DNA from: Gammaproteobacteria bacterium
Lineage (GTDB): Bacteria; Pseudomonadota; Gammaproteobacteria; Pseudomonadales; Cellvibrionaceae
Direction: 5' to 3'
Assembly: GCA_004172865.1 (NCBI GenBank)
Contig: SEBV01000010.1
Coordinates: forward strand, 62,001-126,000
DNA length: 64,000 nt
Shown: piece by piece, positions 1 through 64,000 of the stretch
How positions within the stretch are numbered: position 1 is the stretch's first letter
How the letters are laid out: every line of letters begins with the position of its first letter
Position numbers and translations under genes: made by a program
Notes under the pieces: generated by a model
The model's database searches: none
The model's input: only the letters and a program-made list of their open reading frames with translations
Told to the model about the DNA's origin: nothing

Positions 1-183
1 GTCGACCTGCTTAAACTACTCGATCTTGACAGCAGTTTAGAATCTCGCAAAGAGCTTGCGAAAGAACTCGACTATTCCGGCGATACGAACGATTCATCAA
101 CAATGAATATTTGGTTACACAAACAAGTGATGAATAAACTAGCAGCCAATGGTGGAAAGGTACCTGCCGACTTAAAAGACTGA
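1..183 (+). CDS. DUF3597 domain protein, C-terminal part (5' end outside window)
   Basis: Open from base 1 to a TGA at 181-183, giving 60 residues. The stretch contains LDSSLESRKELAKEL and the ending GGKVPADLKD, which I recognise as the C-terminal half of the DUF3597 domain. Function of the family is unknown. A degenerate second copy lies near 19.5 kb with the same motifs. A strong hairpin follows at once. The N-terminus is not in the window. Confidence 0.75.
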   Translation, partial: VDLLKLLDLDSSLESRKELAKELDYSGDTNDSSTMNIWLHKQVMNKLAANGGKVPADLKD

Positions 184-198
184 TATATTTTTAATTTT

Positions 199-229
199 CA
201 TATTGCTCGCGATTACAGCGAGCAATATG
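199..229 (+). terminator. Perfect 12-bp stem hairpin after DUF3597 gene
   Basis: CATATTGCTCGC (199-210) pairs with GCGAGCAATATG (218-229) around a 7-nt loop, 16 bp after the stop. There is no T-tract, so it may be an RNA-stabilising 3' hairpin rather than a classic rho-independent terminator. The decayed DUF3597 copy near 19.6 kb is also followed by a 12-bp perfect hairpin. Confidence 0.5.
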
Positions 230-370
230 AAGCAAATATGAAGCTTATTAACGCCCCTAAGCAATAATATAGCTAAAATTAGCGTCCGTAACCTCCGTTA
301 TCATTTAGAAGTTAAGCGCACTATTCAAAATAAAATCAAACGAGACTTGCGTTCCAATTAACGAGATCGT

Positions 371-738
371 CTAAAAGAGCTTACTCAAAATTTCATCGTC
401 GATAGGCTTGGGAATTACAATACCGAAAAAACTAACAAATTCTGGCGCATAAAAAATCAGTGTCATTGAAATATTATCGACTTCATTAGGTAAAGAATCA
501 GCTACTGTGAAGGCTTAATTCAAGGTAAGAAACTTCATCCGTGCTAACTGCCTCGCTTCGATGGCGCGATAGATATCAATTTCATGTGCTCTAAATAGAG
601 GTATACACCGATTGAAAAGCGTGACGAATATTCCAAAATTGTATACATTGAATCTCTCTGCCGAAACAGTACGTTAAGCACGTCATTTCCTACTGATTTC
701 AATTCGCTGAAAGCCGATCCTGTGCCCCAATGCGTCAC
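371..738 (-). pseudogene. Decayed gene of unknown function
   Basis: Two minus-strand frames join into one plausible protein. The first runs from 738 through NDVLNVLFRQRDSMY. After a shift near 640 the second reads HEIDIYRAIEARQLARMKF, has one in-frame TAA, and continues through NEVDNISMTLIFYAPEF to a TAG at 371-373. The composition of both parts looks coding, but I do not recognise the family. One frameshift and one stop make it a pseudogene. Confidence 0.3.
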
Positions 739-784
739 ACGTAAAATGCGCGGGTCGCATTCGCGTCAACTGAGATTTATGACG

Positions 785-1027
785 ATGACAAAGGAATTTG
801 TAAATTACATTGCGTGGACAGCCTCAATGAAATATGAGAATGGCTACGCGGGATTTATCGGGATCCAGCACAAGGCGTTCGTTAGTTGTGAGCAAGTTCT
901 TTGGGTGCTCGGACCAAATTTTAGATCGGAGTTCGATGCCGAGTTATCCGCCGACAATATGCTTGAACAAATCATTTCGATCACACCTACCGGCCGGGTT
1001 GTTTATGCTGATGGTGTAATGCTTTAG
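785..1027 (+). CDS. 80-aa protein of unknown family, paralogue of the gene upstream of ku
   Basis: The start at 785 gives MTKEFVNYIAWTASMKYENG and an 80-residue protein ending YADGVML. It aligns end to end with the protein at 18229-18471 (MIKEFSHYTAWTDAMKYESG ... YNDGVML), which sits directly upstream of ku. An ATG at 779 is an alternative start. No signal peptide or membrane segment is visible. I do not recognise the family. Conservation of two diverged copies in one region supports a real protein. It precedes a decayed oxidoreductase and has no clear operon partner here. Confidence 0.65.
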   Translation: MTKEFVNYIAWTASMKYENGYAGFIGIQHKAFVSCEQVLWVLGPNFRSEFDAELSADNMLEQIISITPTGRVVYADGVML

Positions 1028-1639
1028 ATCATCAATCCGAGTGTATCTTCTTGGGCGGCCTTAAAAGAGCGTGGGCATATCTTTAAGCATGATAACATTT
1101 TGATTAATGGTACAACGTGAATCTCGGAGGTGCTCGCATTACAAATTGCAAAATATTTGGGAGCTCACAAAGTTATCGCCGCAGGCCGCAATCGCGAAAC
1201 CTTATTGTCGCTCAAGAAATTGGGTGCGGCTATATGTATTGAACTAAGCGAAAACAAAAGCGAGATGGAAAATGCCTTTAAACAACAATTCACAAAAGGT
1301 GTGGATATCCTTCTTAATTATGTATGAAGCGAAAGTGCCGAAATTTATTAATTGCCACCGATAAGCGTACCCAGAGTTGAACCCTTTACGCTACGTACAA
1401 ATCGGTCGATAGCGTCTCAGATATACACTGCCCAGCTTGGTATTGAGATCGTCTGGGATACACCTCCTGGGCAGCGGCAAGGTGTGTCAGCTGACAAATT
1501 TATTTAAGCAACCGCTGATTTATTTCAAGCTACTACTTCCGAAAATTTTCATATTAAAGCAACGACTGCACCATTATCGGAGATAGAAATATTTCGGAAG
1601 CAGTATGAAACTTCCACTCGCTTGGTCTTCATCATGTGA
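1028..1639 (+). pseudogene. Zinc-type alcohol dehydrogenase / NADPH:quinone oxidoreductase remnant
   Basis: The translation around 1031-1120 reads PSVSSWAALKERGHIF then DNILINGTT, followed by a stop. The same frame then continues as VLALQIAKYLGAHKVIAAGRN, the NAD(P)-binding part of the medium-chain dehydrogenase/quinone oxidoreductase family. After 1327 the match continues in other frames, with the tail ending RKQYETSTRLVFIM and TGA at 1637-1639. The N-terminal GroES-like domain is missing and several stops and shifts are present, so it cannot be functional. Confidence 0.7.
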
Positions 1640-2021
1640 ATAATGATGCTCATAGGCCGCGCAAAAACGGCTAGCTTTTTTTAATTTACAAGCTCTTTAG
1701 TAGTAACAGCTTTCCGCCGTGACTTTTTACGCTAGTTTAATCATCTGTGCAGTGTTCTCCTCGAATAACGCGATAAAAAGACTCGGTTTTTTTAGTATTC
1801 AGAAACACCTCCCGCCAAAACCAAAAAAATACTTTGTCCTTCTTACAAAGCGCTGGATTAAGAATTTTGCCATACAAACAATTCACCTAATAAATTGCGG
1901 TTTAGATATTACAAGTACAAGGTACGAATTAACGCGACCATAAACATCAGAAAAAAGAAAATTCAAATTCACGTCAGATAAACTACCAGAGGCTGACACT
2001 GACAAGCTAATGAGCAAAATA
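1640..2021. other. Intergenic region with a weak terminator-like hairpin
   Basis: No gene supported. GGCCG and CGGC flank a short A-rich loop near 1654-1671, followed by a run of T, so it could terminate the decayed oxidoreductase transcript. The short plus-strand reading frame at 1719-1943 is basic and low in complexity and does not look coding. Confidence 0.3.
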
Positions 2022-3330
2022 CTACCGCGTACTCCGCCGCCAAAACTTCTCCATGATTGGTTTAACGCTAGTCCCGTGTATGATGATTGACAAAGTTATC
2101 ACCACAAGCGTGAGTTGAGTAAGTTGACTTGCATAAGTCTTATCAACCCCATGCTGTATCGCGTACATAAGATAATAGATTGACCCTATGCCTCGTACGC
2201 CAAACCATCCGATCATGCTTCGTAGTTTCCACGTAGTGTTAGTGCTAATTAAACTGATGTAAACACTCACAGGACGAGCAACTACGAAAAGAAAAATTGC
2301 GAGGACGACACTTTGCCAGTTCCAGTACTGAACCGCTAGCATGCCCCCAAGCAAAAACACTAGCAACATTTCCGATAGCCGTTCTAAATGTGCGCCAAAT
2401 ACCAAAGCTTCCAGCTGATGATAGTTGGTGCGGAATCTTCGGAATTCTTTAAAGCAGATTCTTCACTTCGGTTTGTTAACTTCGCTACATTTGAGCGGCG
2501 CTCGGCCAACTTTAATTCTCGTTGCCGCAATGCGACACCGGCGAAAAATACAGCGAGAAAGTCCCACGCGCCGATAGCCAAACTTATACCATATACGATG
2601 GCGATCAAACCGAGTCCAACAAGATCATCGAGAACTTCGTGCTTCAATTCGAAACCCCGTAGTTTCAATCCAACATGCGCCAGCAGAATTCCAGCAAGAA
2701 TTCCGATTATGATGGCACCGGACGTCGCCCACACCACATCTAATGCCGCCCACTTCCACGCGGAATCACCCAGGTCATGCAAGCCGAGTAATCCCAACCC
2801 CAACATGACAAATGGAAATGCTGACCCATCGTTCATCCCAGCTTCGCACGTAAGATTGAAACGGAGTTGGTCTTGTCACCAGCATGGCGCGATTGGACAT
2901 CTGTCGCCAGCACCGGATCTGTAGGCGCCAATATCGCCCCGAGCAAGATCGCCAGCCCGAGAGAAAGATCGAAAACAACGTAACTGAATGCCGCAACAAA
3001 TGACACAGTAAGTGTCATAGATAGCCGTGCTAATAAAACTGGTTTTGTCCATTGCTTCACAGTAACCGGCACCGGCATTTTTATACCTGCGGAGAAAAGC
3101 GAAATTAACACTGCAACTTCACTTAAGACTTCCAAAAGCGGTGCTTCATTGATAGGGTCAAAATGAAAAAGATTTAATACCATCGGTCCCGCATTCACTC
3201 CGATGGTTAAATAGATGATGGATGAGCTGAATGGAGAGCGAGCCAAAATAGTCGACGTCAGCCCTCGACCAAGCATGAGAACGCCAATTAATAAGAACCA
3301 AGCTCCGTTTTCCAACATAATATTCACCAA
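2022..3330 (-). pseudogene. CPA1-family Na+/H+ (cation:proton) antiporter, frameshifted
   Basis: Three consecutive minus-strand frames rebuild one membrane antiporter. The N-terminal part (3330 to about 2850) has hydrophobic segments and AILAPTDPVLATDVQ, a CPA1 hallmark. The middle part (about 2836-2420) has MNDGSAFPFVMLGLGLLGL. The C-terminal part (2405-2022) has WFGVRGIGSIYYLMYA, another conserved CPA1 segment. Frame changes fall near 2850 and 2410. The total length of about 430 residues fits the family. An intact NhaD antiporter lies 3.4 kb away and may cover the same need. Confidence 0.8.
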
Positions 3331-3790
3331 GTTAAAAACGAGTAACGAATTTTTTAATGGCTATCAAATTAGGTGAGATACTATTTTGTGCATTCACAAA
3401 CATTTATCTCGACGCTGACTATTATCATAACGGACAACAAGTGTATGCCGCTTTCATTTTGATGATCTAGTTTTGGCCATAGTTAGCGGAGAAAAGTGTT
3501 GAGATTTTATTGCTGTGCAACAATCACCCAACTTGCCTATTACGTTTTTAGATCCCCGATGGAATTTTTAGTAGTAGCCAGATCTACCCGCTTTTATTCG
3601 ATCAAACGTCAAATGTTTTATTGAATACCCAAGTGGATCCGAACAAATCAGAGCGCACTTAGCAAATGAATTTAAAATCGTTTCAGGTCGCTCAAATGAA
3701 CCGATCAATAGCTCCGGAATTATTAATTCAGATTTTACGTGCAAGCTTAAAAGAAGAGAATCACATAATTTTTCCTGAGAAAAAATAATA
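3331..3790. other. Intergenic region, possible gene tail
   Basis: No gene I can name. A plus-strand stretch from about 3666 to 3789 reads MNLKSFQVAQMNRSIAPELL and ends in HIIFPEKK just before a strong terminator, so it may be the 3' remnant of a lost gene. Upstream of 3600 nothing is recognisable. Confidence 0.25.
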
Positions 3791-3821
3791 AAAAAGCGCG
3801 AGTAAAATCGCGCTTTTTATT
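3791..3821. terminator. Bidirectional rho-independent terminator
   Basis: The arms AAAAGCGCGA and TCGCGCTTTTT flank a 6-nt loop, with A-runs on one side and T-runs on the other, so it can act in both directions. It lies downstream of the minus-strand gene ending at 3872 and after the remnant on the plus strand. Confidence 0.8.
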
Positions 3822-3871
3822 TGTGAACCAAAATTTTATATTTCATAAGACATCAGAAACACCAAATTTAG

Positions 3872-4402
3872 TTAAGGGGCTTTATTCGGCGCACTACCTT
3901 CAGATGTAGAATGAATGTCCTCGGCGCCAGCGCGCTCATAAATATCTTTCGCAACTTTTACCTGGTCAGAGTTTTCGGTATGAACAGAGACAAGTGCGTT
4001 GCCTCCTTGAATTTTGCCGTCATACAGTTTGGCTTCATATTCAGGGATACCCATGCCAATCAAACCACCGATCACGCCGCCTGTAGCACCACCCACTGCC
4101 GCGCCGCCGAGTGCTGCCATAATGGGACCCGCAGCGATAAGCGGGCCGACTCCGGGAATAGCCAAACTGCCAATACCCGCCAGCCAACCTAAAACCGCAC
4201 CAGCACCCATGCCAGTGATCCCACCTGTCGTAGCGCCTTCAGGCATTTTGGTATTCTGCTCGTGAGAGAAATCACGTGTGCCTGACTTATCAGAAAAAAG
4301 TACAGAAATTTCATTGTTAAGAAAGCCTGCATTCTTTAGCTCATCAACGATGAGTTCAGCTTGAGTCCGAGTTTGCGCAATACAATAAACTGCATTTTTC
4401 AT
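3872..4402 (-). CDS. General-stress-protein-like protein with glycine-rich membrane segment
   Basis: The start at 4402 (MKNAVYCIAQTRTQAELIVD) is chosen because a GGAG motif lies just upstream; an earlier in-frame start would overlap the preceding gene. The N-terminal ~55 residues resemble the small alpha/beta domain of general stress protein 17M-like proteins. A long Gly/Ala-rich hydrophobic hairpin (about residues 60-115) follows, then a C-terminal segment with ALVSVHTENSDQ. Such proteins are often called low-complexity stress membrane proteins; the biochemical role is unknown. It lies 16 bp after a BON-domain gene with a near-identical leader (ACTACTGGAGA), so the two form an operon. Confidence 0.7.
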   Translation of the reverse strand: MKNAVYCIAQTRTQAELIVDELKNAGFLNNEISVLFSDKSGTRDFSHEQNTKMPEGATTGGITGMGAGAVLGWLAGIGSLAIPGVGPLIAAGPIMAALGGAAVGGATGGVIGGLIGMGIPEYEAKLYDGKIQGGNALVSVHTENSDQVKVAKDIYERAGAEDIHSTSEGSAPNKAP

Positions 4403-4418
4403 GGTAAATCTCCAGTAG

Positions 4419-4838
4419 TTATTTAGTGTCAATGTCTAATTGGTTGTCAGTATTCAAGACTCCCGCGACGTTGCGCGCAAGCTCTTCAACTCGGGATTTT
4501 TCAGTTGCACTCTTTACAGGCCCTCGCAGTGTAACTACACCTTTGACCACAACAATTTTTACATTGTGAGCTGTAACCGACAGGTTTTTATCGTCAACGA
4601 TTGCACTTCGCACCGCAGCGAGAACATCGATATCTGACTTTGAATTTGTCTGCTTTTGCGGTGTCAACGTAGCGTCATTCTTATCTCGCGTATTTAAATC
4701 ACTATTATCAGCATCTTTCGCTACTACGCCTTTCATAGCTAAGATTGATGATGAACTATGGGACACATTATCTGCCGCCGTTGCTACTGCGCTGATGCAC
4801 AATAGAGTAAGTCCAAAAAATTTTGTAAGTGTCCGCAT
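4419..4838 (-). CDS. Periplasmic BON-domain protein
   Basis: 139 residues with a clear signal peptide (MRTLTKFFGLTLLCISAVATAA, cleavage after AVATAA), a linker rich in D, N and K, and one C-terminal BON domain (about residues 68-137). The domain shows the pattern DVLAAVRSAIVDDKNL, VVVKGVVTLRGPV and AGVLNTDNQL. BON domains bind phospholipid and occur in OsmY-type osmotic-stress proteins. An ATG at 4838 follows GGAG with good spacing. It is first in an operon with the stress protein at 3872-4402. The upstream 580 bp is free of genes and must hold its promoter. Confidence 0.85.
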   Translation of the reverse strand: MRTLTKFFGLTLLCISAVATAADNVSHSSSSILAMKGVVAKDADNSDLNTRDKNDATLTPQKQTNSKSDIDVLAAVRSAIVDDKNLSVTAHNVKIVVVKGVVTLRGPVKSATEKSRVEELARNVAGVLNTDNQLDIDTK

Positions 4839-5418
4839 CGTGTTTCTCCAGTAGTTTATGATGGCCGCTCAACGCGACGTGGTATTCGCAGTCTAAAGGT
4901 AAACAAAAAATTTCTATGTTTGGTAACAAACATTAGTAGGAATTTTAAAATGTAATCCCAAGCGACAATAAATCAATTTTTGGTAAAAGATGAAAGTAAT
5001 ACCTTTTGACAAAACTTACGTAGCTATTTCAATCGATCTACATTCCGAAAGCAGAAATTGCGCGTTGAATTTGAATAAATGTTAAGAAACAATTGTAAGC
5101 ACAGTTAGTTTTAACACATCGTCGCCCAAAGCCCCAACCTAGCGTTCGAGCGATAGGAAAAATGAATCAAATATAATTTCAAATTTTAGTAAATTCATGA
5201 AACGCTCTGGGATTCAGGGATTGCCGAATAGCCTTATTTGACGCTATGAAATTAACTTGAGAGGGAATGGCGAATTGATGAGGATTTTTATGTAACAAGT
5301 TATAAATCGACTTCAAATATTATTTCGCATGTGTATTGAAAATTATTCCGAAAATATAGATTTTTAAATTCAAATGAAATTACTTTTCGTTAAGCTTCCA
5401 TGCTTAACACTGAAAAAA
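4839..5418. other. AT-rich intergenic region
   Basis: About 580 bp between two minus-strand genes. I see no coding potential, RNA gene or clear repeat. It should hold the promoter of the BON-domain operon near 4840-4950 and the 3' region of the hemerythrin gene, but no unambiguous -10/-35 pair stands out. Confidence 0.4.
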
Positions 5419-5886
5419 TTATGCAGCCAATTCTGCTTCCTTAATTTCGTTTTTACGCTTGAGCATCTGCTCACCCAACGCAATTAGATCAAGGCCAGAT
5501 TTGCGCACTTTAGGGAACATGTCTTCCTCTTCTTCTTTAACATGATGGTCAATTTGTTCCGAAAGAACAGTAACTTTAGCATCATATAAATCCTCACCGG
5601 GACTCATGCCGAGAATTTGTGCTATTAAGTCTTTAGCGCCTGCATGCTCGACCAGTGCCTCATCCATCAAATCAGAATCTTTAATTGCTTCACGGACTTT
5701 CGGATAAAATATTTCTTCTTCGATTTGGGTGTGCATAGTTAGCTCATGACAAATTTTTTCAGCAATGGATTTTTTCTTTGCTTTTGAGCGATCAGTAAGC
5801 GCATCAAACTCCTTAAATAATTTCTTAACTTCTTGGTGATCGTTAATTAATAAATCGATTGCGTCTACCTTGTGTTGAGATTTCAT
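5419..5886 (-). CDS. Hemerythrin HHE-domain protein
   Basis: 155 residues, all-helical. The motifs INDHQEVKKLF, ICHELTMHTQIEEEIFYPKV, VEHAGAKDLIAQIL and DHHVKEEEEDMFPKV supply the His, Glu and Asp ligands of the non-haem di-iron site in the hemerythrin HHE cation-binding family. Related bacterial proteins bind O2 or NO or protect against oxidative stress; the role here is inferred. AGGTG precedes the ATG. A frameshifted paralogue lies at 29.3 kb. The gene is alone, with long gaps on both sides. Confidence 0.88.
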   Translation of the reverse strand: MKSQHKVDAIDLLINDHQEVKKLFKEFDALTDRSKAKKKSIAEKICHELTMHTQIEEEIFYPKVREAIKDSDLMDEALVEHAGAKDLIAQILGMSPGEDLYDAKVTVLSEQIDHHVKEEEEDMFPKVRKSGLDLIALGEQMLKRKNEIKEAELAA

Positions 5887-6713
5887 ATAAGCACCTATTT
5901 CTAAATTGATATAAATATACCTTTAGATGTTCTCAGGTATTTCCACATGAACATCATGTAAATATGATGGTCAAAGTAAATGCCATCGTATGTTCGTTGC
6001 CGAACCGGCAGGTTACATTTAATAAGATAGGAATTTTTATCAAAAAGGAAAACCTCCCAATCATAAAAAATGTATAGCTCCACAGGATTAATTCAGGAAT
6101 TGATTTATTGTGAGCTATTTTTTTCAAACACCGACGTCCATAATCTGTTAAAAACACGCCGATTAACATTAGGAAATTGCTATAGAGAATGACCGAAAAT
6201 ATTTATTATTTTGGTTCTGAGATGTGTATTTTTTAAGTGTAGTTACTCGATAAACAATTGAAGTAAAGTGAGTGTTACTGAAAAGACCTTCAACAACTGC
6301 ACAGCGAAATCTATTCAGGTCGGCCGATGCTGTTGAAAAACTATTTTAGTCGTATAGGAAATAAAAACTATCGTGCGCTATTTGAATGAAATTACTTTCG
6401 CACTACAAGAGTCGCTCAGAATTCAAATAGTAACGCGAAAAATGGAATATTTTTTTATTTAAATTACCATTAGAAAAGTTATAACGAGCTTTTCAACGGC
6501 ATTGGCCCAAGAGCAGAAATCGAATTAGCAAACCCTTTATCCTCACTCACGATCGAACGCTTATTAAGGTCTATTGCTAATAGCGCGTATAAAGTTTAGG
6601 TAAGTTGAATGGCTTCGGCGTCTCCTAACACTCTAATTATCGGCCGTGATAGTCTATTCTAACTATTTAGCAATCCTTCGCTAATGATTAATCCCATTTT
6701 TTAAGATATCACC
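5887..6713. other. Long non-coding region with an imperfect inverted repeat
   Basis: No supported gene in 827 bp. Overlapping short minus-strand frames at 5901-6169 have no recognisable content. An imperfect inverted repeat at 6322-6342 and 6487-6507 is listed separately. The 3' part must contain the nhaD promoter; no strong RBS precedes the nhaD ATG. Confidence 0.4.
6322..6507. repeat. Imperfect ~20-bp inverted repeats 186 bp apart, possible MITE or IS relic
   Basis: GGCCGATGCTGTTGAAAA (6322-6339) faces TTTTCAACGGCATTGGCC (6490-6507), with two mismatches in 18 positions. The 150 bp between the arms is AT-rich and has no gene. Paired arms of this type are seen at insertion-sequence ends, but no target duplication is evident, so the assignment is tentative. 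Confidence 0.35.
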
Positions 6714-7997
6714 ATGTTAACAGCGCTTACAATTATCTTTGTTTTAACATACGCCGCTATTGCTTTTGAGCATCCGCTGAAAATTAACAAGTCTGCCTCT
6801 GCGCTTGCAGGTGCCGGGTTGCTGTGGACTATTTATGCGGTCTTGTCGGGCAATCAGCACGCTATATCGCATGAAATATCTGAGACGTTGGCGAGTACCG
6901 CTCAGATAGTCTTTTTTCTGATGGGAGCTATGACTATCGTAGAGTTAATAGATGCCCACAATGGCTTTCAGGTAGTCACGGACCGCATCAATACTACCAA
7001 GCTGTCATCACTCATGTTATTGATCTGTCTTGTGACGTTTTTTCTAAGTGCTGTTTTGGACAATTTGACTACTACTATCGTGATGATTTCATTAGTAAAG
7101 AAGCTGCTATCAAAGCGGGATGATCGCTTGATATTTGCAGGCATGATTGTGATCGCGGCTAACGCGGGTGGAGCTTGGTCGCCCATAGGTGACGTCACGA
7201 CTACGATGCTATGGATCGGTGGACAAATTACCCCAGCAAATATTATGACGTGGTTATTTATTCCTTCAATCGTAAACGTGGTGATTCCTGCGGCGGTTAC
7301 TGCGTGGATGCTACATGGAAAAATTGTCGAAGCTCCGGTTAATAATAATTCGAGTCAAAATGAGCTTACATCGACGGCAGAGCGCGCTGTTGTATTTTGG
7401 CTGGGACTTGGCGTCTTAGTTGCTGTGCCAATATTCAAAACACTCACACATTTGCCACCTTTTATGGGCGTTTTATTTGGGTTAGGAATTCTCTGGATTG
7501 TGGTCGATCGCATGCATAAAAATAAAGATGATGAGGAGAAGCGTGAGCTAACACTTACCCATGCCTTAACACGCATCGATATGGCTTCAATTATATTTTT
7601 TATTGGAATTCTTCTGGCCGTAGCGACACTTGAACATACCCATATCCTTACGCAGCTCGCAACTTGGCTAAATGCAGTGGTGGGTCGGCTAGATGTGATT
7701 GTTGTACTGATTGGGATTGCGAGCGCGCTTGTCGACAACGTACCTTTGGTTGCGGCGTCTATGGGAATGTATAACATTGAAAGCTATCCATCCGATAGCT
7801 TTTTGTGGGAGTTTTTGGCCTATTGTGCCGGTACCGGTGGTTCAATTCTAATCATCGGCTCAGCAGCAGGTGTTGCGGCAATGGGGTTAGAAAAAATCGA
7901 TTTTCTTTGGTATTTGAAAAAAATAAGCCTATTGGCTTTTGTCGGTTATTTAGCAGGTGCCGCCGTCTACATAGTCCAATTCAATATTTTTCATTAA
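6714..7997 (+). CDS. nhaD: NhaD-type Na+/H+ antiporter
   Basis: 427 residues with about twelve hydrophobic segments, the expected length for NhaD of the ion-transporter superfamily. It exports Na+ (or Li+) in exchange for protons across the inner membrane. Conserved NhaD segments are visible: LDNLTTTIVMISLVKKLL near residue 120, NAGGAWSPIGDVTTTMLWIG near 150-170, LVDNVPLVAASMGMY near 345 and GTGGSILIIGSAAGVAAMG near 375. The paired DNLT and DNVP motifs are the polar residues expected in the transport path. The ATG at 6714 lacks a strong RBS. It is the only intact sodium antiporter seen here; a CPA1 antiporter nearby is broken. Confidence 0.93.
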   Translation: MLTALTIIFVLTYAAIAFEHPLKINKSASALAGAGLLWTIYAVLSGNQHAISHEISETLASTAQIVFFLMGAMTIVELIDAHNGFQVVTDRINTTKLSSLMLLICLVTFFLSAVLDNLTTTIVMISLVKKLLSKRDDRLIFAGMIVIAANAGGAWSPIGDVTTTMLWIGGQITPANIMTWLFIPSIVNVVIPAAVTAWMLHGKIVEAPVNNNSSQNELTSTAERAVVFWLGLGVLVAVPIFKTLTHLPPFMGVLFGLGILWIVVDRMHKNKDDEEKRELTLTHALTRIDMASIIFFIGILLAVATLEHTHILTQLATWLNAVVGRLDVIVVLIGIASALVDNVPLVAASMGMYNIESYPSDSFLWEFLAYCAGTGGSILIIGSAAGVAAMGLEKIDFLWYLKKISLLAFVGYLAGAAVYIVQFNIFH

Positions 7998-8009
7998 CCA
8001 TACATCTGA

Positions 8010-8455
8010 ATGAAAATCATCAAATATGAATCAAGCGCACTAAAATTCTTAAGTAGTAGTCCAGAAATTTTAGCTCCTGATTGTTCCAGGGCAGTGAATC
8101 TGTGGCGTTCAATTAAAGGGGTTACGCTCAATGAGTCTGATTCGCTGGAAACCGTCAGTGCCTTTTTAAGAAGAAATCCAGTCCTCAGTTTTGTTATCAA
8201 AGCATTAGATGGAAAAGTAATAGGCACCATTCTTTGCGGTGAGAATGGTCGTGCAGTTCAAATTTATCACCTCGCAGTTGCAAGATCCTATCAAGGTAAA
8301 GATTTGGGAACTCCTTGGTTGCAGCATGCCTTGAGAGATTATCGCAGTTGAGTGTTCCGCGTTGTAATATCTTTGTTAACAGCAGCAACAACATCGGCAA
8401 CCGCTTTTGGTTGACGAATGGCTGGATTGATCCAGTCAATTCAAAAGTTCTTTAA
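8010..8455 (+). pseudogene. GNAT-family N-acetyltransferase, frameshifted
   Basis: The first frame (8010-8351) covers the N-terminal strands, then GKVIGTILCGENGR and IYHLAVARSYQGKDLGTPWL. The last resembles the acetyl-CoA pyrophosphate loop (normally R-x-x-G-x-G/A), but the second glycine position reads GKDLGT. After a shift near 8345 another frame gives LSVPRCNIFVNSSNNIG and NRFWLTNGWIDPV, the C-terminal GNAT strand and the F/W-x-x-x-G-W motif, with a stop at 8453-8455. It lies 13 bp after nhaD and may once have been co-transcribed. One frameshift removes the C-terminal third. Confidence 0.65.
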
Positions 8456-9422
8456 AAAAGATTACGGAAACAAAATTTAATTTAATTTTCGTTAAAGAAC
8501 AATTTCATTTTGGCTTCGATTTCGACGTTTTCAAATTCGAATTTCGATAAAAATATCCAGAGTCCAAATATTTCTTTTGATCTCATTTCTATCAAAAATT
8601 GGTTTGAAGAGTATCGGCTAACAGCGAATGTTACTAACTTGATAGATCTTGATTTGCTTCTTGCCCTAAATTACTGTCAAGATTGAATGCTTTTTCCTCA
8701 AAGATGCTATACCTCGACACGCAGAAATACTTGAAAAACCAAATTTATAAGTGATGATACCGATGCAGTGATCCTCTACTCTAGCAAGCGGAGACTTCTT
8801 AAATCAGATTTGCGAGGCTTGGCTCCACTAAATTTACGGCGATGCAGGAATTTGTTAACAAAGTATTTTGACAATGAAATGGACGTTATTTTTGTAAATT
8901 CAACGAGCGCCACTACATAAGTTGGTAGCCAGACATCGAACGAATCTTACGTGCTGTTGGGCTTCTGGTTATGGCTAATGCTATAAAGCCCCCATATAAC
9001 TAGGATTATTTACGGAAAAGATTTGCCGAGAAAGGAATTTTTTAGTGTTTACTCCCTTTAGGTACCGCCGAGCTTCTAGCATCTAAATTTTAACGACTAT
9101 TTTTTCAGCGGTCATAACCTTATAATCTAGTACCAATAACTCACTCTCACTCTGGGGCGATACAAGCTCATTTGATTATTGAGTGATTTTTCACTGTTGG
9201 TTGCATGGGAATTGCGGTGATCAGGAGCGCCTCAGATTACTTTGTTAGGCCTGAATCAAAACTTCTAGCCCATCGATCGCGGCACTTAATGTTAAAAAAG
9301 TGGAAGCGTCACTGAATGTTTAGAACAAAGATTGCAGTAAGAAAACTATTTCCAGCGCACTTAAATTTTTTAGCTATGAAATTACTGAGTTTTAAAAATA
9401 TCAAAAAATTGGGAGATAGGAT
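8456..9422. other. Long region without a recognisable gene
   Basis: 967 bp. A plus-strand frame of about 60 codons around 8725-8919 (SDDTDAVILYSSKRRLLKSD and DNEMDVIFVNSTSATT) is open and could be a gene relic, but I do not recognise it. The rest has frequent stops in all frames. GGAGATAGGA just before 9423 is the RBS of the next gene. Confidence 0.35.
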
Positions 9423-9767
9423 TTGGGAAAATTATTTTCATACGGAACATTACAGCAAGCAGAAGTTCAGCAGTCCACATTTGGAAGGTTACTTCATGGT
9501 GTAGGAGATTCGCTAACCGGTTATAGGCTTGGCGCAGTAAAAATCACTGACATCAGTGTGGTTAAACAAAGTGGAAGTGACACGCAACCAATACTTAGAT
9601 TTACAGGAAACTTAATCGATCAAATAGAAGGCACCGTTTTTGATGTCACTCCAGATGACTTGGTTCAAGCAGATGAATATGAAGTTACTGATTACCACCG
9701 CATTTCCGTGACTTTAAAATCGGGAATGAATGCATGGATATATGTTGCAAAGGACGCTGGGCAGTAG
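9423..9767 (+). CDS. Gamma-glutamylcyclotransferase-like (AIG2-type) protein
   Basis: 114 residues starting MGKLFSYGTLQQAEVQQSTF. The YGTL near the N-terminus is the substrate-binding loop of the gamma-glutamylcyclotransferase-like fold, and the acidic region DLVQADEYEVTDYHR near residue 85 places a Glu where the catalytic acid of the family lies (D-x-x-E-x). GGCT-like enzymes cyclise gamma-glutamyl compounds to 5-oxoproline, but many bacterial members have unknown substrates. The start is a TTG at 9423 with GGAGATAGGA upstream. Flanked by non-coding sequence. Confidence 0.75.
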   Translation: MGKLFSYGTLQQAEVQQSTFGRLLHGVGDSLTGYRLGAVKITDISVVKQSGSDTQPILRFTGNLIDQIEGTVFDVTPDDLVQADEYEVTDYHRISVTLKSGMNAWIYVAKDAGQ

Positions 9768-9807
9768 TAGTCAGAAAAAGATTTGGTGAACAATGCGTCC
9801 AACGTTT

Positions 9808-10075
9808 TTAATCCACGTTTGCATTTAAGCTGCGCTCTATCGTTTCGTATTGTCCAATCAAATGTTGTCCAAGTACGCTCAGAGTAGCCCGTCCTTCATC
9901 CTAGTTTGGTGCGGCAATAGGCCGACCAAATCTTTCATCCATGAATTGATCATCTGCGAGAGCTTTCGATCCGAAATGTCCATCGCGCGTCCAGCCGCGC
10001 TGATAGATTGAACTTCCGATTTTACGTAGCAGTTCTTTTTTCCAGGCCCAATTGCAACATCCCGATGCCGACGCG
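9808..10075 (-). pseudogene. Remnant of an unidentified gene
   Basis: The minus-strand frame reads AWKKELLRKIGSSIYQRGWT, then RDGHFGSKALADDQFMDERF and GRPIAAPN, then a stop, then DEGRATLSVLGQHLIGQYET in the same frame to a TAA at 9808-9810. The composition is clearly protein-like and the single internal stop suggests recent decay. No start codon with an RBS is apparent, so the 5' part is probably lost. I do not recognise the family. Confidence 0.35.
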
Positions 10076-10264
10076 TTTGACTATTGCATTGCTACTTTTT
10101 TTATTCGCATATTGGCCAATAATAATTTTTGATAGTGTATCTATAATTAGATCTTGCTATTAAACAGCATAATTACTAGCGGTTAACTGACTATTGTCAG
10201 CCAAAATCGGACACTGAATAATTGCTTACGGCGAAATCCTCTCAAGATCATTCCCAAAACTTCT

Positions 10265-10486
10265 CTACGTCAACATCTTCCAAGAATTGCTGTTTGGAAA
10301 ATTTCGATGTTCTTGAAATTTTCCATCTTGATTATAGAGTTTTAACACACACATTTTGTCTTTCAAAAAAATATTCGCCTTATAAATTACTTCCTTTTTC
10401 TTACTGGCAGAGACGATAACAGCGTCACTATTTTCTTTGGTAAGTCGCCAGATATAGCGATCTTTGGTAATCAAATATATATCCAT
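10265..10486 (-). CDS. DUF2188-like small protein
   Basis: 73 residues starting MDIYLITKDRYIWRLTKENS. The end LKLYNQDGKFQEHRNFPNS matches the characteristic DUF2188 tail also seen in the protein at 18683-18907 (LKIHGADGKIQEERTYPRS). The family is small and lysine-rich, of unknown function, and frequent in stress islands. GGTGGAG lies seven bases before the ATG. The middle is more diverged than in the second copy, so it may be under relaxed selection. Confidence 0.6.
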   Translation of the reverse strand: MDIYLITKDRYIWRLTKENSDAVIVSASKKKEVIYKANIFLKDKMCVLKLYNQDGKFQEHRNFPNSNSWKMLT

Positions 10487-10588
10487 ACTGGCTCCACCTA
10501 CCCCCTATCATGGACAGACTATATAAATTTATAATCGGGCCTACGGCACCCGGAGTACGCGTGGTCGTAGTCATCGATGGGTTGACGA

Positions 10589-11397
10589 TCAACTGATATC
10601 GCTTCCAAAATGTCTCAAAAACTCCTATTGATTTCGGCCGACGTTGTGAAGAATGATTCGATTAACCCCGATCTGATTAATGTCGTGAATCAATGAGACA
10701 AAATAAGAAGTCGCATTCGAGACGGGCATTGACGAAAGCACTTGCTTCATTGTGATGTCCTCAGAAGCTCTATCAAAACCAATTACAGAGTCAATCTCTG
10801 AAAGCCGTGAATCTTCGATGCAATGAAATCGCCATTGATCATGCGCCTCTGACTTCGCAAAATTTTCATCGCGCGCATACGAAAATGTCAGCTTTACGTG
10901 AATGGGCTTATCGCCTCCGCCGCTTTCACGAAACGCGCTAACAATCGATTCGAGTTCTTCCAAGGTTTTATAGGACGTTAATAAACCGTCTGCCCATGTA
11001 CCTGCCCATGCCGCTGTATTCTGCGTTAACGCAGCACACATAATCGGAGGTGTGACCGCCGGACGGGTGTACAACTTCGCCCGATTGATTTTCACTAGTC
11101 CAGCGCTAGATACTTCCTCGCCCGCGAGTAAACGCTTGATCACACCTGCACATTCCCGCAATCGTTTGTTTCGAATGGGTTTCTCGGGCCAGCTTTCTCC
11201 TGTTATGCGCTCGTTTAATGCCTCCCCACTTCCCAAGGATATTGCGAGACGTTCTGGATACATTCGCAGCAAGGTACCGAGTGCTTGAGCAACTATCGCA
11301 GGATGATAGCGTTGACCCGGCGCGGTGATTACGCTGAATGGAAAGCTAGTCGCCTCCATCGCAGAATCGAGCCAACTGAAAGCGTATGCTGGACACA
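10589..11397 (-). pseudogene. LLM-class (TIGR03885-type) flavin oxidoreductase, 5'-truncated
   Basis: The frame from about 11397 gives YAFSWLDSAMEATSFPFSVI, then TAPGQRYHPAIVAQALGTLL and LAISLGSGEALNERITG. These match the luciferase-like TIGR03885 subfamily of FMN/F420-type reductases from about residue 60 on. The expected N-terminal ~60 residues (flavin-binding start) are absent. Near the 3' end VGRNQ is followed by a TAG and then EFLRHFGSDIS to a TGA at 10589-10591. The 5' end abuts, head to head, the truncated FAD oxidoreductase, so one deletion probably removed both starts. Confidence 0.75.
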
Positions 11398-12670
11398 TTA
11401 TGTTTTCCAATGATCCTTATGTATTAAAACTCTACGATATTTTATTAGGTGATAATCAACATTGGCAAAACCGGGAAGCCTGGGTCTATAGCAAAGATGT
11501 GCACACTCGCTATCCATTTCAAGGCGCACTTTTCGGCTTGCCACCTGAAGTTATTAAAGATTGTATTATGGGTGCGATTGATGCACGTTACGGAAATGTG
11601 CAAAGCATTAATTCTGATAAACAATGTGAGTTGGAGAAAAAAGAAGATTGTTGCGCTGATGGAACTATGGACACCGCCAACGGAGGTGCAATCGGTTTGA
11701 AGCGTGAAACTCAAAATTTTGAAGAATTTATTTATAAGGTGTGGGGTGTAGGAATTGCCAAACACTTTGCAATTCCAGACAACAAAAAATTGTGGCCGCT
11801 GCCATTAACACAAATGGAAACGTCCTGGCTTGGGGGCCGCGTGCCGCTGTCTAATCTCAGTGAAATAATTGATGGCGCACTGCACGCAGTAGGGGAACCC
11901 ATGGGTCCAAATGCACGGTTTGGTTATCCTAAAAAAGGTGGATTCCAAGCGCTCGTATCGGGCTTCGTTCCCCACATAAGGGCGATATAGAACTCAATGC
12001 TGATGTAGTGCAAATAATTCCTCGCGACCATATTGTGGTGTTAGCGGATGGCCGTAGATATCGCTACGATAATTTAATTTCGACTATGCCCCTGCCAGAA
12101 CTAGTGCGATTAAATGAATCAGATGCTCCTGAAGAAATTCACGCAGCGGCGAGTGGCTTACGCCATATTTCAATAAGGTGCGTTAACATCGGTATCGACC
12201 GCGAAAACGTTACTGATAAGCACTGGATTTATTATCCAGAAGATTCAATTTTTCATCGTATTTTTGTTCAAGGTAATGCAAGCCCTGAATGCAATGCTCC
12301 GGGCGGTTTTGGATTTACGTGCGAGATTTCTTACTCACCCTGGAAACCACTTCCAGTTGATGGTGATGATTTGATTGCGCGATGCATTGAGGACTGTATT
12401 AAAGTAGGAATGATGAACCCCGAAGATAAAGTCATTACCGCAAATCTTGTCGATATGCCATACGCGTACGTTATTTATGATCATGCGCGTGCTAAAAATG
12501 TTGCTATCGTAAAAACATGGATGCAAAAGCACAATATTATTTTAGCGGGCCGTTACAGTGAGTGGGAATATTATAATTCTGATCACGCCTTTCTTGCAGG
12601 CAAGAAGGCAGCAGATGGTATTTCTAGTCAAGTAGAGTCCCTGACTGCGGTAGCTGAAATGGAATCGTAG
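11385..12670 (+). pseudogene. FAD-dependent amine-oxidase/protoporphyrinogen-oxidase-like protein, truncated and frameshifted
   Basis: The match starts abruptly at GHIMFSNDPYVLKLYD. Family members carry about 50-60 residues with the Rossmann dinucleotide-binding motif before this point, and those are missing. The first frame runs to 11990. At about 11978 one base is missing, and the second frame continues with KGDIELNADVVQIIPRDHIV and DNLISTMPLPELVRL to the end at 12670, with the C-terminal GRYSEWEYYNSDHAF segment intact. The protein resembles UDP-galactopyranose-mutase/amine-oxidase-type sugar or porphyrin oxidoreductases. Without the FAD-binding start it cannot work. Confidence 0.75.
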
Positions 12671-13029
12671 CAGTGCGTAAAAGCATAAGCTTGACTAGAT
12701 TGCTTGTTTTTATTGGAAAGCGACGAGTTGGGCGACGGGTTTTGAAAACTAAAATTTCCCTGCGTAAAAATCCTTTATGAAAAATGTGCGCCCAATTAAC
12801 AAATCTAAAAACTGAAAAATCGGTTGGATAGTTCATGGAAGCCGTATGATAGTGATACTAGGCTGAAAACTACATTTCAATAATGCGGCAACTAACGGGG
12901 AAACAAAATGTAGATCCAAAAATTTTCACTTGAACTTTCTCATCACAAAAAATTTAATTTGAATCAACCAGCCTTTTTAAACTTACCAGTAATTTAGTGA
13001 GAAGACTGACGATGATTTTTTCCCGGGAT
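12671..13029. other. AT-rich intergenic region
   Basis: 359 bp between convergent genes. No coding potential, clear terminator or repeat was seen on either strand. Confidence 0.4.
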
Positions 13030-13458
13030 TCATTGCACATCTTTTAGCAGTTCAACTGTCCTATCATCGCGCTGACCTGCAAAAAAGCGTTCGAGAGCAT
13101 CGCTAAATAGTGGATCGGTTGGATCAGCAAACGAGAACAAGGTGAGACAAGATCTAAACTTCATCGCATCAAGCTCCCCTAAAATTAAGTTCGCATCCAG
13201 CGACTCATGAGCCAACATTGCTTCGACAGATTCTCTAAGCCGTTGGCCTAAGATCGGGTCGATCAGATAGGCGCGAGCTTCAGCTATATTAGCCAAGCCG
13301 TATGTCTGGGACATCGAACTAAATCCCAGCCCCTTGAGTTGTGGAAAAATATACCAAATCCAATGAGATCGCTTTTGACCGTATCGAATTTCGCTTAGCG
13401 CGTCGGCATAGGAAGTTTTTTGAGCATCCATGAATCGATTGAGATAAAAATGTGACAC
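13030..13458 (-). CDS. DUF1810 family protein
   Basis: Contains LNRFMDAQKTSYADALSEIR, then YGQKRSHWIWYIFPQLKGLG, the hallmark of DUF1810 (calpastatin-like helical family), and a C-terminal MKFRSCLTLFSFADP. The GTG at 13458 has GGGG upstream and gives a typical N-terminus; a GTG at 13479 is possible. Function is unknown in bacteria. It follows the ku-ligD-yihY operon after a 60-bp gap and could be its last gene. Confidence 0.8.
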   Translation of the reverse strand: MSHFYLNRFMDAQKTSYADALSEIRYGQKRSHWIWYIFPQLKGLGFSSMSQTYGLANIAEARAYLIDPILGQRLRESVEAMLAHESLDANLILGELDAMKFRSCLTLFSFADPTDPLFSDALERFFAGQRDDRTVELLKDVQ

Positions 13459-13537
13459 TTTGAAATACCCCGAGAGCACTAACGCGAATGATTAGTTGAT
13501 AATGACCATTAAATTAACGTTAGCTATCTGCAAAAAA

Positions 13538-14449
13538 TTATTTACTTATCCCTTGATCAGCACGATCTGAATTAGTCGTAGGTTCAGCGAATTCTTTTGG
13601 CTCAATACGCGAACCAAAGCGTCTTGCGTACACTTGAGTGAACTCTGCCCCCATAAAAAATATTTGAGCCGAGTAATAAATCCATACCAATAAAATGACG
13701 AGGGAGCCGGGGGCACCATAGGTCGAGCCGATTTGACTTTTACCGAGGTAGAGGCCAATTAAAAGTTTACCTATATTAAATAATAACGACGTCAAAAGCG
13801 CACCTGCGAAAACATCACTCCAGGATATTTCAGCATCCGGTAAATATTTGAACATCAATGAAAATAATCCCGCAATAAGCAATACAGATACAACGAAATC
13901 TATAAAGGGCCATACGACTTCCAAGCCAGGTGCAAGCGCGCCGAGATAATCGCTAAAGGCTGCCAGGCCAGCGCTCACCACAAGTGATACCAGTAGTAAA
14001 AAACCTATACTTAAAATCATACCTATCGAGAGAATACGATTAAAAATAAATAATTTTATAAAGTTCCCAGGCTTCGCTTTCACTTCCCAGATTGTATTTA
14101 ATGCATCCTGTAACTGAATAACCACAGCTGTTGCACCAAAGGCTAAGGTAAGAGAACTTAGGATAGACGCCCACATGGTTTTGGTTTCAGTGTTGGATGC
14201 ACTCGCAATCATTTCCTGCACTGACTCAGCGCCCTTCTCTCCGAGTAATGATTGCAACTGCTGAATCACCTGCCCCTTCGCCGCATCTTCTCCTAAAATC
14301 ATTCCAGCTAACGCGATGATTAAAATTACCAACGCTGGTAACGAGATTACCGTGTAGTACGCAAGTGCTGCTGCCAACCTGCTCGCCTTATCAGCACTCC
14401 ATTCTTTAAACGTCTCCACAACGAGAATTTTAATATCGGCTACTTTCAT
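13538..14449 (-). CDS. YihY/BrkB family inner-membrane protein
   Basis: 303 residues with six hydrophobic segments. Conserved YihY/UPF0761 features are ADKASRLAAALAYYTVISLP near the N-terminus and FKYLPDAEISWSDVFAGALL near residue 215, then YGAPGSLVILLVWIYYSAQI near 250. The family was once annotated as ribonuclease BN, which is not supported; transport or envelope roles are suspected. It starts 7 bp after the ligD stop and shares its operon. A decayed second copy lies at 23.85-24.42 kb. Confidence 0.88.
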   Translation of the reverse strand: MKVADIKILVVETFKEWSADKASRLAAALAYYTVISLPALVILIIALAGMILGEDAAKGQVIQQLQSLLGEKGAESVQEMIASASNTETKTMWASILSSLTLAFGATAVVIQLQDALNTIWEVKAKPGNFIKLFIFNRILSIGMILSIGFLLLVSLVVSAGLAAFSDYLGALAPGLEVVWPFIDFVVSVLLIAGLFSLMFKYLPDAEISWSDVFAGALLTSLLFNIGKLLIGLYLGKSQIGSTYGAPGSLVILLVWIYYSAQIFFMGAEFTQVYARRFGSRIEPKEFAEPTTNSDRADQGISK

Positions 14450-14456
14450 TGTCTTC

Positions 14457-17180
14457 CTACTCTCCAGATTGACGAGGCTCGCTGAGCCCTAATTTTTTCC
14501 ACATTGCTTTTGTGATTTTTTGATTTTTTTTATACTTTGCCCCTGTGTATTCACCCCAAGGATTTACCTTAAGTTTGTCCAAACGCTCGTGCAAATTTGC
14601 TATATTCCACTGACCCGAATGACTAATTTTTTCCAACTCATCACGTGCAATTGGAACTGACACCGGAAGCCCTGGTCGCGCCCGCACTGAGTAAGCACAG
14701 ACCGTACTTGCTCCTCGTGTATTGCGTAGGTAATCGATGAATAAGCGACCGATACGATTTTTAGGTCCCATCTTCGCCACAAACCGTTCCGGAATTTGTT
14801 TCGCCATAAATTCCGCAACTGCCTTCGAAAACGCCTTCACATAATCCCATCCCGCGTCGGGAGTTAGTGGCACGATGATGTGCATTCCTTTGCCACCAGT
14901 CGTCTTGATGAAAGCTTGAAGTTTTAATTCATCGAGTAGAGACAGCGTAAGCCGAGTGGCTTCAACAACACTACGCCATGGCAATGCCGGGTCCGGATCG
15001 AGATCGAGAATGAAGCGATCGGGAGCTTCAATCGCTGCTGTGATCGCACCCCAAGTGTGAAGCTCGATGGTATTCATTTGCGCGCAACTGACTAATGCTT
15101 CGGCGCTATCGATTTGCATCAAGCGACCATGAGTAGGATCAAGTGATTTGTCCAACTGCGTGATGTGAGGGATGGAAAGATTTTCAGAATGCTTTTGGAA
15201 AAATTGCTCACCGGCGACGCCATCAGGTGCGCGCAATAATGATACGGGCCGTTGAGAAAGATGCGGTAAGATAAATTCACTAATACTCTCATAAAATTGA
15301 GCGAGCTCCAGTTTCGTCCCACCGCTTTCTGCGTCCAGCACCCGGTCGGGGTGGCTAATACCAATTCCAGCGACGTCAATTTTACCGTTCTTTGATTTTG
15401 ATTCGCTTGTTGGCTTTTCTGGGGCAGCAATTTTTTTAGCGCTGGATTTTTTCGCTGGCTTTTCATTGGCAGCTGGTGCATTTATATTTTTTGGCCGCTC
15501 ACGGATGATATCTTTTGCTGGCTTGTCGGTTCGCAATGAAATGAAAGCCGCTTGCCGTAAAACTCCTTCACCTGTCCATTCTGCAAACTCTACTTCGCAT
15601 ATTAATTTTGGTTCAATCCAGTGGGCACCGCGTTTTTGTTCGCTCGTCAGCTTTGTCGATACGGGAGGTGTATCGCGCTTTAAAGTAAACATTTTTTTGT
15701 AAATGTCTCGCAACTTTTCGTCATTAAATCCTGTGCCTACTCGACCCGCATAAAGCAATTCCTTGCTACCAATATCTTTATGCACTCCCAATAAAATCGC
15801 ACCAAACCCGCTGCGGCTTCCTTGAGGTTCGGTGTAGCCCACGATGACAAACTCTTGCCGAAGACGGCATTTCAACTTGATCCAATCGTTACTCCGGCGA
15901 GAAACATAATTGCTGCCAGAGCGCTTACCAATAACGCCTTCCAACGATAATGCGCAGGCACTCTGAACAATGCTTTTATGATCCGCGTCAAACACGGCGG
16001 AATAACGCAATGGACCATCATCATTATTGGCCAGCAATTTTTCCAGTTCACCACGTCGTTCTTCCAACGGCGCTTCACGTAAATCGATACCGTTTAGAAA
16101 TGGTGCGTCAAACAAATAAAAAATAATTTCCTGGCTGCTTCCAACATCAAATGCATTTTGGAGCGCTTGAAAACTCGGTAAGCCATTTTCATTGAGGACG
16201 ACGACTTCACCGTCGAGCCAACTATCTTTGAGTTTAAGCGCTTCAATCGCTTTTGCCTGAATCGGCATGCGCTCGGTCCAGTCATGACCGTTCCGTGTGA
16301 ATAGGCTTACCTTGCCTTTTTTCACACGGGCCAACATACGATAGCCATCGAATTTAATTTCGTATAACCAATCACCTTCAGGCGGCTCACTGACGAGCGT
16401 GGCAAGCTGCGGTGAAAATGTTTCCGGAACAGGACCTACTTTTCGCTTAATTTCCGTTGATACTTTTTTAGCAGCGGGCTTTGCGTTAACGGCGGTATCA
16501 ATTGCTTTCGCTGATGTTTTTTTAAGAGTCTTTTTAACAGTCGCTTTAACGTCCGGATCGACTGTTTTGCTTTTTGCAATAGGTGTATTTGTTTTACTAC
16601 CTTGCTGCTTATCCATCGGTAATAGTTCTCCTGAAATAGCGCTTTCAGGACGATCTAGCAAGACGTTGTATTCACTGGAGGGGCGAGCGACTTCATCGCG
16701 CTCTTTGATAAGTAGCCAGCTGTTTTGCTTGCCACCGTAGCGTGTTTTTACGAGCGTCCAATCGCCGCTTAGCTTCTCGCCGATCAACGTGAATTTCAAT
16801 TTGCCTGAGCTATAGATTTCTGTTGCATCGCCATGCGGTTCCCAAATGCCATGATCCCAAATAATCATGTCACCGCCACCGTATTCGCCCTTCGGAATAG
16901 TGCCTTCGAAATCGGCATACGCAAGTGGATGATCTTCAGTTTGGATGGCCATGCGTTTGTCTTGCGGATCTAGACTTGGCCCCTTCGGAACGGCCCAACT
17001 TTTTAACGTTCCTTCGAGTTCCAAACGAAAATCGTAATGCAGTCCTCTGGCGTCGTGTTTCTGCACCACAAAGCGCAACGCGTGTGCTTTCGGTTTTCGA
17101 CGCGGAGCTCCTTCCTCGGGCGGCTCAGGGGTAATGTCGAAATTACGTTTTTTATTATATTCGCTATCCGGCCGCGCCAT
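14457..17180 (-). CDS. ligD: ATP-dependent DNA ligase LigD (end-joining ligase-polymerase-phosphoesterase)
   Basis: 907 residues with all three LigD modules in the Pseudomonas-type order. The 3'-phosphoesterase (about 1-190) has FVVQKHDARGLHYDFRLELE. A lysine/alanine-rich linker follows. The ligase (about 250-560) has the adenylation motif EIKFDGYR with catalytic Lys276 and the OB-fold end. The C-terminal primase/polymerase (about 600-890) has FILDLDPDP with metal-binding Asp726 and Asp728. LigD fills in, trims and seals double-strand breaks held by Ku. The gene is intact. It starts 47 bp after ku, with GAGGTGATGT before the ATG, and yihY follows 7 bp downstream. Confidence 0.97.
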   Translation of the reverse strand: MARPDSEYNKKRNFDITPEPPEEGAPRRKPKAHALRFVVQKHDARGLHYDFRLELEGTLKSWAVPKGPSLDPQDKRMAIQTEDHPLAYADFEGTIPKGEYGGGDMIIWDHGIWEPHGDATEIYSSGKLKFTLIGEKLSGDWTLVKTRYGGKQNSWLLIKERDEVARPSSEYNVLLDRPESAISGELLPMDKQQGSKTNTPIAKSKTVDPDVKATVKKTLKKTSAKAIDTAVNAKPAAKKVSTEIKRKVGPVPETFSPQLATLVSEPPEGDWLYEIKFDGYRMLARVKKGKVSLFTRNGHDWTERMPIQAKAIEALKLKDSWLDGEVVVLNENGLPSFQALQNAFDVGSSQEIIFYLFDAPFLNGIDLREAPLEERRGELEKLLANNDDGPLRYSAVFDADHKSIVQSACALSLEGVIGKRSGSNYVSRRSNDWIKLKCRLRQEFVIVGYTEPQGSRSGFGAILLGVHKDIGSKELLYAGRVGTGFNDEKLRDIYKKMFTLKRDTPPVSTKLTSEQKRGAHWIEPKLICEVEFAEWTGEGVLRQAAFISLRTDKPAKDIIRERPKNINAPAANEKPAKKSSAKKIAAPEKPTSESKSKNGKIDVAGIGISHPDRVLDAESGGTKLELAQFYESISEFILPHLSQRPVSLLRAPDGVAGEQFFQKHSENLSIPHITQLDKSLDPTHGRLMQIDSAEALVSCAQMNTIELHTWGAITAAIEAPDRFILDLDPDPALPWRSVVEATRLTLSLLDELKLQAFIKTTGGKGMHIIVPLTPDAGWDYVKAFSKAVAEFMAKQIPERFVAKMGPKNRIGRLFIDYLRNTRGASTVCAYSVRARPGLPVSVPIARDELEKISHSGQWNIANLHERLDKLKVNPWGEYTGAKYKKNQKITKAMWKKLGLSEPRQSGE

Positions 17181-17227
17181 ACATCACCTCTTTTGCGAAA
17201 AATTTCCTTTCAACTATTTGCACCAGT

Positions 17228-18205
17228 TTATTTGCTAGATGATTTTCTAGGAGCAGGTTTCGTTTTGCTTTCAGCTGCTTTTTTCGGAGCGGTTTTGCTG
17301 GACGATGATCGCGCAGTTTTTTTCGCCGGAGTCTTTGATTTAGTTGTCTTCGTTTCCGCTGACTTTTTGTCATCGGATGAGCCAGCTTCATGGTCAGTTT
17401 TAGTGGCAACCTTTTTTCCATTACCCAAGCTACGCTTTAGCAATTCAGTAAGGTCAATAATGTCTGCACTTCTACGCGGTTCTTCACCAGGTTCAGTTTC
17501 AACATCTTCGATTTTTCCTTCGGCAACTTTGGTATCGACCAAATCCATAATTTTTTCCTTGAAAGTATCAACATACTCCGTCGGATTCCATTTTCCTTTC
17601 ATATCTTCGACTAAACGTTTCGCCATATCCTTTTCAGCTTTTGATAAAGTTGCCTTTGTGGTTGCACTGGTAAGTTCGATTGAATCGAGACCACGTACTT
17701 CGTTTGGCCAGCGCAACAAAATTAATACCAACGCAGAGTCGATTGGCATTACAGCTGCTAAATGTTGTTTGGTATGCAAAATTACACTTGCAAGGCCAAC
17801 GGTTCCCGTTTCCGTTAGAGTTTCGCGCAACAGTGCATACACTTTCTCGCCGCGTTTGTCAGGCGCCAGATAATAGGGAGTTTCAATGTTGGCAAGCGGA
17901 ATTTCCGCGCTACTCACGAATGAAAAAATATCAATGGTTTGTGTCGATAAGGGATGCGCTGATTTGATTTCTTCCTCGCTCAATAAAATGTATTTTCCTT
18001 TTTCGTATTGAATTCCTTTTACAATATTTTCTTTGGTCACTTCTTTACCCGTCACCTTGTTAACTCTCTTGTAGCCTACCGGGTCCATACTGCGCTTATC
18101 GAGCCAATCGAAGTCCACGTTATCGGACGACGTGGCCGATTGCAGTGCAACAGGAATGTGAACTAAACCAAAGCTAATTGCGCCTTTCCAAATTGAACGA
18201 GCCAT
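17228..18205 (-). CDS. ku: Ku DNA end-binding protein
   Basis: 325 residues from the ATG at 18205 (MARSIWKGAISFGLVHIPVA), the typical bacterial Ku start. The Ku core (about 1-255) contains DPVGYKRVNKVTGKEV and TYLAP-like YYLAPDKRGEKVYALLRETL. The last ~70 residues are a lysine/serine/alanine-rich tail of the type that contacts DNA and LigD. Ku forms a homodimeric ring on double-strand ends and recruits LigD in non-homologous end joining. Upstream by 23 bp is an 80-aa protein gene; ligD follows. Confidence 0.97.
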   Translation of the reverse strand: MARSIWKGAISFGLVHIPVALQSATSSDNVDFDWLDKRSMDPVGYKRVNKVTGKEVTKENIVKGIQYEKGKYILLSEEEIKSAHPLSTQTIDIFSFVSSAEIPLANIETPYYLAPDKRGEKVYALLRETLTETGTVGLASVILHTKQHLAAVMPIDSALVLILLRWPNEVRGLDSIELTSATTKATLSKAEKDMAKRLVEDMKGKWNPTEYVDTFKEKIMDLVDTKVAEGKIEDVETEPGEEPRRSADIIDLTELLKRSLGNGKKVATKTDHEAGSSDDKKSAETKTTKSKTPAKKTARSSSSKTAPKKAAESKTKPAPRKSSSK

Positions 18206-18228
18206 CACGATACCTACCCTTGATTGAG

Positions 18229-18471
18229 TTAAAGCATTACGCCGTCGTTGTAAATGACCTTACCAAAACGTGTAATGTCCTGAATTTGTTCCAGCATCCT
18301 GTCCGCCGAATCTTCGGCATCCGCCTCAGATGCAAAGTTAGGAGCAATTACCCAGAGCATATGCGCTACTGAATCAAAAGATTTTCTCTGATAGCCGATG
18401 AGGCCTGCGTAACCGCTTTCATATTTCATTGCATCAGTCCACGCGGTGTAGTGACTAAATTCTTTAATCAT
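18229..18471 (-). CDS. 80-aa protein heading the ku-ligD operon
   Basis: MIKEFSHYTAWTDAMKYESG start and YNDGVML end, 80 residues, soluble, slightly acidic. It is the intact paralogue of the protein at 785-1027. An AGAAG-type RBS precedes the ATG. Its stop is 23 bp before the ku start and all genes are on the same strand, so it is probably the first gene of the operon, with the promoter in 18472-18682 shared with the divergent DUF2188 gene. I do not recognise the family; a link to end joining is inferred from position only. Confidence 0.75.
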   Translation of the reverse strand: MIKEFSHYTAWTDAMKYESGYAGLIGYQRKSFDSVAHMLWVIAPNFASEADAEDSADRMLEQIQDITRFGKVIYNDGVML

Positions 18472-18682
18472 GCGCTTCTCGATTTAGTGAAAGATTTTCG
18501 GCTGGTTTTCCTAACTTGGTCGTGACGTTTGATCGAATTTTAAATACTACTCCGTCTAGTTGCTGTCAAAATGTACGCTTGGACACAGACACGCACTTCA
18601 TTTTCGCTAATAGTTATAATCGTTAATATCCGTGTCACCACGGTAGCTATTTAAACCCAACTGAAATGTATTGGAGAATATG

Positions 18683-18907
18683 ATGGATAATTATCATTTA
18701 AATAAAGTCGATGATCATTGGCAGCTGATTAAAGAGGGTGCGAGCCGTGCTTCTAAAACTGGCGCGACTAAAGAGGCAGCAATGCAGCAGGCTCACGATT
18801 TTCTTGCAGATAAAATAGCGTCTTTAAAAATCCATGGTGCCGATGGAAAAATTCAAGAAGAGAGAACCTATCCAAGGAGCAAAGACCCGAGGAAAACCGA
18901 GGGTTAA
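18683..18907 (+). CDS. DUF2188 family protein
   Basis: 74 residues (MDNYHLNKVDDHWQLIKEGA). An N-terminal strand with W, an alanine-rich helix with AAMQQAHDFLADK, and the conserved end LKIHGADGKIQEERTYPRSK are diagnostic of DUF2188. A GGAG seven bases upstream favours the ATG at 18683; the ATG at 18680 is too close. It is divergent from the ku operon and ends with a hairpin. The family is common next to stress genes, but its function is unknown. Confidence 0.85.
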   Translation: MDNYHLNKVDDHWQLIKEGASRASKTGATKEAAMQQAHDFLADKIASLKIHGADGKIQEERTYPRSKDPRKTEG

Positions 18908-18911
18908 CGTT

Positions 18912-18936
18912 TTATTACGGTATTTTACCGTAATAA
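18912..18936 (+). terminator. Hairpin terminator of the DUF2188 gene
   Basis: TTATTACGGTA and TACCGTAATAA flank a TTT loop, 4 bp after the stop. The tail is AT-rich with a weak T-tract. A second inverted repeat (AGCTTCAAT ... ATTGAAGCT, 18953-18975) follows and overlaps the stop of the convergent gene, so it may serve the other strand. Confidence 0.65.
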
Positions 18937-18956
18937 TTAGTTTTATTAATTAAGCT

Positions 18957-19418
18957 TCAATGATGAATTGAAGCTATTTGTAGGTTTTTTTGCACATTAG
19001 TAAACATTTCTACGGTAGTTAACTCATCTAATTTATTCTCATGCACTTTTCCACTTTCACTTGAATGCTGACAAAAGAGGTCGCATTCCATAGTTACGTG
19101 CTCTGTGAGATCCGACATGCATGTTGATTCTTTTATCGTAATGTGTCGTGTCCCATGATATTCCACATGCGTTAACTCACTAACACGGATAAATCTATGA
19201 GCGTTCTTAAAATATATTTGATGAAATCTTTCATTCGCATGCGACAGATACGCCGCAACGATTTGGCCGAAATCTCCTTTAGCCGCCGGAAAACAAGTTT
19301 CATCCACAGCGAATGCACCGGCGCAAAATATCACACAAATTTTCGAAAACAGAGGTTGGAAAAAACTCTGTCTGATCTGTCCAGGAAAACCGGACAAAAT
19401 TAAATTGGCGTGCATCAA
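18957..19418 (-). CDS. Hypothetical protein, possibly exported
   Basis: About 152 residues from the ATG at 19415. The segment SKICVIFCAGAFAVDETC looks like the end of a signal sequence, and a basic N-terminal stretch precedes it. The rest is His- and Glu-rich without a motif I recognise. No good RBS is seen at the start. Convergent with the DUF2188 gene. Confidence 0.4.
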   Translation of the reverse strand: MMHANLILSGFPGQIRQSFFQPLFSKICVIFCAGAFAVDETCFPAAKGDFGQIVAAYLSHANERFHQIYFKNAHRFIRVSELTHVEYHGTRHITIKESTCMSDLTEHVTMECDLFCQHSSESGKVHENKLDELTTVEMFTNVQKNLQIASIHH

Positions 19419-19466
19419 TCATTGACTTACTCAATTACTGAATATTGATTCCAGCATGCATGCACA

Positions 19467-19601
19467 TGAATAGCTTGCGCAAGAACTAAACCATTCGGGT
19501 GATACAAACGATTCAGCTTCAATGAATATTTCGTTGCATAAGCAAGTCATGAATAAGCTTGCTGAAAATGGCGGAATAGTACCTGCTGATTTAAAGACTA
19601 A
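19467..19601 (+). pseudogene. Remnant of a second DUF3597 gene
   Basis: The frame reads LAQELNHSGDTNDSASMNIS, then LHKQVMNKLAENGG and VPADLK, matching the intact C-terminus at 1-183. An in-frame TAG lies before LAQEL and one A is missing just before the expected GAC-TAA end (19596-19601). The N-terminal half is gone. It is followed by a hairpin, as in the first copy. Confidence 0.75.
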
Positions 19602-19618
19602 TGTTTGGTTTGGTTCAG

Positions 19619-19652
19619 AATTGCTTACGATGTCGTAAGCAATTTTACTTTT
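19619..19652 (+). terminator. Rho-independent terminator
   Basis: AATTGCTTACGA and TCGTAAGCAATT form a perfect 12-bp stem around a 2-nt centre (19619-19644), followed by TTACTTTTTATT. It is the original terminator of the decayed DUF3597 gene. Confidence 0.75.
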
Positions 19653-19805
19653 TATTCGAATTAATCCAGTTGATAATTGAATTAATTTTCGTTCGCTGCT
19701 CTTCCATATGAAATGTTTCCGTTATGAACAATACCGGAATGTGAATCAATCCAGCTTGCTCTAGCGCAGTTTCGATGATCTAACATTTCTGAAGTAGATT
19801 TCAGT

Positions 19806-20774
19806 TTAGTCGTGCAACTCTATCGACTGAACATCAAATGGGACCTTGAGAGGTACTGTATTCGTGTCATCTGGTTTTGCTCGGAATAGTAGTGAATATT
19901 TTGACTCGATAAAGTACACGCGCTTATCCAATACTAAGCCCGATGAAGGATCGTTGAGGCCTGTCACCAATATGGACAACTCCTTCGTCTTGAGGTTTGC
20001 GAGACTGATTTGTCCGCCGTACGCGCCTTCCTTACCAAAGGCATTGCTTTCAAAAATGAGCAACTTGCCGTTGCCTAAGCTTCGAATGGCATCAGCGTTT
20101 TTCAGCGGACGCGAAAACTCGACTTTTTCTACCTTCCCGGCATCCCCATTCGCTAACACATCAAGTCGAAAAATATAGGGAACAGCTGCCACAGCACTCA
20201 CATAGATATGCTGATCTTCGATCGCTATACCATTGACGGTAAAACCGTTGTTATCCAGTGCAAAAGCCACGTCATCTTTCCAGACTTCGAGTTCTGCCGC
20301 TTCAGCGGTCAAGCGTAGAACACGTGGATGACGCGAATCAGTTACATAAATGAATCCCTTTCGATCCATCGCTAAATCATTGCAGTATCCGCCACCGGGA
20401 AATTCATAACGCCGGATCGGCTCGCCGGTGGATAGATTGAATGCGAGAAGCGCGCTTGGGTGAATGGGTACAGTGGTATATCCCAAATCGCCCGAACATA
20501 CCCAAAGGCGCTTACGCTTTTCATCCACCAGCAATCCCTGAGTATTACTTAACCCATTTGCACCAGGGGCGATTAACATAATCGGATTTCCACCATGTCG
20601 CGGCAACAGGACTACCGAACCCTGGCGCCAGCTACCGACGTACATTCCAGCGCTACCGACGGCCAGACTTTCAGGATACCAATCCGGAGGCAAGGCCAAG
20701 GTCTTGTCCATCGCGCAAACGCTTTGGGCTCCAAACATCATTAACATTACAAATACACGCAAGTAGGTTTTCAT
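19806..20774 (-). CDS. Secreted SMP-30/gluconolactonase-like beta-propeller protein
   Basis: 322 residues with a signal peptide (MKTYLRVFVMLMMFGAQSVCA). The mature part has repeated propeller blades, such as GLLVDEKRKRLWVCSGDLGY, GGYCNDLAMDRKGFIYVTDS and ADAIRSLGNGKLLIFESN. This layout and the paired N-D-L-A and Y-V-T-D-S motifs are those of SMP-30/gluconolactonase-like proteins, which hydrolyse lactones or bind ligands, usually with a divalent metal. The substrate is unknown. Divergent from a LysR regulator 97 bp away, which probably controls it. Confidence 0.8.
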   Translation of the reverse strand: MKTYLRVFVMLMMFGAQSVCAMDKTLALPPDWYPESLAVGSAGMYVGSWRQGSVVLLPRHGGNPIMLIAPGANGLSNTQGLLVDEKRKRLWVCSGDLGYTTVPIHPSALLAFNLSTGEPIRRYEFPGGGYCNDLAMDRKGFIYVTDSRHPRVLRLTAEAAELEVWKDDVAFALDNNGFTVNGIAIEDQHIYVSAVAAVPYIFRLDVLANGDAGKVEKVEFSRPLKNADAIRSLGNGKLLIFESNAFGKEGAYGGQISLANLKTKELSILVTGLNDPSSGLVLDKRVYFIESKYSLLFRAKPDDTNTVPLKVPFDVQSIELHD

Positions 20775-20820
20775 CGTTGTTCTCCATAGAATTGACGAAA
20801 CTCATAGTGAAGAAACACCC

Positions 20821-20836
20821 ACAGTTGATAAACTGT
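20821..20836. promoter_or_regulatory. Palindrome in the divergent promoter region, candidate LysR site
   Basis: ACAGTT-GATA-AACTGT is a perfect inverted repeat midway between the SMP-30-like gene and the LysR gene. LysR regulators usually bind such interrupted dyads in the divergent spacer. Assignment is by position and symmetry only. Confidence 0.45.
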
Positions 20837-20871
20837 CAAAGAGTTACAAATAAAGAAACCAGGAGTTTGGA

Positions 20872-21753
20872 ATGGACAAGCTAACGAGCATGGCGGTATT
20901 CACTCGCGTTGTAGAGAAAGGCAGCTTTGCGGCCGTGACCGAAGAATTTCGAGTATCCGCAACTATGGTCGCCAAACACGTAGTTAGACTGGAACAACAC
21001 TTGGGCGCCAGGCTTTTAGATCGAACGACGCGTCAGCACCACCTCACTGAAATTGGCCGGCTGTACTATGATCGTTGCAAAGATGTACTTGCCGGGGTTG
21101 AAGCAGCAGAGAGAGTGACTGAAGACTTTCGATCAACACCTCGTGGCACACTTAAGGTCACGGCCCCCATTACTTATGGCACTTACGAATTAGTTCCAGC
21201 AATAGCCGACTACCTCGCGAAGTTTCCAGAAGTAAAATTGGAGCTTAGCTTGACCGATAGAATCGTTGACTTGGTTGATGAAGGTATCGAGATTGCCATA
21301 CGCAGTGGGAAAATAGAGGGAGCCAACCTAGTCGCCCGCCCAGTTCGTCCCCACCCGATGGTTGTAGTAGCGAGTCCAGCTTATCTTCAAAATCACGGCA
21401 CACCGAAAACGCCCCAAGATCTCATAAGCCACAATTGCCTCGGCTTCGCTCCTTGGGGGCAACATCCTCAATGGCGATTTCACAAAGAAGGTAAGACTGA
21501 AGTTGTTAACGTACAGGGGACTTTCACGACTAATAATGGACAAGCCTTAAAAGTTGCAGCACTGTCCAGCCTAGGTGTCATTCTGCAATCGAGATTGCTG
21601 CTAGCAGAAGAGATCAATTCGGAGGGTCTGCAAATACTTTTGCCGGACTGGTCGCTACCCACTCGGCAAGTACACATTGTAAGAACACAAGATAACCGTC
21701 CAACACAAAAAGTCAGATCGTTTGTAGATTTTATGATGGATAGATTGAGTTAA
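20872..21753 (+). CDS. LysR-family transcriptional regulator
   Basis: 293 residues. An N-terminal winged helix-turn-helix (MDKLTSMAVFTRVVEKGSFA, then VSATMVAKHVVRLEQHLGAR) is followed by a two-lobed ligand-binding domain (about 90-290) starting GTLKVTAPITYGTYELVPAI. The form with DRTTRQHHLTEIG is that of the CrgA/DsdC-like group. AGGAG sits well before the ATG. It is transcribed away from the secreted SMP-30-like gene, its likely target. Twenty bp downstream lies a kinase remnant. Confidence 0.92.
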   Translation: MDKLTSMAVFTRVVEKGSFAAVTEEFRVSATMVAKHVVRLEQHLGARLLDRTTRQHHLTEIGRLYYDRCKDVLAGVEAAERVTEDFRSTPRGTLKVTAPITYGTYELVPAIADYLAKFPEVKLELSLTDRIVDLVDEGIEIAIRSGKIEGANLVARPVRPHPMVVVASPAYLQNHGTPKTPQDLISHNCLGFAPWGQHPQWRFHKEGKTEVVNVQGTFTTNNGQALKVAALSSLGVILQSRLLLAEEINSEGLQILLPDWSLPTRQVHIVRTQDNRPTQKVRSFVDFMMDRLS

Positions 21754-21772
21754 TGAAGATACATACTTCGGT

Positions 21773-22408
21773 ATGCGAACGCAGAGACAGCTGGTTTATC
21801 AAACAAAGCCAAAATTGATTCGAAAGAAAGCAATGCCTATTTCTAAAAATATGTTTTCTCAATTGACTCCAGCTCTTGAACGATCACAAGGTGGTTTAGG
21901 TATAGGACTTGCCTTAGTTCGCGCTCTAGTGGAACTCCATGGAGGGAAAATAGTGGCTAGGAGTGATGGCGTAGGAAAAAGTAGCGAGTTTATTGTTCGA
22001 TTACCAATCTCAGCTGAATCTACAGAGATTATTCCAATAGTCGAGAATATCGCCAGTCAACGTATATTAGTCGTAGACGCTGCGGAAAGCCTAGCATTAT
22101 TGTTAGAGATGATAGGACATACGCTACACAGCGCATAGTGGAATGTCAGGGTTACAGGCGGCAGAAGAATTTAAGCGCCGTGTGATTTTATTGGATATCG
22201 GACTTCCTGATGTTAATGGATATAAGGTGGCACAAAAAATTCGCCAACAGGCATGGGGTGAAAAAATATTTCTCATAGCGGCTACCGATTGGGGCCAAGA
22301 AAAAGATAAAAAATTAGCTAAAAATGCTGGGTTTGATAGGCATTGACTGAACCAATTGATTTTCAAAATCTGAATTCTCTGCTGCAAAATCTTGTCACTA
22401 GTAATTAG
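21773..22408 (+). pseudogene. Hybrid histidine kinase, C-terminal remnant
   Basis: The first frame contains SQGGLGIGLALVRALVELHG, the G2 box of a histidine-kinase ATPase domain, then RILVVDAAESLALLLEMIGH, the start of a receiver domain. After a shift near 22140 the second frame has RRVILLDIGLPDVNGYKVAQ with the phospho-acceptor Asp. A further shift near 22346 leads to the end at 22408. The whole N-terminal sensor and dimerisation part is missing. The remains are closest to the tail of the intact kinase at 24439-27603. Confidence 0.8.
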
Positions 22409-22585
22409 AGATTCCCTAAAATACTTTCAATTATTGGCATTATTTTTCGACCACGCGATTTATGCGTTAGTCGCAGCGATTGATGACTAAAACTTAGATG
22501 TTAATAATTTCAGCAGCTAGGGATTAAATTGTAGTGACGTCTAACCTTCCCGTTATACGGTCAGCGTTCCGCAATTAACGCACAT

Positions 22586-23092
22586 TTAATAAGTAATCTG
22601 AGAACGTAGCGTTTGCGCCATATAGAGATGGTGCATACATCTGGGCAACATGCGAATTGCATAACCTCTAACGATCTGGTCATCGGACTTTATTGCCGTA
22701 CGAAAGAGATTAACAACCTTGCGACGTTCAGTGGCACGAGCTTCCGCATAAGCCGAATCGAACGCTCTCCCATTACGCCGGAATATATACGTTCTTGCAC
22801 GTTGATGTAACTCAACGTCACTGTATAGGTTTAAATGTTGATCTTCAGCAAATATGCGTAAATCTTTTAATACTGCTCGTTGCTCCTCTACTATTATTTT
22901 TGCATAGTCCTTCACAAAGGGGTTGGAAGATTTTGCGAGCGCAATTTTTGCCGTCTCAATCTCTGACACAGCTCGCACAGCCGTTATATCAACAAAATCT
23001 TGAGCGGTGGTCGCATACGCGCCGAAAGCCTTACCGCATGATAAGAGAGCGCTGAAAAAAATAATTGGGAGAGAAATTCTAGCGACAATCAT
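22586..23092 (-). CDS. DUF4142 exported protein
   Basis: 168 residues with a signal peptide (MIVARISLPIIFFSALLSCGKAFG). The DUF4142 features are TTAQDFVDITAVRAVSEIET, VKDYAKIIVEEQRAVLKDL, then a helical C-terminal half. Members are ferritin-like four-helix periplasmic or outer-membrane-associated proteins of unknown function. The usual DH motif in the first half reads EEQ here, so it may have diverged. Monocistronic. Confidence 0.7.
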   Translation of the reverse strand: MIVARISLPIIFFSALLSCGKAFGAYATTAQDFVDITAVRAVSEIETAKIALAKSSNPFVKDYAKIIVEEQRAVLKDLRIFAEDQHLNLYSDVELHQRARTYIFRRNGRAFDSAYAEARATERRKVVNLFRTAIKSDDQIVRGYAIRMLPRCMHHLYMAQTLRSQITY

Positions 23093-23272
23093 ATTGCAAC
23101 GCCTAGCCCGAGCGTTCCTAACAGATTAAAAGGAATGATCCCTTATTTCTTTTTGAGTGCCTACGAATAGGGTCTTTAGATTAGTGTAGACCTTATTGTA
23201 GGCGGATCAAATAACATTGCTTGGTTCGTGATTAATATTATATAAAAGCTGGTTTTCACTTCCTTTTTACCA

Positions 23273-23683
23273 CTACTTGATAATCTTTTTAAAAGTATTC
23301 AAAAACGTCAATGCTCTGTGAGGATTGTTTTCGTGAATTGAAAAGTTAAACTCGTCATTTAAAAAAGAGCTAGCAATCTCAGGCTCTATGTTAATGAAAT
23401 TTTGAACGTCCCTGAATCCCATGAACCATCGTTCGAAATTCTTGTGGGTTATTTTTTCTTTTAACAAAAGAGTAACGTTAGTATGACGAGGATCATTTTT
23501 AATTCTTTCGTATAAACGTTCAACTTTCTCGTCCTCACCTTCAATGAGTTGCATAAAACTCCCGCCGTTGTATAGAAGAATCCCAGTGATATTTAATTCT
23601 TCATTATTTCTCTGGGCAACTTTTACAATGCCGCCTATTTCTCTATCGCTTAATCCAAGTACCGCTGAACTAATGTAGACCAT
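23273..23683 (-). CDS. BLUF-domain blue-light sensor protein
   Basis: A standalone BLUF domain of about 136 residues from the Met at 23683 (MVYISSAVLGLSDREIGGIV); an earlier start at 23692 adds three residues. The flavin-contacting residues are present: the Tyr of MVYISSA, the Asn of ELNITGILL, the Gln of GSFMQLIEG and the Trp of NFERWFMGF. BLUF domains bind FAD and switch on blue light through this Tyr-Gln pair. No output domain is fused, so signalling must be through a partner. The nearby hybrid kinase is a possible one, but this is a guess. Confidence 0.9.
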   Translation of the reverse strand: MVYISSAVLGLSDREIGGIVKVAQRNNEELNITGILLYNGGSFMQLIEGEDEKVERLYERIKNDPRHTNVTLLLKEKITHKNFERWFMGFRDVQNFINIEPEIASSFLNDEFNFSIHENNPHRALTFLNTFKKIIK

Positions 23684-23847
23684 ACAAATCATATATGCTG
23701 TCCTATAGACCCTGCGACAATCGCAAGCTTAAATGAGAAGATACTGGTAAAAAAATATTAGAATTTTGCCAAATTTTAAACCGGGAATTCATGCTACTGT
23801 CCTAAAGTGATTCCTTGTTCCCCCTGATCTCTAGAAGACAATACATG

Positions 23848-24420
23848 AGCAATTCTTTAGGTTCAATTTTTTGATCCGTAGCGTCGCGCATACACTTGTG
23901 CAAATTCGGTTCCGAGGAAAAATATTTGAGCTAATAAATCCAAACCAGCAAAATGACTAAGAACCCGGACCACCATAAGTCGAACTAATTTCGCTTTTAC
24001 CGAGATAAAGTCCCATCAAGAGGTTTCCAAGATTGAACAATATTGATGCCAAAACCGCACCTGCAAAAATATCACGCCACGATATTTCGGCGGCTAGCAG
24101 GTATTTAAACATCAATGAAAATAAACCAGAAATTAACCGCTGAAACAATGAAATCTATAACGGGCCACACCACTTCAAGGCGTGGAACTAGAGCACCGAA
24201 AAACTCGCTGAAAGCGGCAAGCCCGGCGCTAACTACAAGCAGTACCAAAAGCAAAAACACTATACTCAGAATCATTCCTGTAGAAAGGATACGATTAAAA
24301 ATAAACAATTTAATAAAAAATTGCCAGGCTTCGCCTTAACTTCCCAGGTCGTATTAAATACATCCTGTAATTGAATAATGACTGTTGTTGTACCGATTGC
24401 TAACGTCGCTGAACCCCTTT
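23848..24420 (-). pseudogene. Second YihY/BrkB gene, decayed
   Basis: The minus-strand frames contain TTWEVKAKPGNFL-like text, FIFNRILSTGMILSIVFLLL, then LFSLMFKYLLAAEISWRDIF and LLMGLYLGKSEISSTYGGPG. All parallel the intact YihY at 13538-14449. The N-terminal third is missing, there are several frame changes, and the C-terminus near 23880 is also altered. The copy is clearly dead. It ends 18 bp beyond the kinase gene's stop. Confidence 0.85.
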
Positions 24421-24438
24421 AAATGATTTTCTATATTT

Positions 24439-27400
24439 TTACAAAGCAGAAACAGCTAAATTTGAAATAAGTTTAGTTATCTGAGCAATTTCCACGGGTT
24501 TAGTGAAATGATAATCAAATCCCGTTTCGGTAGCTTTCAGTCGATCAGCTTCGGCCCCCCAGCCAGTAAGCGCAATGAGAATTATATTTTCTAAACCTTG
24601 AGTTCTTCGAATTTCCTCCGCGGTTTGATAGCCATCCATACCAGGCATGCCTATATCTAAAAACATAACTTGAGGCTTGAAAATATGCGCCAATCTAATA
24701 GCTTCAAATCCATCATGAGCGCACGCCAAACTGTGCCCATTGATTTCAAGTAATGCTGCCAAGGTCTCAGCTGCATCTATATTATCATCCACCACCATTA
24801 TTCGTAGCGACATATTATTTTCAGCAAATTTATCGTTCATTTTAATTTCCGATTTTTCTTCAGGGCTTGATTGTATTGTAGGAAGTGTAATTGAAAATTG
24901 ACTTCCTTCTCCAAATTCGCTGAGAACCTCGACTTTTCCGTTGTGCATTTTAACGAGCTGATGAACAAGTGCCAATCCAATTCCGAGCCCCCCTTTCGAG
25001 TTTCCGACGTTGTGCGTTACCTGAGTAAACATATCAAAAATGGTTGGCACTTCAGATGTCTGGATTCCTATGCCATTGTCTATAACATCGATTGTCGCTT
25101 CGTGGAGGTTAATCGAAATATTTACAGTGATCTGCCCGCCATCATTTGTGTACTTGGCAGCATTGTTTAACAAATTAGAGATCACTTGAGCAATTCGTAC
25201 TGCATCTGCATCAATAGTAATTAATTCGTTCGGCATATTAATGGTTAAGTGATGATGCTTTTCTTCAAGTAAAGGCAAGCTCGTTTCCACCGCACTAGAA
25301 ATGATTTTTTTCAAATCCACACGTTCTTTTTTTAATTCTATTTTCCCACCACTAATTCGAGATATATCCAGAAGATCGTCGACAAGGTGAACCATGTGAG
25401 AAATTTGCCGTTCCATCATATCGCGAGTTTTTGCAATAATTTCTGGATTATGTTCGCTGGCTTTCATCAGGGACAATCCGCTTCGAACTGGCGCTAATGG
25501 ATTTCTCAATTCATGAGCTAAAGTAGCTAAAAACTCTGTCTTGCGACGTCCCGTCTCCGACAGATCTGCCGCTAACTTTCGCAAATTTTCTTCCGTTTGT
25601 TTACGTTCGCTTATATCATTAAATAGAACGGCAATTTTTTGATCAGAATCTCCGAGACGGGTTACAAAAATTTCAAACCATTTTGCAGAATGCCTATTTG
25701 CTCGTTCAAATCGAATTGACTGACCAGTCGTTGCGACGCGCCCATAAATATCCAACCAAAATGAACTACCTTCGGGTTCCATATCATCAATTGTTTTACC
25801 GGTAATATCTACCATCCCGCTTAACTTTTCGTAGGCGGGATTAACTTCGATAAATTTGTAGTCAATTGTCTGCCTTGCCGAATTGAAAACCAAGTCGATA
25901 ACGCAATAACCTTGATCAACCGATTCGAATAGTGTGCGATAACGTTCTTCACTCGTGCGCACTGCTAATTCAGCGAGTTTTCTTTCAGTCTGATCAATGC
26001 CGTGCACCAAAACTCCACTCACTTTTCCAGTAGAATCTTTCAAAGCCATGTAAACAAAATCCATAAACCGGTTTTCTGGTGGTTGCCCTTGAGTACGTTG
26101 CAGCGTGATGGACATATCCATTCCAGAAAAAGTTTCACCAGTTTGAAATACATTGTCCAATAACTCGAAGAATCCCTGTCCCTCAATGTCAGGAAAAGCC
26201 TCTCGCACAGATATACCTATCATTTTGCGATCACCGACCAATCGAACATAATGATCATTTGCGATTTCGAATATATGCTCTGGTCCGCGCAAAATACACA
26301 TGAATGCGGGCGCTTGTTGAAAGACATCCGCCATTTGTGCATGAGCAACTTGAACTTCATTTAAAAGTTGTTTGCGCTCTGCTTCGTCTCGCTGACGCTC
26401 AGTGATGTCGCTAAATGTAATCACTGCCCCGGCAGGACTCCCGTTATTAAGAATCGGAGACACGGAGTATGAAACGGGAACGGGTGTTCCGTCTTTATGC
26501 CAGAATACTTCATCCTCAACTCGAATTGTATTTCCCTCACGCGCTGCTTTTCCAATTTTGCACTCTTCAATGGGGTATCTAGAACCATCGGCTCGATGGT
26601 GATGAATCACGGAATGTATAGATCTTCCGACCAACTCTTCAGATGAATAACCAAGCATTAAGGCTCCGGCATTATTCAGAAAAGTACATTCCGAATTAGG
26701 GCCCATACCGTAGATACCGTCGATGGACGATTCAAGTAAGAGCGAAAATAAGGCTCGATTCTCTGAAAGCTTTGCCTGACTTTCCAATACCTCGTCAGCA
26801 GCCAGCTTCTCGGCCGTCGCATCACGAAAAATTTTTGTAAATCCGTGTAAATGTCCAGCGTTATCTTTCAACGGCACCGTCACGCCGTCTGCATAAAATC
26901 GTGTACCATCTTTGCGCATATGCCAACGTTTATCTTCAGCAAGCCCCTTAGTAGAAGCCGTTCCCATTTCAATAAATGGCCTCTCGACCGCACGGTCTTT
27001 CGCTGTGAAAATTTGCTCGATAGAATTGCCAATCATTTCTTGCCGTGTCCATCCAGTTACCTCTTCTGCTCCACCCTCCCATTCGGTAATGATCCCTCCA
27101 TGATCAGTCACTATAAAAGAATATCCCTTTGCATTTTCAAAGATGAGACGGATACGTCCATCCCTCTCACCGAGCTCCGCTTGATATCGTGCTCGTTCGC
27201 TAGCAGCAAGATCTTCCGCCCGTCTATGTAATTCAATATAAAAAGCGACTTTCGATCTTAAAACAATTTTGCTATAGGGTTTGGCAAGATAATCGACGGC
27301 CCCTAACGCATATGCTTTTTCTATGGGAAAAGCGTCGGGATCGGATGCTGTGATAAAAAGTACCGGCAATGCTGGAAATCGAATTCGTATAATTTCAGCG

Positions 27401-27603
27401 GCTTCAAGACCGTCCATGATAGGCATATGAACGTCCATAATTACTAAAGCGAATTCAGTTTGCAGCACTTGTCTTAAGGCGTCCTCCCCAGAAGACGCAC
27501 GAACCAAATTTGCACCTAAGTCTGCAAGCGCAACATCATACGCAAGCATATTAGCCGGTTCGTCATCTACGAGCAGTATATTAATAGAAGCGGTGGAAAT
27601 CAT
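24439..27603 (-). CDS. Hybrid sensor histidine kinase with receiver domains at both ends
   Basis: 1054 residues without a membrane segment, so it is cytoplasmic. Order: receiver (about 5-125, VIMDVHMPIMDGLEAAE with Asp57), four PAS-type sensor modules (about 145-670, including EWEGGAEEVTGW and YPIEECKIGKAAREGN), HisKA with LATLAHELRNPLAPVRSG, an ATPase domain (ISNLLNNAAKYTNDGG, GGLGIGLALVHQLVKMH) and a C-terminal receiver (MFLDIGMPGMDGYQTAEEIR). It should autophosphorylate on His and pass phosphate to one or both receivers. No cognate output regulator is adjacent. The gap upstream holds its promoter. Confidence 0.93.
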   Translation of the reverse strand: MISTASINILLVDDEPANMLAYDVALADLGANLVRASSGEDALRQVLQTEFALVIMDVHMPIMDGLEAAEIIRIRFPALPVLFITASDPDAFPIEKAYALGAVDYLAKPYSKIVLRSKVAFYIELHRRAEDLAASERARYQAELGERDGRIRLIFENAKGYSFIVTDHGGIITEWEGGAEEVTGWTRQEMIGNSIEQIFTAKDRAVERPFIEMGTASTKGLAEDKRWHMRKDGTRFYADGVTVPLKDNAGHLHGFTKIFRDATAEKLAADEVLESQAKLSENRALFSLLLESSIDGIYGMGPNSECTFLNNAGALMLGYSSEELVGRSIHSVIHHHRADGSRYPIEECKIGKAAREGNTIRVEDEVFWHKDGTPVPVSYSVSPILNNGSPAGAVITFSDITERQRDEAERKQLLNEVQVAHAQMADVFQQAPAFMCILRGPEHIFEIANDHYVRLVGDRKMIGISVREAFPDIEGQGFFELLDNVFQTGETFSGMDMSITLQRTQGQPPENRFMDFVYMALKDSTGKVSGVLVHGIDQTERKLAELAVRTSEERYRTLFESVDQGYCVIDLVFNSARQTIDYKFIEVNPAYEKLSGMVDITGKTIDDMEPEGSSFWLDIYGRVATTGQSIRFERANRHSAKWFEIFVTRLGDSDQKIAVLFNDISERKQTEENLRKLAADLSETGRRKTEFLATLAHELRNPLAPVRSGLSLMKASEHNPEIIAKTRDMMERQISHMVHLVDDLLDISRISGGKIELKKERVDLKKIISSAVETSLPLLEEKHHHLTINMPNELITIDADAVRIAQVISNLLNNAAKYTNDGGQITVNISINLHEATIDVIDNGIGIQTSEVPTIFDMFTQVTHNVGNSKGGLGIGLALVHQLVKMHNGKVEVLSEFGEGSQFSITLPTIQSSPEEKSEIKMNDKFAENNMSLRIMVVDDNIDAAETLAALLEINGHSLACAHDGFEAIRLAHIFKPQVMFLDIGMPGMDGYQTAEEIRRTQGLENIILIALTGWGAEADRLKATETGFDYHFTKPVEIAQITKLISNLAVSAL

Positions 27604-27981
27604 TTGAGAATCGTCTACGTGTGAATCGCTATGAATTAATTTTCTGTAATATCTTCTTAACAGAAGATAAATAACGAAGAGGTCATAATTAACAATCAGA
27701 ACAGCTTTTTAAAGCAAATGTAATGTCAATGATCTTACTATATAAAACTCTAATTGCACTTAATTTATAGATAAAGCCCGAAATATGTTAAAGCGTCAGA
27801 TCACGGTTTAAAAATATTCAATTTGCCTTGCGCCCTTCAAACGTTCGTTGGCGAACTATCCGATTATTTACTATTTGATATTCCCTTTTAAGGACATCTT
27901 GGTGTATCCGTAAATCGTAACTAAAAATCATGAAGGACTTATTAGGCCTAATAAACTTAATTACTTTTCTGGAGAAATGTT
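27604..27981. other. Divergent intergenic region
   Basis: 378 bp between the kinase gene and the decayed alcohol dehydrogenase. AT-rich, no gene or repeat seen. It must hold the kinase promoter. A GGAG motif just before 27982 is the RBS of the pseudogene. Confidence 0.4.
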
Positions 27982-29152
27982 ATGCGAGCCGTTACCTATC
28001 ATGGCAGCAAAGACGTACGTGTAGATAATGTTCCTGATCCAATGATTCAAGACCCAGATGATATTAATTTAAAAGTCACGGCGACGGCAATTTGTGGATC
28101 CGATTTGCATCTTTATCGCGGGAAAATTCCCCAGGTTAAACATGGGGACATATTCGGCCATGAGTTTATGGGAATTGTCGAATAAAAAGGAAGCGGCGTT
28201 ACTGCTGTTAATAAAGGAGATCGCGTTGTTATCCCATTTGAAATCGCATGTGGAAACTGCTTTTTTTGTGCTCTTAATCTGCATGCAGCATGTGAAACTA
28301 CAAACACTGGACGCGGAGCAATCCTAAATAAAAAGCAAATTCCGCCGGGTGCTGCTTTATTTGGCTATAGCCATTTGTATGGCGGCTAGCTGGCGGTCAA
28401 GCGGAATACGTACGAGTCCCAAAAGCCAATGTTGGACCCTTTAAAATTCCCGACGGCCTCAGTGACGAAAAAGTGTTGTTCCTATCAGATATTTTGCCTA
28501 CAGGATATCAAGCAACAGTTAACGCAGGAATCACGACCGGAAGCAGTGTTGCAATTTATCGCGCAGGCCCTGTAGGTCTTATGGCAGCGGCTAGCGCCAG
28601 ATTTTTAGTAGCTAACAAAATTTTTATGATTGATCACCATCCATATCGCCTTGAATTCGCTAGTCGCGAATATGGAATCATACCTATGAATTTTGACGAA
28701 GTTGATGATGTTGCTGAGGCAATTATCGAACAGACAGACGGATTTCGCGGAGTTGATTCCGCCATCGATGCAGTAGGCTTCGAAGCGAAGGGAAGTGCTG
28801 TGGAAAGTGTGTTAACCACTTTAAAAATTGAGAGCAGTAGTGGCAGTGCGTTAAGGCAATGTATCGCATCTGTGAGACGCGGCGGCGTTGTAAGCGTTCC
28901 GGGAGTGTATGCAGGATTTCTGCATAGATTTTTGTTTGGTGATGCATTTGAAAAAGGATTAACTTTCAAAATGGGTCAACTCATGTGCAAGTTTTATTGC
29001 CGCATTTGCTGGAACAAATTATTGCCGAAAAGCTTAAACCGGAAATTATTATTTCACATCGTATGAGTTTAGACGACGCCGCAGAGGGATATCGTATCTT
29101 TAATCAAAAGCAAGAGGATTGTCGCAAAGTAATTCTGAGACCTGGCAACTGA
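27982..29152 (+). pseudogene. Zinc-dependent alcohol/formaldehyde-type dehydrogenase, broken
   Basis: The start ([20 protein letters not shown]) and [15 protein letters not shown] with [14 protein letters not shown] carry the catalytic zinc ligands of the medium-chain family. A TAA at 28183-28185 follows. The same frame goes on with [16 protein letters not shown], the structural zinc site. Frame changes occur near 28388 and 28978. The NAD-binding part has [15 protein letters not shown] and [17 protein letters not shown], as in FdhA-like glutathione-independent dehydrogenases. The C-terminus reads [17 protein letters not shown] and ends at 29152. Full length is present, but one stop and two shifts inactivate it. 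Confidence 0.88.
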
Positions 29153-29258
29153 TATCTTCCAGAGAGGTTTAACGTACAGTGTCCACGGATAAACAGCTAT
29201 CAGAGTTGAAGAGTTCCCAATAGCGGTTTGTTAATTTTCACTTATCGAGGAAACTATC

Positions 29259-29703
29259 ATGAACGCTATTGCTAAAAAATATCGCGCACTGCTGCTCCAA
29301 AAATTCCGGACGCCACTGCGTTACTTGGAGCTGACCATAAAAAGGTCGATACACTATTTAACGAATACGAAAAGACCAGATCCGTTTGGAAAAGAAAGCT
29401 ATCGTTGCTCAGGTCTGCAAGGCTTTAACTGTTCATGCTCAAATCGAGGAAGAAATATTTTACCTGGCGTTTAAAGCGGCTCTTAAAGACAAGGAGCTCA
29501 TTCCGGAAGCTACAGTAGAACATCAAATATTAAAAGATTTGATCGCGCAAATTGAGGGAATAGAACCGGATGGCAAAATTTATGATGCTAAAGTAAAAGT
29601 TTTATCTGAATATGAAAAACATCACATCAAGGAAGAGCAAAATGAAATTTTTCCAAAAGCAAAATCTGCAACAAAACTAGATCTTAAACAATTAGGCGAA
29701 TAA
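29259..29703 (+). pseudogene. Hemerythrin HHE protein, frameshifted paralogue
   Basis: The N-terminal part starts at ATG 29259 (MNAIAKKY) and rapidly leaves frame. The expected ALLGADHKKVDTLFNEYEK is readable in another frame around 29310-29370. From about 29386 the frame is open to 29703 with VCKALTVHAQIEEEIFYLAF, VEHQILKDLIAQIEG and KHHIKEEQNEIFPKAK, the hemerythrin metal-site motifs. It is a diverged copy of the intact gene at 5419-5886. Two indels near the start destroy the first His-containing helix. Confidence 0.85.
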
Positions 29704-29801
29704 CTTTTAAAGCGTAAAATCGGAGCTTCTTGCGGAACTAGCTTAAATATATTATTGGTAAAGACTTTATGGATAATGTTACTTCGAATACGGAGGTTAA
29801 T

Positions 29802-30607
29802 ATGAGAACTAAAAATGATAGCTATGTACTTATAACAGGTGCTACCAGTGGTATCGGATTTGAGTTGGCAAAAATTTTTGCTGAACATAAATTTAACCTG
29901 ATCATTATCGCGCGAACTCGCTCAAAGCTTGAAGAAGTTGCGTCAAATTTCTTAAGCAATTACTGAGTGACTGTAATTCCAATTGCAAAAGATTTATTTA
30001 CCAAGGAAGCTGCCTTTGAACTATATGAGGAAGTTATCAACAAGGGATTAGCTGTAAATGTCCTAGTAAATGATGCCGGTCAAGGATTATATGGAAAGTT
30101 TATTGACACAGATATCTTGAGAGAGTTAGATATTATTCAGTTAAATATTAATATCTATGTTATTTTGACTAAGCTATTTCTACGCGATATGGTCAGAGAT
30201 GACAATGGAAAAATTTTAAACGTGGCATCTATTGCCGGGAAGGTGCCCGGACCAATCCGGTCCGTATATCATGGCACTAGAGCTTTTGTGCACTCATTTA
30301 CCGAAGCAATTCGTGCAGAATTAAGTGAGACTGACGTTACTATTACGTCTTTGTTACTTGGCGCAACAGATACAGACTTTTTCAACAAAGCAGAAATGCA
30401 AAATTCTAAAGTTTTGGATGGTGAATTGGCAGATCCTGCTAAAGTAGCTCGCGATGGCTTTGATGCTTTGATGCTTTGATGAATGGCGACGATATGGTTA
30501 TATCTGGAATTAAAAATAAAGCACAGGTTGCTTTAAGTAGTATAACGCCAGATAGCATGCTTGCTAAACAGGTGTTAAAACAGCAGTCACCACACGACGC
30601 GCATTAA
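29802..30607 (+). pseudogene. Short-chain dehydrogenase with internal stop and 8-bp repeat insertion
   Basis: From ATG 29802 (after CGGAGG) the protein has VLITGATSGIGFELAKIF, the NAD(P)-binding glycine motif. An in-frame TGA follows at 29964-29966, then the same frame continues with VLVNDAGQGLYGKF, NVASIAGKVPG and YHGTRAFVHSF. In the last, the catalytic Y-x-x-x-K has R in place of K. Near the end three tandem copies of GCTTTGAT shift the frame; with two copies it would read FDALMNGDDMVISG and end at 30605-30607. Two lesions and the Lys change argue it is dead. Confidence 0.85.
30457..30480 (+). repeat. Triplicated 8-bp tandem repeat in the SDR pseudogene
   Basis: GCTTTGAT occurs three times head to tail. 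Removing one unit restores the SDR reading frame, so the third copy looks like a slippage event. Confidence 0.85.
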
Positions 30608-30693
30608 CGAGTAGTAGTTACCAGCGGAATTGAGCATTGAAGCTTCAATCCCTTTAGCTTTTTTACTGTCAAAACTGCTTGTATGGAGATGAT

Positions 30694-31344
30694 ATGAAGC
30701 CTAAGTATTCCTTTTTAAAAAGAAATGGTCTACTCGTCGTTTTTATCACACTCATGCTACTGACATGGGCGGGCCAAGCTTATACAGGTTGGAACGAAAG
30801 TAATGAGGAGCGCTTACAAAAAAATCTTTCTTTGTATTCCTTTTCGGAATACTTGCATTCAGGACATTTCATCCAGGCAACATTTGAAAATTGGGAAAGT
30901 GAGTTTTTTCAAATGGGATTATACGTTTTTTTAACTGTATTTCTCTTTCAACAAGGCTCCGCAGAATCTAAAAGTCTCGAGAAAGCCGAAGACGTTGATA
31001 GGAACCCCCGAGTAACTGAGGAAGCACCGTGGCCTGTAAAAAAAGGTGGGTGGGTCTTAGCGATATATAAAAATTCTTTAAGTCTTATATTTATGTTTTT
31101 ATTTGTAGGATCATTTATTTGCCATGCCTACGGAACAATGGAGCAAATAAATGAAAAAGAAAATAAATCACTTACACTTTTTGAAGTTTTCACAGAAAAC
31201 AGATTTTGGTTCGAATCGCTACAAAATTGGCAGAGCGAATTTCTCTCAGTAGCAGCAATTGTATTCTTTTCAATTTATTTGCGGCAACATGGCTCGCCAG
31301 AATCGAAACCTGTAGATGCACCTCATGACGAAACTGGGAAGTGA
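30694..31344 (+). CDS. DUF6766 family membrane protein
   Basis: 216 residues from ATG 30694 (MKPKYSFLKRNGLLVVFITL), with GGAG eight bases upstream. Four hydrophobic segments are arranged as two similar halves. Each half has a helix, a HSGHF/ENRFWFESLQ-type segment, and a WESEFFQMGLYVFL or WQSEFLSVAAIVFF helix ending in a FQQGSAESK or LRQHGSPESK motif. This internal duplication is typical of DUF6766. The function is unknown; members often sit in stress islands. Follows the decayed SDR on the same strand. Confidence 0.8.
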   Translation: MKPKYSFLKRNGLLVVFITLMLLTWAGQAYTGWNESNEERLQKNLSLYSFSEYLHSGHFIQATFENWESEFFQMGLYVFLTVFLFQQGSAESKSLEKAEDVDRNPRVTEEAPWPVKKGGWVLAIYKNSLSLIFMFLFVGSFICHAYGTMEQINEKENKSLTLFEVFTENRFWFESLQNWQSEFLSVAAIVFFSIYLRQHGSPESKPVDAPHDETGK

Positions 31345-31420
31345 GAGGACATCCGCGCTGCTCTCGCTTGCTCGCTATTAAAATACATTTCGTTCTAACA
31401 GCATAAGTGGATTTGTTAAT

Positions 31421-33508
31421 TTATGTGAAATGTTTTTCCAATTTAAATAACAAAGTAGAATGGTCTGTCACAATGTATTCGTCATGAAATTGATGAATTG
31501 TTTTGCCTGAATGTGAAAGATCAGCTTCATTAGTATCAACTAAGCGCGTCCAGGCACATCCTTTAGGTGAGAACGGCAGCCTAAAACTCACGGGACCTGA
31601 ATGTGCATTTACTACCAATAACAGTGTTGCATCGTCACCTTTGCGTCGGATACCTGAAGGTTGCGCGCGCCCATCCATCAACATAGCGAGAAAAGCATTA
31701 TCTGTATTATCCCAATCCACTTGGGCCATTTCAGCACCGCTGGTGGAAAGCCATTTAACGTCTTTTACCCCTAAGTCCTCGTTAATCGCGCCGACGAGAA
31801 ATCGACCACGCCTTAATAACGGATGTGAATGGCGAATCTTCAATAAATGTTGAGTAAACAAAACGAGATCTCTATTTTCTTTTTCTAACTCCCAATTCAA
31901 CCAGCTAATGTCGTTATCCTGACAATATACATTGTTATTTCCCTGATAAGTATTTGCGAACTCGTCACCGGCCACGAGCATGGGAGTACCCTGGGATAAA
32001 AATAAGGTGCTTAAAAAGTTTCTGATTTGTCGTTTGCGAAATGTGTTAATGCTTTCATCGATTGTTGGACCTTCGATACCATAATTGCAGGATAAATTAT
32101 TATCATTCCCATCGCGGTTTTCATCACCATTGGCTTCGTTATGTTTTTCGCTGTAACTCACCAAATCATTCAATGTAAATCCATCGTGAGCTGTTATGAA
32201 ATTAACGGTCGCAGCAGGGCGTCGTCCGCGATGGTTAAATAAATCGCCCGACGTTGTAAGACGATTAGCAAGCTCTGGTACCTGCCCGTTGTCGCCGCGC
32301 CAAAACGCCCGCGCGGTATCGCGGAAGCGGTCATTCCATTCCATCCACCCCGGTGGGAAGGCGCCAACCTGATACCCACCTATTCCACAATCCCAAGGCT
32401 CAGCGATTAATTTAATCTGGCTCAATAACGGATCTTGTCGGCACGCAACATTAAAACCATGTTGTTCGTTAAAACCCGTTTCCTCGCGAGCGAGAATTGT
32501 TCCTAGGTCGAAACGAAAACCGTCAACACCCATTTCGCTAACCCAGTAACGCAACGAGTCGGTGACCAAACGCAACACACAGGGGTGAGTGAGGTCAAGG
32601 GTATTTCCCGTTCCAGAATCATTCATGTAATAACGCTGATCACCCGGCATTAATCGATAATATGTTGCATTGTCGATGCCACGCATGGATAAAGTCGGCC
32701 CTAATTCACTTCCTTCGGCGGTGTGGTTATAAACAACATCGAGAATTAATTCGAGTCCAGCCGAATGAATCTCCCGCGCCATTTTCTTAAATTCGGCGTG
32801 ATGTCCGGTGGCGAGATAAGTAGGTTGAGAGGTAAAAAAAGCAATGCTGTTGTACCCCCAATAATTACTTAATCCCTTTTCAACCAAAAGATTGTCATTA
32901 ACAAAAGCGTGAACAGGCAACAACTCAATGCTGGTAACGCCTAATTTTTTGATGTAACTCAATAATTCTTTAGTTGCTAAGCCTTTGCACGTACCCCGCA
33001 CTTTTTCGTCGACTTTTGGGTGACGCATGCTGATACCGCGAACATGTGCCTCATAAATAACCGTATCGTTAAAAGGAACGCGAAATTCTTTTTTATCTTC
33101 CCAATCAAATGTTGAATCGACCACTTTTGATTTAGGTACATAGGGAGCACTGTCGCGCTCGTCAAAACTTAAATCCAAATCGGGAGAGCCAATGGTATAG
33201 CCAAAAATTGCTTCATTCCATTCGAGTGTTCCCACCAATTGTTTCGCATAAGGATCAATTAATAATTTGTTGTGGTTAAAGCGATGACCGTTCTGCGGCT
33301 CATAGGGACCATAAACACGATAACCGTACACTTGCCCTGGAGCGGCATTTGGTAAATAAACATGCCAAATTTCATCGGTATATTCGGGCAATTCAATTCG
33401 TTCTAATTCAATTTTTCCCGACTCATCAAACAAGCACAATTCCACTTTGGTCGCATGTGCTGAAAATAGTGCGAAATTGACACCCTTACCATCCCAAGTT
33501 GCACCCAA
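31421..33508 (-). CDS. glgX: Glycogen debranching enzyme GlgX
   Basis: About 695 residues. It holds a CBM48-type N-terminal domain and a GH13 barrel with DGFRFDLGTILA (nucleophile Asp), IAEPWDCG (acid/base Glu) and FITAHDGFTLNDLV (third Asp), then a C-terminal beta domain. GlgX hydrolyses alpha-1,6 branches of phosphorylase-limit glycogen. No glgA, glgB or glgP is nearby. The frame is open from a TTG at 33508, but family members start earlier: NYLEGNPFPLG is encoded just upstream in the same frame behind a TAA. An ATG at 33576 with MKASTSSKTSSK reads into it only through a frameshift near 33525. The N-terminus may be mutated. Confidence 0.85.
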   Translation of the reverse strand: MGATWDGKGVNFALFSAHATKVELCLFDESGKIELERIELPEYTDEIWHVYLPNAAPGQVYGYRVYGPYEPQNGHRFNHNKLLIDPYAKQLVGTLEWNEAIFGYTIGSPDLDLSFDERDSAPYVPKSKVVDSTFDWEDKKEFRVPFNDTVIYEAHVRGISMRHPKVDEKVRGTCKGLATKELLSYIKKLGVTSIELLPVHAFVNDNLLVEKGLSNYWGYNSIAFFTSQPTYLATGHHAEFKKMAREIHSAGLELILDVVYNHTAEGSELGPTLSMRGIDNATYYRLMPGDQRYYMNDSGTGNTLDLTHPCVLRLVTDSLRYWVSEMGVDGFRFDLGTILAREETGFNEQHGFNVACRQDPLLSQIKLIAEPWDCGIGGYQVGAFPPGWMEWNDRFRDTARAFWRGDNGQVPELANRLTTSGDLFNHRGRRPAATVNFITAHDGFTLNDLVSYSEKHNEANGDENRDGNDNNLSCNYGIEGPTIDESINTFRKRQIRNFLSTLFLSQGTPMLVAGDEFANTYQGNNNVYCQDNDISWLNWELEKENRDLVLFTQHLLKIRHSHPLLRRGRFLVGAINEDLGVKDVKWLSTSGAEMAQVDWDNTDNAFLAMLMDGRAQPSGIRRKGDDATLLLVVNAHSGPVSFRLPFSPKGCAWTRLVDTNEADLSHSGKTIHQFHDEYIVTDHSTLLFKLEKHFT

Positions 33509-33678
33509 TGGAAACGGATTTCCTTCTAAATAATTGAGGACTTAGACGATGTTTTTGAAGAAGTAGAGGCTTTCATATAAATTCCTTAAAAAAATGTGAG
33601 GACACCATTTTCGCTACTAAATTTAAAGCGAAAAAAACTCTGAGATAACGTCAAAGTTACCTCTAGGAAATTTAAATC

Positions 33679-33879
33679 TTAGGTTTGGTCAGGTTGCTCA
33701 GGCTCAGTTGGGCCCTTGGCTTCGGAAGGATCAATTGATCTTTTCAATCCGGCATCTTCCCCGCTTTGGGCAAGACTACTTGCCTGCTTCCAGTGACGGT
33801 CAGATTGACCATCTGGCTTACCTTCTGCTTCCCAAATTTGATGGGCTACTCTACGGATTATCTCATCAGATGTTGACAT
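33679..33879 (-). CDS. DUF2934 family protein
   Basis: 66 residues from ATG 33879 (MSTSDEIIRRVAHQIWEAEG). The helix with RRVAHQIWEAEGKPDGQSDR and then HWKQA is the DUF2934 signature. The tail is acidic and Pro-rich. Function unknown. An earlier in-frame start at 33903 is possible. The family is frequently next to glycogen and trehalose enzymes in stress clusters, which fits the adjacent glgX. Confidence 0.82.
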   Translation of the reverse strand: MSTSDEIIRRVAHQIWEAEGKPDGQSDRHWKQASSLAQSGEDAGLKRSIDPSEAKGPTEPEQPDQT

Positions 33880-34132
33880 ACCAGGCTCCAAATAGAATTT
33901 CATGTCCCAAATCTATAACAATGAATAAGCAATCATCAGTGTGTTGAGTCGCATAGCTATTTTTGTTTCAACCATCTTATATTTTTCTGATTAAAGTTTG
34001 ATAACGAACGGAATATAAACTACCTACTGTTAGTTTTAGCGCTTAGTTCGTTTCGATATTGTCATTATCAATGCGGTTACTTCAATAAAATCGCCATCGA
34101 CATTAGCAAAAATCCTAAACATGGAAATCGGT

Positions 34133-35029
34133 ATGCAAAACGTTGATTGTCTAATCATTGGTGCAGGCCCAGCTGGCTTGACCGCTGCAATATATCTTGC
34201 GCGTTTTAGGCGAAATGTAATTGTTGCTGACGGTGGTCGTAGTCGTGCATCCTTAATTCCAATAAGCCATAACTACCCCGGATTCCCAGAAGGACTTAGC
34301 GGTAAAGATTTGTTGTCTCGCCTACGCCACCAAGCTAAAGCACATGATGTACATATAATGCAGGGAATGGTTAACCGTCTTGAAAACCATGGTGAATTTT
34401 TTGTCGCAAATGTAGAGGGAAAATTAATTGAAGCAAAAAAAGTATTGATTGCAACTGGAATTAAGGATGAACATCCCACTATTGAGAATTGGAATAAAGC
34501 AGTGTCGCAGGACACACTTCGATTATGTCCGATTTGCGATGGTTATGATGTGAAAGATCAAATATTGGGCTGGTATCATCATTAAAATGTTGCCTTGACC
34601 ATTCCCTTTTTTTACGAACGTTTTCCAAAAAAATTACTCTTTTTTGTAATCCCACCGCTATCGATTTGAATTATGAAATCAGACAAAAATTACAGGAAGC
34701 CGACGTCAATATGGTAGAAAACACCATAGAAAGTATATCTTTATTGGAACAACCTGCCATAAAAACTCATGCAGGAAAAAAATACATATTTGATACACTT
34801 TACATAATGTTGGGCGAATAGAAAGGAATTGAATTGGCAGCGAAGCTGGGAGCAAATATAAAAGAGACCGGGCAAATTATTTCTCAACGAACATCAAGAA
34901 ACTTCTGTGAGCGGACTTTACGCTGCTGGTGATGCAGTGAATTCCTTACATTAAATAAGCGTTGCAATTGGCAACGCTGCTGTTGCCGCAACAGATATGC
35001 ACAATAAGCTGCCACACAACTATCGGTGA
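34133..35029 (+). pseudogene. Thioredoxin-reductase-like FAD/NAD(P) oxidoreductase, broken
   Basis: The start ([20 protein letters not shown]) has the FAD-binding GxGxxG motif. [12 protein letters not shown] and [10 protein letters not shown] follow; the CPIC matches the redox CxxC site of thioredoxin-reductase-like proteins. After about 34565 frame changes and stops appear (TAG 34819, TAA 34953) through TVIGNAAVAA-like text, where ETSVSGLYAAGDAVNS marks the C-terminal FAD motif. The stop is at 35027-35029. The NAD(P)-binding middle is damaged. Likely full length before decay. Confidence 0.85.
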
Positions 35030-35117
35030 GACTTACATTTTTTTGAGTGTGTTGTCGAACAGATCATATTTTTTAAAATTGTAATCCTGCCTTTTCTATT
35101 AAATATGAGGATTTATT

Positions 35118-36152
35118 ATGAAACCTTTATCACTGCTTATTGCATCATCAACTCTACTTGTTACTTCACTGAGCTCTGCCGTATTTGCCGAAACAACACC
35201 GCCAAAGACGGATGCAGATATGCAAAAAGTGTTAGATGCACTCGCAAGTCTCAACGGAAAACCGATTGAAGATTTAGATCCAGGGGAAGCACGTATTCAA
35301 CCTACTCCTGCGGATGCCGTGAAAAAATTATTACAGGACAGTGGTAAAAGCACGGCTCCTGACGCGAGTATATCGGTTAAGGAAATCAGTATTCCTGGGC
35401 CTTTCAGTCCTATTCCCGCTTATACATTTACCCCCGAAGGAAAAGGCCCATTTCCTGTATTAATTTATTATCACGGTGGCGGCTTTGTAATCGCGAATAC
35501 TAAAACATATGAGGCTTCTGCACGTGCTTTAGCAAAAGGTGCCAAAGCCGTTGTGGTTTCGGTTGATTATCGCCAAGCACCAGAAAATAAATTTCCAGCT
35601 GCGACTGATGACGCCTTCGCTGCTTATAAGTGGACACTGGATCATGCCAAAGACATCAACGGTGATGCAAAACATATCGCTGTCGGTGGTGAAAGTGCAG
35701 GTGCAAATTTGGCCACTGTCGTGTCATTAATGGCGCGCGATAAAAAAGTACAATTACCAGTGCATCAGTTACTGGTATACCCGGTTGTAAGTGATGATAT
35801 GAGTTCACCATCGTACAAACTCAATGAAGATGCAAAGCCACTTAATAAGGATATGATGAAATGGTTTTTCAAATATTATGCAGCAGATCCTAAAAACCCC
35901 TACGCACTTCCAATTAAAACCGACTCCCTAAAAGGCTTACCATCTGCAACAATTATCACCGCCGAAATCGATCCATTATTATCAGAAGGTAAAGCTTATG
36001 CCGACCGCTTGAAAGTTGAAGGGGTTAACGTTGACTACCGTGAGTATAAAGGTGTAACCCATGAATTTTTTGGCATGGGCGCTGTAGTTAAAAAAGCGAA
36101 AGATGCAGAAGACTTTGCGTCAGCCAATTTGAAAAAAGCTTTTGCTAAATAA
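35118..36152 (+). CDS. Secreted alpha/beta-hydrolase esterase (HSL-type)
   Basis: 344 residues with a signal peptide (MKPLSLLIASSTLLVTSLSS, cleavage near AVFA). The hormone-sensitive-lipase family oxyanion motif HGGGF is at about 118-122. The nucleophile elbow GESAG follows (Ser near 193), with EIDPLLSEG for the Asp and VTHEFFG for the His. It should hydrolyse short acyl esters in the periplasm or outside; the natural substrate is unknown. GAGGATTT lies before the ATG. A terminator follows, so it is monocistronic. Confidence 0.93.
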   Translation: MKPLSLLIASSTLLVTSLSSAVFAETTPPKTDADMQKVLDALASLNGKPIEDLDPGEARIQPTPADAVKKLLQDSGKSTAPDASISVKEISIPGPFSPIPAYTFTPEGKGPFPVLIYYHGGGFVIANTKTYEASARALAKGAKAVVVSVDYRQAPENKFPAATDDAFAAYKWTLDHAKDINGDAKHIAVGGESAGANLATVVSLMARDKKVQLPVHQLLVYPVVSDDMSSPSYKLNEDAKPLNKDMMKWFFKYYAADPKNPYALPIKTDSLKGLPSATIITAEIDPLLSEGKAYADRLKVEGVNVDYREYKGVTHEFFGMGAVVKKAKDAEDFASANLKKAFAK

Positions 36153-36165
36153 TCTATTCCCACTA

Positions 36166-36193
36166 AAAAGCCACTCCAGTTTGGTTGGCTTTT
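36166..36193 (+). terminator. Rho-independent terminator of the esterase gene
   Basis: AAAAGCCA and TGGCTTTT flank a 12-nt loop, followed by CGCTTCTCT. It begins 13 bp after the stop. Confidence 0.75.
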
Positions 36194-36255
36194 CGCTTCT
36201 CTCTTAATTTTTTGAATAACCTACATCGTCAATTTTTCGATATCGCTGGTAACTT

Positions 36256-36987
36256 TTAGTTATATTTTTCTTCAATGATATTCTTTAGTGTTAATGCGTT
36301 TCGAGGTGCAAAGCCACCGATATCGTTATTAAGGTAGACGTAGGGTGTAATATGATTTTTCTGCCATTCGACTACATTTTCTGCCCATTGCTCAAGCATT
36401 CTATTTGGATATCCACCGCTATACTTTTCGCCATTCCCGTGAAACCGGACATAAGCAATTTTAGAGGTTACCACATCTGGTGTAATACTTCCGGGCATAT
36501 CGTGAATACAAAAACCGACATTATATTGACGTAATAAGGCAAACATTTCATCACGTAACCAATCACGATTCCTGAACTCAAAAACATAATCATTCGGGCG
36601 TGGAAGTGCTGTGAGAAACTCCTCCAATCGAACACCGTTATAATTCCATGTTGGAGGAAGCTGAAATAGCACTGGCCCTAATTTATCGCCCAGTAAAAGA
36701 ATTCGATTAAAAAATAATTGAAAGGCATCATCAGAATCCTTAAGCTTTTTATTATGTGTGATAAAACGACTCGCCTTTACCGAAAAAGTAAAGTTCGCAG
36801 GTACCCCTTGCTTCCAAGATAACAACGAGTGTTCCGTAGGTAACCGGTAGAACGAATTATTAATCTCTACTGTATCAAAATGTTTTAGATAGAGATTAAG
36901 ATATTCATTAGGTTTGGCATATGTGGGATAAAAGTTGCCACGCCAGTGGAGGTAGTGCCAACCCGAACAACCTATGTGGATCGCCAT
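36256..36987 (-). CDS. DUF72 (YecE-type) protein
   Basis: 243 residues starting MAIHIGCSGWHYLHWRGNFY. Conserved DUF72 blocks are FDTVEINNSFYRLPTEHSLL, FTFSVKASRFITHNKKL, PVLFQLPPTWNYN, YVFEFRNRDWL and YVRFHGNGEKYSGGY. The fold is a TIM barrel with a conserved polar pocket; its reaction is not known. The ATG lacks a strong RBS. The same strand continues from a stress-type cluster upstream (37040-38405). Confidence 0.9.
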   Translation of the reverse strand: MAIHIGCSGWHYLHWRGNFYPTYAKPNEYLNLYLKHFDTVEINNSFYRLPTEHSLLSWKQGVPANFTFSVKASRFITHNKKLKDSDDAFQLFFNRILLLGDKLGPVLFQLPPTWNYNGVRLEEFLTALPRPNDYVFEFRNRDWLRDEMFALLRQYNVGFCIHDMPGSITPDVVTSKIAYVRFHGNGEKYSGGYPNRMLEQWAENVVEWQKNHITPYVYLNNDIGGFAPRNALTLKNIIEEKYN

Positions 36988-37039
36988 TTTTGCATTTCAC
37001 CTATCATTAACTCTGGCACCTTTAGGTACAGAAATATAA

Positions 37040-37408
37040 TTAACCATGATGCAAAGCATTAATAAGCTGCTGCTTACTCATGGTCGAACGGCCCACGATA
37101 TTTTTAGCGCGCGCTTTTTCAAGCAAACTTGCTTTGGTTTCTTCGCTACCAGATCTTTCCCGTGAAATTCCGTGTTTGCTCGCTACCGCTTTGTGAGCTG
37201 AATCCTTCCTGGCGGCCTTGTTAGTTTTTTCTGAAGTATGCTCCCCAGAACCACCATGTTCACCACCACCCGACTGCTTGTTCACAGTAGCCCATGCGCG
37301 CTTTTCGGCCTCATCTTTTGAAACACCTTTGTGTTCATAACCATTTTCAATATGCTTCGCCTTACGTTTTTGCTCATCAGAATATTTATCTTTATCGCCA
37401 CGTGCCAT
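37040..37408 (-). CDS. Plasmid-stabilisation-like stress protein with Rho-N-like end
   Basis: 122 residues starting MARGDKDKYSDEQKRKAKHI. The N-terminal half (KGVSKDEAEKRAWATVNKQS) is the short family often annotated as plasmid stabilisation protein, related to ChaB-like domains. The C-terminal KASLLEKARAKNIVGRSTMS then KQQLINAL is a Rho-N/SAP-like nucleic-acid-binding helix pair. Strongly basic. GGAG precedes the ATG. Actual function is unverified. It may be co-transcribed with the SDR gene 94 bp upstream. Confidence 0.78.
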   Translation of the reverse strand: MARGDKDKYSDEQKRKAKHIENGYEHKGVSKDEAEKRAWATVNKQSGGGEHGGSGEHTSEKTNKAARKDSAHKAVASKHGISRERSGSEETKASLLEKARAKNIVGRSTMSKQQLINALHHG

Positions 37409-37502
37409 GATAATCTCCTCAACAAACTATAAATAGGATGGTTAAACGACAGTTTATGTCTGGTAGTTATTTCTGACCAAAAATGCCCTGCCATATTTCT
37501 AT

Positions 37503-38405
37503 TTATGGCAAGTGTTCGCCACCAGTTACGCCAATAACTTCAGCAGTGATATAACTTGATTCCTGCGACGCCAAAAAAACAAATGCCGGTGCAACTTCCG
37601 CCGGTTGGCCGGGACGCCCCATAGGAACTTTTTCACCAAAATGTTTTAATTTTTCATCGGGCTGACCGCCGCTTAATTGCAACGGCGTCCAGATCGGGCC
37701 AGGTGCAACAGCGTTAACGCGTATGCCTTTCTCAATAAGCGTTTTCGCTAAACTTTTTGTAAAGGCAGTAATCGCCCCTTTTGTGGATGCGTAAGCAAGC
37801 AGACCTGGCGACGGCTGATAAGATTGAATTGAGGTGGTGTTAATAATTGCAGAACCCGGTGGCATATGCGGTGTCGCGGCTTTGGTGATCCAAAACATTC
37901 CAAATACATTCACTTCATATATTTTTTTAAATTCTTCGGAAGGAATATCTTCTATATGTTCAGTAAATTGTTGCTTACCGGCATTATTTACTAAAATATC
38001 TATAGAGCCGAGCTCATCTACTGCCTGCTTTACTAATTGTTTGCAAAAATCTTCATTAGAAATATCGCCAGGAATGTAAACGGCTTTGCGACCTTCCGCT
38101 TCAATATATTTCATGGTTTCTGTCGCATCAACTTCTTCGCTGGGAACATGAGTAATAACAATGTCAGCACCTTCGCGTGCAAATGCAATTGCCACAGCAC
38201 GGCCTATACCAGAATCAGCGCCCGTTATTAATGCTTTGCGGCCAGCAAGTCGTTGCGATCCACGATAGGTTTTTTCGCCGTGATCTGCCTGTGGTTTTAA
38301 TAATTTATCCAAGGCTGGTTCAGGTTGGGAGGGATCCGGTTCAGCATGCGGAAGCGCATATTGATAACGCGGATCTTGCATTGTGTATTGATCGGTGCTG
38401 CTCAT
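37503..38405 (-). CDS. SDR-family oxidoreductase (YghA-type)
   Basis: 300 residues. A ~45-residue N-terminal extension with RYQYALPHAEPDPSQPEPAL precedes the Rossmann core. Motifs: ALITGADSGIGRAVAIAFA (cofactor), NNAGKQ, catalytic Ser in NTTSIQSY, and YASTKGA (catalytic Tyr and Lys). The extension and overall layout match YghA-like or glucose-dehydrogenase-like SDRs of stress clusters, whose substrates are uncertain. GGAG before the ATG. A conserved C-terminus with ITAEVIGVTGGEHLP indicates a full-length enzyme. Confidence 0.93.
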   Translation of the reverse strand: MSSTDQYTMQDPRYQYALPHAEPDPSQPEPALDKLLKPQADHGEKTYRGSQRLAGRKALITGADSGIGRAVAIAFAREGADIVITHVPSEEVDATETMKYIEAEGRKAVYIPGDISNEDFCKQLVKQAVDELGSIDILVNNAGKQQFTEHIEDIPSEEFKKIYEVNVFGMFWITKAATPHMPPGSAIINTTSIQSYQPSPGLLAYASTKGAITAFTKSLAKTLIEKGIRVNAVAPGPIWTPLQLSGGQPDEKLKHFGEKVPMGRPGQPAEVAPAFVFLASQESSYITAEVIGVTGGEHLP

Positions 38406-38933
38406 AACAATCTCCTAAACAAATTAAAGGACCTAGATTTTCGTGCCGTTCATTCATACTCTCAGTACGGCATATAACAGTAAAGTTTTTTAATGTCGCC
38501 TAAGAATGAAAATGCCTGGTATCAGGGATTGTTTTCGAACAACTCCGTCTTGCACTATCAAGAGAAGCTTTACGTGAATTCTACGATTGACCTACGCAAC
38601 TATCTCACTTTACCTATTAAAGTGCCACCGACCATCTTATTGTCCACGTTGAAATGAAAGTATTCAATTATGGAAGCAAAATCATTTGTGAAGCTAAAGC
38701 AATCATTATAATTTTTGACGTGGAAATTCTTGTATGTAAAATACTTCTGAACTATCCATTTTTTATTTACGTAATGATAAGACTACATAAATCGCAGTTG
38801 ATATTTTCATTAAACTTACTGTCATCACATTTGAGCGTCGTTGGCGTTCGTTAACGTACATTCACATTAGTTTAGTTTATTAGTATCAAATTAATGCAAT
38901 ATTGCAGATATGGTGTCAGTTGAGGGTGTTACA
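38406..38933. other. Intergenic region
   Basis: 528 bp between divergent genes. I see no gene, RNA or repeat. GAGGGTG at about 38921 is the RBS of the next gene. Promoters for both flanking genes must lie here. Confidence 0.4.
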
Positions 38934-39197
38934 ATGAACTTTATCACTTGGATTATAGTAGGTGGAATACTTGGTTGGTTAGCGAGTATTGTAATGAAAA
39001 CAAATGCCCAACAAGGCATTTTTCTAAATATTATTGTCGGTATAGTGGGCGCCTTTTTAGGTGGATTTCTATTATCCCCGTTATTTGGAGCAGGCACGAT
39101 TAACGGTAATGACTTTAGTGTAATGGGATTACTAGTTTCATTCCTAGGTGCCATCATACTTCTCGGAATTATCAATTTCTTCCGTCGCCGTAGATAG
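38934..39197 (+). CDS. GlsB/YeaQ/YmgE-family stress membrane protein
   Basis: 87 residues from ATG 38934 (MNFITWIIVGGILGWLASIV). Three hydrophobic glycine-rich helices: the first, then IFLNIIVGIVGAFLGGFLLS, then LLVSFLGAIILLGIINFF, ending in the basic RRRR-type tail. This is the transglycosylase-associated (YeaQ/YmgE) family, small inner-membrane proteins induced by general stress. GAGGGTG lies upstream. Monocistronic. Confidence 0.9.
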   Translation: MNFITWIIVGGILGWLASIVMKTNAQQGIFLNIIVGIVGAFLGGFLLSPLFGAGTINGNDFSVMGLLVSFLGAIILLGIINFFRRRR

Positions 39198-39849
39198 GCT
39201 ATATGTAAGCTTTAGTCCAGAATGCGCCTCCTTTATTGTGGATTAAAACTTACAAATACTAAATCAAAACTTAAATTTTTATTAAATATTCTCAAACACC
39301 AGATGGAAAAAGTGAAAGCCACCTCTTCTTTATATTGTATCCGCCAAGAAGCAATGTCTTTCAAAAGTGCAAGTAATTTATTTAGTTCATTCTGACCACT
39401 TTTAGCTCATTGCCATACAAAATTTCGAGCGTTTGCCGGTCTTCATTGTACATAGGGTTGCCGTCCACATATCGCACCAACTCAACGATCATTGGAATTC
39501 GGCTTCTTAACACTACTTCTCAAAATTGGTATCGTCCGCGTATTCCACTAACTACAGCCTCAAATATTTATCGGTGAATTATGGAAGATGCTAGGGTGCC
39601 TGCAAGCTCCCTAATAAGGTTTTCCGGCTTCAAGATTCCGAAAATAAATAAAGTTCAACGAAATTTCAGAACAAAAATTTAAACTGACCTCAATTTTACC
39701 TCTGTATCATCGCGATTAGAAAAACTGAATTAACTCGCCATCAGGTATTTGCAAGACCATGGAATTAACCTAGTGAAACTAGGCATTTTACAATTAGTCA
39801 TTGAATAACTTATTGAGCTACTTGGGAGAGCGTGCCGATCTACCTTCAG
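39198..39849. other. Intergenic region
   Basis: 650 bp with stops in all frames and no recognisable gene or repeat. Its 3' end leads into the candidate small transcript at 39850-39932. Confidence 0.35.
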
Positions 39850-39932
39850 TTTTTTAAAGGAGGAGATGGGTGAAGCATCTCGTTGATATGGACCGCCTCA
39901 TATAATTTCATATATGAAGCGGTCTTTTTTTT
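39850..39932 (+). ncRNA. Candidate small RNA or leader with two hairpins and terminator
   Basis: On the plus strand an ideal AGGAGG (39858-39863) is followed by a short hairpin, GAGATG (39863-39868) with CATCTC (39876-39881), and then by a strong terminator. No plus-strand gene precedes this terminator for 650 bp and the next gene is on the other strand, so a short independent transcript is the simplest reason for it. The AGGAGG could also serve an 11-codon micro-ORF (GTG at 39870 to TAA at 39905). Confidence 0.35.
39891..39932 (+). terminator. Strong rho-independent terminator
   Basis: GACCGC and TCATATA pair with TATATGA and GCGGTC with one mismatch, followed by eight T. The T-tract is on the plus strand and overlaps the stop of the minus-strand gene ending at 39931. 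Confidence 0.8.
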
Positions 39933-41757
39933 ATTGATCAAAAAGTCCTACGGTGGTCCCTACCGCTAATACATGGCCTTTCATTGCTTCAAGCAATTCT
40001 TCGCGAGTTGTGCCAACTGGTAAATTCAATAAGGTATCAAGGGCAAAAATCTGAAAATAATAATGGTGGGCTGGATCTGTAGGAGGAGGATTAGGACCTA
40101 CGTAACCAATGGCTCCTTGATCATTTTTTCCTTGAAAGGCAGCTTCGGGCTTGGCAAGTTCCGGGAGTGAAGGAATTGCCGCAGGCAATTCGAGAATATT
40201 TGCCGGGAGATTATAGACCGTCCAGTGAACGAATGGTGCTTGCTCCTTAACGTCCGGGTCTTCCATCAAAATCGCATAGCTTTTTGTTCCCTTTGGTCCA
40301 TTACTCCATTGTAAAGGCGGTGAAATATTTTCTCCTTTATTGGCAAACGTAAAAGGAATTGCTGAAGCATCAGCAAATGCTGATGACGACACGGTGAGGA
40401 CTTTTTGTTTTCCTTGAGTTAATATTTTAGACGCGAGATTCGCAACGTGCGGGTTTGCCGGAGTCAATGGATCTACACTTGAAATGTGTACACCTGCCCC
40501 ATCTGAATTAGTTGGGATCCCTGGCGTTTTCCCTACACGCTCCTTACCCGTGTAAGCAATGTGATAGATGACTCCGTTTGTATCGTCTGCTAACAATAAA
40601 GCGCCATCCTTTGTTTGTGCTATGCCAGCAAGTCGACCATGATGAAGCCAATGATCACCCTCCCTCGTTAAAAAGCCTTGCAAGAATGCTTCAAATTTCA
40701 CCGGCTTTCCGTTTTCAAAGTGAACGCGTGCAACTTCATATCCGGCTGGCGGTTTTCGGTTCCAAGAACCACGCAGCGCAATAAACGCATCCCCCTGGTA
40801 TTCTTTTGGAAATTGTTTCCCAGTGTAAAAAGTCATCTGCATTGGCGCTGCATGAGGTGTATAAAATCCGACAGGATTAACACTTCTTGACGCCCACTCT
40901 TGCATTGAAATATTTCCCGGTGGCTCATCCTGCGGATTAAATTTTCCGTCGTCATAAATATAAGGCCAACCGTATTGCTTTCCTTTTACAATATGGTTTA
41001 GCTCTTCGTGCTGCTCGTTATCTCCCAGCCAATCTATTCCATGATCCATTCCATAAAGCTCACCAGTACGAGGTTCGAAAGCAAACCCAATTGTGTTTCG
41101 TAAACCAGATGCAAAAATTTTACGACCGCTTCCATCTTTATTCATTTGCAATATGGTGGCACTTTCAGGATTTGTTTCATTACATGCATTACACGTAGAT
41201 CCAACCGATACATATAGCTTCCCATCTGGACCGATTGCTATCGTTCTATTAGGGTGTTGGCCACCATCAGGCAAGTCATCAACAATACGCTCCAAAGCTC
41301 CAAATTTACCATCTGCCTGAACCGCAGCCTTATAAATATCATTTACCGTCACAAGATAAACCGTAGTTCCATCAAACGTTATTCCATGCATTCCAGGTCT
41401 GTTTGCAACGACCTCTTGACCATCGGCAACACCATCGTTGTTAGTGTCAGTAAGTTTCACAACATCACCAATGTCGCGACGTGTGACGTATACATTGCCA
41501 TTGTCAGCAACAGCAATCATTCTCGGATTCATCAGGCCTTCGGCAAAAACTTTTATATCAAAGCCATTAGGAACTATCAGACGTTTTATTAAATCTTTTG
41601 CCGGGACTTTTTTCGGCTCTAAAACATGTCCGACGATTTCAACGTCAGCCGCCTTTGGATCTTTCAGTTGAGCTGACACGGGCTGTTGAGCGTATGTATT
41701 TGAAGCGACTAGACATGCAAGTCCTAATAAACCGCATTTTGGTAATATATATTTCAT
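39931..41757 (-). CDS. Exported PQQ-type sugar dehydrogenase fused to a PEBP (YbhB-like) domain
   Basis: 608 residues from ATG 41757 (AGAGGTG upstream) with a signal peptide (MKYILPKCGLLGLACLVASN then TYAQQ). About 60-425 is the glucose/sorbosone dehydrogenase six-blade propeller: NPRMIAVADNGNVYVTRRD, a Ca-loop-like DTNNDGVADGQE, GGQHPNRTIAIGPDGKLYVS, RNTIGFAFEPRTGELYGMD and HGRLAGIAQTKDGALLLADD. About 450-608 is a phosphatidylethanolamine-binding/YbhB domain (ISPPLQWSNGPKGTKSYAIL, MEDPDV, FVHWTVYNLP). The first part should oxidise sugars in the periplasm with PQQ; the role of the second is unknown. No PQQ synthesis genes are nearby. Confidence 0.9.
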   Translation of the reverse strand: MKYILPKCGLLGLACLVASNTYAQQPVSAQLKDPKAADVEIVGHVLEPKKVPAKDLIKRLIVPNGFDIKVFAEGLMNPRMIAVADNGNVYVTRRDIGDVVKLTDTNNDGVADGQEVVANRPGMHGITFDGTTVYLVTVNDIYKAAVQADGKFGALERIVDDLPDGGQHPNRTIAIGPDGKLYVSVGSTCNACNETNPESATILQMNKDGSGRKIFASGLRNTIGFAFEPRTGELYGMDHGIDWLGDNEQHEELNHIVKGKQYGWPYIYDDGKFNPQDEPPGNISMQEWASRSVNPVGFYTPHAAPMQMTFYTGKQFPKEYQGDAFIALRGSWNRKPPAGYEVARVHFENGKPVKFEAFLQGFLTREGDHWLHHGRLAGIAQTKDGALLLADDTNGVIYHIAYTGKERVGKTPGIPTNSDGAGVHISSVDPLTPANPHVANLASKILTQGKQKVLTVSSSAFADASAIPFTFANKGENISPPLQWSNGPKGTKSYAILMEDPDVKEQAPFVHWTVYNLPANILELPAAIPSLPELAKPEAAFQGKNDQGAIGYVGPNPPPTDPAHHYYFQIFALDTLLNLPVGTTREELLEAMKGHVLAVGTTVGLFDQ

Positions 41758-41892
41758 CACAAATCACCTCTGATTGAATTTACCTCGAAGCGCAATACAA
41801 TACAGATGAACGGATAAAAGTTGCGTTATATACAACACATAGAGAGCGGAAAGATCTTCCTGAATGATTCACCTCAAACATTCACATAACAT

Positions 41893-42237
41893 TCAAGACA
41901 CATCTCGGATAATTTCCCTATCAAACTCAAATTTTTCTGAGCTTTTAATTATTTCAAATTGAAACTCAAAACGATCAGCAGCCTTATTCATTTCCATACG
42001 CATATCGTCTAGGGCGAATCGATATGCTGGATACAATTTTGTATGCCATAATTCAACGTCATCATGAGTTTTGGGATCGAAGCCTGCGTACACCACTCCT
42101 CGACAGCATCTCAAAACGTCCTCCTCAATCGTCCCGTAGATAACGTCAGGATGTGCGTAATGTGATGGCCTATAGATAAAAACGTATTTCGCAATTTTTG
42201 ACGAGAGAGAACGCGATAACAGATCTGAAAAATGCAT
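41893..42237 (-). CDS. Hypothetical protein
   Basis: About 114 residues from the ATG at 42237 (MHFSDLLSRSLSSKIAKYVF). The middle contains YAHPDVIYGTIEEDVLRCCR and the C-terminal helix is charged. No signal peptide, membrane segment or motif I know. Codon use looks coding across its length and there is no overlapping alternative. No RBS stands out. Confidence 0.5.
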   Translation of the reverse strand: MHFSDLLSRSLSSKIAKYVFIYRPSHYAHPDVIYGTIEEDVLRCCRGVVYAGFDPKTHDDVELWHTKLYPAYRFALDDMRMEMNKAADRFEFQFEIIKSSEKFEFDREIIRDVS

Positions 42238-42243
42238 AGCCAA

Positions 42244-42947
42244 ACCGTCCGATTTTAATGAAAGTCTCAGAACTCTTTTCCAAAGGCAAACTAATATGCC
42301 ACTTTTCTTCTTAAGCCTTTCGATTAATTACGCAGAGCTTCTATGCGACCCAGTTACGCTAATATGACATCGTTCTTCTTCAATACATTGTTGTTGATGA
42401 TGCGTTTTAGCACTATGAATGTAATGTCCGGACAAAAGTGAAGATTGTGTCCCAAGATGATTGCATATCGAACCGAATAAGCTGATTTGGAAAGATCTAA
42501 TTCATGCAAGGAAGCTATTGATTAATATTGACTAAAGTTTCAAAACCAAAAGTGATTCGGAATATTGAAAGACGTCTAGGTGAGATATTAGAGGAGGTGT
42601 CCAATTAAAATTATTAGCATAATGACACAATATGTCGTCGAGAAACCAAGTATAGGATTTAGCGGGAGTGGCATACTGTCTCTACAACAGTAACACTACC
42701 ATAGTATTGACCGTTCATGGAGATTATACCAGACCGTAGAGATCACCAGTTCACAAAACCATTTCAATACATATCACATTACGTGAGCTTCGATGCCACA
42801 AGATGCTGGCGCATAAAATATACCTATTTAATTCAAAAAATTATTCCTATCAGCTTACAGGAAAACTAATCCTCACGAATTCTGGTTTTGACCTATAGTA
42901 AATTGGAATGCAAATTTTTCGATGAAAGTTAATTTAGAATTACTTAT
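42244..42947. other. Long divergent intergenic region
   Basis: About 700 bp with no recognisable gene on either strand. It separates a hypothetical gene from three signalling genes and must hold their promoter. No repeat or RNA structure stands out. Confidence 0.4.
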
Positions 42948-45182
42948 ATGCAGATACCGCCCTACCCAGACAATGAAAACGAGCGTATTGCAGCGTTATA
43001 CGCCGCCAAAATCCTGGATACAACTACTGAGGAAGTATTCGATCGAATTACTCGCTTGGTCGCACAAACTCTCAACGTCCCCGTTGCATTAATTTCCCTA
43101 GTAGATACGGATCGCCAATGGTTTAAATCCAAAGTTGGGGTGAGCGTTGACCAAACTACTCGCGATATATCTTTTTGCGGCCATGCCCTTCTTGGCGAAA
43201 CAGAATTTGTGATTAATGATTCGCATGAAGATCCGCGATTTAGAGACAACCCTCTTGTTACCGGTATCGCTAATGTAAGATTCTATGCAGGTATTCCATT
43301 ACACTCCGTAGAAGGATATGTTCTAGGCACTCTTTGTTCAATAGATCACATACCACGCAAACTTACCGAGAATGAACTCAATACATTAAAAGATCTAGCT
43401 AGCATTGCAGAAGAGCTAATCCAGCAGCGACAACTAGCCCTTACAACGACTGAACTTATTCAAACTCTGGAAGAACGTGAGAGTAGATACAGGCATCTCA
43501 TTGAACATTCACCTGACGCGTTTTTTATACACATTGAAGGGATTTTTACTTTCGTAAATACGGCAGGACTGAAGTTACTCGGCGCCAATAATAAAGAACA
43601 AATTTTGGGCAGCCCGGTAATCAATGTAGTTGCACCTGAATATCTCCAGGTAGTTCAAAACCGATTAAAACGGGTAATGATCGACGGTCTTGATTCTCCC
43701 CTGATGGAACTTGAATGGTTAAAACTTGATGGCACACGCATTTTTGTCGAAGTCACGGGAATCCCGTTTAAACAAGCAGATAGGCGCGCAGTTCAAGTTA
43801 TTGCCCGTGATATTTCTGAGCGGAAACGTCAAAAGCAGGAGCTAAAGCGACTTGCGACGAACGATACCTTAACCGGACTTCCCAACCGAGCGCTATTAAT
43901 GGATCGCCTCCGCCAAGGCATATCGCGCTGGGAACGACATCAACAAAAAGCTGTAATCGCCTTTATAGGCATGGATCACTTCACATATTTCAACGATACG
44001 TTTGGAACCAGCGCGGGCGATCAAGCTCTGCTCGCTGTCGCTAAAAATCTACAAACGTGGCTACGAGAAAGCGATACTGCTGCGCGCATTGGCGGCGACG
44101 AGTTTGTTTTAGTGCTTGAAGACGTGCGCGATGATGAAGATTCGTCACTAATTCTAAATCGTATATTCGATCATATATCTCAGCCTGTTTGGATTGGAAC
44201 TCAAGAGTTCACGATTGCATCGAGTGTCGGCTTCTCCTGCTACCCGAGCGATGGCGCAGATCCCGATGCCCTACTGAGCTCAGCGAGTGCCGCTATGTAT
44301 CGCGCTAAACATCTCGGCCGCTCTAACATTCAACAATACTCAAAAGATATGCGAGCGCAAGCCAGTGAGCGTTTTGTTCTTGAAAATCAATTAAAACGCG
44401 CTGTTAGTAACAATGAGTTATCGTTGCATTACCAGCCCAAAGTTGATTTAAATAATGGAAAAATAATTGGTGTTGAAGCACTTATACGATGGCAACATCC
44501 CGTATTGGGTTCAGTGTCTCCAATTCGTTTTATTCCTATTGCTGAAGAGTCAGGCTTAATTGTGCCGATTGGCGAATGGATCATTCAAACCGCTTGCGCA
44601 CAAATTAAGGAATGGAACGATGTAAACATTGTTGACATCCCTATTGCCATCAATCTATCTAGCCTACAATTTTTAAAACAGGACATAATCGGTTGCGTTA
44701 GAAGGGCAGTGGGAAAATATAAAATTGATCCGCACTTGATAGAATTTGAATTGACTGAAAGTATGTCTATGGGGAATCCTGAAAACAGTATTGCAATAAT
44801 GCGCAAATTCAAATTGCTTGGAGTTTCATTAAGCATTGATGATTTCGGTACCGGTTATTCAAATCTAAGTCACCTGAAGCGTTTTCCCGTCGACAAACTT
44901 AAGATAGACCAATCATTTATCGCTGACATGACTTCCAGTACGGAAACACTTGCCATCGTGCAAGCAATAATTGCAATGGCACATGCACTACATTTAACGG
45001 TAGTGGCGGAAGGTGTCGAAACAAAAGAGCAATTATGTTTACTCATGGATAATAATTGCGATCAGGTACAGGGATACTATTTTAGCAAGCCGTTGTCCAA
45101 ACACGAATGTACAAATCTTATTATTGCATCTCCAACACTTGAAATCGGACAACAAAATAAGTTTAGTGTATTAAGCCGTTAG
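42948..45182 (+). CDS. GAF-PAS-GGDEF-EAL cyclic-di-GMP protein
   Basis: 744 residues, cytoplasmic. A GAF domain (about 20-160, FCGHALLGETEFVINDSHED), a PAS domain (about 178-300), GGDEF (about 305-465; motif GGDEF at 382-386, I-site RESD at 373-376) and EAL (about 485-735; EAL at 510-512, DDFGTGYS at 631-638). EAL domains hydrolyse c-di-GMP and this one looks complete. In the GGDEF half the first metal Asp of the usual D-x-D-x-F is Gly341 (IGMDHF), so synthesis is doubtful and the domain may act as a regulatory GTP or c-di-GMP sensor. An MCP gene follows after 24 bp, so the two are probably co-transcribed. Confidence 0.95.
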   Translation: MQIPPYPDNENERIAALYAAKILDTTTEEVFDRITRLVAQTLNVPVALISLVDTDRQWFKSKVGVSVDQTTRDISFCGHALLGETEFVINDSHEDPRFRDNPLVTGIANVRFYAGIPLHSVEGYVLGTLCSIDHIPRKLTENELNTLKDLASIAEELIQQRQLALTTTELIQTLEERESRYRHLIEHSPDAFFIHIEGIFTFVNTAGLKLLGANNKEQILGSPVINVVAPEYLQVVQNRLKRVMIDGLDSPLMELEWLKLDGTRIFVEVTGIPFKQADRRAVQVIARDISERKRQKQELKRLATNDTLTGLPNRALLMDRLRQGISRWERHQQKAVIAFIGMDHFTYFNDTFGTSAGDQALLAVAKNLQTWLRESDTAARIGGDEFVLVLEDVRDDEDSSLILNRIFDHISQPVWIGTQEFTIASSVGFSCYPSDGADPDALLSSASAAMYRAKHLGRSNIQQYSKDMRAQASERFVLENQLKRAVSNNELSLHYQPKVDLNNGKIIGVEALIRWQHPVLGSVSPIRFIPIAEESGLIVPIGEWIIQTACAQIKEWNDVNIVDIPIAINLSSLQFLKQDIIGCVRRAVGKYKIDPHLIEFELTESMSMGNPENSIAIMRKFKLLGVSLSIDDFGTGYSNLSHLKRFPVDKLKIDQSFIADMTSSTETLAIVQAIIAMAHALHLTVVAEGVETKEQLCLLMDNNCDQVQGYYFSKPLSKHECTNLIIASPTLEIGQQNKFSVLSR

Positions 45183-45206
45183 CATTGTATTTCAGGAAGT
45201 ACAACT

Positions 45207-46832
45207 ATGAAAATATCGCATAAATTAATAATTATTTTAACCGTGCTTTCATTATTTTTACTTCTCCTTAGCGGTTTCGGATGGCGAGTTTTCAAGCTAC
45301 AACATTTGAGCATGGAGAGCATTTATCAGGACAGAGTTATTCCGTTGAGGGACTTAAAAATAATTGCAGACGCATATGCTGTTTCCATTATCGATGTAAC
45401 CAACAAAACAAATGCGGGATTGCTCACAGCAGAAGATGCGTTAACAGAACTTCTTGCCGCACAAGCTATAATTAAACAGAAGTGGCAAGCGTACACAGCC
45501 ACAAAGCTCACCGATGATGAATTAAAGTTGTCCAAAGAAGCAAAATTTTTATTTATAACAGCAGACGAGAGTGTAGATAAGCTACTAAATTTTTTACAAA
45601 ATAAGCATGGCATGATTCCTAATGAACTTATAAATTTTGATGGTTCACTTTATTCATCAATTGATCCTATTAGCAAGAAGATCTCAGAGTTGGTCGACCT
45701 GCAACTCAATATCGTTAAAAATGAATACCAAACTTCTTCAGCACAATATCAAAAAATTTCACTACTGAACCTAACGGGATTGATAACGGCAATAGCCGCA
45801 AGCATTGCAAGTATATATGTTGGTTCTACGATTCTTTCGCAGTTGTCATATTTAGGAGGCGAACCTCGCGAGGTGGCAACAGCAGTAAAAGAGATCGCCG
45901 CAGGTAACCTTTCAATAACCTTCCATGAAAACACCCTCCGTGACGGAAGCGTTACTAAAGAACTTAATAAAATGTCCCGCCAATTAAAACAAGTAATTCA
46001 TGGTGTAATAACAATAAGTAATGATCTCGCTCACAATGCACATGACCTTGAGAATACCAGCAAAAAGACAATCATAGATTTACAAAATCAACAAACGCAA
46101 ACTGACTTAGTCGCAGCAGCGATGAACGAGATGTCTGCAACTATTTCTGAGGTGGCAAGAAACGCTCATGGTGCTGCGCAAAGTAGTCTTGCGGCTGACA
46201 AAGAAGTTGCTGACGGAAACGCCTTGGTACAAACCTCATTGCGTTCGATTATTAAGCTGACCGATGATGTTGAAGAAGCATCGAAAGTCATCAATCACTT
46301 AGAAAATGAGAGCTTGGAAATCGGAAAAATTTTGGAGGTTATCCGCAGTATTGCTGAACAAACTAATTTACTCGCGTTGAATGCCGCCATTGAAGCTGCG
46401 AGAGCAGGCGAACAGGGTCGCGGCTTCGCGGTCGTAGCAGACGAGGTGCGCACACTTGCTAGCAGAACGTATTCGTCGACCCAGGAAATTCAATCAATGA
46501 TTAATCAATTGCAGCTTGGGGTAACCAATGCTGTAAATGTAATGGAGAAAAGTCGAATTAATTCACGTGAAACCGTAGAGTACGCAGGAAAAATTCAAAA
46601 CATTTTATTAAGTATAAAATCGTCGGTCTCTGAAATAAACGGGATGAATATACAAATAGCTACCGCGACAGAAGAGCAAACTGTGGTTGCAAACAGTATT
46701 CATAAAAATATTTCAAACATTAGCCAAGTTACTGAATTAACAGTAAAATCAATTCACCATGTCGAGAAGTCTACTCAGGATTTGGTGCTTTGCGCCTCAG
46801 ATCTACATAATAAAATTAATTATTTTAAATAA
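45207..46832 (+). CDS. Methyl-accepting chemotaxis protein
   Basis: 541 residues. TM1 (about 7-27), a four-helix-bundle-type periplasmic domain of about 155 residues, TM2 (about 185-207), a HAMP-like region and the cytoplasmic signalling hairpin. The tip is EQTNLLALNAAIEAARAGEQ then GRGFAVVADEVRTLASRT, which contacts CheA/CheW. No C-terminal CheR-binding pentapeptide is visible. AGGAAG lies before the ATG. The ligand is unknown. It sits 24 bp after the c-di-GMP gene and 263 bp before a hybrid kinase. Confidence 0.95.
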   Translation: MKISHKLIIILTVLSLFLLLLSGFGWRVFKLQHLSMESIYQDRVIPLRDLKIIADAYAVSIIDVTNKTNAGLLTAEDALTELLAAQAIIKQKWQAYTATKLTDDELKLSKEAKFLFITADESVDKLLNFLQNKHGMIPNELINFDGSLYSSIDPISKKISELVDLQLNIVKNEYQTSSAQYQKISLLNLTGLITAIAASIASIYVGSTILSQLSYLGGEPREVATAVKEIAAGNLSITFHENTLRDGSVTKELNKMSRQLKQVIHGVITISNDLAHNAHDLENTSKKTIIDLQNQQTQTDLVAAAMNEMSATISEVARNAHGAAQSSLAADKEVADGNALVQTSLRSIIKLTDDVEEASKVINHLENESLEIGKILEVIRSIAEQTNLLALNAAIEAARAGEQGRGFAVVADEVRTLASRTYSSTQEIQSMINQLQLGVTNAVNVMEKSRINSRETVEYAGKIQNILLSIKSSVSEINGMNIQIATATEEQTVVANSIHKNISNISQVTELTVKSIHHVEKSTQDLVLCASDLHNKINYFK

Positions 46833-47095
46833 TATTAAAGCACTCTCTCACATTGAGCAGACCTGTTTATTTCCACAATACACGTGAGGGATTATTTAAG
46901 TAAGCTCTACATGTGCGACGAACATCGTCCGTAACAGTAATTGAGAGCCTATCAACCGCCCTCCTCTTACCGATATGTCGATCATGAGAATCTTGCGAAG
47001 GCAATTAAATTTAAGAAAAAATCAGCTATGTCATACCAGAATACTAAGCCAATAGCTTCAGCCGGTAAATTCATTCTAAAGCAAGGTTAAATGCT

Positions 47096-50000
47096 ATGAA
47101 AAAAGCTATTCCTAAATATATACGATTGGGATTCTTATGTGGGTTGGTAATCATAGCTCTAGCCGCCTTTCTACCCTATCGAAACGTTCAATTACTTCAA
47201 AATAGTGAACGATGGACGACTCACACTATGCGAGTTTTACAGGCAGCCGACGAACTACGAATTGCCGTCACCGACGCCGAGTCAGGTCAACGAGGTTATT
47301 TGCTCACCCAAAATCCAATATATCTCGAGCCATACGAAATCGCTAGGAAAGAGATATCCCAACAACTCATTTCCCTGTCAATGTTGGCAGCAGATAATCC
47401 ATCACAACTTGAAAATCTTAATAAACTAAAAGAGCTGATTACGCAAAAATTTGACGAGTTAGAATCAACAGTTGCCCTACAAAACCAGGGAAAACGTGAA
47501 GAGGCATTAACACTTGTTACTACCAATCACGGCAATAGTCTTATGCAAGAGATTCGCGAGGTAACGATTAATTTTGAAAAGGACGAGAAAGAATTACTGA
47601 ATGAGCGCGTCACTACAATGCGTACACATTTTCAGCGTACATTTTACAGTGTGCTGTTTACGACAATATTGACGTTTTTATTATTTTCCTCGCTTTATTT
47701 TTTTATCATAAAAAGCTTTAAAGTAAAACGAACTGCTGAACTTTCGTTAACGCAGCAATCAAATCTCTTGACCTCAGTTATCAATAGTATGAGCGAAGGT
47801 TTATTTGTGATTGATGCACATGGAAAATGCCTTGCCTACAATCCAATGTTTACAGAAATCTACGGAAAAAGTTTACCCGAGTTTTCTCTTTATGAATGGG
47901 AAACCAAATACAAGATATCTACAGTGGATGGATTAGCATTTGCTTTTGAAAATTTCCCAGCCGTGAAAGTACTTAAAGGCGAGGCTCAAGCCACGGCAGA
48001 AATGATCATACAGCCAGAACACGCTAAAGAACCAAAAATTGTTAGAGTTAACGCAAGACCTATCCTTAACGAAACCGGGTTAATCGAAGGGGTCGTATGC
48101 ATATCCAGTGATATTAGTGATGATAAAAAAGCAGAGCTACGGTTACGTGTCACAATGGAACAAGCTGAAACTGCGAATAAGGCAAAAAGCGAATTTGTTG
48201 CAAATATGAGTCATGAAATCCGAACACCTTTAAACGCTATCTTAGGGATGAGCCACCTTTTGCACAAAACCGAATTAGCAAGCGCGCAAAAGAAGTATTT
48301 GGACATGATTATATTGTCTGGCAAATCTTTACTAAATATCTTGAATGATATTTTAGACTTTTCAAAAATTGAAGCAGGAAAAATGGAGTTATGCGCAATT
48401 CAATTTAGACTCGATGATGTCATACATTCATTAGCGACGATGATGAGTATGGCAGCGCTAAAAAAGGATATAGAACTCATTATTGATATCAACCGCAATG
48501 TACCAGCTCTACTTACCGGTGATCCACATCGCTTACTACAAATATTAGTTAATCTCACAAGCAACGCGATCAAGTTTACTGCGAGGGGAGAGGTGGCAGT
48601 GATTATTGATTGCCGAGCAGAAATTGATAATCAAGTGACTATGTCCTTCGCAGTAAGGGATACCGGTATAGGAATGACGCAAGAGCAGCAAAATAAATTA
48701 TTTTCAGCGTTCACCCAGGCAGATACCTCTATAACGCGGCAATTTGGAGGTACAGGTTTAGGTTTAACCATATCTAATAGACTTGCTGAATTAATGGGAG
48801 GACATATCGAATTAACTAGCGTGCCTAGCCAGGGAAGCGAATTTTCTTTAGTCCTACCGTTCACTCGATGTGACGATATTGAACGGCGTGCATTTCCTCG
48901 GCACCCAACGTATTTTAATCTACTACTGATAGACAACAATGAGTCAGCGCGCCATTCCATCGTCAATCACATTAACGCATGGCGATGGAATGTCGATATT
49001 GCTATTTCGCAAGACGAAGGATTAGACCAATTACGTAAAATCGCGGCAAAAGGCGAGAGGTACGATGCAGTACTGTTGGATTGGCAGACTGTCAGCGACA
49101 TGGGAATAGATGCCTTTAGCGGTGTGAGAGTGGCAGCGTCAGAAAAAATACCAATTATTTTAATGGTAAATATGTATGCACAGGAAATGTTATCCGAAAA
49201 TAATCTGCTCGACGAAAAATTTAGCCCTTTCAGTTTACTGTTGAAACCTGTTATTTCCTCCAGTCTTTTTAATACCTTAAATGAATTGCTTTTCCACCCT
49301 TCAAAAACGCAAGAATTTTTGCTCGATAGTGATAACTTCCACAAGCCTTTAGAGAAACTGCGGTTATTAGTCGTTGAGGATAATGAATTCAACCAAATCG
49401 TGGCGCGTGATATTTTACAACAAGCCGGAGCAATTATTGATATTGCTTCGGATGGGCAAAAAGCGTTGGATGTGCTGCGTAACGATACATACACTTATGA
49501 CGCCATATTGATGGATATTCAAATGCCCGTCATGGATGGGTTAACGGCCACTACATTAATTCGAAAAGAATTACACATCAATACACCTATTATTGCTATG
49601 ACCGCCGGAGTTACAGAAAGCGAAAGAAAACTGTGCCTTGACTGCGGTATGAATGACGTAATCGCTAAACCTATAGAAACAGAAAAGCTGGTTTCACTAG
49701 TACAGCTACATACATGTAAACAAGCACAAGCCATGCAATACCAAGGCATGGAAAATATTACGATATCCCCTTCAGTCGATGGAATTTTCGACGTGACTAA
49801 CTTGTTAAAGATTGGAGAAAAGACACCAGGATATCGAAATAAGTTAGCCGTGATGATTAAAAGCCTGATAGACAATACGTCAAATTCTTTTGAGTCGGCG
49901 ATAATTAGCTTCAAGGAATGCGAATATAGTGAGGTCGCGAGAATACTGCATACTCTACGAGGAAGCTTGGGTATCCTTGGTGCCGCCAAATTTTCAGAGC

Positions 50001-50143
50001 ATGCTCTCGCTGTAGAACAATTGATTAAAGATAATGCATCGACAATTGAACTTGAGAGTAGCTTCGAGAAATTACAACTAGAATTGACGGCGACTTTAGT
50101 AGCCGCAAAAAAATGGATGAGTGAAAATTCGAATATTGAATAA
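47096..50143 (+). CDS. Membrane hybrid histidine kinase with CHASE3, two receivers and Hpt
   Basis: 1015 residues. TM1 (about 11-29), a CHASE3 sensor (about 35-180, DAESGQRGYLLTQNPIYLEP), TM2 (about 183-207), PAS (about 220-345), HisKA with FVANMSHEIRTPLNAILG, ATPase (VNLTSNAIKFTARGEV, GTGLGLTISNRLAELMGG), a degenerate receiver (about 605-720, AVLLDWQTVSD), a canonical receiver (about 755-870, AILMDIQMPVMDGLTATTLI) and a C-terminal Hpt with ILHTLRGSLGILGAAKF. This is the layout of BarA-type phosphorelay kinases. No partner response regulator is nearby. Same strand as the two signalling genes upstream. Confidence 0.94.
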   Translation: MKKAIPKYIRLGFLCGLVIIALAAFLPYRNVQLLQNSERWTTHTMRVLQAADELRIAVTDAESGQRGYLLTQNPIYLEPYEIARKEISQQLISLSMLAADNPSQLENLNKLKELITQKFDELESTVALQNQGKREEALTLVTTNHGNSLMQEIREVTINFEKDEKELLNERVTTMRTHFQRTFYSVLFTTILTFLLFSSLYFFIIKSFKVKRTAELSLTQQSNLLTSVINSMSEGLFVIDAHGKCLAYNPMFTEIYGKSLPEFSLYEWETKYKISTVDGLAFAFENFPAVKVLKGEAQATAEMIIQPEHAKEPKIVRVNARPILNETGLIEGVVCISSDISDDKKAELRLRVTMEQAETANKAKSEFVANMSHEIRTPLNAILGMSHLLHKTELASAQKKYLDMIILSGKSLLNILNDILDFSKIEAGKMELCAIQFRLDDVIHSLATMMSMAALKKDIELIIDINRNVPALLTGDPHRLLQILVNLTSNAIKFTARGEVAVIIDCRAEIDNQVTMSFAVRDTGIGMTQEQQNKLFSAFTQADTSITRQFGGTGLGLTISNRLAELMGGHIELTSVPSQGSEFSLVLPFTRCDDIERRAFPRHPTYFNLLLIDNNESARHSIVNHINAWRWNVDIAISQDEGLDQLRKIAAKGERYDAVLLDWQTVSDMGIDAFSGVRVAASEKIPIILMVNMYAQEMLSENNLLDEKFSPFSLLLKPVISSSLFNTLNELLFHPSKTQEFLLDSDNFHKPLEKLRLLVVEDNEFNQIVARDILQQAGAIIDIASDGQKALDVLRNDTYTYDAILMDIQMPVMDGLTATTLIRKELHINTPIIAMTAGVTESERKLCLDCGMNDVIAKPIETEKLVSLVQLHTCKQAQAMQYQGMENITISPSVDGIFDVTNLLKIGEKTPGYRNKLAVMIKSLIDNTSNSFESAIISFKECEYSEVARILHTLRGSLGILGAAKFSEHALAVEQLIKDNASTIELESSFEKLQLELTATLVAAKKWMSENSNIE

Positions 50144-50302
50144 CATGTATATGAAGCGGATAACTTGGAGTCGTTCGTGGAGAAATACTATCGGTAAATT
50201 TCCAACATTATTCAGCCAGTCGAATTAAATCAAGCTGGCAATCTTAACTATGAAAAATCAAACTGCCCGTATTTTGAAATTTTCATTGTAAAAAATCCTA
50301 AT

Positions 50303-50512
50303 TTACTCTTCGATGCGAAATAATAAATTTCCATCTAGCGCAATTGCTTCATTTTTTTCGAAAGTTCCAATATAACTACAAGGAACGTTTGTTGTAAAAA
50401 CTTCATTTCCATTAACACGAAGCGAGATATCCCCAGATAAATCGTAAAGATACTCCCCATCAAAAACGCCAATCATGTTTCCATCGGAATCGTATACCTT
50501 TGGGTTTTTCAT
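50303..50512 (-). CDS. Small hypothetical beta-rich protein
   Basis: 69 residues from ATG 50512 (MKNPKVYDSDGNMIGVFDGE); AGGAGGAAATT upstream is a near-perfect RBS and decides this start. The segment YDLSGDISLRVNGNEVFTTN then YIGTFEKNEAI repeats short strands with G and D turns, suggesting a small beta fold. The family is not recognised. Convergent with the hybrid kinase. Confidence 0.6.
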   Translation of the reverse strand: MKNPKVYDSDGNMIGVFDGEYLYDLSGDISLRVNGNEVFTTNVPCSYIGTFEKNEAIALDGNLLFRIEE

Positions 50513-50551
50513 AATTTCCTCCTGAGGCGACACAATGTTAAATCTCGGCAA

Positions 50552-50832
50552 CTATTTAACGACGTTGAAAGTACTGTGTGAAGATAGAATCCACATTGAT
50601 CTGACGCGGGCAAATTAAAGCAGCGGATTAAGAATTGAAACGCTACGCCAAGTCATTACCATGTGATGTTACCGTAGAACATTGCACGCAACAATCCCTC
50701 CCTCTTGCCTGCATTGAAATGGATGATCCTAGACTGATCTGACTGCAATTGTGCCCGCTTTAAAAATCTCATTACCAAGCATTGGACTTCATTCAAGACC
50801 TACAACTTCTTCGATTTTGCGGGTGAGAGCAG
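50552..50832. other. Intergenic region
   Basis: About 280 bp with no gene recognised; leads into an IS481 relic. Confidence 0.3.
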
Positions 50833-51057
50833 CGAAACGCAGGCGGCTTAATATGTCGCAAATGCGGCATTTCCAGACCTACTCTCCGCAATTGGCTAAA
50901 GCGAGATGAGGAACAAGGCTTAGAAGGGCTTAATGACGTTTCTAAACGACCTCATAGTTCTCGGAATACTAAAATTGTCACCTAAGTTGAATCGTGGATT
51001 TTGTCGTTGCAAAAGGCACGTAAATTGTCACGAAAAAAAATGTGCAAAATAACTAGC
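50833..51057 (+). pseudogene. IS481-family transposase N-terminal relic
   Basis: One frame reads CRKCGISRPTLRNWLKRDEE, then QGLEGLNDVSKRPHSSRNTK, then a stop, then VESWILSLQKARKLSRKKM. This is the helix-turn-helix start of IS481-type DDE transposases. The catalytic core and both ends of the element are gone. Confidence 0.75.
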
Positions 51058-51097
51058 GATTTGTTTTTGCCGAATGGCTGCGTGCTACTTCGTTAAA

Positions 51098-51289
51098 TCA
51101 ACATATGGCAATCCTCATCAAATCCCCCGCCTGACTCCATCGTTCGTCAGGATAACAAAACTGATTGCTTATCAATTTAGTAACACCAATTGTAGTTCGA
51201 GCTGGCCAGTGATTGTGTCCATACAACCACATAGCGGGCTGATAAAAGTTGATTAAATCCAGGCAGTCAGCAGTAAAATATGATGTCAC
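51098..51289 (-). pseudogene. Metallophosphoesterase C-terminal fragment
   Basis: SYFTADCLDLINFYQPAMWL then YGHNHWPARTTIGVTKLISN matches the last metal-binding block (GHxH) and final strands of calcineurin-like phosphoesterases. The rest of the domain, with the D-x-H and GNH-type motifs, is not found upstream. Confidence 0.55.
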
Positions 51290-52082
51290 TAAATGCGGTT
51301 CGTATAACCGAACAAAATCCCTGATAGAGCTACCGATGCATTTTTCTAACGGCTACTTCAAAATTTAAAATACTAAAGTATTCATGATTAAATTCAATAT
51401 CAAACTTTACCTGATTGGAAACTTCTCCAGTTGTCTCTACGAACCGCATTTTCGAAGTATTTTCATTATTAAAATCTTCAGTTTGAAAATCCCTCTTTTT
51501 CAAAAATCTTCTAGTTGATGACTCGTCCACGCTCCGCGAAGAAACTCAAATGGAATGTTATCTGGAAGCTTCAACAATACTCCAATGGCATTGGACAGTC
51601 TTTCATTTGATCTCAGTGAAGTTTTTCAGAATGTATAAGAAACAGCAATATTCCCATCTGACCTACGATCATTAAAACTATTGTTTCTACAAAAACACTT
51701 ACTGGCTTCTTGCCCACAATCAACCTCCGTGATCTGCGTGTAGCAAAAGAGTAGTTCAAGACATCCCCACCTGAATATTTCTACAACGCGGCATAAATCT
51801 GCCCGAATGATGGGTCGAGATTCATTTTTTACCTCGGCGTTCGCTGCAAAAAATAATTCCAACAGTAATAATAATTAATTTCAATACAATTTGAGAAGCG
51901 GGATTTTGGCTAATCTCAGAGAATTTAGAGCTACAACAATAATTGCCGCAAGGGAAATTTCTTGCCGCTTTATTCGATAAAAATTTGATACTTTCGCCTC
52001 ATCAAACCGTTAGGCGCCTCAGTAGTGAGATCTTTGATGGCACGATCCATGCTCCAGTACAGTTACAACTACGGAGGCATAT
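51290..52082. other. Gene-poor region
   Basis: A minus-strand frame at 51330-51530 (MDESSTRRFLKKRDFQTEDF, GTG start after GCGGAG) could be a small gene but matches nothing I know. The frame at 51626-51862 is not convincing. The end carries TACGGAGG, the RBS for 52083. Confidence 0.3.
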
Positions 52083-52604
52083 ATGTTAACGAATAACCTT
52101 ACCAACAATCGTCTCGGCTCTCTACTTCAACAATCGGAACAGAAAGGAATTTCGCCTCTCGCCAAGCAGCATGGCATTGACAGCTCCAGTCCGGTCAAAT
52201 CTACGACAGGAACAGCTGCCAATGCGAGCACGACGACCAGTGCAAATTCGTCATCCAGGTGGTCTAAATTAGATCGTTTAGTTTCAGCTGCTGAAGCTGA
52301 TCCAACTTACGCTGAGCAGATGGCGAAAACTTATGCTTATGTTCCTGACAAGATGACATTGAATTGGGCAGACGCGCCCTCTCCCGCAAATGCAGAAGCT
52401 TTCGATGCGTGGGCAAACCAAAGCGTAACATTCGACAAAGAGGCTGAGCCCATTAATGCAAAACGAATTGAACTATACAATTCAATGAAATCAAATGGAT
52501 CATCGGATGTAGACGTTTTGAAAGCTATTTTGAATTTTAATAGCAATCAACCTGCGCAATACCAGATTAAGACAGGGTTTTGGAAATTGGACGTTACCGC
52601 ATAA
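52083..52604 (+). CDS. Hypothetical protein
   Basis: 173 residues. GGAGG sits eight bases before the ATG. About 1-60 is Ser/Thr/Asn-rich and low in complexity. About 60-173 looks folded: RWSKLDRLVSAAEADPTYAE, YVPDKMTLNWADAPSPANAE and SSDVDVLKAILNFNSNQPAQ. No signal peptide. The layout, a flexible N-terminus and a small C-terminal domain, is like some flagellum-, pilus- or effector-linked proteins, but I do not recognise it. It ends with a hairpin and stands alone. Confidence 0.65.
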   Translation: MLTNNLTNNRLGSLLQQSEQKGISPLAKQHGIDSSSPVKSTTGTAANASTTTSANSSSRWSKLDRLVSAAEADPTYAEQMAKTYAYVPDKMTLNWADAPSPANAEAFDAWANQSVTFDKEAEPINAKRIELYNSMKSNGSSDVDVLKAILNFNSNQPAQYQIKTGFWKLDVTA

Positions 52605-52619
52605 ATAACGCCCACATCA

Positions 52620-52639
52620 AATGCCCCTTTCGGGGCATT
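52620..52639 (+). terminator. Hairpin after the 173-aa protein gene
   Basis: AATGCCCC and GGGGCATT flank TTTC. It starts 15 bp after the stop, with only a weak T-rich tail. Confidence 0.65.
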
Positions 52640-52655
52640 CAGACTTTACGATTTA

Positions 52656-53167
52656 TTAATAATTAACAATTACTTGATCGGTTTGGCCGTATGCGACAGG
52701 AAAAATAGATCCAGATCCTGATACGGAAAATTTATAGACGAAGCTTGTATTGGCATTAAATCCAGACTAATTGCCTAATGAGCCAGTTTTTGCCGAAGAG
52801 ACATTTACGCAGTTGGTTCCATTCCAGCAAAGAAAAACTGTTAACCCAGCTGGAGTGGTTGAAAGGTTCCAGGAATAATTCACTGAGGTATGGTTGAACC
52901 TGTTGGAACGGTACCCACAACAGGTAACGTTAATGAATAAGTGACACCCTTATTTGTTAGAGTAGGTCCCGCCCCACTACTTACCCATGCTCCACCTGAT
53001 AACGCCACCAGTGGCCTTTCTGCGCTAGCTGCTGAAAGCTCCTCTGACGAAACCGAAATGTAAGATGCCTGGGGCGATTCTTTGTTCCCATCTGCAAATG
53101 AAACCGATGGTAATATGACAGCCGAAACAAAAAAAGCCGCAATAATTTTTTTAATATATTTTGACAT
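52656..53167 (-). pseudogene. FlhE-like exported protein, frameshifted
   Basis: A signal peptide (MSKYIKKIIAAFFVSAVILP, ending SVSFA) is followed by GGAWVSSGAGPTLTNKGVTY, then in another frame after about 52890 by VNYSWNLSTTPAGLTVFLCW. An in-frame stop interrupts near 52769, and the end is QTDQVIVNY with TAA at 52656-52658. These blocks match FlhE, a periplasmic protein tied to flagellar export. No flagellar genes are nearby. One shift and one stop make it non-functional. Confidence 0.72.
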
Positions 53168-53495
53168 TACCTTATCCTCAAATCCTAAGTTAATTTACAC
53201 ATTGAGCCATCTCAACGGGGGGCTAGTCTATAGAACATCGTTGCCATTAAAAGATTGTGATGCACCAGTGAAAAAATATTTTGCGATTCCATATTCTGTG
53301 CTATTTGAAAGGATTGGAACGTCAGCATGCTCACATTTGATACTGCGAGGCAGATAAACTTCCAATAATTTTCTTTGTTATTTCTATATTTCAATTAAAT
53401 CTATGAATTCAATTATGAAAACAGCGATTAATAGTCTCGCTAGGTTAAAAAATAAATTGCAAAGTTTTCAATAAATCACCGCCTTTGTCGTAGCG
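53168..53495. other. Intergenic region
   Basis: 328 bp, AT-rich, no gene recognised on either strand. It holds the promoter of the FlhE-like relic and ends at an IS21-type inverted repeat. Confidence 0.35.
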
Positions 53496-53646
53496 TGTTG
53501 ATTTGCGTTTGGAATTGACCCACTTTTGCATTGAATTTTGAGCCAAAGGAAATAATTTCAAAGCTATGTGCGTGTTGAGTTGTTCTGCTTCTATTATGGG
53601 TCAATTTCGGATATAAAAGTGGGCCAAACTACAGTGCAAGTCAACA
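53496..53646. mobile_element. 151-bp IS21-like deletion relic or MITE
   Basis: The left end reads TGTTGATTTGC (53496) and the right end GCAAGTCAACA (to 53646), giving inverted termini TGTTGA(T/C)TTGC. Inside, ACCCACTTTT and AAAAGTGGGCC continue the symmetry. TG-starting termini followed by tandem GACCCACTTTT-type sites resemble IS21-family ends. The istAB genes are absent and no target duplication is visible. Confidence 0.5.
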
Positions 53647-53807
53647 GACTGTAAAAATTTTCCAAACCAGTGGTGCGTTTGACATCTATAATAAATACGA
53701 CATTTCGCTATCAGACAATTAATTCGGCTTGATGCTTTTCCAAATTCAGATATCAATTAGAGAATTTCGAAGGCGGTTTGACACTAGAAACACTCGATCA
53801 AAATTTT

Positions 53808-54248
53808 CTAGCCATGAGTTATTCCTCGCACTTCATCCAATGCAGCACGCAAAACCCGCGCAGGATCAATCTCTAGGATGTCTTGGGGAGATTTTCCCCC
53901 TAAAAATCCGTTAGCGCTCGCGAACCAGTACGCAATGCCCCAGCTATCTTTCTTTCCAAGAAATAATTCTATTATTGGCTTTAAGACTTCGGCGGGTTGA
54001 TATCCGTTTTGCGCATCAAAAGCGTACACTGGATAAAGCTCTTCAGATAAGTAGTTAACGCTGAAGATCTTTTGTGCAGCTTTCCACTTCGTGACAACAG
54101 CACTTTTATCGGAGGACTCGATTTGAGCCAACTTTTCAATAGTAAGCGCAGAGATCCATCGGGTCGATTTGATAACTTTTTCTTGCGCTTTTTCAATCAT
54201 TTTGTTCTCACGCACAGAGGTAGGAACATTAGTAGAAGCTGTTTGCAC
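53808..54248 (-). CDS. DUF2384 (Xre/MbcA/ParS toxin-binding domain) protein
   Basis: 146 residues from a GTG at 54248; AGGAGG ends five bases upstream and decides this start over more distant ones. The C-terminal ~60 residues contain YPVYAFDAQNGYQPAEVLKP, IAYWFASANGFLGGKSPQDI and LEIDPARVLRAALDEV, the DUF2384 block used by MbcA/ParS-type antitoxins to hold RES-family toxins. No helix-turn-helix is clear in the N-terminal part and no RES toxin gene lies on either side. It may be an orphan or a regulator of a distant target. Confidence 0.72.
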   Translation of the reverse strand: MQTASTNVPTSVRENKMIEKAQEKVIKSTRWISALTIEKLAQIESSDKSAVVTKWKAAQKIFSVNYLSEELYPVYAFDAQNGYQPAEVLKPIIELFLGKKDSWGIAYWFASANGFLGGKSPQDILEIDPARVLRAALDEVRGITHG

Positions 54249-54908
54249 ATTGCCTCCTGACACATATTTATCAGATACCGGAAAAATTATCTGAGAAAAA
54301 AACGAATGATCTGAGTAAAACAATTGCTGTGACGATGTAGCTAAAACATTAGACGGCAATCTAAGTCGAAGCTCTACCTAATTTTCATCACTCGTCAGGT
54401 AGGAAAACTGATCGCATTAGAATTCAATGACAACTACACACTTGTAGGCTCAAATTCTAACTCAGACATATTTGATTAGTCGAGACGAGGAGAAATAGTC
54501 GTCAGGTCTAGGAGTAGTTGTCGAAATCTTAAGTTATTGTATAAATTACATAACTCTAAAAGTTAAACCTTATTCAGTGTCAGTGGGAATTACAAGGCCC
54601 TCTAGCATCGATAAAACTTGTTTTAGAAATTATTATGACAATCAATTCAAGTGCGCTATTAACGAATAAGAAACGATGTTGGCGTTGTGATTTGAACACC
54701 TATGCGTCGAGTCATACCCTAATAACTCCAACAGTGCGAATAATTGTGTAAGCTCAATGACTATTCTTAATTATGAATTCGATTAAGATAAATGGATTCA
54801 AACATCTAAGCAGGAGTAGCACGCCCAAACATTTAATTTTTTGATCGGTTACAAAGAAGTCGTAGTGATTTATTTTTATTCTTACTGCTAATTAAAAAAG
54901 CAATCCCG
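54249..54908. other. Gene-poor region
   Basis: 660 bp with frequent stops in every frame. No repeat, RNA gene or coding relic recognised. It ends at a strong terminator. Confidence 0.4.
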
Positions 54909-54951
54909 AAACCCGCAACGCTGCAAAGTATTGCGGGTTTTGTCTTTTCTT
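54909..54951. terminator. Rho-independent terminator
   Basis: AAACCCGCAA and TTGCGGGTTT flank a 12-nt loop, followed by TGTCTTTTCTT. No gene is recognised on either strand just upstream, so it may be left from a lost gene. Confidence 0.7.
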
Positions 54952-55040
54952 AGTCGCGATTTTATCCAGCCATTTACGGTGTGTCTTCGTCGCGGGTGGA
55001 CTAACGACAGCCAATGTCCTCGCTACTTAATGCTTAACGT

Positions 55041-55214
55041 TCAGCGCGTCGAGCAATTCCCCACTCCACTTTGATCATGCTCCGGCAGCTTGGAAGCCGC
55101 CTCGGCGTGATGCAGCAATGACGCTGCTTCGCTTCGCCTAGCCTCATCAAATACCCTGTCTTGCAAAACAGCGATGTAAGCGTCAGCCAAAACCTTACTA
55201 CCAACGCCCTGCAC
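55041..55214 (-). CDS. Short unidentified reading frame, probably a gene fragment
   Basis: 57 codons from a GTG at 55214: GVGSKVLADAYIAVLQDRVF then DEARRSEAASLLHHAEAASK. The helical, alanine-rich composition and locally higher GC look more coding than neighbouring sequence. No family recognised and no RBS is clear. It lies between the terminator at 54.9 kb and the tns operon and may be a relic. Confidence 0.25.
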   Translation of the reverse strand: MQGVGSKVLADAYIAVLQDRVFDEARRSEAASLLHHAEAASKLPEHDQSGVGNCSTR

Positions 55215-55405
55215 ATTTTTACTGCAAGGCCACTGCGTAGTCCTTTCACAACGGAGTCAAGAGGTGACGTTACCGTGAAAAAGCTTCAAATTTACTTACA
55301 CGCGAAATAACCGACATTTTTTTGAACGCGATATTCAATGCCCCTATCGATTTGTCATGACTCAGCGTTTGAGAAAAATGGGGCAAAATTTTTATTCGAT
55401 AAAGG

Positions 55406-55440
55406 TGTCAGGCGAATTATTTATTAGAGAATTCTCTAAT
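55406..55440. repeat. Palindrome and candidate (weak) transposon end upstream of tnsA
   Basis: 55423-55440 is an 18-bp perfect palindrome (ATTAGAGAATTCTCTAAT). Starting at TGT (55406), TGT..GG and TTAGAGA occur in the same register as in the good terminus at 63028 (TGTGGGG ... TTAGAGA at positions 19-25). The 5 bp outside (AAAGG) do not match the other flank (TTAGC), and the overlapping site series expected of a Tn7 right end is absent. This may be a coincidence or an operator. Confidence 0.25.
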
Positions 55441-55674
55441 GAGATTCGGGAGGCTGCTTAAGATAAAAAGGTGTAAGCCTTTGATTTACAAAGGAAATTT
55501 ATTTACTATTTATAAGAAAAACGGACATAATATAACGATAAATATATAAATGTCAATATTTTGAAGGCATTTTTTTCTTGCAAAGTGAAAAAAAAGCAAA
55601 TAACCTAAGGAAGACTGTATGACTTTGTGCTTAACGAAAAGAGGAAAAAATATGAAATAACGAAGCGTGCGGGG

Positions 55675-55719
55675 CGTGGATTGAGGAAGAGCAGCATTAG
55701 CAGTGCTGCTCAATCCACG
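55675..55719 (+). promoter_or_regulatory. Long two-part hairpin in the tns leader region
   Basis: CGTGGATTG (55675-55683) pairs with CAATCCACG (55711-55719), and AGCAGCA (55690-55696) pairs with TGCTGCT (55704-55710) around the loop TTAGCAG. The left arm has a 6-nt bulge, AGGAAG. No T-tract follows, so it is not a simple terminator. It is 171 bp before the tnsA start and could be an RNA leader structure or a protein site. Confidence 0.5.
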
Positions 55720-55842
55720 AGCATAATCGACCAGAAGATGCGTTCCCTCTAATTATACCCTCCTCCCCCCAAAAAAAACAACATTTTTTTACGGGATCTT
55801 TTTGCCTAAAGAAAAGAGACCTTCAATTGGAGAGCTACGAAA

Positions 55843-55893
55843 ATGATCAATAAAATAATAATACCTAAGTGTTCTATGAGGGCTGCAATATGA
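55843..55893 (+). CDS. Possible 16-codon leader peptide coupled to tnsA
   Basis: ATG 55843, with GGAGAG thirteen bases upstream, opens MINKIIIPKCSMRAAI. Its TGA at 55891-55893 overlaps the tnsA ATG (55890-55892). The stop-start overlap matches the coupling seen at tnsA/tnsB (TAATG). Such leaders can couple or attenuate translation; this is inferred from layout only. Confidence 0.3.
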   Translation: MINKIIIPKCSMRAAI

Positions 55894-56711
55894 AGCTGCC
55901 GACTATCACAGACACAACGATCAAGAAAATAACGGCATGGAAAGCGCTCGTGAACGCTGGCGGCACCCACCAGCCGTTCGTCCGAGTATCAGATGTTCGA
56001 AAGATGGGCCGTCGTTTTTTGTTTTTTTGTCCCAAACAAAAGCGCCCTGTGCACTTGTTGAGCGGAGGCGAGTACCGTGCGTATCAAATGCTGATCTGGC
56101 TACCGTCTACATTAAAAATAAATGAACAGACGCCGCTAGACCTAAATCAAACCTTGAAAATATCGGCAGAGCTGGGCTTTCTACATCCCAGGGATTGGAA
56201 AGAAAATACAGCGCATGTCATGAGTACCGATTTTCTCGTTACTGCCCTCAATCGTGAGACGAAGCAAGCGCACAAAGTTGCCTATAGTTTCAAATATTCT
56301 AACCAGCTTTACAGACTCAATAATGGCGAACTAGAGCGACATAAATTACGGACTTGGCAGAAGCTTGCCATCGAAGCAGAGTATTGGCGCCAGCGCGGAG
56401 TGGAATATCGAATCATCACCGAGAAAGATGCTACGAAACATTTATGCATTAATTTGGATTGGTTCAAAACAGAGTATGACGTGAATGTATCGGAAGCCGA
56501 ATTAAAAGATTTCTGCTTTTTATTCATTGAAAGCTGGAAAAGCAATAATAAGTTGCGAATCGAACATCATCTTAATTTCATTCGTGGCCGACTGAATATC
56601 AGTTTCAAACATGCGCAAAGTATATTTAAGTACGCTGCGCTATATAGGGTACTGCCCCTAGATCTTTCTACGAGACTGATGCTCAACACTCCTGTTAAGG
56701 TGGTGTTGTAA
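55890..56711 (+). CDS. tnsA: TnsA-like transposase endonuclease
   Basis: 273 residues from ATG 55890 (MKLPTITDTTIKKITAWKAL), with GAGGG upstream; a GTG at 55869 is less likely. The N-terminal nuclease domain shows the restriction-fold residues: Glu61 in GGEYRAYQMLIW, Asp114 in MSTDFLV and Lys135 in AYSFKYS, spaced as in Tn7 TnsA (Glu63, Asp114, Lys132). A C-terminal winged-helix part follows (about 165-273). TnsA cuts the 5' strands at the transposon ends, so with TnsB it allows cut-and-paste movement. The stop overlaps the tnsB start. Confidence 0.9.
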   Translation: MKLPTITDTTIKKITAWKALVNAGGTHQPFVRVSDVRKMGRRFLFFCPKQKRPVHLLSGGEYRAYQMLIWLPSTLKINEQTPLDLNQTLKISAELGFLHPRDWKENTAHVMSTDFLVTALNRETKQAHKVAYSFKYSNQLYRLNNGELERHKLRTWQKLAIEAEYWRQRGVEYRIITEKDATKHLCINLDWFKTEYDVNVSEAELKDFCFLFIESWKSNNKLRIEHHLNFIRGRLNISFKHAQSIFKYAALYRVLPLDLSTRLMLNTPVKVVL

Positions 56712-58891
56712 TGTTTTATATTAACCAACACATTTACAGCGAAAACCATAAGATAAGTTTACGAGTTTGCTACGTATCCTCTTTACTGAAGAGAGTCGCA
56801 CTCGCCGACATGAACGAGGCGCTTACCAGTAGAAAGATCAAGAAACCGTTGGCGAAGACATTTGGTGAGCTTAGCGCGTTTATAAAATCGCATAATGCGG
56901 AAGTAAAGCAATTCTCGCTTCCGCTTGAGATAAATAAATCAGATAACGAACTGAGAAAAAGTGGAAAAGATCACTGGATTGCTCGGCGTGATGCTTCCAT
57001 GAACTTGCTCAAGGATCTTATCGAACCAGAGGTGATGGAAAAGTATTTGTTTGTGAGTAGCATCTCCAGCGAAATTGAAACGGCAATCAGTAGTCACGTC
57101 ATCAGCAGCAAAAGCTACGTTTATAACCTGCTAAATCGTTACATTACTTTCGGGTGTATTGCGAATGCCTTGCTGCCTTTCAAGTTTCGTAATGTGGGAA
57201 AAAATTATCTTCATAGCAATAACGAAAAAAACATCAAGCGCGGACGAGGCGGAAAAAATAATGAAAACTCTCGATCGAAAACCAAAGGTATAACAAAAGA
57301 GGTAAAGAATCAGATTATTGCTGTGTTCAATTACGTCAAAAAGCAAAAATATAAAAGATTAATCATTACGAAAATTTTTGAAGACTATCAAAAAGTTTTT
57401 GAAAACCAGCAAATATCCAGACCGGGATTTTCCAGCGTATCGAAAACGATTCCAGAGACTGAAACCATTTCATATGCTCAGTTTTATTATCACTTCAAGC
57501 TACTCATCAGCAGAGAGAAGTTTTATCGTGCCGCCTATGGTGATGTGACCTTCGAAAAAGATTTTGCTCCTCGATCGGGCGTTGCTCGGGATGGTGTCAT
57601 CGGACCGTCGCATCGGTATGAAATCGACTCGACCGTGCTTGATATCTACGTACGTTATCCCTACGACATAACCGGTCGCTACACTATGGGCCGCCCAATC
57701 TTCTACGTCGTTGTAGATACGTACAGCACTTGCATTGTAGGTTTCTATATCGGTTTTTCCGGTCCGAACTGGACTGGAGCCAGCGAAGCACTCGTAAATG
57801 CATGCATGGATAAAGTGGAGTTTTGCGCACAATACGGTATTGAGATTACCGAAGACGATTGGCCTTGCTCGCATATTCCAATCGAAATCGCAATGGATAA
57901 TGGCACGGAGTATTCGCAAGGCGCAAATATCAATTTGCTGCAATCCATGGTCGGTATTCAAGCGGCAATTTATCTGGCCCTATACAGAGGTGATGCTAAA
58001 GGTGTTTGTGAAAGGAAGTTCGGCGTAGTCAACGATGAATTTGTCCATTTTGAAGCGGGCGCAATCTTCAAGGAAACGCGTAGAGAAGATAGTCACGCAT
58101 CGAACGATGCTTTATGGGATCTCGATGCACTCAAAAAAGTATTGATACAAGAAATTCTCTACCACAACAAAACTTCAGAGCGATTGAGATTACATAACTT
58201 CGATCTCTCTGAAAATCAGGTAGGTATTACACCGGTCGCTATCTATAAATATTCTATTGATCGAGAAATGAATGGCGGCAGAAAATCAACCCCTGAAGAC
58301 ATTCTAAAACTACGGTGGGCGCTTCTTGAAGAACTCGAAGCGACGGTTGAAGAAAAAGGGGTTCGACTCCAAGGCGTTCATTACGACTGCGATTACATAC
58401 GTGAACACGGGTGGACAACACGCGCTTCCTTGCAAGGAAATTTTAAAGTGTTCGTTCGTCGCAGTCGTGCGTCGACAAACTGTATTTGGTATCGCACCGA
58501 CTCCGAAGAAATCATTACGCTGGATATTAAGGAATACGATTCAGAAAGATATGCTAATCAGCACTGGGAATGTATTTTACATCGCATCGAAGAATACAAA
58601 AATCAACAGCATGATCTGGCAATTGAACGACGTATAGCGCGCGCAAAGCGCGACGATTTTAAAAATGAACAGCGAGATATTCAACAGGAAATTTTAAACC
58701 AAGCCCCTGAAAATACGCGGAAATCCCCGCAACCGAACATCAAGGAGCGCAATGCGATCGGGGCTGCAATAAGTGATTTGGAAGTTGTGAAAGGCTTCGT
58801 CACAGCGTTCAACAGCCGCAATCCAAACAAAAACTTAACATCAAATTCAGTTCCAGAACTAAATATTGATGACGAAATTTATAATTCATAA
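56711..58891 (+). CDS. tnsB: TnsB-like DDE transposase
   Basis: 726 residues with a retroviral-integrase-type core. The DDE residues are Asp306 (YEIDSTVLDIYV), Asp396 (IEIAMDNGTEY) and Glu434 (GVCERKFGVV). The N-terminal 290 residues contain the basic DNA-binding region, with a KRGRGGKNN linker near 176. After the core lies a beta-barrel (about 560-640) and a charged C-terminal tail that in Tn7 contacts TnsC. TnsB binds the end repeats, cuts the 3' strands and joins them to target. The ATG overlaps the tnsA stop (TAATG). The repeats at 62892-63021 are its likely sites. Confidence 0.95.
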   Translation: MFYINQHIYSENHKISLRVCYVSSLLKRVALADMNEALTSRKIKKPLAKTFGELSAFIKSHNAEVKQFSLPLEINKSDNELRKSGKDHWIARRDASMNLLKDLIEPEVMEKYLFVSSISSEIETAISSHVISSKSYVYNLLNRYITFGCIANALLPFKFRNVGKNYLHSNNEKNIKRGRGGKNNENSRSKTKGITKEVKNQIIAVFNYVKKQKYKRLIITKIFEDYQKVFENQQISRPGFSSVSKTIPETETISYAQFYYHFKLLISREKFYRAAYGDVTFEKDFAPRSGVARDGVIGPSHRYEIDSTVLDIYVRYPYDITGRYTMGRPIFYVVVDTYSTCIVGFYIGFSGPNWTGASEALVNACMDKVEFCAQYGIEITEDDWPCSHIPIEIAMDNGTEYSQGANINLLQSMVGIQAAIYLALYRGDAKGVCERKFGVVNDEFVHFEAGAIFKETRREDSHASNDALWDLDALKKVLIQEILYHNKTSERLRLHNFDLSENQVGITPVAIYKYSIDREMNGGRKSTPEDILKLRWALLEELEATVEEKGVRLQGVHYDCDYIREHGWTTRASLQGNFKVFVRRSRASTNCIWYRTDSEEIITLDIKEYDSERYANQHWECILHRIEEYKNQQHDLAIERRIARAKRDDFKNEQRDIQQEILNQAPENTRKSPQPNIKERNAIGAAISDLEVVKGFVTAFNSRNPNKNLTSNSVPELNIDDEIYNS

Positions 58892-58906
58892 TAATAAGGA
58901 GTGCCC

Positions 58907-60310
58907 ATGCAAATCACCAATTACATTAAACACCCAATCGAGGAATTTAATAATAATCCTCTAACCGAATCACTTCAGGTTATCGAAACTAAAGTCGAGA
59001 TTACCCAACTGCTTACGAGAGTTCCTACAACTGATATCGATAACTTAAGTTCATTTTATCGCAATGCAAGAATAGGACAGTTACGAAATTTACACATTCC
59101 ACACCATTGCAGCGAATTCATGTACCACAAAATTATGGAATTGATCCTTTGTGGCTATTCTACAAAAAATCCGCTGGATTCCAAAATGACGAGAGCGATG
59201 TATAGTGTAGCAAATTCTGCTAAGGACAAGAACTACCTCACTAATGGCGTACCCGAGTTAACAACGGCCCCATCATGTCTCGCACATGGACCATCGGGTA
59301 GTAGCAAAAGCACGACGATCAGAAATACGTTATCACTCATTCCGCAATTAATCAGGCATACCAGTTACAACAACGTTCCCTTTCGACAAGATCAACTTGT
59401 TTGGATCTCTTTCGATTGTGCAGCAACCGCCTCTCCCAAAGCACTTGCGCTAAATTTTTTCAAAGCTGTTGATAAGGTTTTAGGCACAAATTATTACGAC
59501 ATATGGCTCACGAAAAATAAGCTATCCGTAGAAGCTCACTTTGGAAATATGCAACTCATTGCAATTACACACTGTGTGGGTTTTGTTCACATTGATGAAT
59601 TGCAATTTCTATTGTCGTACGCCCGCACAAAAGACTCCCCGACCCTTCAAACCATCGAAGCCCTCTTTAATAAAATTGGTATCCCAGTATTACTAACAAC
59701 GACATCTGCGGGGCTAGGCTTATTTAAAAGTACAGAACCTGCTATGGGAAACATTCCAAATCTAACGACACCTAGAAGAATGCTGAGTGAGCACGAATTC
59801 AAGTTCAACGCATTCTCACTACAAAGCGACGAATTCAACAGACTTTACGATGCGTTGTATCCGCCTGGCTTGTGCGTCGGCAGAGTTCTGCCTGGCGCGG
59901 ACTTTAAAAAATGCTTTCATTCGCTATCGGCCGGTCTACCGGCAGTAATGACACGGCTGGCCAGACTTAATCATGAGTACATATGGAGATTGGCTAAGAA
60001 AGAAACTGGAGATGAGCAATTTTTGGAGGGGATTTACAAAAGCCAATTCAGCATCATTAACGAAGCTTTAAAGCATCTTAAAAACGGAGATATTAAAGGT
60101 TACGAAAATGCAGTGCCCCGTGGAAAAAATGGCAATCCTATTTGGACAAATGATGACGCAAAACAAGAAGAGTCGGAGAAAGTTCCAAAGGTAGTGCCGA
60201 GCATTGAAGATGAGTCTAGAGATGCACCATTGGAAAAAGGCGAGGATCCATTGGCGATTGGTGTTGGCTTAAATGATTCGCATAATAAGGAGTTAGCAAA
60301 TGAAAAATAG
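58907..60310 (+). CDS. tnsC: TnsC-like AAA+ ATPase
   Basis: 467 residues from ATG 58907, after AAGGAG. Walker A GPSGSSKST (about 128-136) and Walker B FVHIDELQF (about 226-234) are intact, followed by TTTSAGLGLF, a sensor-1-like Ser/Thr strand. The C-terminal ~60 residues are acidic and disordered. TnsC filaments on DNA, receives the target signal from TniQ or TnsD and activates TnsA/TnsB. It starts 15 bp after tnsB and overlaps the next gene by 11 bp. Confidence 0.95.
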   Translation: MQITNYIKHPIEEFNNNPLTESLQVIETKVEITQLLTRVPTTDIDNLSSFYRNARIGQLRNLHIPHHCSEFMYHKIMELILCGYSTKNPLDSKMTRAMYSVANSAKDKNYLTNGVPELTTAPSCLAHGPSGSSKSTTIRNTLSLIPQLIRHTSYNNVPFRQDQLVWISFDCAATASPKALALNFFKAVDKVLGTNYYDIWLTKNKLSVEAHFGNMQLIAITHCVGFVHIDELQFLLSYARTKDSPTLQTIEALFNKIGIPVLLTTTSAGLGLFKSTEPAMGNIPNLTTPRRMLSEHEFKFNAFSLQSDEFNRLYDALYPPGLCVGRVLPGADFKKCFHSLSAGLPAVMTRLARLNHEYIWRLAKKETGDEQFLEGIYKSQFSIINEALKHLKNGDIKGYENAVPRGKNGNPIWTNDDAKQEESEKVPKVVPSIEDESRDAPLEKGEDPLAIGVGLNDSHNKELANEK

Positions 60311-61274
60311 AATCACTTTTTACCCAACCCCCTTCCCTGATGAACATATTCTAGGGACTTTGGCGAGGTGGCATTCAATGTTGGATAGACGGACTTTTTT
60401 AAAATCGATCGCTGAGCTAACGTCAAATGCATTTGCAATCAATCCAGGTTGCATATGGCGACTTGTTTACCGCGATCTCTTCGGCATTTACGAAAGTCAA
60501 TTCGCAGCGGAAAAATTTTTGCGTCATACATTGTGGCATTATTATTTACCATTTCATCACGAAAAGCAGGACATATTATTTGTCAGCGAAAATGTAGAAC
60601 TCAAAAAGCTGAATCCTACAGAGCAAATTCGCATAAAAACGGCGCGAAATTGGCGATGGTGCCACCTCTGCGCGCGTGAAGACATGGATAAATACGGAAC
60701 AACCTATTGGCATGCCTCGCAGCAAGTGCCTTCGATCATCCATTGCCATAAGCATGGTGGAAGGCTTATATATTCTTGCAGTCATTGCGGATTCAATTCG
60801 ATGGATCTTGCAACATTGCTCTTACCACCCACTGAAAATAAATGCCCAGCGTGCAAAGCCAAATTCGACACGACCGAAGTGAATAATCCTATTGTGAAAT
60901 GGATGGAGGCAATTACTGGAAAATTAATTTTTTCGCCAAAAGCCAATGCTATATCAGAGATTAAAAAAATCTTGATTGAGAAAGCTAATTTACCGCAATC
61001 ACATCAACGAGTTCCAAGTAAGGACTCTCGACAGATGGCGAGCATTCAGTCCGAATTTGATAAATTTTTGTATGGAAGTCAAATTGTAGAGCATTACTTT
61101 CAGTTTCCATCGAAAAATTTAGGCCCACGCGCGCCTTATTTACAAGTTCCCTTGATGCTTTACTCGGAAACTTTCTTTCCACCCCTCTATTATCTCCTGC
61201 TAATGAAATCCCTTATAAAGGACGACAGCGAGTTGGAACATATTTTAGTAGAAAAGGAAAACTTCTATGCGTGA
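60300..61274 (+). CDS. tniQ: TniQ-family target-selection protein (first copy)
   Basis: 324 residues starting MKNRITFYPTPFPDEHILGT. The TPFPDEHILGTLARWH segment is the TniQ N-terminal signature. A zinc region follows: Cys121/Cys124 (CHLCARED), Cys149/His152 (HCHKH), Cys160/Cys163 (CSHC) and Cys182/Cys185 (CPACK). There is a short C-terminal helical part but no long DNA-reading domain, so it is closer to compact TniQ than to TnsD. TniQ links a target-recognition factor to TnsC. No Cas complex is present, so its target factor is unknown. It overlaps tnsC by 11 bp and the next gene by 8 bp. Confidence 0.92.
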   Translation: MKNRITFYPTPFPDEHILGTLARWHSMLDRRTFLKSIAELTSNAFAINPGCIWRLVYRDLFGIYESQFAAEKFLRHTLWHYYLPFHHEKQDILFVSENVELKKLNPTEQIRIKTARNWRWCHLCAREDMDKYGTTYWHASQQVPSIIHCHKHGGRLIYSCSHCGFNSMDLATLLLPPTENKCPACKAKFDTTEVNNPIVKWMEAITGKLIFSPKANAISEIKKILIEKANLPQSHQRVPSKDSRQMASIQSEFDKFLYGSQIVEHYFQFPSKNLGPRAPYLQVPLMLYSETFFPPLYYLLLMKSLIKDDSELEHILVEKENFYA

Positions 61275-62775
61275 CGTAGGAAGAGTAGCGACATTTGTGA
61301 ATATATTTTTAGGCGAAACTGTTTATAGCATTCTCGCAAAGCTGTGCAAAATAGCAGGATTTCCCTCAACAGATGAAACACTTAAGCATGTAGAGCTAGC
61401 GCCACACTGCCAACTCGACTCGGACTTACCCGGTTTTATCCCCCCAATCGCGAAAATGACAGGCATGTCTGGAAAAGAAATACTTGATAATCACTGCGTT
61501 ATAAATTATTTCAAGGTGTTTTCAAAACGGGAGGTATTTACAGCTGCGGAAGCATCACTTTTAAACGGAAAATCAAGTGATATACATGCAAGGCTTTCTT
61601 TGATTTCTAATCGAACTGGAAAACACGAAAATTTGTACTATTGCTTTTCGTGTGCAAAAGAAAGTTTCGATACATACGGTATGTCTTATTGGCATCGAGA
61701 GCATCAACTTCCTGGTGTATCGGCTTGTCTGTTACACCAGTTAGAACTATTACAGGTTGAAAGATGCAGAAAAAATCCAAAGTTACCACCAAGTGAAGTG
61801 AACACTGAGTCACCGAAAAAGTGTTCAATAAAAGCGGAGCTGCTAGCCTCTCTAAGTAAGAGCTTACTCCTTGGGACGCTCCCGGAACATTTGGATCCCT
61901 CCAAAGTAGTACTGACTTACTGGCTTCGTTTGCGAGATTCAGGCTTCACAACAAAAAAAATGCGTATCAGACAAAGGGTTCTGAGACAGGAATTGCTAAA
62001 ATTCTGGTGCGATGTGAGTGCAAACAAGGCTATTGCTTCGGTATTTTCAGACCAGGCAGTACATCCATTCCCACAAAATATGTTTTACCGGACCAGCACT
62101 CATCACCCATTGAAGCACCTTCTTCTTATTGGGTTTTTATTCGGTGACCTTGAGAGCTTTTATCACGCGTACAACCTTGCAGAAGATCCAGAAGAAGATA
62201 TTGCGGGCTGTGAGGCAAAGAATTCAGAAATGAACGCGAAATTAAATCGCAACCAAGGTGCCTTAGAATTACTAAGGGACGGACACAGCCTGAGAAAAAC
62301 AGCGCAGATGATGGGTGTCAGTGTTGGATATGTAAAAAAAGTCGCACTGTCCAACCATCTCCCTGTAAAAATTCGCCCCAAAAAAATATATAAGACTGAA
62401 ATTCGGACTATATGGCGCAAGCTTTATATCGGGGAAAGTACAGAGAAAATCGCAAAACAGTTTTCAATTTCTGTGGCGGCTGTAGAACATATTTTATCGA
62501 CGCATGCTTATCTACCGGAGCTACGAACAAAAATTCGTTTCTTTAAGATGCGAAAAATGCACCGTGAAAAAATGAAGGAATACATGACAGGAAATTCCAC
62601 AACAACACGCAACCGGATCAGGTTGGAACTCGGGGCCAGTTATATATGGCTTTTTAATAATGATAAATCATGGCTGTATGAAAACTTACCTGCACGTGTT
62701 CCTACTACCCGTAAATCCAATATTGAAAAAACACCTCAAATTTCCACATTGGAAAATGCTCTTCAACCAAAATAG
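61267..62775 (+). CDS. tnsD: TnsD-like TniQ-family protein with C-terminal helix-turn-helix repeats
   Basis: 502 residues. The N-terminal part (FLGETVYSILAKLCKIAGFP) is a diverged TniQ start. Zinc ligands are Cys126/Cys129 (YYCFSCAKE) and Cys154/His157 (ACLLH). The C-terminal half has two helix-turn-helix segments: about 328-365 (ALELLRDGHSLRKTAQMMGV then SVGYVKK) and about 378-415 (GESTEKIAKQFSISVAAVEH). This is the layout of TnsD, which reads a fixed chromosomal site and recruits TnsC. Its likely target is beside the element end near 63.03 kb. It overlaps tniQ by 8 bp and is the last gene of the operon. Confidence 0.92.
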   Translation: MRDVGRVATFVNIFLGETVYSILAKLCKIAGFPSTDETLKHVELAPHCQLDSDLPGFIPPIAKMTGMSGKEILDNHCVINYFKVFSKREVFTAAEASLLNGKSSDIHARLSLISNRTGKHENLYYCFSCAKESFDTYGMSYWHREHQLPGVSACLLHQLELLQVERCRKNPKLPPSEVNTESPKKCSIKAELLASLSKSLLLGTLPEHLDPSKVVLTYWLRLRDSGFTTKKMRIRQRVLRQELLKFWCDVSANKAIASVFSDQAVHPFPQNMFYRTSTHHPLKHLLLIGFLFGDLESFYHAYNLAEDPEEDIAGCEAKNSEMNAKLNRNQGALELLRDGHSLRKTAQMMGVSVGYVKKVALSNHLPVKIRPKKIYKTEIRTIWRKLYIGESTEKIAKQFSISVAAVEHILSTHAYLPELRTKIRFFKMRKMHREKMKEYMTGNSTTTRNRIRLELGASYIWLFNNDKSWLYENLPARVPTTRKSNIEKTPQISTLENALQPK

Positions 62776-62830
62776 TCTTCTTTTTTTCCGCTCAAGCAAC
62801 ACACGTTTAGTGACACCGTATCTATGTTAA

Positions 62831-62866
62831 AAAACTCCGGTTTTTTCTTAAAAGCCGGAGTTTTTT
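62831..62866 (+). terminator. Rho-independent terminator of the tns operon
   Basis: AAAACTCCGG and CCGGAGTTTT flank a 14-nt T-rich loop, followed by TT. It lies 55 bp after the tnsD stop and inside the element. Confidence 0.85.
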
Positions 62867-62891
62867 CAACTAAAAAAAAGCATAATTTAGC

Positions 62892-63028
62892 AATCTCCAA
62901 CTTAATTAAAACTGAGACAAAATTTTTTTCTTGTTTTTTGGATATAATCTCTAACTTAATTAAAAATATTGCGTTTTAAGTCATTGATTTTAAATAGGCG
63001 AAATCTCTAACTTAATTAAAACCCCACA
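62892..63028 (-). repeat. Tn7-like transposon end with three spaced TnsB-type sites
   Basis: AATCTCTAACTTAATTAAAA occurs at 62946-62965 and 63002-63021; the copy at 62892-62911 differs at one base (C for T). Spacing is 54 and 56 bp. Beyond the outermost copy comes CCCCACA, so reading inward from 63028 the terminus is TGTGGGG then TTTTAATTAAGTTAGAGATT. Tn7 also begins TGTGGG, and its left end has three well-separated TnsB sites. The first 5 bp outside are TTAGC (63029-63033), the expected target-duplication length. Confidence 0.82.
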
Positions 63029-63073
63029 TTAGCTTTAGCTGTAGCATACGAGGTTATTAAAAACTTAGACAAA

Positions 63074-63106
63074 AATAGGCCTCCAAACTGGAGGCCTATT
63101 TTTTTT
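63074..63106. terminator. Bidirectional rho-independent terminator
   Basis: AATAGGCCTCC and GGAGGCCTATT flank AAACT, with eight T on the plus side and a T-run on the minus side as well. It lies between the transposon end and the CDF gene, and on the minus strand it can end that gene's transcript. Confidence 0.85.
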
Positions 63107-63216
63107 CAAACTGAGAAAAAAATCACACGCTAGAGATCCAAAAGTTTTTAGGGTTAAAGTGTGTAGTTATTGGGCGAACTTTAAAAGCAGTTTTGTAAAT
63201 TGTAACCCGCCATCTT

Positions 63217-64000
63217 TTATGGATTACCATTCTCATTGTTACTTTGACCTGTCGACATGGCGGCTATGCGCTGGCGCCACATCTGCGTAGTTTGGGGTTT
63301 TACAAAAAGAGTGGTTACATCGAGGTGTGCTAGTTTGATCGCCGCTTCGATTCTAGTTACGCATTGCTCGATCTGTGTCGTGTTTAGATCGTTGTGGAAT
63401 TCAGCACTCAAGGCTGCAATCACTTGGTTGGGCCCCATTTGCACTGTGAAAATGCCGTTCACACTTCGAATATCAGAATCTTCGCGGGCGATGCGCATGA
63501 TTGACTCTCTAACATGCGGGTGCGCCGTTTCACCAATCAGCAGTTCTTTAGTTTCGCGTGCCAGCAGTAATGAAGTCCCCGCAAGTACTATGGCAATACC
63601 GATGGAAGCGATTCCATCGATTTCCGGCATATCCAATACCAAGGCACCCGTGATTCCCAGCGTTGCGATTAGCAGGCCGAGCAGCGCAGCGCCGTCCTCG
63701 AACAACACGATAAAAACACTCGGATCTTTGCTGGCTCGAAACGCATCAAAGTAAGTTTGCTTGCCCTTGGATGCCCGAAATGCCTTGAACGCGACCCACC
63801 AGGATGCACCTTCGCATAAAAACGAAATCGCCAAAACAATATAGTTAATGAGTGGATTCGTTATGATTTCCGGGTTGCGGATGTGCGTAACACCTTCGTA
63901 AAACGATACGCCCGAGCCAAGCGCGAACACGAGCAAGGTAACAATAAAACTCCAGAAATAAAGCTCACGCCCATACCCGAATGGATGACTCTCGTCAGGG
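63217..64000 (-). CDS. Cation diffusion facilitator (CDF) transporter, 5' end outside window
   Basis: The frame is open from 64000 (PDESHPFGYGRELYFWSFIV) to a stop at 63217, about 260 residues. HPFGYGRELYFW is the conserved loop before TM3 of CDF antiporters. Further hydrophobic segments, LFEDGAALLGLLIATLGITG with a metal-site Asp pattern and DGIASIGIAIVLAGTSLLLA, complete the membrane part. The cytoplasmic domain ends TTLFVKPQTTQMWRQRI. CDF proteins export Zn2+, Fe2+ or similar ions in exchange for protons. The N-terminal ~60 residues lie beyond the window. Its 3' end faces the Tn7-like element, 189 bp away. Confidence 0.88.
   Translation of the reverse strand, partial: PDESHPFGYGRELYFWSFIVTLLVFALGSGVSFYEGVTHIRNPEIITNPLINYIVLAISFLCEGASWWVAFKAFRASKGKQTYFDAFRASKDPSVFIVLFEDGAALLGLLIATLGITGALVLDMPEIDGIASIGIAIVLAGTSLLLARETKELLIGETAHPHVRESIMRIAREDSDIRSVNGIFTVQMGPNQVIAALSAEFHNDLNTTQIEQCVTRIEAAIKLAHLDVTTLFVKPQTTQMWRQRIAAMSTGQSNNENGNP

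What the first reader, a model, noticed from the sequence alone, without database searches (positions are those of the whole stretch)
55406..63028. Compact Tn7-like element with two adjacent TniQ/TnsD-family selectors and no CRISPR, tnsE or cargo
tnsA, tnsB, tnsC, a compact tniQ and a larger tnsD-like gene overlap in one operon, and all key catalytic residues are present. Two TniQ-family genes side by side without any Cas gene suggest either two target pathways or a TniQ/TnsD pair that acts jointly. If the left end is near 55.4 kb the element is only about 7.6 kb and carries nothing but its own machinery.
Basis: partly seen in the sequence, partly recalled or inferred. Interest (0 to 1): 0.85.

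Follow-up and report, generated by a model that had tools for sequence, protein, structure and literature searches.

The report
Giant gcvP-homing Tn7-like transposon, two selectors
This is the machinery end of a very large jumping DNA element, not a tiny one; it sits beside the gene gcvP and carries two target-choosing proteins, and a cousin found in a transferable plasmid suggests how such elements travel between cells.

Summary
The operon is real: tnsA-tnsB-tnsC-tniQ(324 aa)-tnsD(502 aa), 55869-62775, with an end of three TnsB-like sites closing at 63028. The "7.6 kb, no cargo" reading is wrong: no second end was found near 55.4 kb. The only matching array found in the genome (one mismatch) lies on another contig, 8 bp after the gcvP stop, beside the same 5-bp duplication (TTAGC). 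In the three closest relatives gcvP is followed by a gene pair that here lies right of 63028. The element is therefore at least 126 kb, split by an assembly gap, and the rest of the window is cargo (with defence systems further left).

Relatives show a family: 24 of 27 loci keep intact tniQ and tnsD behind tnsABC; in 21 of 27 genomes checked the operon lies downstream of gcvP in our orientation, once as an intact 124-kb element. No paper found in my searches names gcvP as a Tn7 site. A clade member sits, with a perfect duplication, in conjugative plasmid pAsa4, away from gcvP and with no annotated cas or tnsE.

Most likely TnsD homes to gcvP while TniQ serves a plasmid-directed pathway (inferred). 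Dual TniQ-TnsD elements are already known (Faure 2023).

The parts
1..55868 (.). cargo of the element (part of about 118 kb on contig C30 left of tnsA): Ku, LigD, BrkB-like protein, transporters, isoamylase, DUF72, chemotaxis receptor and others
   Evidence: inside the two ends as placed; Pfam; GC 0.413 for C30:1-125028 against 0.444 to the right; paralogues of window 13501-33500 elsewhere in the genome
55869..56711 (+). tnsA, endonuclease (the start may be the ATG at 55890)
56711..58891 (+). tnsB, DDE transposase
58901..60310 (+). tnsC, AAA+ ATPase
60300..61274 (+). tniQ, core-only selector/adaptor, 324 aa
61267..62775 (+). tnsD, selector with HTH-containing C-terminal part, 502 aa; presumed gcvP reader
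62893..62911 (+). TnsB-like site, inner, left-type end
62947..62965 (+). TnsB-like site, middle
63003..63021 (+). TnsB-like site, outer; the element closes with CCCCACA at 63028
63029..63033 (.). target-site duplication TTAGC; the other copy is on C197 just before TGTCTCC, 4-8 bp after the gcvP stop
63071..63103 (+). hairpin with T run outside the element, perhaps the native gcvP terminator
   Evidence: z -7.8; the consensus scan did not report it

Best explanation
The operon is the left-end machinery of one giant Tn7-like transposon of at least 126,142 bp: C197:310105-311218, an assembly gap of unknown size, then C30:1-125028 (which is window 1-63028 plus 62 kb to its left). It inserted just after the gcvP stop codon with a 5-bp duplication. 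TnsB binds three close-set sites at the gcvP end and three spread sites at the far end; TnsA and TnsB cut and join; TnsC links them to the target (by analogy with Tn7). The small TniQ is a second adaptor to TnsC without a DNA-binding extension of its own and most likely serves the other half of the Tn7 lifestyle, insertion into transferable plasmids: that the clade reaches a plasmid is shown by one lineage; that TniQ does it is inferred. My odds for the steps: one giant gcvP element 0.9, TnsD as reader 0.85, TniQ as plasmid selector 0.5.
For: Right-type array only at gcvP on C197 and left-type array only at 63 kb here, apart from one lone site on C91 (one mismatch); identical TSD TTAGC; one tnsB of this family in the genome; the gene pair right of our end lies 1.6, 4.1 and 12.9 kb after gcvP in the three closest relatives, same strand; GC step; same end layout on one contig in the 124.1-kb L124 element with TSD GCCCA. 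Family: gcvP on the same contig, upstream, same orientation in 21 of 27 genomes; end-like repeats right after the gcvP stop in 23 of 24 flanks by eye. TniQ retained intact in 24 of 27 loci and under purifying selection. Plasmid pAsa4 element: TnsD 42% and TnsB 48% identical to gcvP-inserted L143, TSD GATCT, no gcvP match in the 28.8 kb read.
Against: The contigs are not joined and share no overlap. The gene pair is absent from the other 14 of 17 flanks compared, some of them short. A convincing TSD was found in only 4 of 24 gcvP loci. gcvP was on another contig in 4 of 27 genomes, only weakly matched in one and in opposite orientation in one. The plasmid case is a single lineage of three records, and its plasmid gene table is incomplete. 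No experiment links TniQ to plasmids.
Confidence: 0.75

Rival explanations
1. TniQ and TnsD act jointly: both sit on the TnsC ring as a hetero-pair at gcvP, TnsD supplying DNA recognition and TniQ a second contact with TnsC, with no second pathway.
For: Both genes kept together in 24 of 27 loci with correlated divergence (r 0.78 over 300 pairs of 25 loci, not corrected for relatedness); a solved Tn7 complex is titled TnsC-TnsD-DNA 7:2:1 (8glw), so two selector cores can sit on one ring; no recurrent extra selector gene between gcvP and tnsA (at most 7 of 23 sets).
Against: A clade member sits precisely in a conjugative plasmid away from gcvP, which needs a second way in or a TnsD off-target event; TniQ diverged much more than its neighbours between L119 and L141 (57% against 85-98%); Tn7 itself homes with TnsD alone as selector (established knowledge).
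Confidence: 0.3
2. Two elements, not one: the C197 end belongs to a different insertion and our element's other end is lost or elsewhere.
For: The contigs are not joined; kin can sit in tandem (two operons 27 kb apart behind gcvP in G375).
Against: Only one array of each type found in the genome at one mismatch, one tnsB of this family, identical TSD, relatives' synteny.
Confidence: 0.08
3. Compact 7.6-kb element with its left end near 55.4 kb, as first read.
For: A TGT at 55406 with AT-rich sequence behind it.
Against: No site array there, no matching TSD, and the matching end lies at gcvP.
Confidence: 0.02
4. TniQ is the remnant of a CRISPR-guided element: it once paired with, or still borrows in trans, a Cascade.
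For: Core-only TniQ resembles I-B CAST TniQ (8fcu, 1e-4); the branch of CAST I-F element Tn7017 is described as dual tniQ-tnsD elements mostly lacking Cascade (PMC10293859, passage); 7 of 27 family genomes have a Csy3 gene somewhere.
Against: No Cas7 of types I-B/C or I-F in our genome; none of the 7 Csy3 genes is on the contig that bears the element; TniQ is under purifying selection in two pairs, although one of those four genomes searched, L120's, and L130's do have a Csy3 elsewhere.
Confidence: 0.12

Closest known systems
Dual TniQ-TnsD Tn7-like transposons (998 loci in Faure et al. 2023, PMC10293859)
   Same: small TniQ plus larger TnsD beside tnsABC; usually one protein over 400 aa and one substantially smaller
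   Different: here the attachment gene (gcvP) is shown for a clade, a clade member is shown in a conjugative plasmid, and one element exceeds 126 kb; whether these loci are among the 998 was not checked
Tn7017 (EasCAST) branch, type I-F3 CAST with two TniQ proteins (PMC10293859, PMC11406308, passages)
   Same: dual tniQ-tnsD; the branch is said to lack Cascade mostly
   Different: Tn7017 targets parE; ours gcvP; sequence kinship was not tested
E. coli Tn7
   Same: TnsB and TnsC are the closest solved relatives; three spread and three or four close-set end sites; insertion beside a conserved gene
   Different: attachment site glmS (established) against gcvP; TnsE as plasmid selector there, not searched for here; tns operon here at the left-type end, far from the attachment gene
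[quoted passage not shown]
   Same: same gene order, 3+3 sites, same clade as gcvP-inserted L143
   Different: 16.9-18.0 kb, in a conjugative plasmid, not at gcvP; TnsB 31% identical to ours
Tn6022 with TniQ+TnsF (PMC10293859, section 11 read)
   Same: small TniQ used as hub for a further selector
   Different: targets comM; TnsF was not searched for here, and no recurrent partner gene was seen on the gcvP side

Membership tests
Tn7-like transposon | TnsB DDE transposase with TnsA and TnsC | tested here: met
Tn7-like transposon | TniQ/TnsD-family selector | tested here: met
   two genes
Tn7-like transposon | subterminal arrays of about 20-bp inverted repeats at both ends, 5-bp TSD | tested here: met
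   three sites each on C30 and C197, TSD TTAGC; contigs not joined
Dual TniQ-TnsD Tn7-like elements | one small TniQ and one TnsD over 400 aa in the same operon | tested here: met
   324 and 502 aa
CRISPR-associated transposon (CAST) | Cascade or Cas12k encoded by the element | tested here: not met
   no Cas7 I-B/C or I-F in the genome; other Cas types not searched; part of the element lies in an assembly gap
Canonical Tn7 | attachment site glmS | tested here: not met
   inserted at gcvP
Canonical Tn7 | TnsE plasmid selector | not tested
   no TnsE model was run on the genome; no tnsE was noticed in the operon
Tn7017 branch | parE attachment site | tested here: not met
   inserted at gcvP
Tn7017 branch | TnsC/TnsB kinship with Tn7017 | not tested
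   no Tn7017 sequence was at hand
gcvP-homing clade (defined here) | TnsD kin at about 24-35% identity with an end-like array directly after gcvP | tested here: met

The most novel reading that the evidence does not exclude
A clade of Tn7-like elements whose second selector is a bare TniQ that directs insertion into conjugative plasmids without Cas, TnsE or TnsF, by reading a plasmid or replication feature itself or through a host factor, while its partner TnsD homes to gcvP. This would be a further kind of plasmid pathway beside TnsE and CRISPR guidance, in elements that reach over 120 kb.
Probability: 0.35. Interest if true: 0.75.

Novelty: new variant of a known kind. Interest (0 to 1): 0.55.

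Why it matters
It turns a supposed miniature element into one of the larger Tn7-like transposons (published medians 14-29 kb, longest 140 kb; PMC8649781, passage), gives a clade a chromosomal address (gcvP), and shows a clade member without annotated cas or tnsE transposed precisely into a conjugative plasmid. What the small TniQ does in dual TniQ-TnsD elements without Cas is open; the small natural members found here (about 3.4-5.7 kb between gcvP and tnsA, with one to three ORFs of 80 aa or more) make that question directly testable.

Tried and rejected
Compact 7.6-kb element: rejected (no end array, no TSD). The repeats at 62893-63021 as a mini-CRISPR: considered for their 54-56 bp spacing, rejected because the same sequence stands inverted and close-set at gcvP and kin ends show the same layout. 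CAST: no Cas7 found. A recurrent third selector gene: none between gcvP and tnsA in more than 7 of 23 sets (only about 20 kb of that side was read in L124 and L136; the tnsD side was not clustered). Relatives in viral contigs and phage records: none. Overlaps of the C197 end and C30 start with each other or with other contigs: none. Cation-efflux gene as attachment gene: rejected, no orthologue in relatives (best 28% identity over 28 genomes including our own). Consensus promoter/terminator scan: nothing. NCBIfam hit HTH_Cbp1 of TnsD: 23.9 bits against a cut-off of 140, HTH part only. TSDs: convincing in 4 of 24 gcvP loci; in the other 20 nothing convincing within 1.5 kb after tnsD; tandem insertion or later change is possible but not shown (L131 gave a candidate without sites at its left end). 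Rows dropped: L126 (tnsABC in pieces), L134 (contig edge) and L142 (no tniQ) were left out of alignments A4/A5; of the 64 loci only L119-L145 were counted for retention of both genes, the others being more distant, partial or differently built. In L121 and L136 tnsB is split into two ORFs. Of the plasmid TnsD/TnsB hits only three listings' best rows were followed.
Full report
WHAT IS THERE. The window is G000:C30:62001-126000 of a 5.25-Mb, 229-contig genome. Five + strand ORFs form one operon: tnsA, tnsB, tnsC, tniQ (324 aa), tnsD (502 aa). TnsB matches solved Tn7 TnsB (2e-46) and TnsC solved Tn7 TnsC (9e-21); the DDE residues are present. TnsC's Walker A has Ser for Gly, as in two kin.

THE RIGHT-HAND END. 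Three direct copies of ATCTCTAACTTAATTAAAA (one with a mismatch) stand at 62893, 62947 and 63003 (3 found, 0.08 expected). The element closes at 63028 with CCCCACA, followed by TTAGC. A strong hairpin with a T run follows at 63071-63103 (z -7.8), then a cation-efflux gene without an orthologue in relatives.

THE OTHER END IS NOT AT 55.4 kb. No inverted copy lies in the window or, as an array, on C30:1-126000. A genome-wide search of the 15-base core at one mismatch gives, besides these three and one lone match on C91, a single array of three inverted copies on C197:310112-310165. It starts 8 bp after the gcvP stop: TAA TTTTTAGC TGTCTCC. The five bases before TGT are TTAGC, the same as after 63028. 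Spacing is 21 and 18 bp there and 54 and 56 bp here, like the close-set and spread arrays of Tn7 ends (recalled; PMC8649781, section 6 read, gives three left and four right sites). C197 ends 1.1 kb further on; its end and the start of C30 share no overlap with each other or another contig.

EMPTY-SITE EVIDENCE. I compared the C30 right flank with the gcvP downstream regions of 17 relatives (15 of the genus, 2 of the order; 1.9 to 80 kb each). Three hold the ORF pair that here lies at C30:131482-133162: G008, G004 and G017, the three with the highest gcvP identity (94-96%), at 4.1, 1.6 and 12.9 kb after gcvP, same strand. The other 14 do not; the only further matches were weak ones (34-38%) to G010. 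No tns gene of this family was found in the gcvP regions fetched from relatives. So gcvP and the right flank of C30 are native neighbours and the insertion lies between: at least 1,114 + 125,028 = 126,142 bp. GC is 0.413 in C30:1-125028, 0.444 in C30:125029-245000 and 0.450 before the gcvP end on C197; the 10 kb just right of the end are still low.

CARGO. PADLOC and Pfam give, left of the window, a Lamassu-type lmuABC set, a PifA-like KAP NTPase, a PDC-S28 helicase and a UvrD/GajB-like helicase (20 proteins scanned of 82 ORFs listed); in the window Ku, LigD, a BrkB-like protein, transporters, isoamylase, DUF72 and an MCP (10 proteins). Parts of window 13501-33500 have paralogues at 65-79% elsewhere in the same genome (C2, C132, C197), and those on C2 look syntenic with G008:C1:1819-1840 kb, so the copies here look acquired.

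THE FAMILY. A TnsD profile (ours plus two of G375) found 64 loci in one genome each of 84,980 species and none in viral contigs. Of the 27 nearest (L119-L145), 24 have intact tniQ and tnsD ORFs behind tnsABC; L126 has both but tnsABC in pieces, L134 is at a contig edge, L142 lacks tniQ. gcvP was sought in 27 genomes (25 of these loci plus L149 and L153; L128 and L134 not searched). In 21 it lies upstream on the same contig (contig lengths equal those) in our orientation; in four it is on another contig (L129, L132, L139, L145); L142's genome gives only a weak match; in L153 it lies beyond tnsD in the opposite orientation. L128 and G375 show gcvP upstream too. Of 24 gcvP 3' flanks printed, 23 show, by eye, end-like repeats that start within about 35 bp of the stop (weaker in L126, L128, L130); in L141 they start about 115 bp away. 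TSDs with sites at both ends were found in 4 of 24: ours, L122, L124, L138. L124 (Marinimicrobium agarilyticum) is the clearest: one contig, TSD GCCCA, C11:3779-127914 (124.1 kb), and its only six sites on the 146.7-kb contig (up to 3 mismatches) are three at each end. Large size is thus natural in this family, as is small size (about 3.4-5.7 kb between gcvP and tnsA in L131, L125, L141, L128, L123, L121).

THE TWO SELECTORS. Models: TniQ (pLDDT 86.8) is core only, best solved matches Tn7 TnsD(1-318) and I-B CAST TniQ; TnsD (84.4) is the same core plus an extra helical part with HTH domains. dN/dS is 0.15 and 0.17 for TniQ and 0.16 and 0.13 for TnsD in the two pairs that could be estimated well. 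In a quick tree of 70 sequences all 25 family TniQs lie on one side of a branch (support only 65); the 25 TnsDs lie on the other in two groups with the 20 outside sequences. That hints at an old pair rather than fresh duplications, unlike the repeated in-situ duplications proposed by Faure et al. Between two Aliagarivorans elements TnsA, B, C, D are 98, 92, 85, 86% identical but TniQ 57%; the drop covers tniQ and the first 300 bp of tnsD: replaced or fast-evolving. No gene between gcvP and tnsA recurs in more than 7 of 23 sets, so no element-encoded partner of TniQ is evident there.

A SECOND PATHWAY. The conjugative plasmids pAsa4 and pAsa4b carry tnsA-B-C-tniQ-tnsD (tniQ is annotated shorter in pAsa4). 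The pAsa4 element is 16.9 kb (18.0 in pAsa4b) with a perfect TSD GATCT and 3+3 sites; no gcvP match lies in the 28.8 kb read (the rest of the plasmid was not searched). Its TnsD is 42% and TnsB 48% identical to L143, itself at gcvP. No cas or tnsE is annotated in it, from an incomplete gene table; two hypothetical proteins gave no Pfam hit. So the clade uses gcvP and also reaches plasmids. That TniQ does the latter is inference, in line with the two-pathway lifestyle described for CASTs with two TniQ proteins (PMC11406308, passages). It rests on one plasmid lineage, three records.

KNOWN OR NEW. Faure et al. 2023 (PMC10293859; sections 10 and 11 read, other passages) counted 998 dual TniQ-TnsD loci and proposed direct targeting by TnsD and indirect by TniQ with a further selector. 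Its Tn7017 branch is described as dual tniQ-tnsD mostly without Cascade; whether our clade belongs there I could not test. Searches for Tn7-like with gcvP or with glycine dehydrogenase found no paper; Tn7 with gcvP gave nine, none relevant by title in the listing; Tn7-like with glycine cleavage gave two, of which the Benler hit is a remark on merA (passage) and the other was seen as a listing only. The library holds open papers only and supplements were not searched, so the address may stand in a table. Benler et al. give a longest element of 140 kb (passage), so the size is at the high end, not a record.

VERDICT. The element is a new variant of a known kind: a giant, gcvP-homing dual TniQ-TnsD Tn7-like transposon.

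Noticed in passing
L006 (G000:C34, about 163-170 kb) and L007 (G000:C91, about 141-146 kb): Two further, unrelated TniQ-bearing transposon operons in the same genome: one with a 629-aa TnsB, two tnsC-like ORFs and a 711-aa TniQ-domain protein, one with an 813-aa TnsA/TnsB-like ORF, tnsC and a 372-aa TniQ.
   Followed up: no
L119 and L141 (Aliagarivorans), tniQ: tniQ (57% protein identity) is far more diverged than its neighbours (85-98%) between two otherwise close elements: module swap or fast evolution.
   Followed up: partly
L109+L108 (G375:C4:2118814-2152164): Two dual TniQ-TnsD operons stand in tandem, about 27 kb apart, behind one gcvP.
   Followed up: partly
G013:C1:1674790 onward (L066): In a same-genus genome gcvP is followed by repeats resembling the right ends of L126/L128/L130, but no tns gene of this family was found in the 59 kb beyond: perhaps a solo end.
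   Followed up: partly
L153 (Paraglaciecola arctica), 9012-17367: tniQ and tnsD followed by gcvP in the opposite orientation to all linked kin, although its close relative L149 has the usual orientation.
   Followed up: no
G406:C445, G410:C195, G414:C7, G415:C17: Csy3 genes with markedly lower scores (199-222 bits against 466-529 in three other genomes) in genomes that hold this family, on other contigs: possibly transposon-associated type I-F variants.
   Followed up: no
G404:C1:56724, 80609 and 89997 (L127): Two full gcvP genes and a short gcvP C-terminal fragment on one contig around the element.
   Followed up: no
L182 (Amphritea atlantica), 5345-10360: gcvP followed by a 114-aa TnsD-like fragment: apparent remnant of a lost element.
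   Followed up: no
window 10625-12670: Short neighbouring ORFs on both strands look by eye like fragments of larger enzymes, suggesting decay within the cargo (not searched).
   Followed up: no
L131 (Halobacteriovorax MAG), 1704-2819: A compact member (about 3.4 kb between gcvP and tnsA) carries a reverse-transcriptase-like gene as its main cargo.
   Followed up: no
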